Shown: in pieces, positions 1 to 64,000 of the stretch
Position numbering within the stretch: the stretch's first letter is position 1
Layout: every line of letters starts with the position of its first letter
DNA from: Antedon mediterranea
Lineage: Eukaryota; Echinodermata; Crinoidea; Comatulida; Antedonidae
Length of the DNA: 64,000 nt
Assembly: GCF_964355755.1 (NCBI RefSeq)
Contig: NC_092677.1
Span: 14,468,601 to 14,532,600, forward strand
Direction of reading: 5' to 3'
Translations under genes and position numbers: made by a program
The notes under the pieces: model-generated
The model's database searches: none
Seen by the model: only the letters and a program-made list of their open reading frames with translations
Told to the model about the DNA's origin: nothing

Positions 1-1
1 G

Positions 2-2995
2 GGAGCCGAAAGTGGTGATCTGGATGCTGTGGAATTCGCTCTTTCTCATTGTGACTTTGATAAAAACTGTACAAACCCAGATGGTAAAAATGCACTAGCA
101 GTGGCAATTAAATCAAACAACATAGGTAAATAGGTGATATATTTTGAAATGTTTCAAACCTTTCTCTAAGTTCTTGCATAAATTGTTATATTGTGTAGAT
201 CAATTAATGATAATTTAATGCAAATAAACGACAAATTAAGGTATATTCCGCTTTTAATAATTTCACGGTACTGCCATTTTCTATATTATGAATTAAAATT
301 CTCTATTCCAAGATGAGCGTCCACCACCCAAATGAAGGGTCATTTGCCTCGACAGCCCCGTTCAACTTTTTTGTTTGTGATTGTCGAAAGATTGAAAATA
401 AAAATAAATAAATAAAATAAGTATCCGAGTAATTACCGATACAATTTTTAAAATTTGTTTAAACTAAACATTCCTCTGAAAGCTCATCTCTTAAATTATA
501 AAGGTGGTAAAAATGTTTATTTTGTCAACAATGGTTTCTAAAATCAATCCCCTAATTCTTTTCAGAAATAGTAAAAGTTCTTTTACAAAACGATGTGAAC
601 GTTGGGGACGCACTCTTGCGAGCGGTGGATATGCAGAACGTTAAAGTAGTTGACATTTTACTCGAATATGCTCGATCACCACAGGTAAATATTTTTCGTA
701 AAATGGAAAGAATAAAATAATATAATTATTTGAATAATAATATGCATAATATCTGTCAAATTAAAATATGTGTTTTTAAGGTAGAGTAAATCATTTATAC
801 TGTTGCTTAATGTATGTTTAATTATATACTGTACGCTTAATCCCAAAAATATCCATATCTCTTTTTCTTCCAATGTATTGCCCTTTAAAATATAACGGTA
901 AGTGTCTTCCCGTTTAAATAACACCACAATTTAAATTATCATCATTTATCATCATCATCATCATCATTGTTGTTTGTGTTATATTGTTCAACTTTGTGAA
1001 AATATGCCGTGTCATTAAATTTGTTTGGGTTTCATCTGCAATTTGAAAAACATACGGGTATCAATTTTTATGTTTTTTAAGTCTAACTAATAATGGTAAA
1101 CATAATAAGCATAAATATTTTGTTATGTCAATAATATTCATATTTTGAATAGCTAGCCACGGAAAATGGGTAGGCCTACATTTGTTCGTATAACACCTGG
1201 CTCAAGGTAATAAGACAATATTTCATGACTGTATTGCCTTAATGAATATACTAGTTACGCCAATCTTGGTAGGCCTAACTTTGTTAACACGGTAATACAC
1301 GTTCGTAGTTTTTGTGCACAGTTTTCCTTGTATAATAACATCGGAAGGATTATTTAAAATATTTCATATTTTATCATTATGAAAATACTGATTACGATTA
1401 ATAGCTCTTCGAATACTAACACCTGGTGCTCATTGAATATTGAATTATATTATATTACATGGTTACATAAATAATTTGGTATGTTGCTTCAAGTCATTCT
1501 GAATAGGCCTACTAACGTTTATTTTCAAAATTATTACCTGAAAAAATGTAATTTTAAGCAAAAAATATTGTTTATTTTTTTCTTGTTATAAGTGAAATAA
1601 TTAATTTTTTTGTTGTTTTTTTCTACAAAAGTAAATAACGTTATTGAAACTATTAAAAGCCTGATTTTATTAATTTCATTTTTCATGATTTTGGAAGGAC
1701 AACGCATCTTTAATTTTAGTCTTCATTTTAATTTCTGAGCTTTGATATAGCTTATCAAAGCTTAATACATTATCTAGGGGGTTTCGGATGATGTTTGAGG
1801 AAATGAACTGGTAAAAATTGTCTAAACCTTGCCTAAAATAAAAAGTATAATCATTATTATTCATGTAACCCTTATTTCCCCAACAATTAAATACAATGGC
1901 AGCCAAAAGCTGCAATTAATTATTTTTTAACAATTAAACTATGCTAAAATATTAATTAAATAAATAAATAACAACAATACTATCATATCATTACTGATAC
2001 TAAAAACAATTAATTTAAAAACATAATAAACATAAACAGTACTACTACATTCATATCAATATTATTATTATTATTACAATATTCACAATTTGTAAATTAA
2101 AAATGGATAGGCCTAACTTTATTATTATTGTTAGTTTAACAATCAATTCCATACAATAGAGACAATAGATACATAGAGAAACCCTGCCCAGTCAATACAA
2201 TAGAAATTAATTTATTTGTAAATATTTGTCTGAAGTCTTATACTAATGCACGTGGTTTTGATTAATTAAACTTTCAATTAATTGTACTTTAATTAATTAT
2301 TAATTTATTTAACTTCCTTCATTTCTATATATTTTAATGGTATTTTTCAGGGAATGACACAGAATATGATAAACTCACAAGCTGATAATGAGGATTTTCA
2401 TCCAAGTATCACACCAATTATTCTAGCAGCACACACAAATAACCATGACATCATAAAGGTAAGTTTCATTACAATAATGACGTCACATAGATATCACAAG
2501 ATTAACATCATATAAACATCAAGAAACTTTTATTTTTACCAAAGTATAACACCAATTTATTATTTATTATTGTTGTTTTTACAGATGCTTTTGCAACACA
2601 ATGCTGTCATATCAGACCCGTGGAAGAAGTTAAAAACAAGTCGTCAGAAACATTCCGTACAGTACTCTGTCGGCTTGTTGAATATATACAAAGCATTGAG
2701 CAGTGAGTTCTATATCTCTTTGACCAGTGATGACCCGATTGACAAATCATTTGAACTTTATAAAAGACTTAAACTCTTAGCCCGAATGGAGTACGAGTAT
2801 AAGAATGAGTACGACCAGTTAGCGGAACAGGTAATGTTTGTTCTTATATTAATAAGTAATTTACAATATAATATTAATAATGATATGTTGTATTTTAAAA
2901 TGTGTATGATCAATATTCTTTCCTCGTTGATCTATTACCATTGCTACTTATGCCGTGTTATTATATATTAGCAGTTAAATTCGTGTCAATATTAT

Positions 2996-3089
<94 letters not shown>

Positions 3090-6000
3090 GATTTATTCGG
3101 ATAAACGCCCAGGGGTGTTCAGGAGGGTTTTTATGGGGCTTTTATTCAAGGGAGGCGTTTAGTTGTTTGGCTGTAATATTATAACATGTATAACCAAATA
3201 AATAGCCTCTAGAAAAATAGTTAGAGAATACAGTAAACTTGTATAAAATGCTTGGTAAATTGTAGATCATGTCAATCAATGAATTCTACTACAAATAGAA
3301 ATGTGTTATAATGCATGCAATATTGTGTGTATAATGTATGTGGCAGGAGGTTTATTCGAGCGAGAATTTATTCCAAATCATGTTCTATGGCCGCGTTTAT
3401 TCGAGTTTGGGGGCGTTTATTCAAAGCTGAGCGTCGATTCGAATAAATACGGTAATATTAAAGAATGGGACTGCGTATTTCCAGTGTACCACTGTTTTCC
3501 TCAGTACCGATATTAATTCATTCAATTTGCATTATATTGCCTGTTGCATCTGAATAAATTATGCATATATAATATTATTGTACAAACATATGGTCGAATT
3601 ATAGTATTAATATACTGTAATGTTGTATGGTTTCCAGGATCTGGTGAAATAATTAAACATAACATTTCTATACATAAATGATTCACCGTACTTTCTAACT
3701 AATAACTAATCGAAATCTACAATTTTGGAAAAACATTTCGTATTTTATAATTTAAAAATCCGAAGTTCACTCATTGCGTTTTACATGTGATACAATGTTA
3801 TATCGTAAACTGTTTATTATTCATTAATGTTTCGTGGCATGACTATTATCTAATTATCTGAAAATCAGGCCAAATTATTTGTCATACAAACCGTAACGCT
3901 AAATATAATGGAATTATAATATTACGCTATATACCTAAATATGTATCTGATTTACATCATAATTATCATTTGAAGGTTGAACTATACGCATCAGAACTCC
4001 TTGGACAAACGAGGAACTCTAAAGAATTGTCTACTATACTCACCCATGATCGTGCAGAGTGGAAGAAAACTCCAGAAGTCATTGAGCTTAAACAACCATT
4101 AAAAGTGTTAAAGGCTGTCACATTTTACCAAAAGAGAGTAAGTATAGAAATCTACTAAAGTAAATACAAATTCAGAATCCAGATAGAGATTAATTATAAA
4201 AAGTACATACTACACTTTATTTCTTAGTGACTTTGCTGAGGAAAAACTGTTCGTGGATACTTTTAGGCCTATAATAAAAAAAACGATTAAGATAAATTAT
4301 TTATGTCCTCAAACTTTCCTTAAATTGAATGATAACCATACTAACAGACGAGAGCTATGGTGGTACACCAAATATTATTTTGAATACAGTTCAAACTTTT
4401 ATTTATTTTTTCTTTTATTTTGTGACTTTAAGTTTGTAGCTCATCCGAACTGTCAGATCCTTTTAACTGATAGGTGGTATAAGGGTCTATCAGCTGATTT
4501 GCGGACCAATCGATCACTAAAGGGACTATTGATGACTTTAACTACTTGTATCTTTTGGCCTATATGGTCAATACTTTATCTGGCCGCACCGATTGGAAGA
4601 ATTTCTACATTCATGCGAACCCCGTAAGTGTAATAAACTATTGTTTCATTCTGAATATAAAGTGTGGGATTAATTGGAAAACTTTTTTTATGGCTGTAAC
4701 TTTTATAAAAACGTATTTACGAATGTCACTATCAATATATCATGTAAATGACATGAACAAATATTGCATTATTTTTTATTCACCGTCTACATCCAATATT
4801 TTTTTAACATAACATTTTTTTAAGTTATCTCTAAATTATAGATTTGAGATACTTTTTATTTTTGGTTAATGACCGTTTAGAAGGTTAACCCTATTACTTT
4901 TCTTAACTGGTTAATTATATCAGTTTTGTATATAACTTATATATCGTATACCTTCAGGAACCGGTTATCAATAATGGTTAGAATTAAACCATCATGTTTC
5001 AAATACTGACTGTGCCGCAATGTAGATTGGTTACAGAAATATATAAACTGTAAACATGTTTAAATATTGAAATACTGCAGATACAGTCCAAACAATTTGT
5101 TATCGGTTCTTTTTATTTTTATAATTAAAGGTATATCAAGTTTCTTATGCACACGTCTTCTTATGTCACATTACTGGTGTTGCTTGGATGCGCAACCAGT
5201 GATGTGCAGATACCGAATAAAGAGGTTTTACGAGAGGAAGAAAATGATACATGTCGGGTATCTGAAGATTTAATACAACAAGAACATGCTCTACGCGTTA
5301 GAGGGCGCAGTCCAACTATTATACAAATATTTATTATGAGTTGGATTCTTGGTAATATTTTAAACTTAATTTTTAATATCTAGAAACCGCGATTTTTAGA
5401 ATTTTTATAATTTAGTACGGCTTCAGCGTTTTAAACGAACAAGAAATACTGAAATTGAAATCAACAGACCAGGCTCTGTTTTTTGCTCGACAACGCTCTA
5501 TCGTTGTTCTGGATGCATCTGCTATCATAATATATATGCCTGACATCATCACATCACATTTCCGACTTATAACCAATATCTATCATAACTTATGATCTTT
5601 GCTTATTCATTGGAGCATAATACAATGTGTTTTGTTAATTAGAAATATCTAGATAAAAAATGCGAAAGTGCAATGAAGTATAATAGGCGTATATTTCTTC
5701 TTTTATTAGGTATGACTTGGCGTGAAGTCAAAGAGTTGTACAGGAATGGAATCAAGGCTTACGTAAAAGATATGTGGAATTTCATCGATTTATTTCAAAT
5801 GATTTTATACTGGTGTTGGATATCTCTCAAGTTTGTGTCTATTAATAAGGTTAGTCCTTGTTTTCCAAGTTTCCTCTTGTTTTGGTTTGTTTTCTTGTCT
5901 TCTTTTCCATTCTTTTCTCTTCTTGTCTTCCTCACTGACACTTTCACATTTCCAATAAATTAAATATGCTGTTATCTTTATATTCTGTATATGCTAGGCT

Positions 6001-9000
6001 AGTGCAGATACAGATGACGTGGACCGCAGTGAGTGGCCTATCTACGACCCAAATCTTGTGGCAGAAGCCATGTTTGCAATGGCAAATATCTTCAGCTTTT
6101 GTCGATCGTTGCGGCTTATTGTTATTAGTGATCAAGTCGGACCGCTGCAAATATCATTAGGAGGAATGGTCGATGATATTACAAGGTAATAAGAATGATG
6201 CGTATTAAAACAACTCGATTTAGGTATTCCTTTCTACTTTCAGCAGTCAGTGTATTTAATAAAAACAAACCTAGATAAGATAATTATAATTTTCATTGTA
6301 GGAAAAATATTTGGAATTTTGCAAGTGTTGTAAATTTTTTTCTACAAATTGAGTGTATTCTTTTTTGCAACAAGAAGACACATTTCATACTGTACTATTT
6401 TGGTTTGTATGACAATATAAGATCTGTATCTGTATCTGTATATTGATGGTGTATATTAATTAATGTAGATATTTTACAGCTGTGTCCATCATGCACCTGC
6501 TAAGTTGCTAAAGAGTTGATGATATAGGCAAAGCGCCTGAATAAATGAACAAGAACGAATTGCCTATCGTGGGAACATCTGACTATTTTGTATATATAGA
6601 TTAGAAACAAACAACCTTCTGATCTGATTAATACACCATGTTTCTTTTAGGTTTTTGTTTATATTTACGTTGGTCTGGGTTGCATTTGCTCTTGGACTTA
6701 CGCAGCTCTATTGGCCATATTCACCAGAGGAGATCATTGAATGTATAGAGGCTGGAGAAACTGAACCAGAGGACTGCAGAGAAATGCCATTTGGCACGTG
6801 AGTTACTATTTTTCTATAGTCATTCCCTTCTACAAAGTTATTCATTACTTGAATTTTAGGTCTTGAAAACGTTAAGGGTACGACGCTTAATGTTATTCTT
6901 TTTTATGAATAGGTCCTGGCCTCTAGAATTGTTATCACTGACAAAATAAAAGAAACATAATGTTCATTGCTTCAATGAAAACTGTACCAACAAAAATTGT
7001 GTCATTTCTAGTAAGATTTAGATTTATCTTTACATTTTAGATTTGGTCACTCTATGGAGACTCTTTTTTGGGCGCTTTTTGGCCTTAAAGACCTTGATGT
7101 ATTGATGAGCAGTTCAACGCATGTCTTCACTGAAGCCGTTGGTCGCTTTATTTTCGCGTCGTATTACGTCATTGGAGTAATTATTTTATTGAATGTTCTC
7201 ATCGCCATGATGAGTAGTACATTTAGTCGAGTTGAGGTTAGTAGAATGTTATTCCTTCTCCTTCCCTTCATTGGTACTGTACCAGTGCTCAAATGATTAT
7301 GGTGATAACATTGTTGGCAGGTGGGCAGTGTCGTTTTAGGTGATGGTAGTAATGATGAAGATGACGAGGAGAATGATGGGTGATAACAAAGAGTGTATGC
7401 TGATGAGAATAATGATGAACATGATGAAGATGATTATCCTAAATGGTCAATAGCAATTATGAAGATAGAAGTGATGGTGAGAAAGTCCATAACGATACAT
7501 TATGTTTACAGAAATACTATTTTGTGCTTACTAGGAAGAAGCAGATATAGAATGGAAGTTCAGTCGTGCTGAGATGTGGATGAGTTACTTTGATGATGCC
7601 GCCACTGTTCCTGTTCCATTTAACCTCGTTCCATCACCAAAGAGTATATGGCACGTGATCAAAGAAATTATGCATTGTTGCTGTTACAAGGATGCGGCTC
7701 AGAAATCTAGAAATGTATGTTTATTTGCATAGATATAACATCTAATTTGAGAATTTGAGGAGCTTTCGATTTCCGACGACTAATGACGTCATCTTAGTTA
7801 ATTGTGCGCATGCGGGAATATTGGGACATGTGTACTTTCGTTTTATTAAGTTTCTTTTTTTGGCTCATTAAAAAAGAAAATTCTATACAATAATAATAAT
7901 TTAAATTGTACTATGCCACACTATGCATAGTATGTTCTTTAAATGTATATAATTCCCTAAATTAATAATTAAACGTTGTTTTGTTTTCAGAAATATGCCC
8001 AAAGAGTAGCAGAAAAAGAGAAGAAATATGATGTAGGTATTATTGATAAAAAAAAATCTTTTCCATTTTGTAGACCGGTACATAATATGTTCGAAACTGA
8101 GTAGGCCTATAAAAATGGTCACTTACAAATTAAAATTTTCGCTACGTTACATTTATGTTATTAGCATGACTACGGTATGCTTTCTCTAAGTTGTCTATGT
8201 GTTTACTCCAATGTTTAACTTCTCTAGCTTGATGACATTTTATTTACACTTTTTTAGGAGGTAGTGCATTTGTTGATCGCGCGTTATATTGCCGAAAAGA
8301 AGTCCGATCAGTATGACACTGAGGGCGCAGTGACGCAGTTGGACATCATTTCGGTTCGTCAAGATATCTCAAGTGTAAAGTAAGTAAAATAATGAATAAA
8401 TTATTATCCTTTCACCTAATATGGTAAATCATATACAAAAATGCCAATGATGCAATAAATATTGAATTTTTGTCACTGTACACAATTTTCACTATTTTAT
8501 TTAAGTATAATATTATACTTAGCCTCACGCAAATAAGCTCTTTGCAATTGCTATTGAGCAAATCAGTGCTTATTCTATTTGTTCTATTGATGAAAAGATG
8601 TATTTATTGATTGAATGGTAAAGAGAGTATTAAACGATTGGAAAACAGTTTATTTAGTTGATAAATCAGCTGATTAATTATCAGAAAATAGGAGAAATGA
8701 GCTTATTGGTACAGATTTGCGTTATACTGTGTAACCAGGATGTACAATAGGGCCTACTGTGAACTTCATCTTTCCGAATTTTCCCCATGAATCAAACCAT
8801 GTATCCAATTGTATAAGTATTCTGGAAAATCTAGTTATTTACATTAGATATACCAAATTTGTAAAGATAGTTCCTAACAACAATACTTGTTTTTATAACT
8901 ACATTAGAAATGAAATCACAGAATTTCTGAGGAAAATGGAAGGAACATTAACCCAGTGTAATGAGAAAATAACAAAGCTTTCAAAACGTGTACACACAAT

Positions 9001-9505
9001 AGAAAAGGTTGTTAAGAATGAGGATCCAGATTCAGAAACAGAGAGTGTCTTGTCAACCATAGATCGAAGACAAAACCGGTTTGCTTCAAAGGGTTTCCTG
9101 TCAGGAGGTGGAATGTTCGGCAGTTTATTTAGCAGCAGTAAAAGCAATTCAGATATAAGACTGCGTGTTCCAAATCCCTCGTACGGCACAGCATCGACAA
9201 TCGCCGCAGATGATGTACTTTCACGCAGTGAAGTTGAGAGCAACGTGGACGATTCGCGCCTAACTGCAGCTACTTCAATTGAGTTGGACTCAACCGATGC
9301 ATCAGACAGCTCGGATGAGGAAGACGGTGGCCTTGATAATGCAGGCTTTGATTTCGATCAACCACCTTACAAAAGAGAAAATGAATTTGGCGAGGAGAAA
9401 TCATCTACGATTGACAGTGAAGCACAGTTAGAGCCTGACCAAAGTCAAAGACCAGAATCGCCCACACTTGTCGGCTCGGTCGTGTCATTTTTCAAAAGAT
9501 TTTAG
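2..9505 (+). CDS. TRPC-type cation channel, 5' partial, 15 exons visible
   Basis: Canonical transient receptor potential (TRPC) subunit, a plasma-membrane cation channel. Exons: 2-125, 566-684, 2351-2458, 2585-2830, 3976-4137, 4433-4623, 5131-5351, 5710-5849, 5998-6185, 6651-6797, 7041-7236, 7535-7714, 7991-8032, 8258-8379, 8908-9505. They sum to 2784 nt (927 codons plus TAG) and every junction keeps phase. The order is ankyrin-like repeats (first three exons), the TRP_2-type linker ending in FVAHPNCQ, and transmembrane segments from exon 6 on. EWPIYDP and [15 protein letters not shown] are typical TRPC motifs. The pore exon reads [13 protein letters not shown]6 is LLNVLIAMM, and a TRP-box-like region has [14 protein letters not shown]. 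The last exon has a short coiled coil, then a long acidic, Ser-rich tail. The start codon and more N-terminus lie before base 1. The family is well supported; orthology to a particular vertebrate TRPC is not settled. Confidence 0.93.
2998..3086. repeat. (TA)n microsatellite
   Basis: About 90 bases of nearly pure TA dinucleotide in the TRPC intron between exons 4 and 5. It abuts an inverted-repeat element at its 3' side. Confidence 0.97.
3087..3452. mobile_element. MITE-like element with TTATTCG inverted ends
   Basis: The left end reads CGGATTTATTCGGAT and the right end is its near reverse complement (ATTCGAATAAATACGG). The interior repeats GTTTATTC-type words with GGCGTTTA, so it is not simple sequence. 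It has no coding capacity and lies inside a TRPC intron. Family assignment is by inspection only. Confidence 0.55.
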
Positions 9506-9950
9506 TTAATCTCAGATTCAGATTTATTTGGTCCTCATGACCGGCACAATCGCTCACATAAAAATAAAATAACATATAAAATATATATAAATAAAAATAA
9601 AGATACACTATACAATATAGACAACAAGGTCATTCTACAGTATTTTGTCATTGAAGCACGGATGGAAAAAGGGATGAATGAATTTAGATATCTGTTAGTT
9701 CTACATGTGCTTGCTACGTAGTCGTTTTCCTGACCTTAACCATACATAATCTTGGTGTAATGGATGTTTATTATTTAGTATAATGCCCTTTCCTAATACT
9801 TCTATATCAGGAAGGAGTACAGGATGAACCATGTTGACTAAAAGAGGAAATAGTACATGAAAATGTAATTGGATTTATACAATAATTTTCTTATAATTGT
9901 TTATATATAACAAATATGAAACAGAAATTGTTAGAATTATATAAACTAGA
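9506..9950. other. TRPC 3' flank, AT-rich
   Basis: The 3' flank of the TRPC gene. It contains AATAAA-like words from about 9565, usable as polyadenylation signals. The segment around 9519-9560 (ATTTATTTGGTCCTCATG) resembles a reversed LINE 3' tail, but weakly. I see no coding sequence. Confidence 0.5.
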
Positions 9951-9984
9951 TGGCACGCTCGCTTCGCTCGCGTACCATCTAGGG
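9948..9984. repeat. GC-rich hairpin palindrome
   Basis: CTAGATGGCACGC is followed by TCGCTTCGCTC and then GCGTACCATCTAG, an almost perfect inverted repeat that folds into a hairpin in otherwise AT-rich DNA. It probably marks the edge of a repeat that runs into the following 150 bases (two short words reading GTCCCC/GGGGAC). I do not recognise the family. Confidence 0.6.
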
Positions 9985-11103
9985 GTGCTCACAGATGGTT
10001 CTCGAATACAGTAGAATCCACGGACGGGGACTTTTTTGGGACACTAAACAAAAACGGAAGTGTCCCCCTAATTGGGGTATTCAGAAATAGAGACAACAAA
10101 ACCAATACTGGATTCCGTAAAGGACAATTAATTTATGTGGATTAAAGAAATTAGGGAGAAATGGAAATGTATGTACGGGAATTGGGCGGCACGTGGTGGT
10201 GGTGATGGAACCGCAGTAATAAAGTTGATTGTATTTATATATTATAAGAACCAAACTAAATAAATAGACCTAGACATTCTGCGAAATGGAAATCGGAAAT
10301 TCAAGCTCCTATTCAGTGAAAAATTAAACTGTAGTCTACCTAAATATTTAGGGCAAATCATCGGTTGTGGTGTTGAAATTTCTGTAAACATTTGTGTGAA
10401 CCAAACTGGGTCGAATTTCTGTCATGAGTAGGCCTACTGATTTGTTGGCCTGTGATTTATGACGCCTAAGGGATCTATCTAGACTTATTTTTTAGAATAA
10501 TGTACGTACCTGTCAGATACAATTGTCTTGTGTCGTATAATAAAAAGTACTGTAATAGTTACTGAAGTTACTATTACAATCTCGTCAATGAAAACACGAA
10601 AATGTATATGCACTTACTTATGAAAACGTATACAGTATTATACTCAGTTATTGAAACAGTAGGTTTAAAAAAGTTTCGTTTGTCTGTAAAATGATGTAAT
10701 CAAGCTGTTTACATGAGTCTTAATTTATAAGCACATCAATAATAAAATAGTTTATCTATCCTGTAATTGGCGAGATTATGGTCGCTGTTGAATGAAATAA
10801 TGCCAATCGGTATCATATTTGTACAGAAACGTTTTCGCGGCCGAAGGGTGTAACCTAAATTCGTTGTATTATCGTCAAGAACTAACTGTAACTAAACTTA
10901 CATAGAAAGTAGGGTATCATAAATTTGGCCTTAGCACTCGGGGGAGTGGCTAAGATGAAGTCCGTGGGACTACTAAATATAAATTGTAATGAACCTCGAG
11001 GGACATAAATAGGAATATTTCATGTTTCATTATCAATGTATAATAAATGGAAACTGTTTACCGATTCAAATAATAGAAATTGGTTTTTAACATTTTCCGA
11101 ACC
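9985..11103. other. Intergenic, no gene seen
   Basis: AT-rich intergenic sequence with short open frames only, no splice-linked coding exons and no recognisable RNA gene. The first 120 bases look repeat-derived. Confidence 0.5.
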
Positions 11104-11476
11104 TATTGCAAGTTTATTCTCAAAGGGCCCATATATTTACCTACCGTATGTGTTAAACCAAGGGCTCATAAATTTACCTACAGTACTTGTGTTAAACCAA
11201 ACTCTGGCAGACTGAGAGATTGGGATGTTCCATTCATCGCAAATCAATACATTTGTATAATCGTATATTAAATCTATCAAAATAGTATTTTTTAAAGAAA
11301 ATCGGCCTGTCTTCAACATTATGATGGTGTACTCTAGCAATCTATCAAAATAGTATTTTTTAAAGAAAATCGGCCTGTCTTCAACATTATGATGGTGTAC
11401 TCTAGCTGTTCAACCGGTTTTCAGCTATTAAAAACAATTATCGTAGGAGGAGATAGGAAAATGCGAAGCCTCCTCG
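11104..11476. repeat. Direct duplication, copy 1 (373 bp)
   Basis: Matches 11934-12239 almost base for base, starting at TATTGCAAGTTTATTCTC and ending at CGAAGCCTCCTCGC. Copy 1 is longer because a 68-base segment is tandemly doubled (11271-11338 and 11339-11406). Visible differences are a T/C near 11256 and a G/A in the GATAGGAAAATG word. The open frames on the minus strand here are only consequences of the repeat. Confidence 0.93.
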
Positions 11477-11933
11477 CTATGTAACATTAGGGTTGAGGGA
11501 TGGGAAAGCGGATAGGTACAAAGAGGAACAATTTTTAAATATATTCTTTATCCACTGAGTAACGAAATATTTTGTTCATGTTTTATAGGCCTATAAATAA
11601 TATACCTCTAAATACAGTAGGCCTAAAACATTTGCGATTTAATACTTTGTTAAAACTGTCACTGTCATAATCGATTGAAATATTAAAGTACATGTCACGA
11701 TACACCACTACGACGTTTATATTTTTGGTAATTATTAATTACTACAAACGTTGAGAAGGAACTGTCAGTATAAAGTTTATTTGTATATCTAACAGTAGAG
11801 CCTATCCACAGTCTCAGTAATAAAGTTTATTTGTATATATTTTTATATTACATCTAACAGTACGAACATTCACAGTAAGAAATGTTCGATTCAAATGAAA
11901 AATAGTTAATAGGTATTTACAGTATTGTCAAAG

Positions 11934-12239
11934 TATTGCAAGTTTATTCTCAAAGGGCCCATATATTTACCTACCGTATGTGTTAAACCAAGGGCTCATA
12001 AATTTACCTACAGTACTTGTGTTAAACCAAACTCTGGCAGACTGAGAGATTGGGATGTTCCATTCATCGCAAATCAATACATTTGCATAATCGTATATTA
12101 AATCTATCAAAATAGTATTTTTTAAAGAAAATCGGCCTGTCTTCAACATTATGATGGTGTACTCTAGCTGTTCAACCGGTTTTCAGCTATTAAAAACAAT
12201 TATCGTAGGAGGAGATAGAAAAATGCGAAGCCTCCTCGC
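11934..12239. repeat. Direct duplication, copy 2 (306 bp)
   Basis: Second copy of the 11104-11476 unit, offset by 830 bases, without the internal 68-base doubling. Flanking sequence on both sides differs from copy 1, so the similarity ends sharply. Confidence 0.93.
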
Positions 12240-12838
12240 ATTTTTTTGGCGGGTATTTTTCAAGATGGACATCCATTAGACAGTGTATACCACGATCGGA
12301 GAACACCCCTATTTGGGGCAAATCGTTGAACCTAAATTCGTTTTAATCGTCAATAACTAATTATCTAACTCAATTTAATTAGTAAACAGGGTTACATCAG
12401 GCGGTTAAAATCAGTACCGAAAGTACGAACCAACTTTACATACCATCGAGTGAAAATTCTAGAAGTAAGGCGCGATTTACCGAATTTTGCCCTTACGTAA
12501 ATTTATATATAGATACTAATAATTAGCAATTAGTGCAATACATTATTCTACAATCTTGGACAATATTCAATTAAGATAGTTAACCGTATTTATTAATTTT
12601 TATTAAATTATAATTTAAAAATGTATTATACTTTATTTCAACACAATTAACATTTTACTGCAAAATATTTCTATAATAAAATTTATTTAAAAGAATAGAA
12701 TCGCTGTAGTTTGTTGATACTATTTTTATTTCATATGTTTAAAAAGTTTTAGATACTAGTGGTTAGTCTATTATACAAGCTTAAACTGCATTTTAAATAT
12801 TACAATGACGTTTTAATTGGTTATATTTTCATTCAAGT

Positions 12839-13011
12839 TACGTTCAAAATGAGTGTTCATTCATAAGGCGTCAGCTAATACGCATGCGTAGAGAAGGATT
12901 TGGAAGACGTAAACATGAATACACACATGCGTACAAGCTGGCGCGTTCGATTCGCGCGAACAAATTCGCCTAGTGGAAAATCGGCTTTACGTTCAAAATG
13001 AGTGTTCATTT
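12839..13011. repeat. 24-base direct repeats bracketing a CpG-rich segment
   Basis: The word TACGTTCAAAATGAGTGTTC occurs at about 12839 and again at about 12988. Between them lie about 125 bases much richer in CG (GCGCGTTCGATTCGCGCGAA). The inner edges are weakly inverted (ATAAGGCG and CGCCTAGT). This is either a small insertion with a long target duplication or a local duplication. Confidence 0.6.
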
Positions 13012-13762
13012 GTATATCCAATAATACATAATTTTATACATTATTTAATATACTTTATCATATCTATTGAGTAGTTAAGTAATTAGATAGTTCAATGAAA
13101 TAAAAAATCATTAACATGCACTGTAGGCCCTACTGTATTCTAGTTTTTATCAGAATGTTTAGCCAAAGGTTGATACTGTACTTTTTTTGTTGACAAAAAG
13201 TGACATATTACATAATAAAAATAATACTGCGGTTAATGGGTCTACACATGTGTTTTAGAGATAACAAAACGTTTACATAACAAGGTGTGTGTATGTACGC
13301 TATTTTAGAACAAGGTAAACTACAGGAATTATTTTTATAAACAAATTTGTATTACCGTTTGTGTATATTGCTAATTAGTTTAACAATTATAAATGTAAAT
13401 ATTAAAATAATATTTTTAGAGGTTTATTTTACCTATAAATGTACATTAATGCTTATTTCCCATTTACCCCAACATTTATTTTGTCTTTTTATAAGTAATA
13501 TTTTCTACGAAATGGCCTATTCACAATCATTTTTCATTTTTTTTTTTTTTTTTTTTTTTGGGAAATACATCGTTAAGAGTTCAATGTGATATGCTTGACA
13601 CCTAAAAGATTATAAGGATTTATTTTCTACTATTTTGTTTAATTTAATCGGTATACCAAACTTGTGTTAACATTTATACAATGTGTTGATATGCATGACG
13701 TCACAGTGCCTGTTAGCTTAAAACTATTTGAATTAATTAAATTTCATCCGAAAAAAATAATA

Positions 13763-13795
<33 letters not shown>

Positions 13796-16700
13796 AATTC
13801 ATTACAAATATCAAACATTAAAACTCACTGAAAAGATGTATGAAGTAATTATGTAGAAAGATGAGACGAGCTCTCCAAAATTCGTTCTCTTTACTGTTCT
13901 TATTATACCTATCCAATGACTTCACTGGATAAGTTATATACAGTATTAGCCGATTGGAATGCTAAGGTACCAACCAACCATTTACACAAAAAAAAGCGTC
14001 GGATAACTTATAAAAGAGAGGAAGTCGGCTGTCAGCAGTGATACTGCATGCTGTATAATGTCACTAGACATGATACCGTGTATCTGGTGGATAGATATAA
14101 TTATGTTTACTAATTGTGTGTTTACAGAAATTTATCCTTTCTGTTATCGTAATCTTTCCTCTCGGCAAACAGCTAATTGCTTCATATCTATTGTCGTAAC
14201 AGACATGTGTATTATCAGCCACATTAACCCAATAGTTTAGTTTAAATACATTAACGATATCAAAGTGTATTTTGTATTGATATCATATCTTATCTTTTAG
14301 TATTGTCTTAAATTGACAAAACGATTTCAGTTTTTCAAAATGTGTCAGAATTATTATTATTTTCATTAAGTGAGTCGCATATAATAAACAAAACATCTTC
14401 GTTACCTTTTGTATATCTCCAATTTGTATCATTTATAACCGGAATTGCGTACAATGAATGGCGCTGCATGTTCCCTTATTATTGTTTGACATTTCAAAAT
14501 ATTCATAATTTTTAAAGAATAGGTTTGTCTTTTTGTACTCCTAAATGAAATTGTTATACTTATAGTATTACCATTCATTCATCAGTGGATTATTTCCATT
14601 TATTGTCATATATTTAAAATATACATAGACATTAGTGTAATTCAAGTTTACGTTTTATTCTCTTTCAAAACTTACGAAAATAATGCTAATGAATAAAAAT
14701 TAGAGTTTTGCTTAATTGCTATTTCGAAAATCGTGCAATCTGTGTGTGACGATTTTTCTTAAACGGTATTGCACTGCACTTAATAATCTGAAGAGAAAAA
14801 AAATACAATTGTCACGACATTGTTTTATTTATATTGTGTGCAAAACTAATTTGTTAATAGACCCTAAATTCATTCTCAAATAGAGTAAGAGGTTTCTTCT
14901 ATAATTAAGTTTCTTTTATAATAAATTTTTCTTTTTGACAGTGCATGTGTTACTGTATCCTATTTTCAATTTTTTTGTGCGCTTAAGATAGACAGAAAAG
15001 GTTTTAGTCAAATAAAAATAAATGAATTTGATCACGTACTTCGATAAGCTGAAGCAGGGATCACTAAAATCAATATTTGACAATCTATCAGCAACAGATT
15101 AACTCCCAGTCAGCCAACAATAAATTTAATATAAACATCATGCCACTATCTTCTATAACCAGATTGTAATAGTGCAAGATAGTGTATACTGCAGCTATTA
15201 GTACGGTTGGAAAGTTGACGGCCTCTATGTCATGTTTTCTAATAGCACTTATGTATGGCAGACAAGTGTTTGGTTGTTTGACATGGTGAGAACTTGTCGC
15301 CAAATTTATCAATTAGAACCATACATCTCACCTTTGTTACCTCTTTTTCTTTATTGGGGATATTAATTTTATCGGATACAATTTTGAAGATGAACCAGAA
15401 TAAATGCTCGTCAGCCACTCCATGGCAGTGTACTAATAGATTGTACTTAATTAATTGTGCGGGTTATGCTAAACATAGCCCCATGCCTCTTCACGTTTAG
15501 TGGTGGTTAGCAGTATGTTGGCTATTAACCGGTACAATACCTGTTTTGGTTCTAGTGAGACTACTAAAGTTGTTAATTTGCTAACTATTCTGTCATGGAC
15601 CCATTATGCATCCGTAAATGGCCAATTGACCAATGACTGATCACTATGTCATTTAACAACTAACTACATAATATTAATAGCCACGTTTTTCTGCATATGT
15701 CACTGTCATGTCGAAATTCAACAGGATTTTGTGTGTCAATATAAGTGTCCGGAGGCGTTATTATAACGCGCATGCAATTTCCATAGAAACTTACAACAAG
15801 TAAATATTTCATACACTTGACTTTATCCTTCTTTATTCCAAAGACAAACAGGTTATATCCTGTAAGCAAACCATACGTAATTCGGTGTCTACTAGACTAA
15901 TAGTAATTTACTGTCAGTCATCATCAGCTCATATGGAGCAGGTCTGGCTTACAGAAACATCAGCATGAAATGAAAGGGCCATCATCATCATCAAATAATT
16001 TAGGTATATGCATTAGGCCTATACTGTTTAAAAATGCAAATGGGCTACAGATAGTAAAATTAAGAGCAGATAGATAGATATTATGTAGGCTTACTGTACA
16101 TGCATCAATTCCACATCATTAATTGATATCTTAGGACCCAGGCTTAGTCTTACCCGTTTAAATTGGTTACTACCATACCAGGAAAGAGTGAAATTAAACA
16201 CTCTTCCCTACCTACACCAAGATATAATTGTTCCATGAAGCCTACAGTACGAACTGACTGAGCCTGGAAAAAGGGCCCAGAGTGTGGAAGATTGAGTAGT
16301 AAAATGTTTCCGCAGAAATCCACAAAGAATTATTTTATTATTTTATCAAAGTTATACTTTTCTCATTATCATCTAAGTAGTAAATGTACCGTAATTGAAA
16401 GCATTCGTATTATTGACCTGTCATCCTTTGATTTACGTCGTTAAAGTTCAAAGTTATAAACCTGGGTAAAAGACAGTTCCCCATTTTCAATGAACCGTGT
16501 TCCCCAAAAGAGGCATTCCAATTGGTCCGCGAGAAAGTGTCGTCTGCCAAGGGTTTTATGGGAGCTGCGGGAGGTAGATTTCAGATACGGATTTTATGGT
16601 AGTATAGCATACATGTAAATAGGTTTTCTTTTTTGTTAATACAATAAATGATAAGGATGTGGTGTGGTGCTATTATGTTTTAGTAAGCCTACTTGTACAG

Positions 16701-17905
16701 TTGTTTTTATACATATCAGCTGTCGTATGTACTGGTCATCAACTAACTACAACTAGGCCGAGCTCAACAGCAACATTGGGATTTCACAGGTATGTAGGCC
16801 TACCAGTTGCAAATTATTTCTAATTTACAGGAAATTATAAAATGAGCCTAAACCATAACACCTGGAACGTATAGACCTACATTTGGTCATATTGGCATGG
16901 CAAATGGGTCTCAATTTTTTAGATTAGATGTCTTAATATTGTTCTATAATACTGTTCCAAATTCAAATTATTATATACAGGTGTTGTGCATGGAATTATG
17001 TAGTCGTGTGTTGAACTGAAAATGTCGTTTTCTTAAACGGTTAAATTATAACGTTTTTTATCTTGCGTTTAAACTCTTTAAAATACCATGAACTTGGTTC
17101 AATAAATATATAATTATTCCATAATGTATTAGTGTGGTACCCTTTTCTATAAATTGACGGTATTTGTTGAAAAATAACAATGATTTATTTAATAATATAT
17201 TAAAAAAATCATCATATCATTTTACAACTACTAGAAAATACAAATACATCGGTTGTGTATATAGTTTTGAAAATATTGTAAGTATAACTTATTTCTAGGC
17301 CTATATTGTATCGCGGTATTTTTTTCAAAGTAGGCCTACACATCGTCGGAAATAAAAACTTTAGGCATATCGTTCAACAATTAAAATCAACATTAGTTCG
17401 GTACACACCCCCATAGTTAGACTGAGATCAAAACAATTACAAATTAAAATAGTTTGCTTTGAGGAATTAACTTTGTAATTTAATAGTTTAAAAAAAATTA
17501 ATTTCTCAGTTGACTTAACTTGATTTTATTATTGTATTTGTTCTGAAAAATAATTATTACTTATTCTGTACGTATCAATTTACATACTCTTAATTAATAA
17601 TGGACATAATTCTCGAGGAAAGGCCAAAGAGATAATGGACCACAAACTGATGCAAATTAAATACGTGACTGTTGAAAACAGTAATGATTTGTGGTGCTAA
17701 TTAAATGAACGTTTACCTTTCATAAATTTATTTTGACCTTTCCTTTAACAATGTTTTAAATCTTTTACATTTTGAATTTATGGTGGAACACTGATATAAT
17801 CATGATAATGTTTAACATTTACGATACCAACATGCCACATTGTATAATTATAATTATTATATTATTTCGATAGAGAGTTTCATAAATGTTGGTAACACTT
17901 CTTAG
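13012..17905. other. Intergenic, no gene seen
   Basis: About 4.9 kb of AT-rich sequence. It contains a T run (about 13539-13559), an (ATT)n stretch (about 13765-13791) and scattered TAGGCCTA words. No coding exon or structural RNA can be supported. Upstream noncoding exons of the next gene could lie here. Confidence 0.5.
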
Positions 17906-17922
17906 ATGAAAGAACACTGACA

Positions 17923-20900
17923 ATGGAAAGTGGACTCGACTTGCTCCGTTCGGAACGAGTGAGAGAACGTCATCTCCTTATTAACACAACTCAGCAAGTA
18001 GCAGCAAAAGGGTAAGCCAAAAGTTTTGTTTGTCTTTGTTTCATTTATGATAAGCGTTTGTTTTTTTATTATTCATTACTGTATCTAGTATCTGCTTCTC
18101 CTCTGGTTAAGGTTGGCACTGGACGATAGAAGCCCTTGGTCAATGTTAGGTGCTTTAAACAGTCTTGTTCAAAGGACCCCCAACGGAAATAAACCGCCGT
18201 AAGGTTTTATTGGGTCATCCGGAGCTTTGTTTTTTACTTTCAAGTTTATTTTACAACTGTACAATATTGTATTGTTATTTATGTGCTCGAGTAAAATTGA
18301 ATTGAATTGAATTGGTTTAGTCATCATTCAAAGGAATGTAAGACTAATTGACATTGTCGTTTAAGGCATATTATATACTGCATATAACAGGAAACTCTGG
18401 TCATCAACTCCTGCAACCAGACATGATACCAGATTGATTGATTGATTTTATTCGATAGTCATAAAAATAATTAAATAATACAATGTACATAATATTAAAA
18501 AGAATACCAGGATAACCCATTAAGTCGACAAATAAAAAGTAAACTTATTTCCAATGGGGTCCAATCCGTATTAACTGAAAAAGTGAGTGGTTGGGCGTAG
18601 TACAATATAAGATTAAGTTGGACGCAGTAAAAATTGAAAAACAAGAAAATACATATAAAACAAGATAACATCAAAAAACAATATAAAAAAAGTAACTTAG
18701 TTAAACTGATATTCCAAGCTGTTCATTATTAAAATATTCTTTAAGTTTTTTTTTGAAGGTTGCATTATTTTGTATTGGTTTAAGTTGGGTTGGGGAGACT
18801 GTTCCAGTCACGGATACCTAACAAATAAAAAGTCGAATTATTAACGCCAGTAGCCTTAGGAGTGACAACATTATATATTGTACACGAGCAACCTCTCAGT
18901 CTTTACCATGAAAACAATAATTTTTGTTTTTTTTATTACTTTAACATTAATGCATTGGATTATTGAAAATTAATATTAACTCAAATAGTTGAAGTTTGAG
19001 TCCTAAGCCGCAAAAACAGTATGTGAATGTCATAGTTCAAACGTGCACGTGGTGAAAGGAAATTTAATGTATTGTTTATTCTTAATGACGTCTTATAGTT
19101 GTTAGGACGACGACGTATACAAACGGATGTAATCGGGCATTGGTGGCCTCTTCCTACCCCCATTGAACCCCCTTTAGAGCACAAACCGATAAATCATTTT
19201 TAGTAGATCCACGAATCACGTAGTTATCATTTTGTATTATTTGTTTAAAAGGCTCGTTTTACTCGATCAATAGTTTTTTTGTAACATCGTTGCGTTTTAT
19301 AATACTAGAACCAATAAAATCACAATTGCATTTTGTTGTCGTAAGCTTCATAAAATTTAAAGGTGGGAAAGATAAACAGAAAACTGCAATGTTATAACAC
19401 ATTTATTATGTAAGTTTGATATTGAATTACTTACATTATATAACATTTGTGCTTGAATTGGTTTACATAGTCAAACATAAAGACCGGTGTTGTCCATGTA
19501 AAACATCCCATGTAAAGCATTGTTAATGATACAGTCATATGTAGGCCTACTTTACATTATTGTACATAATGCTCATTTTCAAGAATCTTGAAACATAAAG
19601 GCAATCATTTATGTTGATCTTCAAAGAAGAAAACATTTTTTTTTAAAGACGTTTCATATTTAACCCATTTATTTTTGTTATTATTATAATTATCCTTTTT
19701 AGAATTAATTAAGAAATAAAAGAATGATTTTAATTAAACTCCAGTTACATTGAATACATATATCTGTTTGCGATATGGTATTAGCATAAAAGCAAAATGC
19801 GAATTGGCGTTATTATTACTACTGTAATTAAAATATAAATGCATGACATGATGGTCAATAGGAGAAGATAATTATTAGGAGTATCCAAAGTGTGAATTAG
19901 TATTAGACAGAATGAATGAATGATATCTTATTGGTAATAGAGCTTTATAATAAATGTTAAACTTATATCAAGAAATACACAAATGGCACAAAATTAAAAA
20001 ACATGTTGTTATTGAATATATAAATTGTTATTTCATACATAATTTTATTTTTATTATTGATTAGATGTTATTATAAGAGAAAATGTTCCCCTGCGTAGAA
20101 ATATAAGGATAGTTTTGTATTCGTTGGATCAAGCATAGAGGTTTGAAATTAAATAAATCATACCTACATGGATCAAGATTGTATTAGTGGTGTATTTTAG
20201 GACATAATATGATTAGCTTAGTGTCACTAGTAAGAAGATTAGTGTCAGTAGCAACGTATATTGATAAACAACACCAGGCAATACTTATTATGTCTTAATG
20301 AGTTGTACTGAAGACTTAAAAAAAATAACAATAGGCCTACTACGTTATTATTATTACAACCGGTAGATAAGGTAGCATTGATTTTCGCTTTGTCCTTATG
20401 ACCTTCCAACACTATGGTACAATACTAGATCGATTTTGAAATTACATTCGTTCCTTTATAATAATAATAATACTACTATCCATTTATAAACTAGTGTTAG
20501 GCCTACATTGCATTAACGAAACGAAGTCAGAATGTTCCACAATTGCCTCGATTTAATATCAAATTTCTGTCGGTCTTTGCGTTCCATAACACTGGTTTGA
20601 TGGATAGATTAAGTATTTGTATAACAAATAGCTACTAAATAGTAACTAGTAAATGTACTCGCATTGAGAGGGTAGGATTAATTTAGGAATTGACAATGCC
20701 TTAATCTCCATTTATAGAACAGGCCTATGCTAGGCCTATTGCTTCAAGTACGGGATATCAGCGTGTTGATTTGCCCTTGCCGTTGCTGTAGCTAGCCAGG
20801 AGACACATCGTTAGATTCCAACAGAATATTATTATCAGATTTAAGAACTATTTAAACTGACTGTAGGTGTTTTTTATTGTTTGCTTATAAGAACAGCTTC

Positions 20901-23567
20901 GGAAGTTTCAATTATTAAATAAATAACAGAACTACACAATGTGTGTGGTTATTGATAGTAAAGTGCACCTGTTTACAATCACTTCTAATTTCTATTAGGT
21001 TATTTATAGAAAATTGTAATGGAAAATTATAAAATTGCTTGATATTTTTATAGGCCTAAGGTTAATTAAGTGCCGACTTTTTTCGAAGGTTTAGAACAGT
21101 GTTGTCAGGTGGGATATATCTTCTAGTTAGAATAATGTTAAGAAGTGTATTGATTGAATTGTGTGCTTCAGTAACTGATATTAATAATTTGACATGGCCT
21201 ACCGAAGAACCTCTATTAGGTGGACACTATCGGGACCCACCAAATGTGCACATATGTGTGTTTCCTAACATTTTGGCAGTGTACATTATCTATACCATAT
21301 CATTTTCCCACCTATCCCCACACTTATATATAACATTTAATATAATTTATCAAAACTACAAACTAAAGTTATGTTCCTTGTATAAATCTAGATTTATGCC
21401 AGTTATTTCTTCATATTCATTTTCTTCAGAACAGTTGTGTTATCCCACGTTTCACGATTTATAAGTATAAAAACAACAACAAAAAACAAATAACATTCAA
21501 TAATTTGTATAGGCCTACACTGCATTTACAAAGTTCTATGAAATGTTACGTAAATACCCCTTTTTAAATCGACCTTCTGTTCCCTTTGACTGGTTTTGGT
21601 GAACTCAAGCTTGCATTGTAGTTAGTTTTACTCTATATTTACAACATAACGATTGGTACAAATATTTTCTCTCAGAAGTAAGCATGCGTATATGGGATCA
21701 CCATCACGCGTTTCCAACATTACTCGAGAGCAGACAGTAATGATGCAAGTAGCGCGCAGTTTCAACGTAAAAGACGGACAGCTAAGCAGCGTTCTGGCGT
21801 GTGGAAACCCCGCCGAGGAGCGGCGACTTGCCACTCAGCTCAAGAAAATCGAAGATGAAAAAAGACGAAGAGAATCAACATTGGCTTGGAACCAACGGAA
21901 TTTCTTTATTAAGCAGGTATATTTAATTGCTGATAATTGTGTGGTTGTTTGTGTATTTTTCAAGTAAGATGGTACAATATCATAGACCAAAGTACAAAAA
22001 TGTATAGAACTACTTCATGTGAACAAAGGGGAATAGCCTAACTCCGCTCAATCTGATTGGTTTCGAATGGAAACACCTCGCCCCTATCACAAACCAACAT
22101 TTTGAGTGGTAATTGAATGTAGTTTACTCACTTCTTTATCTTCGATGGTTAATGTATTAAAATGAATTTATTATAAATCTAATAATGTTTGTTCTAAAAC
22201 TAATTAAATATCAAATTATATATAGTTATATATGAATATATCCTTTGGTAGGCCTGCTCCATAACCTTGCAGAGTTTCTTTCATTTTCTTTATAAGAAAA
22301 TTACACATTTTAATTTTTAAAATTACGAGAATGTGTATTCTTTTGATTGTGTGAAATGTGAATGGTGTTTGCAAATTGTCTTTATTATTTACAGGTGTTT
22401 GACCAAGATAATGAGTTACGATTTGTGAAAGTGTATGAGCGGCCATCATATCTAAAACAGACCGCTGCTGAAGATGAGTTTGAAGAAACAATACATCTTA
22501 GGCCTAAATCACGATCAGTGGATTTTGGGAAAGAGTCTCAACATGATAGGCCTAAATCAAAACCTCTCAGACGTTCAAAAACAGAGGGCGCACTTTTACT
22601 GCATCGAAAGAAGAAACACATTCTTGAGGATAAGTTTGACAGTTCTAAAATAGTGCAAAACGGGAAGGAAAATGTGGATCAAACTGAACATGTTTTAACT
22701 GATGATTTGCCAAAACTTACTCAAATAGACAGTATAAGAGTTAGTGAAGAAACTAATCCAGAACTCAAAGCGAAAGTAAAGTTTCCACTGTTAAAAGTGC
22801 GAGCCTTGGGTATTTTCGCAGCGTCTTTCAAACGCAATGAACAAAATGCAGGCAAAGAAAACACCAAATTGCCACCACCGATACAAGATGCTTACATCAC
22901 GTCAAATCTTAATGAAAATACCTCAACAACTTCAAATCAATCAAATACAAATGAGAAATATAGTAATAAGAAATATGTCGATACACTCGACAACGGACCA
23001 TTGGTTAATACTACTCACAACGAACAAAACGTAGATAAACATACTCATCAAGTTAACGGGAATGCAGTATCAAAAAATATACATATAAACGGAATAGTAC
23101 AATCAAGCAAAAAATATGTGAAGACAACCGAGTACAAAATAATGGATATAGGCTTAGAATCAACAGACAGATATAGAAATGGTGAAAACACAAGTTCAAA
23201 AGATAACAAATCGCGTGATGTATTAGGAAAGAGAAAGCAACGAGAAGGTAAAGTGAAACACTTCAAAGATCCAGAAAAGGACGAAAAGCTTCAAGTTCAG
23301 CAAGAAAAGGTTCTTCGGAAACTCGTCAGTACGCTACCAACTCACCTTCTTCTGAAGACTCATAAGAGAGAGAAGGAGGCCGGTGGGATATCAACTGATG
23401 AAGTAAGGAGGAAAATGATCGACAAGGCCCGAGCGGGAATGTCACAAAGGGTCTTGAAAGATCCTAGGTTTAAAAACTTAGAGGACTTTCTAAATGCTGG
23501 AAAAAACGCGACATACAATCCTGAAAGTTCCTCTACAAAAATATTGGATAATGATGATGACTATTAG
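17923..23567 (+). CDS. Unrecognised 500-residue basic protein, three exons
   Basis: Exons 17923-18011, 21676-21916 and 22395-23567 join in frame to 1503 nt, that is 500 residues plus TAG, with good GTAAGC and GTATAT donors. I do not recognise the family. The N-terminal third (about residues 1-110) holds a helical, charged segment (EERRLATQLKKIEDEKRRR) that is probably coiled coil, followed by WNQRNFFIKQ. The central part is hydrophilic and low-complexity, with two similar RPKSR/RPKSK words. The C-terminal 90 residues are again charged and helical (KMIDKARAGMSQRVLKDPRF) and may be a second conserved block. There is no signal peptide or membrane segment, so it is probably intracellular. A 5-codon upstream ORF (ATG at 17906) precedes the chosen ATG in another frame. 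A polyadenylation signal AATAAA occurs near 23703. Confidence 0.82.
18110..18313 (+). mobile_element. LINE or SINE 3' end with (TTGAA)n tail
   Basis: A GC-richer block ends in AAAATTGAATTGAATTGAAT, a short tandem tail of the type left by L2/CR1-like target-primed retrotransposition. No reverse-transcriptase coding sequence remains. Confidence 0.5.
18432..18800 (-). mobile_element. LINE 3' tail, reversed, with (ATCA)n end
   Basis: Read on the minus strand, it ends in AATAAAATCAATCAATCAAT. That tetranucleotide tail follows a short untranslated segment, as in non-LTR retrotransposon 3' ends. It is a truncated remnant. Confidence 0.5.
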
Positions 23568-23947
23568 ATACAGTGGAATTACATAACCTTTTTATATTGC
23601 GTTCGATTAAATAGTACCTTAAATTTCAGATTAAATAACATGATCACGTAAAAAAGTAATCTATATTTCATATCCGGTTAGCCGTAACTTCCCAAAAATG
23701 TTAATAAAATATTTAATTTAAGTTTTTATTTTCATTATTTTCAATATTGTCTGAATGCTCAGAAAATCAATATGTTAATTTCTGAATAAATACTTTAAAT
23801 GTAAAATAAAATCCAACATATAAAATTAAAAATATATATAATAAAATTAATGTTCATATCTAATAGTCAATATTCCGCCCACGTGATGCTCATTGTTTAG
23901 GACCATTAGCAACTACAACAATAATGTCGCTATTGTCAGCAGTCTAG

Positions 23948-24006
23948 TGCCTACGTCATGATTATATAATTAGAAATACGTAACGTGACGTAAATGACGT
24001 AACATG
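23948..24006 (+). promoter_or_regulatory. CRE/ATF-type site cluster
   Basis: Three cAMP-response-element-like words lie within 55 bases: TACGTCA at 23952, TGACGTAA at 23986 and TGACGTAA at 23995. An octamer-like ATGCTAAT follows near 24010. They sit 80-130 bases upstream of an ATG with a good splice donor after it. They match the CREB/ATF consensus; activity is inferred. Confidence 0.5.
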
Positions 24007-24084
24007 TGTATGCTAATGAGAATAGCTGATTTAACAAAAATAAACGTAACAACGATTCGACAATATTACGTGTTGGATGTACAA

Positions 24085-24162
24085 AATGGCGTCGTTAAGT
24101 TTATGTCCTAGTTTTAAACTTGAGGAAATTCGTACTAGATTATTTTTATGTGGATTTGAAAA
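24085..24162 (+). CDS. Orphan first coding exon
   Basis: An ATG in a fair context (ACAAAATGG) opens a 26-codon reading frame starting MASLSLCPSFKLEEIRTRLF and ending in GAAAAG directly before GTAAGCG, a strong splice donor. With the CRE cluster just upstream this looks like the start of a gene. I found no matching downstream exon between 24.2 and 26.5 kb. The next exons could be interspersed with the oppositely oriented carbonic anhydrase gene, or this may be a noncoding transcript. I do not recognise the peptide. Confidence 0.4.
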
Positions 24163-26130
24163 GGTAAGCGTTAAAGCTTAGTTAGGCTATCGTATGCTTG
24201 CAAGTAGGTACACTTTATGACTGTAGGTGTACGGCCTAATTCTGTTATGATCCTTTAATTGCTAAGCCAAATACCGTTATACCGTTTTGATACCAGCATT
24301 CGTCGTGTAAACAAGGTCCGCACGTCACTATATCTCGTATTTGAAACAAATTTATCGGTGAAAATCTCAACTTAAATTAGGAAATATGTCTATTTATATA
24401 TAATATAAACAAATCAAGCAAAGAACAGTAATTCTAAACCGCCCGGTGATATACTGAAATTGCATTAATTAATTATATATATCTTGAAATTCCTTAACAT
24501 AGAAAATAGTGATAACGTGCTATCTTAGTGTGCCTACCCTTATTTTCAAAAAGTATTCAATATTTGAAGTCGATCCATAGCTTGATAACATGTTTTCAAT
24601 GTTTCAATTGAAGTTGACGGTATGCGTCAAATAATGTGACTGAGAAAAAGAATCATGCCTGTATGGACAAGCTATATTCTTAAACAAAATACCGGCTACT
24701 CTCGAAAATATAACATTATTAGTTGGGTTTTAATTTAATGTTATGAATCATAACTTCAACAAAATTTAATAAAAATGTTACGGTTCATTAATTTGTCGTT
24801 TCACAATCAATACATTAATTACAAAATTAAAACCGAAATAGTAAGCTGGGGCGGTTTCCTCTAAAGATAGTTAAGGATGTCTGACTCATGCGGACAAGGC
24901 GTCAATTTCCTTAAGATTGAGGGGCTACATTTTATGTTGTTCTCTAGTATCCTAGCCAGTACTGTGCTATAGATGCTACGCATACTGTAGCTTATAATTA
25001 TAGTGATCCTAGATTACCACAACTAATGTGAATGTGTGTGTTAAAAAATAATAATTTAATTTTAGTCTAAAAGGGTAACTTAAATGTAATCGTGTCTCTA
25101 AAAAGAAACAGATGTATCTGTTAAACACAGTAACTTGTGAACTCAAATATATGAACGTTTACCATATATTGAAATTTACTGCCCTGGAGCTGAGACTTCC
25201 CCCAAGACCTCCGGTATTTAAATAAAATACAATTTAATTTAAATGCGTGTTACAGAGAAAAATTGCATGCTTTAAAAATTGTACCCTTTTCCGTTTGTGT
25301 GAGTAAAATATCCAGCTATTTATTTATAGGTGTGATTATTATTTGTCGGGGTCGGTCGGGATGCTAATCTATCATGTGAAAATTCTTTATCTATAATGTC
25401 TTGACGGTAGTAAAGATCATTCTTATGATTCACGGAATATTGATGTAATTTAATTATAAAGTAATAAGGTCTATCTTGTCAACTTGTCATTGTTGTGCGA
25501 CTCTACAGCTCACTATGTCGGTCGGTCGGTTGGTCGGTAAACTCAAAGTTGAGCACGCGACTGCAGCCATATATATGCCCTTGGTGTACTTCATATTCCT
25601 TCTGGAAATAACATATTTCTGACTTACACAATTATACATTGTAAATTAGTCATTCAAAAATGTTTCTTAAACTCGTCACGCGCCATTAGATCAATTGGGA
25701 AGCATTTACATTATATTATACCTAATTCGAGCAATTGCTAATACAATACGGAACTATTCAAAAGTTTCCAATAAAACTAATTTCTATAAGGTACGTGCAT
25801 TTTGTTTTCAGCTGTGTGTTTATGATTGCTATATTTTTTAAAAGACAGGAGAAAATTAAAACAGCATACACATTTGTAATATTAATTTATCAAATTTCTA
25901 CTTTATTACACAGAAAACATAAAACTGTCATGAGCATGGTTTTTTTTAATTAGCTTCACAAATCACATTTCACTATTTTAATATTTTTTCCAAAAAAAGT
26001 TAGTATTTTACGTAAATGATTTACTGTACGTATCTTCTATTGCTGCGATCGTTTATTTGTGTATGTGATAGTGAACGTTATCTAACCATTTAGAAAGCAA
26101 ATCAGAGGAAAACCTATCTTGCAAGCGTCT
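24163..26130. other. No supported gene
   Basis: AT-rich sequence downstream of the orphan exon and beyond the 3' end of the carbonic anhydrase gene. It contains one CGGT-core dispersed repeat (25499-25570). No further exons could be recognised with confidence on either strand. Confidence 0.45.
25499..25570 (+). repeat. CGGT-core dispersed repeat, copy a
   Basis: The flank CTACAGCTCACTATGT is followed by a short run of GGTCGGTC units, then GGTAAAC and AGCACGCGACTGCAGCC. The same flanks recur around the core at 41571-41663, so this is a dispersed element and not a lone microsatellite. Confidence 0.8.
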
Positions 26131-26283
26131 TTCACACCTGCTCCGGCAAAAATAAAATCGTTCATTTTCATGCGCCAATCGTTTTACTCGATATGCGCGT
26201 AGCCGCATCGTGAAAATGAAAAAGCGTTGTACGCGCAATCTGACGCCACCTGGGAGCCGGAGTCGGACCGAAGCAGGTGTGAA
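26131..26283. mobile_element. Fold-back MITE with TTCACACCTGC ends
   Basis: The element starts TTCACACCTGCTCCGG and ends CCGAAGCAGGTGTGAA, an inverted pair. A second inverted pair lies inside (CATTTTCATGCG versus CGCATCGTGAAAATG). The 153-base unit can fold along most of its length. It has no coding capacity and lies just beyond the 3' end of the carbonic anhydrase fusion gene. Confidence 0.75.
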
Positions 26284-26561
26284 TAGATACGGTTTAATAC
26301 TCTTCACACAGCTTGTTTTTTTAGTTGAATAATGCCTGAGATAATTTTATTCATAGAAATAAACTTAATTACAATAATATAAAGTATTATCATAGGCCCT
26401 ATATTTAAAAAAAAAGAAATTATAAAATAGCTGCATTTTGCAGTTTGTGCGTTTGTCTGCTCATAACTCAAAATAATGTTCACAATTCGATTCATATTTA
26501 GATTTTTACCAGTCTAAATTTACATACTGGTTAGATCGTTTCCTTCATGTCTCTTGTTAAG

Positions 26562-29500
26562 TTATGGGCCTAAGAAAGCGTTTATATGCATTCTGTGACA
26601 GCCATATATTTGTGGAATCGGAGCAAATTCTGCGTCAAGTTGAAACCCGTTAAATCCTGCGGGTATGCATGAGAATTGTTGCCTAGCTCCGACATCGACA
26701 CACCTATAAATCGAAAAATCAATTCATTAACAGTGTACTAAAGCTGTAACAATTTCCAGATCATTATTATCATTATTTTTTTTATTTCAGCAACATTGAT
26801 TTATAACCGAACATAAATAATGATATACATATACATATAATTGAGCATTAGGCATGTGTTTAAATTAACTTAAGCCGTTATACAAAAACATTAATACATA
26901 CCGGAATATATTATATAATATCAAAGAACTTATAACACAAGAATCTCCTGTTCTTCAATTTGCATTCAAAACACAGTATCGGAAGTACAGGGTTAAAAGG
27001 TCAAACTGGGCGACGCCATTTCACAGCATGGAGCAGCGCCCCCCTCCAAACTAGGAAGTCAATTACTCTACCCCCCCTAGAGCATTAGCAGAACCCCTCT
27101 ATGATTTTGACTTTCTAATTTGATGCGGGCGCCCTACTCCTCAGTCAATTACTCTATACCCCCTAGAGCATTAGCAGAACCCCTCTATGATTTTGACTTT
27201 CTAATTTGATGCGGGCGCCCTACTCCATGGCTCACAATGGCGCCACCCATAGCTCTATTCTATCCCACAATGCCTTTCGAAATTGTTACGCGCTTCGGAC
27301 GAACAGGAGATTCTTGTGTTATAAGTTCTTTGATAATATCAATACTTATATATTTATATAAAATCAAATAAATATAAAATTGTAAAGCTCTTTCTACACT
27401 ATCAAACTTCATGTAACAACAAAATACAATCTGCCCATATATGGTGGACATCATATCACTACCATATTTGGGCACATGACACTTGTTTTCGTTAAACTGG
27501 ATAGTTTAGACAGATCAAGCATTATATGAACACATACCGACAATAGTCATCCCGTCCATCGTGGTTTTTATCTCGCATGTACCATGTGTTTGGATACCCA
27601 GGAACAAATACTCCTGCACCTGTCACGTTATAGTTCATCTCTCCCTCAATTGCTGAACCAGCCAATGCGCATGTGAGGAAATATGAGGCTCCATTTCTTA
27701 TGATCCTGAAAATACGAGTGATTTAAATCAATTACAGTGCAGATGGTACGAATGAGCTAGTCAAATGGCCGAATGGTTAAGACAGGGGCGACCACAGTAT
27801 CGGTATGGATTCGAGGCCGACTCTCTCCTAGTGAAACAGGTCTTCTCAGATAAACCTTAGGTCCGGTGTACACATTTTGTCCGTGTGCACTGTAAAGAAC
27901 CCAGTTCATTATTCGAGACGAGAATAGTACAGACAAAGCTTTAGAGAGATAATAAATATAAATATAATTCACCTGCAGAAATCATTGGCTACTCCCTGGT
28001 CTTGTACGTCAACAAATCCGCTAAACATGGATGGAACTCCTTTGTGTTTAATTCCATATTGTCGAGGCTGAATCTTCGTCCCAAACCTGGGACTGTTTAC
28101 TACGAAAAAATATAAATCAAAACAAATTGAATAACATTAAACTGCACCATCAACATTTAAAATATTTGTATATTCAAAGAATATACATCCGAAGAATAAG
28201 GCAATTCGGATTTTCTGTAGCAATAATAATTTCATGGAGAAGAGCTCAGCATACGTCTGGGTGTATCTGAACCTGTAATGTTGAATTCGAGACTTTCACT
28301 CTCTATTTCCTCCTGAAAACGTGACCGATATTTGTACTGTTTGGGCTAGGGTGCTTCTAAATCTTCGATATTGTGCATTATATATTAGAACCACGAACAT
28401 GTGTTTTACACCAATTTCTACACAATTACACGTCACAAAGTCGCATTGAGGGAAAATACACATGTCTTTTCGTAGGACGGTATCAGCTTTGCTATTTACC
28501 TTGTGGAAGATCCTTAACTGCAATCGATCTGGTTTCAATTGGTCCGTAACCAAGATAGTTCACAGCTCTTATGGTGAATATATAAATGCCTGGTCTTAGA
28601 ACTCCACTGTTGTATTCTGTTCGGGTAACAGATACAACTTCTTTGTGCATTAACCCTGTTTCTGGCCTAGACATTGTTATCTCGTAATGTCGCACCTCAG
28701 TTCTTGTGTGGAAAGGTCCGGTCCAAGTAAGTTTGACTCGATTTCTTTGTACCTGTCCTATCATGAGACTTTTAATTGCCTGAGGTGGTCTTGTCTCTAA
28801 AGAAAAAACACATCCGGTTTTATTTATTTGTGTCTATTAGTTAAATGAATTTTACTATTAACATATTCTAGGTTTTAAAAAAATGGTATGATTTAGCAAC
28901 TTTGGATATGTTTGATTATTGGCATAGTAAAATACTTTTCGTGAATAGTTAGCACAGTATTATCTAATATGATTAATTAAGTTTGTAATTAAACAATGCG
29001 ACAATTATTATCTTTTACCTGCTAAACAGTCATGGTTAGACTTTCCTAAGCCTGGTAGTGGAGTACATGCCAGCTCTTTTGGCCAATCTACTCTAGACTT
29101 GAGCATAGCAACAGCGCATGTTTTCTGAACATCACGGCATGTTTCTCGACATGGAATAAACGATGCACCACCATCACATGCGGGAATGTAGGCTGAGCAA
29201 AGGAAATTTTGAAGTCGATGAGAGCACCCAGAGTCGATCAATTCCCTCCATCTCTCCAATTCACGCGCAGCTTCCTCCTGTGTCTGGTGGCCGAACATAT
29301 TCGGAAAGGAGGTCATGGAGAAGCCTACTTCTTGACATATTGGAACTCGTACTTGTTCACAGAAATCACTGTGTCCTAAAATGAAAAGAAAATGAAGATG
29401 TGGTAATTATTAAAACAAAACTTGAAAAATAAATTCAAAACAAAAGGAAATTGCAGTTATTTCAACGTTGTAAATTATTGATGTATGAAATGCTATTTAC

Positions 29501-32500
29501 AAACAGAGAGAGAGGAAGTTGTGGTAGAATCTAGTCATATAAGTTTGGGTATGTCCCACATTAAGTAGGTAAGTATAATGATGATTATGATATGGTGCTC
29601 CTATCCACAAAAGAAAAAAAAACACTGCTGCTATGTTCCTATTACTTACTACTTCCTGGACGTATACTATGGATAAGATTACGACGATTTAGTGCTTGTA
29701 TTGGTCTGAAGTTGTCAACAATTGATTCAACAGAAGTTCCTTTTATTGCTTTCAACATTCTGAATCGTGACATCTACAAAAGAATACAAAAATTTAAAAA
29801 TTAAACTTCAAACTTCCATCACTTCGGCTTATATATGTAGACAAATCTTCAATGTGTCTCATTTACCATTCGGCACGTCGTTTCGTTAGTTTGTCGCTTG
29901 TTATGAAGCGGCAATACCACGTTGACTACGGACATACCACGTTGACTACGGCCATCATAGCACATTGAAACACCGGTTCTCGGCAGATTACCGAAGTTAG
30001 CTAACGTTGGGTTTGATTGCGTTCTTGGATAAGAGAACGTCGGAGAATATCGGATGCTGTATAAGACCAGAGAGTGATGGTGTAATGATAAGGAATTGGA
30101 CTAGCATGTGATAGGCATAAGGAATGATGCATAGGATGCTGATCTGCATAGAATACAACTATTATACATGACTGTATTCATTATGTTTCTTTTTAAAACT
30201 TTTTAAAAATTACCGTTGCTGGAGAAACACAAATTGGCCTTTTGAAAACAGTCCACACAACACTTTCCCAGCATCCGGGTGTTGTTAGAGAACCATTATA
30301 ACGATAGTAATCATCCATCTTAGCACCTTTGATAAGATCTCCAAGTTTGATGAGTTGGGTCATTGTAACAGGAGTGTCAGCTAAAAAAAAATATTTAGGT
30401 CTTCTTTGTAATTCTTCCATATCCATAAAGAATAAAAGATAAAGATAAAATATACAGATTGAAACAAGCTCTCTTATTATGTAATAAACTGTTTCCAAAC
30501 AACTTAATTCCTAACTGTTCAAGTGTTAGAAAATAGTACATAAAGAGGTTCTTTGTGATTATAATTACTTATCATTACTTTGTCCACAATAATGTGTTTT
30601 TGATAAAGATTGTGTATAAGATTATCAAACATACATTGTCTTTCGATACTTGGTATATCAACGCCAAATTTTTCAAAAGCTGCATTTGTTGGTACGCATA
30701 CCTGCAATGTAAATTATAGTTATTTTTTATATGCATTAATGGTAATTATTACTATAATATTCTTGATTTGTTTAAGCAAGGCAATCTAATAACAGAACGC
30801 TAAACTCGCCCTGCCAAGATAGGAACTCGTTACCAGTCCTTTGATCATGTCTGACTGCGAGAAATACCAACAGTACTGTACTATGTACGGTGTCCAACCA
30901 TTTTGGGAAACCAATAGGTCAATCGGAACTCAATTAAAAAGGTGGGGCGACGTGGAATTGATTGTGTCGCAGCCACAGATAAACCCTTTGATCGGAGCAC
31001 AGCATCATTTGGTTAGATGTTGTGTTGATGTTTAACCATGTATACAGACCAGAAACTGTGTGCATCACTTACATCAATGAAAAATCCGAGTACAGCCAGT
31101 CCTCTTGGTGACTTGATTGCTGTGGCTACATCCGGGTAGGTTGTGTTATCCCAGTGCACAATATGCAACTGAAAGAATGAAATATATATTTAAAAACAAC
31201 CTGAACTAAACATTTTTTTAATGATTAGGTTAATTGTTTCAACATTTTAATTTATCTTACTTAGTAACACTAATAATACCAATTGTTATAAGATAATTGA
31301 TTTTTTTTTATAGTATTTAGTTATTTAAATATTTTAAACATAACAATATTTTATATTTTATACATTATCATAAGAATTCGCGCATTCAATGATATTTTTG
31401 TATATTTTCTATCAACTTTTTTTTTTTCATTTTGGGGGTTTTTTTCCCATGAAAACTTGGTTTATCTGTTTGGTCGGTTCTTAATTGTTTGTGTTGAACA
31501 AATAAATAATTGAAACAAACAAATTAATAAATGGAATTATTTTTAGAGGACATATTTAATTTCATACTTGTGTTTGTTTATGTACGTTTCTTTCTCATTT
31601 TAGTTTCTTTTTTTTGGTATTAATAGTAGTAGTTTTGACTTTTTGACTTGGTCTCAGTGGTCATGAGTTTTGTAATTAATTTGTTATTTAAAATACGGAA
31701 ATAGGCTGCATTAGGTTAATTAAGATAATTGGTAACGAAACACGTACCACTCTGTATCCGTAGCTTGTCATTGAAACACAGTTATAATGTTATAAATAGA
31801 TAATTCGAACAATACAGAACAGTATAAAAGTGGTATGTAAATTGATAAAATTCATTTCTTACTAACATACAGATGCTAGTTATTTAATTTATTTTTGCTT
31901 AAGAACATCAAAGTAAACCGACAAAATGAACATAATTACTAATTTTATTATAAAATAACATATTCCATATACATTAATATTATTATGGTGAATTTAAAAC
32001 TTTGTAATAACAAAGTTATAAGAATACACAGAATATGGGAAGTTCAAAGTTCATGGAATTAAAAAAAAAGTACATTTATTTCACAGTTTGTGTCCATTAA
32101 AGGAACTGGTTAGGCCTATGAATACAATTAGGATATTAGTAAAACTTTATATCAAATGATCTCTTTAATTAGTTTTAATTAATTTAAAGATGTATGGGTA
32201 TGTGTTTGTTTCTTACCTCAGCAGGATAAAATTTAGCGTTGAGGGCGTGTTCTGATCCACGATTATTTTTAGCTCCCCAATGCAAATGAAATTGTAGTGC
32301 TTTGTAAGTACCACCGAGACTGCCACCAGATACAGAATAGTCTTTTAGTAGATCGACAGAGGCTGAGATCAAATGAGAAAACAAACATTTTTAATTACTT
32401 CAATCTATCTGCATTATACATTTAAAAGTTAACTTTGTACTTTAAAATTTGAATTGACTGCTATACCAAACATTGAGTTATCTATTTTTCAATTTTAAAC

Positions 32501-35282
32501 TTACAGGAAATTTTTTTCATAATAATTAGTGCCTTGTATAAGAAAAAAAAATTATATTATGTTTAACATACCTGTATGTCCATTGTTTCTTAGTTTCATA
32601 ATACCTGGCGCTGGGGCATCAAAGTAACCTCCCAACTGGAAGCTGCCCAGGTCAGTTTCCTCTGCTATTGTGTCATCTAGATTTATTGGTGATTGATTCA
32701 GACCACCGCATTGACTATATGTTGTTTTCCAGAAAGAAGGTCCTAAAAATAATATAAATTGTATAAATATTTATATCTAAAAATATTTCATCTCTATTGC
32801 AAATAACTTCATATTCGATTTAAATTATTCATATACTTGTATTTCGTTTAAAATATTCTAAAATAGACATTTTGAAGTGATCTCATTCTATATATTAAAT
32901 TTATTAAACATAGATCATATGCAACAATCTACATAGTTGTGCAGCAAAATAGTAAAAAAAAAATATTTATCGCGAAAATATATTGTAAAACAAGAATTTA
33001 GTGCTATTTACTGTACAATTACTGCTTACTGTAGGTTAAATATATGTTTTACCTTTGTTGTCCGGTCCATAGGTCCAAGTAGCTGCCCCTAAAAAAGTAT
33101 TTTAAAAGAATAATGGTTTTAGATACTATATTTAAGAACTGAATATTCAACAAGATAATTGAATTGTGAGTTGTTGACGAAACTATTTCAAATATTTTTT
33201 TTTTTGTAATATGTAAAGTAGGCCTATTCATACTATATTTCTTAATGACCCAAAATCTTCAAATGTTTATTACTTGATATAGTTTATAGAAATACAGAAA
33301 AATAGCATTTACTACAGTAGGTCTAAAAGTGAAGAAGCATGAGATTCATTTTTGTGATACAAAAGTGAAGTGGAATATAGAATTATTTGAGCTGGCACAA
33401 TTAACTTTAGCTCAATTATGCAACTAATCACTAGGTCAAATGTCATTTATTTTTAGGTCCCCTATCACGTGATTTGTTCGTGTTTTATTAAAGTCTGGGT
33501 TAAGATCCCTTTCTGTCGTATATAAAGGAAATGGAAACGACGTGTGTATGACTAAAATGACACGGACAGATTTTCCCCTGCTGATCGTTCAAAGTTTCTG
33601 TTGGCTTTTTGACATCCTTTATTAACTTCGCCAGAATGACACATCGGTCATAAACTCAGCACATAATCAAACATATCCTTAACACGTGTATTACCGGCAA
33701 AAAATCTAAAAGATTTTTGCAAATTGAAAATAACTTATTTATTCAAATTAAAACGTAAACAGTTTATTTAATGATAATCGGATCTGAATTAAATGATTAC
33801 TGTACATTACTTTAAACTAAACAAGTACCACCACAATACAATTCATATCTATACTTTTATCAAAATTGCTATTCTACAAGAATAGTGAAAGTATACAGGA
33901 TTGTTTGTTTTTTGTGTTATTTTTTGGTAAAACTTTAAAAACATAATTAGTAGGCCCTATTGTTATATTTCTTTATTCTAAATTTTTCGTTAAAATCAGT
34001 GAAGAGTGAACTTCCCTGGTTGACACTGCAGTAAAAATAATTGAATTTGATTTAGTAAATGCAAGTAAACAGAGTTAAATTTTTAAGAACTATTACTTTA
34101 TTCTGGTATTTAAAAAAAAAATTAATAATTAATCACCATTTCCCTATACATGTGTCATCACATAATGTCGTTACGAATGTTTCTACTTTCGTTAAAAAAT
34201 AAACCATATCACTGAGATTAGCAAGTGAAAATAAATGCTTTTTGTTGATAAGTTAAAAGTATAATTGATTCATTTGAGTAATAAGAATGTTTTTAGTTTT
34301 CGTAATTTTTATTGATGATTAAAAAAGGAATCGGTCGGGGGTACTTGTAAGGATATTTTTGGCTAAAAACTGATACAACTAACATTAACAACATCAATAA
34401 AAACATAATTAACTATTTTGTCGCCAGACTGTTATTTGTCTCAATTCTTTGGGTTAAATGATTACTCATTTAGTAATAACTAAAAGTGTATATATATTCA
34501 AAGAATATATTAGACGAAAGCGTCATATTTCTAATGTAACACATTTTAATGTTCAACTAAAAGAAAGAGGAAATGAAGAAGGCTACCTAAATCACCCTTC
34601 CATTACAATAAACCTCTGAGCATACTATTCTTTTTTTTCTACGTGAAAAAGATACACTAATAGCCAATAAAATATACAAAATTAAACATCCTTTTTTTTT
34701 AAATTTGTTGTTTGTATGATCACCTTTTTCCAAATCACACATTAGGCTTGTTATCATTAAGTTCATGATGTTAAATATTATATATAATTCAAGTAATCAA
34801 CGAATTTTGTTTAGAATTAAAATAATAATTACACGTTTTAATAATGTGCTGCATATACAATTTACAACATAATTCTAAACTATTAATATAAATATCTTAT
34901 ATACTGTACAATGAATGCCTTTTTATTAACAAAATTAATCATTTCAAAACATAATTACATTATAATCGAGTAGTGAACTTGATAATACCTAAACTATAAT
35001 CGTTTTTTTTTATATCCTTTTGACAAAAACTTCTACATAATTTTACTATTTGAATACTTGCATGCGAGCATAATGTTACAGTATAGGCCTATTTCAATGT
35101 TGGTCTCTTGTAGAAAACCAAGAAACGTCAAAACATGCCATTATACATAACACAGCAAATTGATGAATGATATTCCAATTCCATAACAGTCAAAATGATT
35201 TTATATTAAAATAATGATATAAACTAAACTTACCAGTTGTGATTGCACAAGTATATAAAGTAGCAAGAATCAACGAGTACAT
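26562..35282 (-). CDS. Secreted carbonic anhydrase-Frizzled CRD-fibronectin III fusion protein
   Basis: Thirteen exons on the minus strand: 35282-35234, 33088-33053, 32742-32572, 32362-32217, 31168-31073, 30701-30569, 30380-30214, 29773-29650, 29375-29019, 28796-28500, 28099-27973, 27705-27538, 26703-26562. They total 2013 nt: 670 residues plus TAA, all phases consistent. Residues 1-16 are a signal peptide. Residues 18-307 are an alpha-carbonic anhydrase (CO2 hydration) with the shuttle-position His in NNGHT, zinc ligands in FHLHWG and LHIVHW, the gatekeeper Glu in GSEH, and Thr in SLTTPGCW. Residues 308-426 are a Frizzled-type Cys-rich domain ([22 protein letters not shown]). Residues 427-525 are fibronectin III, bounded by phase-1 introns. 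Residues 525-670 carry [18 protein letters not shown] (a DxNxDGxxD-like loop) and a final Cys-rich stretch. It is probably extracellular. Exon 6 uses the second of two donors, chosen by phase. Biological role unknown; an ionic or biomineral function is only a guess. Confidence 0.88.
26917..27339. mobile_element. Terminal-inverted-repeat element with internal tandem duplication
   Basis: The left end ATCAAAGAACTTATAACACA continues through AGAATCTCCTGTTC; the right end (27300-27334) is its exact reverse complement over at least 33 bases. Imperfect inverted similarity continues inwards (GGCGACGCCATTTCACAGC versus GGCGCC...CATTGTGAGCC). The centre has an 86-base unit repeated twice in tandem (from 27057 and 27143). 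It lies in the last intron of the carbonic anhydrase fusion gene and has no coding capacity. Confidence 0.85.
27383..27521. mobile_element. TA-flanked MITE, copy 1 (degenerate)
   Basis: Starts TAAAGCTCTTTCTACACTAT and ends in a decayed version of the inverted end (GTTTAGACAGATCAAGC). Inside are the family words CCATATATGG and CATATCACTACCATATTTG. It begins 17 bases inside the intron from the donor of exon 12 of the carbonic anhydrase fusion gene. Confidence 0.85.
27757..27960 (+). mobile_element. tRNA-derived SINE
   Basis: The head contains an A-box-like TGGCCGAATGG and, about 35 bases later, a B-box-like GGATTCGAGGCC, the internal RNA polymerase III promoter of a tRNA. The body includes GTGCACTGTAAAGAACCC and it ends in an AT tail (ATAAATATAAATATAA). 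It fills most of the intron between exons 11 and 12 of the carbonic anhydrase fusion gene, in the opposite orientation. The acceptor-stem pairing of a functional tRNA is not present. Confidence 0.75.
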
Positions 35283-36107
35283 ATTGCAAAAAAGTCTTTT
35301 CCACGCCGTATTTAAAACAAAAATTCTATATGTGTAACTGGGTACCTGTCTTACCGACCAGCAGCAGACGATTGTATGAAATGGATTGTTTGCAACGTTA
35401 CCTCCCTTTTAATAGTCCCGGTCTCAGATGATATGACCTCAGAAGAAGCGATTGACTCACTCTTTGAGGAAGGAGCTCCTAAATTAAGGTCATGATGTTT
35501 GCATACGATGATGACGATAACTCGAAAAACAAACTAGCATGATAATAAGGTAGATAATGTATAAAATTAATATTGAAAGTTCATGGCCTGAAACCAAAGA
35601 GAAATAACAAACATGTATTATAATTCTGACCAACAGAATCTGCATATTAATTAACAACATTACATAAGTGATAATGAAGATTAAAATGTTGTATAACTGT
35701 TTTGTGACATTAACAGGGATTTGAAACTTAGTCCCAGATCTGATGTTCTATTTTTTATTGTGCTAATGTTTGATAAATTATCGATAGGCGTAGGGACGTT
35801 TGATAATTATCAATATGATCATTGAGACTCAGTTATACGTAAAGCATGTCCGTACGCATGTACCGGTACGTAACCAATGATGTGGGCTTAGACTTGATCC
35901 AAGTAGATGTCTCTGATTTGTCTTTTTGGACCCTGGATTAGTATCCCGGATTTTCTAACTGAAAAAAATAATTGTTTATAATGCTAACGTATTATAAACT
36001 AAGACTGCATGTTATGCAATTAGGATATGTATGATGTTAATCTGTGTCATTCGTTTTGAGCGGTCTAGACATTTTCGCAGGCAAATCGGAGCTTTAATAT
36101 TTTTAGT
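35283..36107. other. Upstream flank of the carbonic anhydrase fusion gene
   Basis: Contains the presumed promoter and 5' untranslated region of the minus-strand gene. A TATA-like TTTTAAATA on the minus strand lies about 30 bases above the ATG, which would be very close, so the true start site is uncertain. No other gene seen. Confidence 0.4.
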
Positions 36108-36232
36108 CGCGTGGACGCGACTCTATAGTTCACTATGTCGGTCGGTCGGTCGGTCTGTCGGTCGGTCGGTCTGTCTGTCGGTCCGGTATCACTTTGCGTT
36201 TTAGCACGCGACTTATGGCTGTTGGCCTTGTT
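36108..36232 (+). repeat. CGGT-core dispersed repeat, copy b
   Basis: Starts with the short palindrome GTCGCGTGGACGCGAC, then CTATAGTTCACTATGT, a run of CGGT/CTGT units, then GGTCCGGTATCACT, AGCACGCGACTTATGG and CTGTTGGCCTTGTTTA. The same order occurs in copies d and e. Confidence 0.85.
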
Positions 36233-38330
36233 TAGCAGCACAACAGTTTCCAATGCTTGATTAATTATTCTTTAATTCGTTGATATAAAAAACATTTTAG
36301 AAGTAATATACAGTACTTTTAGTTTAAACACCATACTATCAAAAATAGTGTTTAGTTTTTCCTTTCCTTGTTAATATTCCTCAAACAAGCAAAAGCTATT
36401 ATCGTCTAATTTTTCAACGACTAAGTTAAACAACAAAAACACAAACTTATGTGTATGTTTTAGAATTTTGGAAAGAGGTGAACATCATACAGTCGTCAAT
36501 ATAGTGTTGCTTATAGGAAATCAAAATGTTTTTTGGAAAGAGATTTGACATATACAACAAACGTTTTTCGTACCCGGATCCCTAAACATCTATATAGTAA
36601 AACCTTGATATACAGAAAGTAAGAAAGGGTCACATAAGCTATTAAGCTTTTCAACCAATCCATTACCATCATATCAAGAAAGTAAATTATATACTTGTAG
36701 TTGTTTTTTTAATCACTGAACAATAAAATAATTTCGTAAAATATAGTATTCTGACAACATATCAAAGTAATTTTGTTTTTCATTAAAAATTCATATGACC
36801 ACCGTTATCTCTTTCTCACATAAGCTGCGCCTATATACGTACTTTCACTTAAAAAATAAATGTAACGATTAAGAAAAGTCTTTTAGAAAGTATTGCTTTT
36901 CAATCAATTAACTAATTAAAGGTAATTGTATAGAAAGTGTCTCTTATCTAGGTCCTCTGACGTCATTGAAATGTAGTTCGTTTTCCAAAGTCATAATCAT
37001 GTCTGGAAATAATGATACCGCATTTTTAACTAACCAAATAGTTATATAATTTTATTAATTTTTGTATATTCTCTGCTGAATCTGTCAATTTTGGAAACAT
37101 AGAGAAATTTATTTTTGTTTTCATTTTTATATGTTTAAGACGTAATTAAATGTCTGAAATAAATAATTAATAATATTTTGTAGAATCGACGATTGGGATA
37201 TGACAACATAAGTGTATCTCAGCTAATCAGGACCCCTTTTCAATAATTGTATTGAATCATTTTGATGTGACACAGTAATAAAGATTTTACAATTTTTAAT
37301 GTCAGCACGAATATTATGACTAAAAAATAGAGTTTATCTTACTATAATAAGTTTACAATAAGTATTCACACAATATTAATCGTGTTCAAAGGATGACTAA
37401 TCGTGACGTCAGAAGGATTGTCGTACGCCCTCACTCGGTTACAATAAGTATCCTGGTACAAAAGGGACGGTATTTCTAAATTAATGATTCAGAATTGAAC
37501 AATGAAAAAAAATAAGAAAGAGTAACAATACTGAGAAGTTAGGGGTCGAAATGTTGTATTTTTAAATACATTTTTTAATATTTTGTATTTTTAAATAAAA
37601 TTACCTAATCATGCTATTTATTTATGGACTAGTCCGATCTTTACGGTATATTTGATTTCAACCATTATTAACATAGGTCCTTAATATTGATAACATTATA
37701 ATTACATTACATTTTCCGGTATACCGTTTATTTTTCTAAAAGGTATGGTTGAGACTGCCTTGACGTTGTGTTACGCCGGCTTTTGAATTATTATCATTAT
37801 TTCTAGAGAACTTATTATTTAGTAAATATGAGCTTGAGTATTTGCAAAATCGTACTTTTAAACTAAGTCTTATTTTAGGCTTAGCGAGTGAAGTTAAAAT
37901 AGTTTTGAGTTAAAACCCTGGTTAGGATTGAACCCTGTACCTTAAGATGGAACTGCGTCATTATAAATGTCCCTCATTCGTTTCACAGGAATTTACTGTT
38001 CCATAATTAGAGACGGCCCTTTGGATGCCAACAAAGAGGATTGTAATTATTGCCAGGGCGTCGTCATGATTGAAAACCCATCCATACCCCTAACCAAAAT
38101 CGCATCTGTCGTTGCATGTATGGAATTCACTTATGATTACACTTGACTCAAGTATTTAATAATTGCTATTGTTCCAGACATGTAGACTGCTACAATAGAG
38201 AGAACTAATTGGAATAAATTGCATCAGTTAATTGTTTTGTTTAAATGATACAATTAATGTAAATCATTTTTCCAGCTTTCTTAGTAATGAGTAACTTTTG
38301 ATTAATTTATGGAGTAATGTGCAGTTTGGT
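36233..38330. other. Intergenic, no gene seen
   Basis: AT-rich sequence without supported exons, RNA genes or strong repeats. Confidence 0.45.
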
Positions 38331-38443
38331 AGTGATGTGCCCAAATATGGTAGTGATATGCCCAAATGTGATAGTGATGTGACATCCATATGGGCGCAAC
38401 ACATTTTGTTTTCACATGAAGTTGATAGTGTAGACAGAGCTAG
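38331..38443. mobile_element. TA-flanked MITE, copy 2 (left end lost)
   Basis: Contains the family words CCCAAATATGGTAGTGATAT and ACATCCATATGGGCG, and ends GTTGATAGTGTAGACAGAGC. The left inverted end is missing. Confidence 0.85.
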
Positions 38444-38539
38444 CTGTTAGTCGTCTGTACTTTTTGCTACCTAGTCGCCTGAAGACACGAGATCGAGTCG
38501 ACTTTTGCATTTGTAGCTCATAAAATAAATGTAGAATCT

Positions 38540-38700
38540 TCTTAATTCGCCTTCAATCAAAGTTTTAAAACCCTTTTGAAAACACACTTTTTTTTTAGTT
38601 ATTTGCAACTCAACATGTTTTTATTTAAATTCCATTTTATTTCCAAGCACATTGGGGCATTCTGCTGATTGTCAAAAGCGACATATAAATATCGACAGCA
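38540..38700 (+). mobile_element. LINE 3' remnant (L2/CR1-like)
   Basis: A frame reading FNQSFKTLLKTHFF resembles the C-terminus of non-LTR retrotransposon ORF2 (Phe-Lys spaced before LKTHLF). It is followed by AAGCACATTGGGGC and AAAGCGACATATAAATA, typical of such elements' 3' untranslated ends. Decayed and non-functional. Confidence 0.6.
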
Positions 38701-41570
38701 TTTACCATACGACAAAATTCAGCAATGCATGGAATAATCTAATGTTGATGTAATTACTATTACAATGTATGTATGTATGTACTAATGTTAACAATTATCA
38801 TTTAAAATTAATTGGCCTTGTTGAAAATGATAGGGAGAAAATAGACAAACATTTTACTGAGATTTTTCTTTATGTTTCGCATGGATGATACGATATCCCA
38901 ATCTTATACTTCACCGAAACCGGTAAAAAGCTAATAGCTCGGAAACTTTAGCTTAACTAAAAATGACCACAAATGAATGACTCAATATTAATATCATCAC
39001 TTAGTCAAGTCTCCAGAAAATAACTAATTATCTACATGTTTTTTAAGATTTTGTACTTGACATTTAAGTATGAATAATCTTTAAACGTCCTGAAACCATG
39101 TTAAAATTCCAAACTCCTAACTGTCATCAATTTCTAGCAGACGCGTTGAAGCTTGTTACAGTGAGCATCGTTAATAATTAGTTTCCGGAGCGTGGGTTGG
39201 GGAACTTTTTAAACCTCGAAAAAAAGTTCGTTGGCTTACTAGCAAAGGCCATTTCAAAGAATAAGTTATATAAGCCTACAGTGCATTTTTAAGTTTGAAA
39301 ACAATAATTAATGCGGGGGTTTTGCTTCTGATTTAAATCTTAATGAAGAAATATTATAAAGAAGGGGTTTACAACAACGATTACGAACAGGGAAATTAAA
39401 GTAAAACAATGAAACAAGATCAAAATTAAACTTAGAATTAAGCCATTTAAACAGGAGAGTCCTGTTTTGCTCTGACATCAATCAATTTCTCTTTAATTCT
39501 TTGAATATTCTGGTTATTGTAAAATGTAAAATACTATGTGAATCATCCATGATACAACATTTTGAATCAATTCTCACTGATACTATAATATCGTATAACT
39601 TTTCATGTTCTGAACTTTTACAACTCATGTTTTGACAATATTGTTACAGCACCTGTTAGAAAAAAAACATTACCTTCCGAAGTAAAGTATTCAAACCTCA
39701 CGCTTGTTTGGCCAAGAGAACCCACTAATGGAGTTGGTCGGATGTAGGGGAACTTAGTCATTAATTACCGAAAGTATCAATTAAATCTAAAAAAGGAAAC
39801 GATTTTTAATTGTCCTATTTCCATTCGTCTTCAAAATGAATTTTATATGTTTCTCCTTTACTTTCATAATCTGTGAAGGGGAAGTTTTACATATTTGTGC
39901 CAAACAATGTTATCAAACGTGTTCATCATTACAAATACATTAAATGCTCAAGGTATTTCATTCAACAATTAACTCCATAATGGTAGCCAAATTCTGAAAT
40001 AAATACAATGTTTACAAAGACAAAAAATATTATGTACTTCTTTTAGCATTCTGTCAGCGAAATGAATAGAAAAATATTAGACAATTATTTAGCATTACAT
40101 ATTAGCAATCATCAACTTTACTAATGGTATAGAAATGTTAGAAAACATTTGGTTCGTGCTTTTAGGTAATGAAAGCATTGCGCAAGCAATTCCTATCACA
40201 CTCATCTTCTCTAGATGCACGTAACAAATTCCAGATTACATGATCTTTGTAAGCTTACTTTCAAATTAGAGACAAATTAATTTAAGAGTTATATCTTTCC
40301 AAATAATCAAAATAATAGGAAGAAATCAAAGCCTAGAAGAAGAATAGGGGTCTACTAAATTATATACAATTTACAAACATGCATTTCTCCTTCTCATTTA
40401 CATAATTCAGGTGCAGAACTCTCTTCTAAAAACGATTTCTTCAAGTTTAAAAAAAAAGTAGTATTAGTTTGATATACATAAGGAATGTGTGTAAGGCCAA
40501 GCAGGAAATGTTTTTATCGTTATTGGCGTTGAGTGAGGTGATTTTAACAACTGACAGGTTCTAAGACTAAGCTTCAAACATGGTCTCTATTTTTGAAGAG
40601 GAAATTAATATTCATTTTATTTAGTTAAACTGTAGGCCTAACTCTTCAGGGGCGGTCTATGAAAACCTATAATATAGGCCTATTCGATATGTTTGAGAAA
40701 TTGTATAAACTGTATATTATCAACAGACATTTAAAAACACGTAAATCGAAATGGCCTGGTGAGAAAGTGTATTTTGTCTTGTGTAAGTTCAGCCAGTTCA
40801 TTATAATGTCTACTCGTTGATCTGTATAATGTTAGGCCTGCATTTTCAGCTTTCTTCTTCTGTATACATTGTTACCTTCCATTCTTTAGTCTTCATTAAC
40901 TGTATTTCTTTCAGCAACTCACTTCCTCTCTCCGGTGAATTGGTAAATTATATTACCAAAGTGTCATGCTCAAGGGACGTTTACCAGCAATAGCTTAATT
41001 GGCTTAGATGTGATAAAATACTAAATATTGGTTGGAAAAAAATAGTTTATTTCAATTATTAACTTATAAAAGTGTCGCAATTTATTATTTGTTTGTTTAA
41101 GATATTCATTTTTATGTTTCTAAGAAAATCATATATTTGAGAGAAAGTTTTAAAAAAGTTATTAGGCCTATACATAATTTAGAAAGAAATGTCTAGGTCC
41201 CATGATTTATATTACACTATTCAGCGGATCTTTTCATGGTATATAAATATTCGTTCCAATATGTTTGACGTACGTGGTTATATTGCACGTGGTCTTTTCC
41301 TAATTAATAAGATTAGGCAATATTTGCACTATCATTTTAATTTAAAGAATAAAAAGAAAATGTCTATTCTTTATTATGTGTTTTAGGTGGAACTACTTCA
41401 TGTTAATAACGGTTGTCAGCTTTCGAAGATTTGGGATTTCACGTACGTCAGCATCCAAACTATTGGAACGAATATTCATACAAGGTACGTAAGTAGACAT
41501 CAATAAACTATTAGCTGTGGACGGCGGCTAAATTGTAAATGATCTCCTTCCTTCTATTTCTATTACTGGC
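38701..41570. other. Intergenic, no gene seen
   Basis: AT-rich; a few TAGGCCTA words near 40.6-41.2 kb. The open frame at 41189-41386 lacks splice context and protein-like composition. Confidence 0.45.
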
Positions 41571-41663
41571 TACAGCTCACTATGTCGGTTGGTCGGTCGG
41601 TCCGTTGGTTGGTCGGTCGGTTGGTGGGTCGGTAAACACTTACTTAAGCACGCGACTGCAGCC
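41571..41663 (+). repeat. CGGT-core dispersed repeat, copy c
   Basis: Same flanks as copy a: CTACAGCTCACTATGTCGG on the left, GGTAAACAC and AGCACGCGACTGCAGCC on the right, with a longer run of GGTC/GGTT units between them. Confidence 0.85.
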
Positions 41664-41889
41664 CTGTATATAGACTTGTTTGAAAGGAAACGCATTCTCA
41701 CTCCTGAGGACGATCATATAATTTGAAACGCCATATTATTTCACCTTACGTTTAAAAATAAAAGGATAAGAAAAAATAGCTCTACTACTCTAGGTATCTT
41801 TGATGTTTGCATGTTATTTAGTGTCATTCTGTACCATGTACTGTCTTAATTGCTGACTATTATGAATTTCTGATTATATTTTTTTAATT

Positions 41890-42501
41890 TACACGTGCGT
41901 AGCCTGTCACTTTTGACGTGCTCGTATAACGTAATTTCGAGTTGAAAAGTAAGTCAAGAAAACATAAATCGGGCAAAAAGAGTGCGCAACAACATTTAAC
42001 GCGCAGTGCGCGCGCAAAAATCTGCGCACTCATGGCAATTTTGTAAACACTTAAAATTTGCCTGAAACGTACTCTTAATATTTCATCGAAAATAAATGTT
42101 GAAAATTGTAAGCGCACGTACGCATGCGTTACATGCGCTATGCACGTAATTGTATTGCCATATGATGATTTATGCCCTGAAATTTATGAGTATCAAATTT
42201 TATTTAATTGGGATTCATGGTTGTGAAGATATGATTACAAACGTGATTTCGTTAAATCGTGCGTAGACCGCGTAATTTTTTATTGCGCACCGGGAAAACA
42301 TAACCACATCGATTCCTGGCCATAAGGAATATATTGTGAAAAATTGACTTAGCTAGATTAAACTGATATCAAGATAAGGTCAGAAAGCGATAAAACGCAT
42401 AGTGATACCGGACCGACAGACAGACCGACCGACAGACCGACAGACCGACCGACAGACCGACCGACCGACATAGTGAACTATAGAGTCGCGTCCACGCGAC
42501 T
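41890..42501 (-). mobile_element. CGGT-core repeat, copy d, with longer GCGCAC-rich body
   Basis: Read on the minus strand it starts GTCGCGTGGACGCGAC, then CTATAGTTCACTATGT, the CGGT/CTGT run and GGTCCGGTATCACTATGCG (42501 down to about 42393). It then continues into about 500 bases with many GCGCAC/GTGCGC words, unlike the surrounding DNA. This may be the fuller form of the element of which copies a-c and e are short versions. The outer limit is uncertain and I see no coding frame. Confidence 0.5.
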
Positions 42502-42511
42502 AAAAATACGA

Positions 42512-45453
42512 CCGTGTTGAGGAAAAGATAAAAACTTTATAACATAACTTAAAATAAAGTCAAAATATAAATGAACACTAATTAAAAATAACGCCCAATT
42601 GCAACCACACAAAAAGAATTCCTTCCAAAATTGAAATGGAACAAACTGAATCAAGAAGCTGTTGAAGACAGTAATTTGATTTAAGAAGATTATTTCCAAT
42701 TTAGCCACCGCCCACAGGGCATCAGAATTCATTGTGAAGTAATAAAGGGACTAACCACCACGTACCAAGTACAGCACAGACTTGGCTATATTTCAAAGAA
42801 ATGTGTTTTACCAAAATTGTCACGCCAAATTATATTTTGGACCGGTGACCTTGTATAGGGACATTTTCCAATGAAACGGATAGGATTGTATCTTTAATTG
42901 CTGGTAACAATTTATACTGTGTCTAAATACGTGAATGTAATCAGAAAGGATGCTTATTGATGGCGAGTAAAATTGTCCTTTTTAGAACGTCGTTGTTTAT
43001 CGTGTGAGTTTTCCTGTGACTCATGTCTTCTGCGACTTCAATATCTTACTGTTAGCAATTCAGTAAATTGATAAAGTATGTTGTTAATACGTACACTTTC
43101 TTTATTTACTTTTGCCTGTTGTTGTGAATCACATTATTCTGTTATTAAAGAAGTGCTAAATTACGTCAAATGTCCACTTGACAATCCATATTGATTAGAT
43201 CATGATAATGCGATATGTTCCATGATCTACAATTCAAATCATAGCAAAATATACTTGACTGCTACGTGCTAAGGAAACTTCAACATTTTTAAAATAATAG
43301 TAAATACGTAAACAATAGTAGATATGTCTTCCGATGGCAGAATTCTTACTTTTGAGTCATGTTTCTTGTAAGTACCCTGTGTAATCGAGTGTCCATGTTA
43401 TCAAATTCTAGAATCCAGTACCCGCCTCCTGAGTAGTATGCTTCTATAATGTTATTCAACTAGTTTACATGACGCACAAGTCTATTTAAGCTGCTCGAAT
43501 TTCCATAGTAGAATTTTAATTTTTATCACAACAAACACACAATTTATTTTATTACTACTAATTATCTATTTAACTATTAATATTAACTCTCTAAAAAGCT
43601 CATAAATGAAAATCGACTTTTCATTTAGTTTGAATATCATATCGTAACACCTCGGGACTGAAGCATAATATGGACTCCTCCTTTTGCAAACCACAGGTGA
43701 CTTCGTTTCGAGGTGAAATTCTTTTCGGAAACAATTGCCCAGTTGGCTTCTTTTCAAAGTTTTACGGTATATTTCTTGGTCCACTTGATATTTGTTACAT
43801 TCAATAATTCCATCACATTAAGAAAAATAGATAAAATAAATAAATATACTATATAGGCCTATACTGAAATAATCTATAAAAGATGTATAAAACATCAACA
43901 AAATCAATGACGTCATAAATGGCACACGCTCCCTCTACGCAGAATATGCTTACGTAACTATTGTAAACACCATTAACGTACTATCGCCTTTGAATACAAG
44001 GCAAGTTCTTGCAGGATATGACTAAACTGGTTATATGGCAGTCGTGAAATATTGTACCCTAATTTCACGATTTAATATTGATACTGTACCTTTCAGTCAA
44101 TTTGAAAATTTAAAAAGACTTTCTGAAAATAATAATAATGTGATTATTCCATGTCTATTTCCTTGCCACATACTTTGTTTTGTTTAAATATTACCAGAGA
44201 AATTATATGTTATTTTGTGGTACTGACTTATTGGAAATAACTGTAGACACGTCAAACCCGTACAATTAATAAATCTTCTTTCTGAGTTGAAAAGAAAATA
44301 GCAGTAGACCTATATAGAATCATCATTAGGTATTGATATCACCATTTTAGTAGTAGATAGATACGACATAGGCCTACGCGAAGACTTACAAAAAAATGTG
44401 ATTTACTGGAGGTTTGTGAAAATAATTAGTGTACATTGTGTGGTTTTGTACTAGTCGAGTCAATAGGGGGATTAGTTAGCCGCGATGACGTCATTAATAA
44501 TTGTCGAGTCGGATATAAATTGTAAAAAGCTAGGGGTTTGGCATGTGATAAATGTAAAACCATATACAATACAGTACATAATATTGAACACTGAAACATA
44601 ATAGCAGTTATAAATGTTTACAATGTATCTTGCAGTATAAAACTATTTTACCTAAATAAAAGTGTAAGGTGCTAGGCTCGAGCCTAGCTACGGTATTCCA
44701 CCGTGGTTAAAATCTAATATCTCGCAAACAATTATAATTATTTCCTAAACCAAATTCTTTATTCCTCTTAATCTATACTTTCACACTAAATGGTGTAAAA
44801 TAACTTACTTTTTGAAAATGTATCAGAAATTATATTCAGAAATCATAAACCAGGAATTATAAGCTTTAAAACATAAACACTGAGAAGACATTGTGAGTAG
44901 AAAACTTAGCGCCCTCGATGGCTTATTATGATGTATGCTGTTCGCTATTTCCCTCAATTAACTGAATGTTTGTTGAATATTTTTCTCAATTTTTATCATT
45001 TGAAAATGTAATTGATTGAGTGAGACTAAATGAGCCGTAGAGCTACTACGTTTCAGATAGCATAATACATTTATAAATATGTTTTTCTTTTATTAGAGTA
45101 GGCCACCGCGCTTATGAATTTCACTTTCAAAAATCATGTATTTTTTTAAAAGAAAAATCAGGGAGAGATTTATCCATTTACATACATTATATTTCATTTT
45201 CAAATTAAAGATTACCAGTCAAATTCTACTCGATAATCTTATCTTAGTCTTGGACGATGTTCATAAGATTTTTTAGTATTTTCACTTTATTATTATAACC
45301 CTTAAAGCCAACACATTTCGAAAGTTGAAAGGGGCAGTGTGATGTGCCATGACATTAGTGTAAACCATAGATAAAAGAAACTCTTGAATTAATCAATTAT
45401 AATAATTATAATTACAATTTTAGAAATTTTAATTCAGGTGTTTTTAGAATTGT
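42512..45453. other. Intergenic, no gene seen
   Basis: AT-rich, with no supported exon. A 72-codon minus-strand frame at 43566-43784 was considered and rejected. Confidence 0.45.
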
Positions 45454-45571
45454 GTGATTTGCCCAAATATGGTATTGATATGCTCAAATATGGTAGTGAT
45501 ATGACATCATCATGCCTATATATGGGTAACTCACGTTGTCACATAATGTTTGATAGTGAGGCAGAGCTTAA
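45454..45571. mobile_element. TA-flanked MITE, copy 3 (left end lost)
   Basis: CCCAAATATGG, GATATGACATCATCATG and the right end GTTTGATAGTGAGGCAGAGC identify the family; the left inverted end is absent. Confidence 0.85.
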
Positions 45572-47180
45572 GAGCCTATTGATGTGGAATATTTACATTA
45601 TTTACTTTCCATTATAAGCGTTGTTTGCCAATTGCTATACAATTTTTTTGTGAAGTTGACTAAGGGAGTGTTTATATTAAACCATGGACCGTGGACGTTG
45701 AAAGCTAGTAACATATTTCTTTCTGTCGCCACGAAAAACGTACGATAAACTACAGGCCTACGATTTAAACTTAGGAATAGGTAGGTGTTCTTTTATTGTA
45801 CCTTTCCATTGCATAACGTAATTTACTTCTTATCAAAAAGGTGTAGTTTACTACTTTTGTTCGTTTATTATAACGAAAACTAGCCTATAATGAGAACTCC
45901 ATAACACTATACATATACACTTGTAGACGATTATCTCCTAACTTATAGTGACCAGAGCAATAATGGTAAAGTTTGTTGAGAAACCTTAAGTTTATCAAAA
46001 TCATTTAGTTTGCCTACTTGGTCCAGTAGTTCATTACCCACATTTCAGTGACGATAAAGTCGATCCAACAGCGATGACACACAGAACATTGGATCACAAC
46101 TACAACTACTACGTTTTCTGTGTTTAGCAAGCTAGGACACAAAACAATGTCCATATGATTTGAAATACCCAGTATTTGATGCATATATAGCTATATTATG
46201 TATAGCTATATTGTATACCAGTGAACAGTGGGTAGATTACATAATAGCATTGATATATATATATATATATATCAAAGGAAAATGCAGCTTAAGGTTGTTT
46301 TTTTTTTTCATTTTATTGCATATCAAAATCGCAGCCAATAGCTGAATTACATGATACTTACAAATATAAAAACATTTAAAACAGGCATATAACAGTAAGA
46401 TGATAAACATTCAATTAAACAGATAAAGTAATAAGTAACGCGACAATATAAGAGATAACAAAACGAACAAAGGAGTAAAATAATTAAACGAAGAAGACTA
46501 TACTATCTAATACTATACCAAATAATTAAAAAAAAAATAAAGTAAAACGACCACCACGAAGACCAAAATTAGAACAGAATATAAAAAAAAAACATCTTGC
46601 CCTAAACACAGAAAAATGGAATCAAATCATGGAAAGCGTAAATTATGAATAATGGAAAAGACGTGTAAGAGAGGAGGAGAGGACCTAGTTGGGGTCAACA
46701 ACCCACCTCTTTATTAACATTACTGTATTTGTTTTGATTATTTTCTTTGGCGATATCTCCTTTTTTATTTCTCCAAATCATCACTGTATTGTAGGATTTG
46801 GCATTCATTTCTTTAGGCCTACAACTATCTAGACTTTGATATTGTGCTCTATTACATTTAGATTGATTTTCGATTCCATAGTAAAATAATAATCATACTA
46901 AAATTAGTCCTCTCAGGCCTATGAACCATCTTCCGATAGTTTAGGCCTTAGCATTGTAGTAACGTGATACCCACTATTAGTCGGATAATATGCCTCCAAC
47001 TCCTTTTTTCTCTCTTTTTTGACCTTAGTTGACACGGCAAACATCAACATGTATGTTTAGTCACGAATTCTATTCAAAAGTTAGCAAAGGTATACACCGT
47101 TAAGGAAAATCAATCAAAATTGCCATTCTTCGATTGTTTCTCTTTGAAGTTAGGACATGCACAATAGAAACGGTATGAAC
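45572..47180. other. Intergenic, no gene seen
   Basis: AT-rich sequence with a short TA microsatellite (about 46251-46272). No coding exon supported. Confidence 0.45.
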
Positions 47181-47182
47181 TC

Positions 47183-47191
47183 TTTATATAG
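47183..47191 (+). promoter_or_regulatory. TATA box of the GT92 gene
   Basis: TTTATATAG lies about 200 bases upstream of the GT92 start codon. Transcription would begin near 47215, giving an untranslated leader of about 170 bases. Assigned by consensus only. Confidence 0.45.
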
Positions 47192-47388
47192 CAGGGGACT
47201 CTAGTCCGGTCAAACTGCGGTTCGTTCAAATTTAATTTACCGCAGTCATATTTTAGACAGCGCCCTAAATATTTCGTTGCCGTGCGAAACAGATTTTTAC
47301 TGGCTTACGAATACGTGTGCGTTACGTATCAGTTTTCGTTATCGTAATAACATTTCCATTTTTTTATAAGGTTGACAGGGAACATAGC

Positions 47389-48795
47389 ATGAAGAAAAAG
47401 AAATTTACAATAATCCTTGCATTTGCCATTATTACTCTATACTTTGTTATCTTCCCGGATAATAATGTAACATTTAAAGAATTCCTGCCATCTATCAGTC
47501 AACAAACAGAGGACGAAAGCGAAATATACGATGTTATACGCAAACAATACACTATTGATCAAAGTGTTCAAAATGGATCTATCTGTTGTGGTGAATTTAT
47601 AATCGACGAATCTAAATACACGACTTCTTATCCACCAGACGGATCGTGTTATTTCAAAGATAGTTTAAGAAAGTCTGGGCTACCAGATCTACATTCAGCT
47701 TTTGTTGATACAATTGGAGATTATGTAGTTTTTATTGGATTACAGTTTTCAACAAACAAGTGGAGTTCTCGAACGTTTTTCTGCGAATTTCCAGATGGTG
47801 AAAGAACTATTAACAATCCTATCTTAGAGGATAAATTAAGCTTTGGATGGCTTCCACAATATATAATTGTAATAACTTGTGAATTACCCAAAAAATATAA
47901 AACAAGACTCAATTTTCAGATGAATTTTAGAATTTTGCCAAGTGCAAAAACTAATATAAATAATGTAGAAAGTGGTAGTGAAGACACAGTCGCCTACGAC
48001 AATTTGACGGTTTGTCAAACAGGTTCGAAGCAAAGACACTTCTTATCAATGTGTACAATGGTTAGGGATGTAGATGAATTTATCCCTTCATGGTTACAAT
48101 ACCACAAGTATATGGGAGTAGAGCATGTTTACATATATGACAATGCCGTAAACGAAAGTAACAGCAGTTCTCTGATCACATCGTTGAGGGAGTTTATAAA
48201 TTCAGGATTTGTGACTGTGGTTCCATGGGGGCATACCAAATCACCTTCAAAGACGTATCTGGAAATACAGATTGCTCATGAAAACGACTGTTTGTGGCGT
48301 CATCGACATGATTCCCTATGGATGATTAAAACTGACGTTGATGAATATATCCAACCAATGGATTCGAAAAGACCTAAAATCACCGACTATCTAAAAGATC
48401 CGAAGCTGTATACATTAGGAGGAATAAGGATTCAAAATTGGTTTTTCGGTCGACCTCTAAATTCAACTACCCGCAATGGTACTATAATAGAGAGGAATAT
48501 TTGGAGATCAAAATTGCCTACCATCCTAAATACAGGTCATGATAAAAATATTTTAAGACCAATGAATGTTCACTATTTTAAAATACACGCTATTAAATTA
48601 GGAAGTGGGCATAAAACATTAGATCCTGTGAGTGAGCTGAGAATGGTGCATTACCGTGGAGATAATCCAAGGCATCGCAGCTTTAAACTGCCACCATTCG
48701 ATGTTAAAGATACTACTATGGTAGAGATATGGAAAGCAGTGCTAAAAGATAAAGAAGGTTTGACCATTCCTATGCCTTTAGACAACGAAATATAA
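47389..48795 (+). CDS. GT92 family glycosyltransferase, intronless
   Basis: A single-exon 468-residue type II membrane protein. The frame is open further upstream, but the first ATG in frame is at 47389. KKKKF followed by about 17 hydrophobic residues forms a signal anchor, placing the enzyme in the Golgi lumen. The C-terminal half is a glycosyltransferase family 92 (DUF23) domain: CTMVRDVDEFIPSW from about residue 220, VEHVYIYDN, HENDCLWRH, then DVDEYIQPM near residue 315 as the metal-binding DxD motif, and WFFGRP and HYFKIHAIKL later. Family members such as nematode GALT-1 add beta-galactose to glycan cores; the acceptor here is unknown. The TAA stop is formed at the edge of a MITE (48794 onward). 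A broken paralogue lies 3 kb downstream in the same orientation, so this is a tandem duplication. Confidence 0.92.
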   Translation: MKKKKFTIILAFAIITLYFVIFPDNNVTFKEFLPSISQQTEDESEIYDVIRKQYTIDQSVQNGSICCGEFIIDESKYTTSYPPDGSCYFKDSLRKSGLPDLHSAFVDTIGDYVVFIGLQFSTNKWSSRTFFCEFPDGERTINNPILEDKLSFGWLPQYIIVITCELPKKYKTRLNFQMNFRILPSAKTNINNVESGSEDTVAYDNLTVCQTGSKQRHFLSMCTMVRDVDEFIPSWLQYHKYMGVEHVYIYDNAVNESNSSSLITSLREFINSGFVTVVPWGHTKSPSKTYLEIQIAHENDCLWRHRHDSLWMIKTDVDEYIQPMDSKRPKITDYLKDPKLYTLGGIRIQNWFFGRPLNSTTRNGTIIERNIWRSKLPTILNTGHDKNILRPMNVHYFKIHAIKLGSGHKTLDPVSELRMVHYRGDNPRHRSFKLPPFDVKDTTMVEIWKAVLKDKEGLTIPMPLDNEI

Positions 48796-48937
48796 AGCTC
48801 TGTCTACACTATCAAACTAGTTTAAATATGGTAGTAATATGCCTAAATATGGTAGGCCTACTGATATGACATCATCGTGTCCATATATGGGCACATCACA
48901 TTTTTTCTGTCACATAAAGTTTGAAATAAAGAGCTTA
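48794..48937. mobile_element. TA-flanked MITE, copy 4, at the GT92 stop codon
   Basis: Starts AAGCTCTGTCTACACTATC directly after the TA of the host stop codon and ends GTTTGAAATAAAGAGCTTA. The internal words (CCTAAATATGG, CCATATATGGGCACATCAC) match the family. It carries an extra TAGGCCTA. Confidence 0.9.
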
Positions 48938-51740
48938 ATTATGAGTTTTTGATTTACAGAAGGCCTATGTTTACATGAGTATTACATGTGTGTACAGTTG
49001 TAATTAATATGTTAATAGGTCTAAATGTTATTGAATACAATACAAATGCGAAACAAAATTAATAATACTACTATGCTGTGTTGAAATGTTCAAAGAGAGC
49101 AAAAGTTACTGAGTAAATGAAACATTTTATTAAATTAAACTGTTGTTCCTGTTTGAACAATTACACAAAAAGTTCAAAAGTTCAAAAAACATTTATTTGT
49201 TCAACAATGGCATTATACAGTATAAAATATAGGTGTGTACATAAATGAAAACATAGTAATAAGCCATCATTTGGGGTCTTCTCTAGAAGAAATCAAGTTT
49301 CTTGTCTCGAGAAAGACCCCAGAAACAATACACATACATTTAAACTAATACAATGTACTACTTAAAATAATAAATAAAAACAAAAACGATGAAATAAAAA
49401 TAGATACTTTCAGTGTACTACAATCATAATAATATTAAAATTAAAACACTCTCGTATACAGTATTCCGAAAATACAATATAATCAATTTGGATGTTTTTC
49501 GCATAATAATGTATTTAGACGGGTAATAATTATGTTGTGAAATATCATGTGATCTATTACTTCAATCGTAATTGTGTGTATCTTGATACACGCAGAGGGC
49601 GGTATAGGTACTGTCAGAAATATGATTATTATAAAACATCTGAATGCCTTGTCTGTCCATAATACATAAGAGATTTCCATAAACTACACTTGCATGTTTC
49701 TCGTTATGTTTCATAAAAAAACCTTAGAATTGTAAAATCCTCACAATTAAACATGAGCTTCAATCAAATAAACGTAAATCATGTTTAGAATAGTTTTGTA
49801 TCACAACAGAAAAAGTACATTTTCATCCTTGGAAATGAACAGTGTATTTACTATACTGTGTGAAACGTTGGAAAAACGATCATTTTTAATGATTAATGAT
49901 AATTCGATGGCATAAATAATGTTGTGTTGTTGTTTAATCTGTACACAGTTAGTTCTTTTAATTATTTAATTATTATTTTAATTATTTGTAATTACTTTTG
50001 ATTTGTTGTTTTAAGTTGGATTTTTTATTCCTACACGAGTGCCACCGATATAAAGGTGTCGTTCCAATAAAGATGATTATGGTATTTAGTAAGTAAAATG
50101 ATTTATCAAATTATATTTACGTATGATATGATACTTGTTATACTTATCACCATGAATTGACATTTCCAACGATATTTTATAATAGAATAAATTATTGGTA
50201 GTTAATCTCTGTATTGTTGTAAGGCTATCATTTTGGGAACTTAGTGTGTCGTTTGCTCGTCCCATGGACTTCGAATCCGCCAGCGCCAAAAATAATATGT
50301 CGAGAAATGGAACTGAGAAGCACAGCATGTCCACGTATGCGCATAATTATTATCTATATGTCCTTTCGCATCTAGGTTATCGCAAATAGAAAGATCTCGA
50401 AAATGTCTTATTGTTTAAAAAAATGAATAGGATTCTATAGGAACAATAAAACCACATTATCACAAAGACCCGCGTGAAAAACAAGGGAGGGTTAAACAAA
50501 AGCTCGAGAAAATAGTCTCTCAATTAGGCCTATTATAAGGTCATCGTCAAGTGTCATTTAGAAATTACAAACAAACCCATACTAAAAAAGAGGTAGGACT
50601 ACATCATGTATTCGATGGTTGGTTTTGGATATGTCTACGTCATTTTAATAGAAGACAGCTATTAATTACCAGGTAGGCCTACGTTTAGTATTTATATTCA
50701 AATAGTATCAATGGGTTGCCATAGTTTCATTAGAAAATGTCCATTTTTATTATATTAAGTCGTTTTTCCTGAATAAGGGTGTCTCATGGGTTCTTCTGTA
50801 ACATTAGGCACATAAATAAATTAGGCGTATTAATTACGGTTCCACTTTACTGACACTGTATGCCTACATTTTTATTGAAAGGCTCTCTCTTTAATGTATT
50901 CAACAGAAACAGAGGTTATTTATTGTAAGAGTACTATACAAATAATGAATGTTTATGAGTGTAATTGGGCAAATAAGTATGCATATTGTCAACAACCTAG
51001 TTTAGAAAGGCAAAATTAGCGTTACGAGCAAATTGATAGGCAACTGAAACTGATCTAGGTTAATTCTGTTTTTAATGATTTCTTGTATAGTAGGTTCCCA
51101 TTAATTAATCAAAGTCATACAAACAATCTAAGAGCTTTTTTGTTTAAATAAGTAGTACAAATCGCTCTCCAAAAATGTTTGTTCCGTTCCGATTGAGTGC
51201 CATTTTGAATGTTATTGTTTGTAAGCAAAAAGTAGCCGGCGCTATTGATTTTCCACCGCGGGGACGTTCATCGCCTCCTCTTTTGTTATAGGCCTACAAC
51301 GTGTAAGAAACATTCAGCGCCCAAACAAAATCGCACTCTGATGACGTATTTAAAGGTGCTATGCCATGTGACCCATAATCCTACAATCAAATTACAAGAA
51401 TTTACTTTGGCACGTTATTATTATTTCATACTAATGTTAGGCTTTAGTTCATTAATTTATTGGCAATTATAATAGAATACTAGTATATACAACTCAAATG
51501 AGTACGAAATATATCCATTACTTAAAATGACTTTTTACTGTTTTAACAGGTTGCAAAGCAGTGATAAATGCCATGTGTTAGTGGAATATGGGACGCCGAA
51601 AGTGATGGTTATACAGCTCTAGACTTTGCTCCATTAACAAAACAGGAATATGGAAGGGCGTTATACTTCCCATTATTGTATGTTTCGCAACTTCTACTTA
51701 CTATAACCACAAGATCGCATTATTAACCAAGATAATACAG
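48938..51740. other. Region between the GT92 paralogues
   Basis: Contains a reversed LINE tail (49155-49320). It is otherwise AT-rich without supported exons. The stretch 51550-51740 is homologous in position to the 5' part of the pseudogene but too decayed to read. Confidence 0.45.
49155..49320 (-). mobile_element. LINE 3' tail, reversed
   Basis: On the minus strand the segment reads TCTTCTAGAGAAGACCCC, continues to AACAAATAAATGTTTTTTGA and ends in GAACTTTTGAACTTT, a short tandem tail typical of truncated non-LTR retrotransposon copies. Confidence 0.5.
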
Positions 51741-51749
51741 AAGTTAAAT

Positions 51750-52886
51750 CAAGAAAAAGATGTGTCTAGAACAAGGGTCATCAAACGCATTCCTGAATTC
51801 ATTTCTGTGTTAGATATAAGGAAAAACGGGTCAGCATATGTTTATTCATCACCACGAAACTCAATGTGTTTCTTCAATCCACTCAATATTTTCAGATCAC
51901 GTGGCAGGAAGCGTCGTCATGGTCGGTGTGAAATTTCAAAAAGACACCTGGCATGAAGATATTTTTAATTGTAAATTTGACAACGGTGATGTTACAGTTT
52001 CAGATCCAATCGTGAACAATTTTAAAAGTTTTGGTTTTCTACCACAATACGTAGTGGTTATTACATGCCCTCTACCAGAACAATACAGTCATAAAAATGG
52101 TTTTACTATGTCATTAGAACGGCTTGTACCTTTTCCAATAGAACACAAATACTCTTACGATAACTTTACTGTCTGCTCTGCCGACGGTTTCCCGCCAAAA
52201 TCAAACTTTTTAGCAGTGTGTACAATGGTTAAAGACGTGGACGATTTCATTCCTTCTTGGATTGAATATCATCATTTTATGCGTGTAGAACATTTCTATA
52301 TATATGATAATCAAATTGAAATTGATAGTACATTAAAAGAGACAGTCGGTATGTTTATTAAAAAAGGTATTGTAACAATCATTCCATGGGCACATAGACA
52401 TTCACATTCTAAGACATATTTAGAAGTACAAATTGCTCACGAGAACGACTGTGTGTGGCGACATAAACACGGCACAAAATGGATGATCAACATTGATGTC
52501 GATGAATATATACAGCCCCTGGATCCATCTAGACCGAACATTCCTGATTATTTTTTGACAAAAGCTTCGAGAAACTAGGATCTATCCGCGTGCAGAATTG
52601 GTTTTTTGGTAGACCAACCAACGTGACGGCAAAAGGTACCATAATTGAGCGAAATACTTGGCGCCCTTCGAATCCTTCGGAACTGAATGCAGGTCACGAT
52701 AAGAACATTCTTCAGCTAATTAACGTACATTATTTTAAGATTCGTGCTATAAAACTAGGAGGAGAAACGCGTTCTGTAGACCCTTGGACAGATCTTAGGC
52801 TTGTTCATTACTTCCGAAGTTCAATGTTAAAGATGCGAGCATGGTGAACATTTGGAAAAAGATTCAGCATAAAAAACAAAAGTGAG
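51750..52886 (+). pseudogene. GT92 glycosyltransferase pseudogene
   Basis: A second GT92 copy with the same motifs as the intact gene: FLPQYVVVITC, CTMVKDVDDFIPSW, HENDCVWRH, DVDEYIQPLDPSRP, WFFGRPTN, HYFKIRAIKLGG. The reading frame breaks at three places. Near 51890 a frame carrying NGSAYVYSS passes to the one carrying the main domain. Near 52570 a stop follows TKASRN and the frame resumes with LGSIRVQNW. Near 52812 about 40 bases are missing after LVHY and the frame resumes as KFNVKDASMVNIWKK up to a TGA at 52886. No start codon with a signal anchor is visible. The first break falls at an AG that looks like a splice acceptor, but the intact neighbour has no intron there, so decay is the simpler reading. 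Confidence 0.85.
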
Positions 52887-53392
52887 GGTGCCTGAAAAAT
52901 TAACATTTCTAGTAACACATACTTCTTGTAACTCATATATTGTATAACGCTTACAGGTAAATCAGTAGAGTAGAGGCCTACACAATAATAGTTTAGAATA
53001 CTTGATAAAGACGCCTCAGTTTTACCAAGAAAAATAGCAGCAAGTTGTTCAGTTTGTATCCACTTTTATTATCATATACATTTTATTACAGTTTCCTGTC
53101 GCAATGGATTTCATTTAAATGACATCGTCAACATCTTTCACAAATTGGTTTACTTTTTTTTAAACACATTTTTTATTTGCTGACAAAACCGCTAAGTACT
53201 ACAGTACGCTCATTCCATTTGGGGTATATTTTCTAACTTATATGCTTTTTGAATTGTGTACAACTTAGGCCTAATTAAACAACATTTGTTGAAACTGTGG
53301 ATAATTTTTTCTTGTCTTCTTTTTTATCTAAGTTTACAAACTATGCAGATGGCGACGATAATGGAAGTAGTTTTCTTTTACATAGTAGAACA
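52887..53392. other. Intergenic, no gene seen
   Basis: AT-rich sequence between the GT92 pseudogene and the next dispersed repeat; nothing supported. Confidence 0.45.
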
Positions 53393-53394
53393 TA

Positions 53395-53532
53395 AAAACT
53401 CTATTGTTCACTATGTTGGTCGGTCGGTCTGTCTGTCGGTCTGTCTGTCTGTCGGTCTGTCGGTCTGTCTGTCGGTCCGGTATCACTATGCATTGTAGCA
53501 TGCGACTTAATGGCTGTTGGCCTTGTTTATCA
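53395..53532 (+). repeat. CGGT-core dispersed repeat, copy e
   Basis: TATTGTTCACTATGTTGG on the left, a long run of GGTC/TGTC units, then GGTCCGGTATCACTATGC, AGCATGCGACTTAATGG and CTGTTGGCCTTGTTTA, matching copies b and d. Confidence 0.85.
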
Positions 53533-53666
53533 TGGGGGCTACGTTGAAGACATATTTTTAGACCGAGTTTGTGCTCGCTGTTGGATGCGTATGAAGAAAA
53601 AATTTATCTTTTTTGTCTCTTTGTTTCTGAAATTATTCAGTGGAACTTCTGGTATGTTATAACATA

Positions 53667-53822
53667 TAAAGCTCTGTCTAAACTATTCAACTAGTTTGAC
53701 AAAAAAGTGTGATGTATCCAAACATGGTCGTGATATGTCTAAATATGGTAGTGATATGACATCATCATGTCCATATAAATGGATGGGAACATCACAAGTT
53801 TGATAGTGTAAAAATAGCTTTA
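53667..53822. mobile_element. TA-flanked MITE, copy 5
   Basis: Starts TAAAGCTCTGTCTAAACTAT and ends GTTTGATAGTGTAAAAATAG. The central words are those of the family. The right end is partly mutated. Confidence 0.9.
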
Positions 53823-54344
53823 GTTCTAGTGAAAGCTATAGAATAAGTGTTTTCTATTTGTTATTATATTATTCAAAAGCATATTATTTGAGAAGTAAAT
53901 ATCTATACTGAAGACAATAATGAAAATATGAGCGTCCTGTTAAAGTAGCCTAAAGAGTGCCATTAAAAATAAAGTATGGCCATTATGAAAACTTATGTTA
54001 ATTTCAAATAGAAATAAATATATGTAATGAAGAAAATTAAGGAAATATACATGTGCCTTATAAATAAAAGCTGAAATTACCGTACGTATATTACACATGG
54101 TCCTGTTAAAGTTAAGAGTGCCATTAAATGCAACGTTTATGACCCTTATGGAAACTAATATTATTTTAATGGCATTTCTCTGACTTGGTTCATGTTCTGA
54201 ACATAGTATCTCTTGTTTCTAATTATTTTAAATTCTTATTTAGAAAATTAGGTAAATTATACAATAGAGATATAAGCTTGCAGTAATTTAGTACACATCT
54301 TTTCATCTAACAGCAAGAAACAAACAAATTAACTTTCAATTATG

Positions 54345-57300
54345 CTAATTAATCATAGAAAATCGTTGAATCTTTGCAGGTTTGGGTTTAGTTTTTGGGG
54401 GTGGGGGTGGAGGCGTCTTGTTTGACTCGCAGTTTACGTTAGGACTAAATTGTAGAGGTTTGTGTTGCTCCCTTTCTTCCAAAGATGGACGTGGTACCTC
54501 ACTTTTTGGTCTTGGTTTAGGTTTTGTCCCTGGAGGTTTTTTAGGAACACTGGGTGGTTGTTTATTAACAGGCTGCTGGATGGGAGACTTTTTAGCTACA
54601 ACGGGAGGCTTTTTAGCCACACTGGGAGGATGTTTGGGTAAAGTAGGAGGTGGTTTAAGTACAAAGAGAGTCTGGTTAGGTACAATAGGAGGCTGGTTAG
54701 GTACAAAATGAGACTGCTTAGGCACAATAGGAGGTGGTTTAAGTAGGCCTACAAAGGGAGGCTGGTTAGGTACAATATGAGGCTGGTTAGGTACAGTAGG
54801 AATTTGTTTAAGTAAATTACGAGGTTTGTTTGGTGCAAATTCAGGAATAGTAGGTGGTTGTTTTGATCGAGCCTGATTGCTTGTTACATTTAATATCGAT
54901 AAATCGTTGATTTGTTTCGCTTGCACTGGCGATGCATTTTGTTGCATTTCTGACTTCTCTGACAAGTTTAATGGAGTCCTACCGATGGCAACGTCATTAA
55001 ATGTTCTGGAAGATGGCCTTAAGTTTTCTTTTAATTGTTTTATTAAATCACTAGAAATGCCGACTGCTACTGGTCCTTGAGATTGTGTTGGAGTATTCGA
55101 TTGTTCATGTACTTTTTGAGTCACATGTTGTTCTTTTGGAGACTTTAATCGATTTTCATTTATAACACATTGTAGAAGTTTTTGTGTTATTGGCGGTGGA
55201 TTTGGAATATTACAATGATCAATTTCGTCTGTGTTGCCTGGTAAAGGAATCTCCAATTTAGGGGGTAACGGAGGCGGAGGTTGAGCACTATCTACTACGC
55301 CGTAATTTAAGTCCATCTGTATTTTATCAGTGACATAACATGAATCATTTGCATCATCAAGAGGAGGAGCATCTACTCCGTTATAATTTAAGTCATCAAT
55401 TACATAAATTGAATTTGTGGCATCATCAAGTTCATTCAAGGCTTCTTCTATTCTTTGTTCCAATGCTGGTTCCTCGTATATCCGTTCGTCTTTATCTATT
55501 ATACGACTAATAGAATGTCCTAATTGCCTTTCTGGCAATGCTGGTGGTGTATAGTCCCTTTTCTGTTGTTGTGTTTGTTGATTTTCAAATGTAGCATATT
55601 CGTCTGTGTTATTTTTCAAAAACATAAAATAGTTACCTGCTGCTCCCCTTGGTGTTGGGGTTTGAGCGATACTTGAACTATCAGACATTTTTCTTAAGCG
55701 TAACGACGGTGTATTAGGAACATTTTCCCATTCAGGCCTTCGATTTAAAGATGAGAAGGGATTATATGAAAATGATTTGGAGCCATTAACTGGATTCAAC
55801 TCCTCGTAATACTGGTTTTCACTGTCTGCGTCATCAGTTGTTGAAGAATAGTCCGATGATGTGGTTCTTGTGATGTAATCGTAACTCGTTCCATCATCAG
55901 GTTCAATAGGGATTTCTCTTGGAGACTCCCATGCGGGTTCTGGAACAGCCTTACGTGGTGTTCTGTCTTTAACACGTACAGTATTAGATTCTAGTGGGCT
56001 TTTCGGTTCCTTAATGTCAGCAATCAATGGTTGTGTAAATATCATACCATGACCAACCTTGTCTAGTGCTCCGTAGTCTATTGCCGTCGAAATGTACCGA
56101 CGTTTCTTGTGGTGGGCACGAACATGTCGTTTTGTTTTTCGCCTAATTTCTTTCGTGAATTTTCGAGAAGCAAATTTCGAAATCCGTTTCATATCCCGTT
56201 TTGAATCGAATGCTTTTCCTTTCTGTAATAAAATAAACAATGTGTAAATAGGAAGAATGGAGAATACGAATTGTAACCGTATAATCCAGTTACAACACTA
56301 ACATTGTATAGCAAAAGTATTCCATGTTTGCTATTCCATAACTTACGTTATGACTGATTTCTGCTTTTAGATTGTTTATTTCCTCCGAAGAGGATGGGCC
56401 GATCCTGGAGGTACTGCAATACCAGGCCAACCCGTGGCCAGGATGGAGCAAGCTCCTATTCCATGGCCTAGGTTAAAAAATCAGTTTAATATAGAAGCTA
56501 CTCGATGAGCAGCGTTTCAGATATTAAGCTGAAAAGAACAGATACTACACATGATCTTAGCCAAAAGGCCGAGAAGCGATGCCGAAATTTTAAATTGCAT
56601 AATATAAGAATGACAAACAAATTGTGGATCTATAAATGTCAAAATGCTAAACTGGTCTGTGTCCACCTATATATTGCTAACCGAAAATAGTGTATATTTA
56701 TTTAAAGGCATTTTGATTATATTTTGTTCAATGTGAATTGTTATCATATAAAATGTAATATAAGGTGATATGGACAGGACAGTTTTTATTTTATCTTATC
56801 AATATTCATTAGTTCGTGTAGCGCCCTCTTAGAATGTGCAAAATATGAAATATAAGTGTGAAAATGATAAAATTTAAAATGTAAATTATGTATTTAAATT
56901 ATGTTCAACCAACAAAAGTTTGTATTTGTATCGTTTAAAAGTTATTGGATTTCAATTACATTGTGTTAAAATATGTTTTATATCACATTTTTAAAATGTA
57001 CGGTATAAATGATCAGCTTTGTTTTATTTTGCTTTATCAATATTCATTAGATTGAGTTGCGCCCTCTACTGTATAACGTGCAAAATACGAAATGCAGTAG
57101 CTGGTCTATCATGAAGAAGAATCAAGTTGATCTGATCTGAATTGATGATACTGTACATAGTTCTTGCTTTTTATTAATTTCCCACAAATTAACTGAGAAT
57201 TTGGCTGATATTATTTACTTTTTAACAGGTTTCCACGAACACGAACTATATTTGATTTTCTGACGTCAATAATACAAAAATATATATCTGAATACTTACC

Positions 57301-58720
57301 ATTTCAAGTTGATTAACTTCATAATCCAATATTTTCATTTCATGGACCTCACCCTCTATTAGTGCTTTCAGATCACTTGTTAAAGTATTTATCTGATCGG
57401 CAACACTTGCCAATGCGTTTGTCACGCAGTATTTTGTCTGTTCTGTGACGGCTATTTCCGCTTCTTTATTTTGGGCCTGCGAAAAAAACCCATGAAGAGT
57501 TACATTTTACACTTTAGAGGCATCCGTCGGCAAAAGAGAAACAATTAATTGGTGATACCGTATACCGTAAAGACCTGTTGCATCTTTGTATAATAAAGCG
57601 TCCCATGGAGAGTGACGTACATTTTGAGAGGAGTTATACATGATTTTCCCAATCTTTCTTTTTTCTAAATCTTTTTGCTCATTGTTATAGGAATAATTTG
57701 ATATAAAGTAAATAAAATAGAAGCCATTGAAACAATAATATGCGTGTGTGAGTCGAGGGAAATCACACTCTCGAACTATGTCAACTTCGCTTGCGTCGGA
57801 ATTAGACACTTCGTTACCTCCACCATGTTGTGAATGAAGAGAAGCGAATGTAATGTTGATAACATTCTTAAGCTTTGTCTACACTATCAAACTAGTTTGA
57901 CAAAAAATGGTAGTGATAAGCTTAAATATGGTAGTGATATGACATCGTCATGTCCATATAAAGACATCACATTTTTGTCACATAAAGTTTGATAGTGTAG
58001 ACAGAGCTTTAGCATGTAGGCTATTTTCACTTTGATGGGAACTGCTAAATATCTAAATACGGCGGGACAGATATATGCATAACAATGTTGTAACCCAGTG
58101 TATTGTAATGCCATTGTGTATGTGTTATACAGTTTCCTCTAAAAATAAAATAATAATAAGTAATGCAAATAGTTTTGTTCTTCACAATAGCATGTTCACT
58201 GAAGAATAATTTCTAAATAAAGCAATCATTCAAGCCATGGAAGCATAGAGAGATTATTTCAACCAACCGTGTCCAAAAGTTTCTGTTTAGGTACCGATTG
58301 ATTATAATATTAGACAACGATTTCTCAGTTTATATGTCAAAAGAATTATTAGCGCTAATTTCTCTGTCAAAAGCATATGCCTCTAAACAACCACTTTCTT
58401 TTATTATTACTTTTCATATTACTAGGGCTGCTTTTCGTTGATTAATTTGTGAACAATTATAGACATAATATTATTATTAATTTTCAAAAGCACGGTTTAG
58501 GCCCTTTTTTAACAGGCAATATTCTTGGTATGGTCTCCGCCGTTCATTAAATCTCCTTAGTTTTTACTTCAAAACAATCGTGATATATTATAGGCTATCA
58601 TACCTTTTTAAACGCCTCTTCACTTTGCGTGGCTATTTCACTAAGGTTCCATGAATTATTGATCAGTTTCTCTCTTCCAATCGCAATATCTGAAGTTACC
58701 AGATTCTCTAAATCCTCCAT
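54345..58720 (-). CDS. ABI-like WAVE-complex protein without an SH3 domain
   Basis: Three coding exons on the minus strand, 58720-58604, 57476-57300 and 56222-54345, all joined in phase 0, give 723 residues. The N-terminal 120 residues align by eye with Abl-interactor proteins, which scaffold WAVE/SCAR actin-nucleation complexes. Exon 1 has the ABI-like helix (MEDLENLV...GREKLI). Exon 2 has ALASVADQINTL, matching the ABI SLASVAYQINAL segment. Exon 3 has YISTAIDYGALDKVGHGM, matching the ABI IDYxxLDxVGHG motif. The rest is disordered, with tyrosine-rich acidic stretches, and from about residue 540 a Pro-rich region of imperfect VPNQPP/VAKKPP repeats ending PPPPPPKTKPKP. The SH3 domain that ends typical ABI proteins is absent: the frame closes at TAG with no donor nearby. 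An acceptor just before the ATG (58726) implies an upstream untranslated exon, perhaps ending at the donor near 59609. Confidence 0.85.
56360..56368 (-). terminator. snRNA 3' box candidate
   Basis: Minus-strand AAAAGCAGA fits the core of the metazoan snRNA 3' processing signal (AAARNNAGA) and lies about 24 bases beyond the U2 3' end, slightly further than usual. Supportive but not decisive. Confidence 0.4.
56392..56580 (-). ncRNA. U2 spliceosomal snRNA, divergent copy
   Basis: The minus strand starts ATCGCTTCTCGGCCTTTTGG and contains the branch-point-pairing word GTAGTA in the normal place. It runs for about 189 bases, the usual U2 length, ending CCAGGATCGG. The 5' domain is nearly canonical. 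Stem IIa reads TTCAG...CTGAA instead of the common ATCAG...CTGAT, so both sides changed together. Stem IIb is GCTGCTC/GAGTAGC, a different sequence from the usual one but fully paired. An Sm-like site GATTTTTTA follows. Stem III keeps GGAGCTTGCTCC with paired flanks, and stem IV keeps CCTGGTATTGCAGTACC. It lies in intron 2 of the ABI-like gene on the same strand. Compensated stems and a candidate 3' box favour a working variant over a dead copy; the promoter element was not identified. Confidence 0.88.
57869..58011. mobile_element. TA-flanked MITE, copy 6
   Basis: Starts TTAAGCTTTGTCTACACTAT and ends GATAGTGTAGACAGAGCTTT, with the family centre. Located in intron 1 of the ABI-like gene. Confidence 0.92.
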
Positions 58721-58725
58721 GATTA

Positions 58726-60271
58726 CTGTAACAATATAACATTACAAGGAAATCCTGACACATTCACAATCTAAGCACTGCCTATAATGACATCCGTTAG
58801 TGTTTTTCCGACAGGAATTTTGGAGTGTATAGGCTACAACCTTATCCGGCCGCTTTTTTAGCACCAGTCTTTATGACAAAAAAAAGGATTCGCTAGTGCA
58901 TTCAAACAACGATATGTATGAGTGAATTTACTGAATATCATTGGGTACCGTTTAGTCTTGGGGATTATATGGGACTTTTACAAATATAGGAACAAAACAA
59001 TTTTAGGCTATATATTGACAATGCACAAAAATAGAAGTGTTGTTATTGTATCATGATGACAGGCATCAAACGGAAAAATGAAAAAATTACTAGAGCTCTG
59101 TCTACACTATCATCAAACTAGTTTGATAAAAAAAAGTGTGATGTGCCCAAATATGGTAGTGATATGCTCGAATATGTAGTAATATGACATCACCATGTCC
59201 ATAGTGGGTAACATCACATTTTGTTGTCACATAATGTTTGATAGTGTAGACAGAGCTTAGGTTAGTTTGGAAAGTAGGCTATAGGGGAGGGATCAGACAA
59301 ATTAGAGGTCGGAGAAATAATAAGTGACATTAAATAAACGATTTAAATGCACATTCTAATTTCAAGTAAAGTGCTTTGAAGGGGAAGGAATAACAACGTT
59401 TATAAAAACAATTCTAAAATTCACTGTATTCTCCACTAGATACAAACAAAATACTACTTGCATTGACACTGGCTCGATGTCAATACGATGTCTGTTAAAA
59501 AAGGTAATCATGTGTAGATAAATTAATATGAAGAGTAGACTCCGAACGAGTTAAATTATGAATATCGACGGGGACCACACGATCACTAATATAATGAATT
59601 GAACACTTACCGTAATTGGTTAATTGAATTTAATTGTGAGGCTTATACAAAATCCGCAATAACATTCTTCCAACATACTTTAGGTCCTCAATTAGAAATG
59701 TTCATTATACATATTTTTACGGGAAAATGACATACATTACATAATCAATATTATAGATCTCATTTCCTCTTTCATAGTATCTTTTACCTTGAATTCCTTT
59801 CATTATCTATAGTTATTAATGTTCAATTACTGTTTTAGTTGTGTTTGAATTATTATTATATTGTTAATGCATGCTCTCTAGCCACTTTAGAACTTATCAG
59901 TGCTTTAGCACTGAAAATGTCATTCAGTATAAAAAGACAAATCAATACATTTCAGCACCGTCAAAAAAGGTGTAGGCCTAATTAAGCTCACATTATCCCA
60001 TTGTTCATTTTGTTTTATTTCATTTATTTATCTTTTTTAATGATCATTTCTCATTTCCATTATGGATTTTTTTAACTTCTTCTTTTGATCACAACTAATT
60101 TGTGTCATCGGGAGAAAGGTTGGCCTTTTAGTGATTTGATCGTTTATTTTGTGAATAGATCTGATATGCTCTTTCTTCACCGTTGGTGGCGGATCAAAAA
60201 GAGGCGTAACTTTTGGTTGGATAATCGGCAAATAATTATTCAAGCGTATAAATTAACCTTTGACATGTTCA
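58726..60271. other. Intergenic region between the ABI-like gene and POLE
   Basis: A head-to-head gap: ABI-like to the left on the minus strand, POLE to the right on the plus strand. It holds one MITE copy and a minus-strand donor (CCAATTACG|GTAAGTG, about 59609) that could end a 5' untranslated exon of the ABI-like gene. A 68-codon minus-strand frame at 60037-60243 is open but has no ATG at its start. Confidence 0.5.
59092..59259. mobile_element. TA-flanked MITE, copy 7
   Basis: AGAGCTCTGTCTACACTATC on the left and GATAGTGTAGACAGAGCTTA on the right enclose the family centre (GTGATGTGCCCAAATATGG). Nearly intact. Confidence 0.93.
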
Positions 60272-60285
60272 TTCCGCGCCAAAAA
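60272..60285. promoter_or_regulatory. E2F-type site upstream of POLE
   Basis: TTCCGCGCCAAAAA, on the minus strand TTTTTGGCGCGGAA, contains the E2F consensus TTTGGCGC about 90-100 bases before the POLE start codon. E2F control is well known for animal DNA replication genes, so the placement is meaningful; binding is inferred. Confidence 0.6.
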
Positions 60286-60374
60286 CAAGCTCTGTGTGTT
60301 GTTTTTTAACAAGCCTAGCCTAGGGTAACTTAATGTGTGTTGCCATTAACATTTACTTGTAGAACTATAAAGTA

Positions 60375-63931
<3,557 letters not shown>

Positions 63932-64000
63932 TAGGGGGTTATATTTTTGTCCAAGGTGTGTGTTTGTCTAGATAATGTCAAAACTAAATAACAGAACTTT

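What the first reader, a model, noticed from the sequence alone, without database searches (positions are those of the whole stretch)
26562..35282. Alpha-carbonic anhydrase fused to a Frizzled cysteine-rich domain, fibronectin III and a novel C-terminal module
Thirteen exons join in frame to a 670-residue secreted protein. A carbonic anhydrase with visible zinc-ligand, shuttle and gatekeeper motifs is followed directly by a Frizzled-type Cys-rich domain, then fibronectin III, then a Cys-containing region with [13 protein letters not shown]. The CA-CRD junction is not an assembly of neighbours by guesswork: exon 8 ends at a strong GTAAGT donor leaving one base, and exon 9 begins with the two bases needed. 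I know of no named family with this order. It could tie extracellular bicarbonate/pH chemistry to a ligand-binding (Wnt, lipid or matrix) module, for example in a skeletal matrix.
Basis: partly seen in the sequence, partly recalled or inferred. Interest (0 to 1): 0.82.

Follow-up and report, generated by a model that had tools for sequence, protein, structure and literature searches.

The report
Carbonic anhydrase with Frizzled-type domain
An echinoderm gene appears to encode a secreted enzyme that interconverts carbon dioxide and bicarbonate, joined to a Frizzled-type binding domain and a small recurring tail module, which could fix the enzyme at a chosen place outside the cell; no transcript has been examined.

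Summary
Thirteen minus-strand exons (35282 to 26562) join at GT-AG sites in phase into a 648-residue (not 670) protein with a signal-like start. Pfam finds carbonic anhydrase (E 2.8e-73), Frizzled CRD (2e-27) and fibronectin III (3.9e-6), and nothing in the last 145 residues. Zinc ligands, proton shuttle, gatekeeper pair and an extracellular-type cysteine pair are kept, so the enzyme should be active. Among 34 Fz and 34 CA hits in the animal's own genome, only here do the two lie together. The tail is not unique: the same three-exon module, in the same splice phases, lies downstream of Fz at two other loci, and a more distant copy at a fourth. It holds two FG-GAP-like "DYCR" repeats related to bacterial ones. 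The genome is an echinoderm's (bindin), perhaps a crinoid's. No transcript or second species could be examined, and the exon 8 donor is the weakest of twelve: the CA-Fz join is likely but unproven. Best reading: a matrix- or ligand-targeted extracellular carbonic anhydrase, a new combination of known domains plus an unnamed module.

The parts
35234..35282 (-). Exon 1: start codon and signal-like peptide [17 protein letters not shown]
   Evidence: hydrophobic N-terminus; no signal-peptide program was run
33053..33088 (-). Exon 2: start of the CA domain ([12 protein letters not shown])
   Evidence: alignment to CA2 and CA14
32572..32742 (-). Exon 3: CA, includes Cys40 and proton shuttle His84
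   Evidence: PF00194 hit
32217..32362 (-). Exon 4: CA, zinc ligands His111 and His113, gatekeeper Glu123
   Evidence: PF00194 hit
31073..31168 (-). Exon 5: CA, third zinc ligand His136
   Evidence: PF00194 hit
30635..30701 (-). Exon 6: CA
30214..30380 (-). Exon 7: CA, SLTTPGC motif with Thr221/Thr222 and Cys225
   Evidence: PF00194 hit
29650..29773 (-). Exon 8: C-terminal end of the CA domain; donor GTAAGT; a stop codon follows in frame inside intron 8
29019..29375 (-). Exon 9: whole Frizzled-type cysteine-rich domain, ten cysteines, phase 1-1
   Evidence: Pfam Fz E 5.9e-29 alone; closest solved structures by sequence Frizzled-10 and Frizzled-4; cysteines
28500..28796 (-). Exon 10: whole fibronectin type III domain, phase 1-1
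   Evidence: Pfam fn3 E 1e-7 alone
27973..28099 (-). Exon 11: C-terminal module, first part (ends ..GVANDFCR)
27538..27705 (-). Exon 12: C-terminal module, end of repeat 1 and start of repeat 2 (..[14 protein letters not shown])
26562..26703 (-). Exon 13: C-terminal module, rest of repeat 2 and C-terminus (..NAFLGP), stop
   Evidence: AATAAA 211 nt downstream of the stop

Best explanation
One gene encodes a secreted, enzymatically competent alpha-carbonic anhydrase carrying, on its C-terminal side, a Frizzled-type CRD, one FN3 domain and a two-repeat FG-GAP-like (DYCR) module. The enzyme converts CO2 to bicarbonate and a proton outside the cell; the three C-terminal domains hold it at a place: the CRD by a lipid-bearing or matrix ligand (Wnt-type palmitoleate or another), FN3 and the DYCR module by adhesion, the latter possibly with calcium. 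It arose by exon shuffling, an extracellular-type CA gene being joined to a pre-existing Fz + DYCR secreted scaffold. Shown here: exon structure that fits, domain identity, catalytic residues, recurrence of the module. Inferred: single transcript, secretion, activity, ligand, origin, place (skeletal matrix is a plausible but untested site).
For: In-phase GT-AG joins across 13 exons. Pfam hits for three domains in one order. Catalytic residues and the Cys40/Cys225 pair kept, 103 of 248 aligned residues identical to a CA2 chain. Fz and FN3 are single exons with phase 1 at both ends, the usual mark of shuffled modules (recalled). The same C-terminal module lies downstream of Fz at two other loci of this genome, so exons 9-13 look like a known scaffold with CA added in front. 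Intron 8 is 274 nt, with none of six poly(A) hexamers and no ATG in frame with exon 9 after the last stop. The exon 9 acceptor is the best of the gene. Nearest CA paralogues are a tandem pair at C8:27.82-27.83 Mb, 60-62% identical in exon 4; the frame of one of them ends in a hydrophobic tail after the CA domain, so the source looks like an extracellular CA.
Against: No transcript seen. The exon 8 donor is the weakest of the gene's 12, and an in-frame stop lies just inside intron 8, so a CA-only product is possible. A separate first exon for the Fz part outside intron 8 is not excluded. No second species could be searched. Secretion, Wnt binding, matrix binding and calcium binding are untested; repeat 1 of the module has lost the acidic loop ([10 protein letters not shown]). 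Single-sequence fold of the Fz exon was of low confidence (pLDDT 47.9).
Confidence: 0.68

Rival explanations
1. Two neighbouring genes: a stand-alone secreted CA (exons 1-8, ending at the stop in intron 8) and a separate Fz-FN3-DYCR gene whose first exon was missed.
For: Reading through the exon 8 donor gives ..IRPGSSK-stop, a normal length for a stand-alone CA (recalled); frames at the ends of two other CA genes, at C8:17.94 and C8:27.82 Mb, stop at about the same place. The exon 8 donor is the weakest in the gene. Intron 7 holds ATG-led open stretches that were not tested as first exons.
Against: Intron 8 is 274 nt with none of six poly(A) hexamers tried and no ATG in frame with exon 9 after the last stop, and exon 9 has the best acceptor of the gene. 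A stop right after a GTAAGT donor in this phase is expected often by chance (my estimate, about one in five; not computed), so it is weak evidence.
Confidence: 0.15
2. One gene, two products: retention of intron 8 gives soluble CA, splicing gives the CA-Fz-FN3-DYCR form; regulation shifts the enzyme between free and tethered states.
For: Weak donor with a stop within a few codons of it.
Against: None of six poly(A) hexamers in intron 8, so the short form would carry its stop far upstream of later junctions and may be degraded; no transcript data.
Confidence: 0.12
3. The CA part is a passenger and the protein acts mainly as a secreted Wnt antagonist of the sFRP kind.
For: CRD closest, among solved structures, to Frizzled-10 and Frizzled-4 CRDs, E about 1e-23; ten cysteines.
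Against: The catalytic residues of CA that were compared are kept, apart from Asn67 -> Ser, which a passenger would be expected to lose; no netrin-like (NTR) domain was reported by Pfam, which sFRPs have (recalled).
Confidence: 0.1

Closest known systems
Extracellular alpha-carbonic anhydrases (CA IV, VI, IX, XII, XIV type; class features recalled)
   Same: Catalytic domain (CA14 and CA2 chains are the best solved matches), active-site residues, Cys pair, signal-like start
   Different: Those have no Fz or FG-GAP-like module (recalled); here no membrane anchor is evident from hydropathy
Receptor protein tyrosine phosphatases gamma and zeta (CA then FN3; recalled)
   Same: CA and FN3 in one extracellular chain
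   Different: Fz lies between, CA keeps its zinc ligands, no phosphatase part was reported by Pfam
Secreted Frizzled-related proteins and other soluble Fz-CRD proteins (carboxypeptidase Z, collagen XVIII; recalled)
   Same: Soluble ten-Cys CRD; carboxypeptidase Z likewise joins a zinc enzyme to a CRD
   Different: Enzyme is an alpha-CA; no NTR domain reported; CA precedes the CRD
Nacrein and other CA-bearing matrix proteins (recalled; nacrein named in passages of PMC8933548)
   Same: CA fused to extra extracellular sequence, possible use in a calcium carbonate matrix
   Different: Nacrein's extra part is a low-complexity repeat (recalled), not folded Fz/FN3/DYCR domains
Bacterial FG-GAP_3/VCBS-type tandem repeats with DYCR motif (L056, L057)
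   Same: DxNxDGxxDYCR then ..LxCAL.. repeat, two per animal module
   Different: Animal module has only two repeats, six invariant cysteines in three copies, a similar C-terminal tail, and is split over three exons; Pfam does not recognise it

Membership tests
Alpha-carbonic anhydrase (PF00194) | Profile score over cut-off across the whole domain | tested here: met
   247.1 bits, cut-off 27, profile 2-253 of 254
Alpha-carbonic anhydrase (PF00194) | Three zinc histidines, Glu106-Thr199 pair, proton shuttle His64 | tested here: met
   His111, 113, 136; Glu123, Thr221; His84
Alpha-carbonic anhydrase (PF00194) | CO2 hydration activity | not testable with these tools
   needs expressed protein
Frizzled cysteine-rich domain (PF01392) | Profile score and ten cysteines | tested here: met
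   101.3 bits alone, cut-off 32.1; ten Cys at 291-402
Frizzled cysteine-rich domain (PF01392) | Binding of Wnt or another lipid-bearing ligand | not testable with these tools
   fold of the exon alone was of low confidence; no groove analysis made
Fibronectin type III (PF00041) | Profile score over cut-off | tested here: met
   27.4 bits in the protein, 32.5 alone, cut-off 25
Secreted Frizzled-related protein | CRD followed by netrin-like domain (recalled) | tested here: not met
   no netrin-like family among the Pfam hits at E up to 1
RPTP gamma/zeta | CA + FN3 + transmembrane + phosphatase domains (recalled) | tested here: not met
   no phosphatase hit; the most hydrophobic 19-residue stretch after residue 30 is in the CA core
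FG-GAP / VCBS-type repeat | Pfam profile over cut-off | tested here: not met
   0 of 3 animal modules hit anything in Pfam at E up to 10
FG-GAP / VCBS-type repeat | Match to the bacterial DYCR repeats, which score as FG-GAP_3 | tested here: met
   profile of eight bacterial repeats: window module 46.4 bits, paralogues 67.2 and 51.2; best stretch among 900 shuffles 6.8 bits. The long bacterial array is FG-GAP_3 at E 1.3e-14, the short L057 stretch (14.5 bits) is below its cut-off of 26.9. Bacterial loci were found with repeat 2 as query, so only repeat 1 is independent: 33.6 and 30.1 bits in the paralogues, 16.4 in the window
FG-GAP / VCBS-type repeat | Acidic calcium loop DxDxDG | tested here: inconclusive
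   kept in repeat 2 (DKNHDGRDD), lost in repeat 1 ([10 protein letters not shown]) of the window; the C10 copy keeps both (DVDGDGVAN and DMNGDGLDD); calcium binding not testable

The most novel reading that the evidence does not exclude
A ligand-guided carbonic anhydrase conserved in echinoderms, whose Frizzled CRD brings CO2/bicarbonate/proton chemistry to Wnt- or lipid-bearing cell surfaces or to the mineral front, so that local pH and Wnt-type signalling or skeleton deposition are tied in one secreted molecule; its tail belongs to an unnamed animal module derived from bacterial-type FG-GAP repeats.
Probability: 0.2. Interest if true: 0.82.

Novelty: new variant of a known kind. Interest (0 to 1): 0.52.

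Why it matters
Carbonic anhydrases take part in calcium carbonate deposition, and those that work outside the cell are often held in place by membrane or GPI anchors (recalled). A CA with a built-in Frizzled CRD and adhesive modules would be another way of placing the enzyme, and a direct molecular test case for links between extracellular pH chemistry and Wnt-type ligands or skeleton. The tail module, read at four loci of this genome and not recognised by Pfam or NCBIfam, may deserve a family of its own.

Tried and rejected
Possible extra exon at 28330-28240 between FN3 and the module: by reading, its frame does not fit, left out. PDB by sequence for the module, single and as a three-row profile: only chance-level matches. 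NCBIfam and Pfam with three modules: none. Full-module scan of prokaryote genomes: 37 pattern matches, none confirmed; repeat 2 alone gave two confirmed loci of 338 pattern matches. COX1 in the own genome, to read the mitochondrial code: no match. First attempt to read other CA gene ends used the wrong strand, repeated on both strands. Two Fz exons (C7:25214346 and C7:24475416) were cut at the wrong place in my script, so 31 of 33 other Fz hits were compared. Structure predictions without alignment: Fz exon mean pLDDT 47.9, bacterial repeat stretch 31.5; both too poor to use, no fold search made. Copies of the intron 12 element in the own genome: not answered.

Full report
What is there. The gene lies on the minus strand from 35282 to 26562. 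I rebuilt it from the raw strand and joined 13 exons, all with GT-AG introns and fitting phases; the coding sequence is 1947 nt and the protein 648 residues. Against Pfam the protein shows Carb_anhydrase (residues 29-280, E 2.8e-73), Fz (291-393, E 2e-27) and fn3 (414-491, E 3.9e-6, 27.4 bits against a cut-off of 25), in that order, one sub-threshold Ig-like overlap on the FN3 part (E 0.14), and nothing at E up to 1 over its last 145 residues. The N-terminus is hydrophobic and signal-like; the most hydrophobic 19-residue stretch is inside the CA core. No signal-peptide program was run.

The enzyme part. The best solved relatives are a carbonic anhydrase 2 and a carbonic anhydrase 14 chain (E 1.8e-47 and 1.2e-46). 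On the printed alignment, the three zinc histidines, the proton shuttle His64, Gln92, Glu106 and Thr199/200 of CA2 fall on identical residues (Asn67 falls on Ser), and Cys40 and Cys225 stand where extracellular CAs have their disulphide (roles and the disulphide position are recalled). 103 of 248 aligned residues are identical. I conclude, by inference, that it is an active extracellular enzyme.

The Frizzled part. Exon 9 alone is the whole CRD (E 5.9e-29 on its own), with ten cysteines. Among solved structures it is nearest to Frizzled-10 and Frizzled-4 CRDs (E 2.2e-23, 3.6e-23). Within the genome, the best-scoring other CRD exons are only 36-38% identical (31 of 33 other hits compared, two cut wrongly). 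Exons 9 and 10 both begin and end in phase 1.

Is the join real? For: phases; none of six poly(A) hexamers in the 274-nt intron 8, no ATG in frame with exon 9 after the last stop in it, an AATAAA 211 nt after the final stop; exon 9 acceptor the best of 12 in a leave-one-out matrix of the gene's sites. Against: exon 8 donor the lowest of 12, with 42 of 495 GT sites of the gene scoring higher, and a stop codon in frame shortly behind it. A first exon for a separate Fz gene elsewhere, such as in intron 7, was not excluded. The frames at the ends of CA genes at C8:17.94 and C8:27.82 Mb stop at about the same place, while those at C8:27.828 and C1:34.40 Mb run on into hydrophobic tails, so the stop could be a relic of an ancestral CA end; but a stop after GTAAGT in this phase should be common by chance (estimate, not computed). 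I put the fused transcript at about 0.8. No transcript was available.

The tail module. A search of the own genome with the 145-residue tail found the three window exons and five further matches. At C8:15065413-15064406 the module follows a run of 11 Fz hits in about 6 kb; at C7:21005399-21006502 it follows, on the same strand, Fz (about 20 kb upstream), Kunitz, three Ig-type and one Sushi exon (six of seven exon frames tested had a Pfam hit; that they belong to one gene is inferred). At both places the module is split into three exons with the same phases as in the window (read), and identity to the window module is 48 and 43% with six invariant cysteines. A fourth copy at C10:18962750-18963850 follows EGF-like and CUB-like stretches (read by eye) and a Pro/Thr-rich stretch; its E-value in the searches was weak (0.08 and 0.06) but all three exon parts can be read. 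Two further weak hits are at C10:18975966 and C1:23230203 (E 0.04 and 0.3) and were not followed. So Fz plus this module is a recurring pair, and the window gene adds CA in front and FN3 between.

What the module is. It holds two repeats of the form D-x-x-x-x-G-x-x-x-D-[YF]-C-R .. L-x-C-A (by eye). Scanning the prokaryote species collection with repeat 2 gave two loci: a Nitrospinaceae protein with six DYCR/DFCR repeats and a small Solirubrobacteraceae protein. The long array scores as FG-GAP_3 (E 1.3e-14); the short one stays below cut-off. A profile of eight bacterial repeats scores 46.4, 67.2 and 51.2 bits on the three animal modules; the best stretch among 900 shuffles has 6.8 bits. Since repeat 2 was the query that found the bacterial loci, repeat 1 is the independent part: 33.6 and 30.1 bits in the two paralogues, 16.4 in the window. 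The module is therefore most likely a two-repeat FG-GAP-like unit; Pfam and NCBIfam do not recognise it. Direction and date of any transfer are not known, and the fold could not be modelled (pLDDT 31.5 on the bacterial stretch).

How unusual. PF00194 hits in the own genome (34 at E up to 10) fall into about eight gene places and PF01392 hits number 34 (E up to 0.001); only in the window do the two lie together (counts are lower bounds by the tool's own words). Ten full-text searches were made, eight of them on CA with Frizzled, Fz or multidomain terms. None of the listings shows a title or abstract about a CA-Fz protein, but one search listed 20 of 193 papers and 15 of 36. I saw only matching passages of PMC7853314, PMC5460417, PMC8382897, PMC8194122, PMC8933548, PMC13144384, PMC6368272 and (for species) PMC12828049; the other listed papers were not opened. 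The red coral skeletome lists separate Frizzled-domain proteins and CruCA4, and frizzled domains appear among shell-damage contigs in bivalves, so both parts have been met near biominerals, but in these passages not in one chain. Subscription literature and eukaryote sequence collections were out of reach, so absence is not shown.

Which animal. Bindin (PF02084) is found at E 2.3e-28, a protein I know only from echinoderms; eleven large contigs of 22-41 Mb and seven small ones suggest eleven chromosomes, which from recall fits crinoids. No call names the species.

Mechanism. Most likely a tethered extracellular CA: hydration of CO2 beside a matrix or membrane ligand held by the CRD, FN3 and DYCR module. 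Skeletal use is plausible in an echinoderm (CA is reported from the sea star skeletal proteome, passages of PMC5460417) but untested.

Noticed in passing
G000:C8:15064406-15071998 (-), locus L047: Run of 11 Fz-domain hits followed by the same DYCR module, about 0.56 Mb from the CA-Fz gene on the same chromosome; one Fz hit (15067875-15068192) carries an in-frame TGA.
   Followed up: partly
G000:C7:20985091-21006502 (+), loci L050-L052: Probable large secreted protein: Fz, Kunitz, three Ig-type exons, Sushi, ending in the DYCR module (one gene is inferred).
   Followed up: partly
G000:C10:18959025-18963850 (+), locus L053: EGF-like, CUB-like (by eye) and Pro/Thr-rich stretches followed by a fourth DYCR module copy in which both repeats keep the acidic loop.
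   Followed up: partly
L056 and L057 (bacterial contigs): Nitrospinaceae protein with six DYCR/DFCR FG-GAP-like repeats and a small Solirubrobacteraceae protein with two or three: possible prokaryote relatives of the animal module.
   Followed up: partly
window 26915-27339: Element in intron 12 with 42-nt terminal inverted repeats (95% complementary) around a tandem pair of 84-nt units: looks like a miniature transposable element; copies elsewhere could not be searched.
   Followed up: partly
window 47269-48792 and 51820-52844 (+): Two glycosyltransferase family 92 open frames; the second matches only the first half of the family profile and seems to go on in another frame, so broken or with a missed intron.
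   Followed up: no
window 56389-56580 (-): Full-length U2 spliceosomal RNA match (Rfam, 190 bits).
   Followed up: no
window about 2500-9500 (+): Exons of an ion channel, perhaps of TRP type (Ion_trans hit at 7015-7293; the TRP name and the extent are by eye).
   Followed up: no
window 54348-56297 (-): 650-aa open frame, proline-rich towards its C-terminus, with a weak Abi_HHR match below that family's cut-off.
   Followed up: no
G000:C8:27822001-27830000 (-): Tandem pair of CA genes, the nearest CA paralogues; the frame of one ends in a hydrophobic tail suggestive of a GPI anchor.
   Followed up: partly
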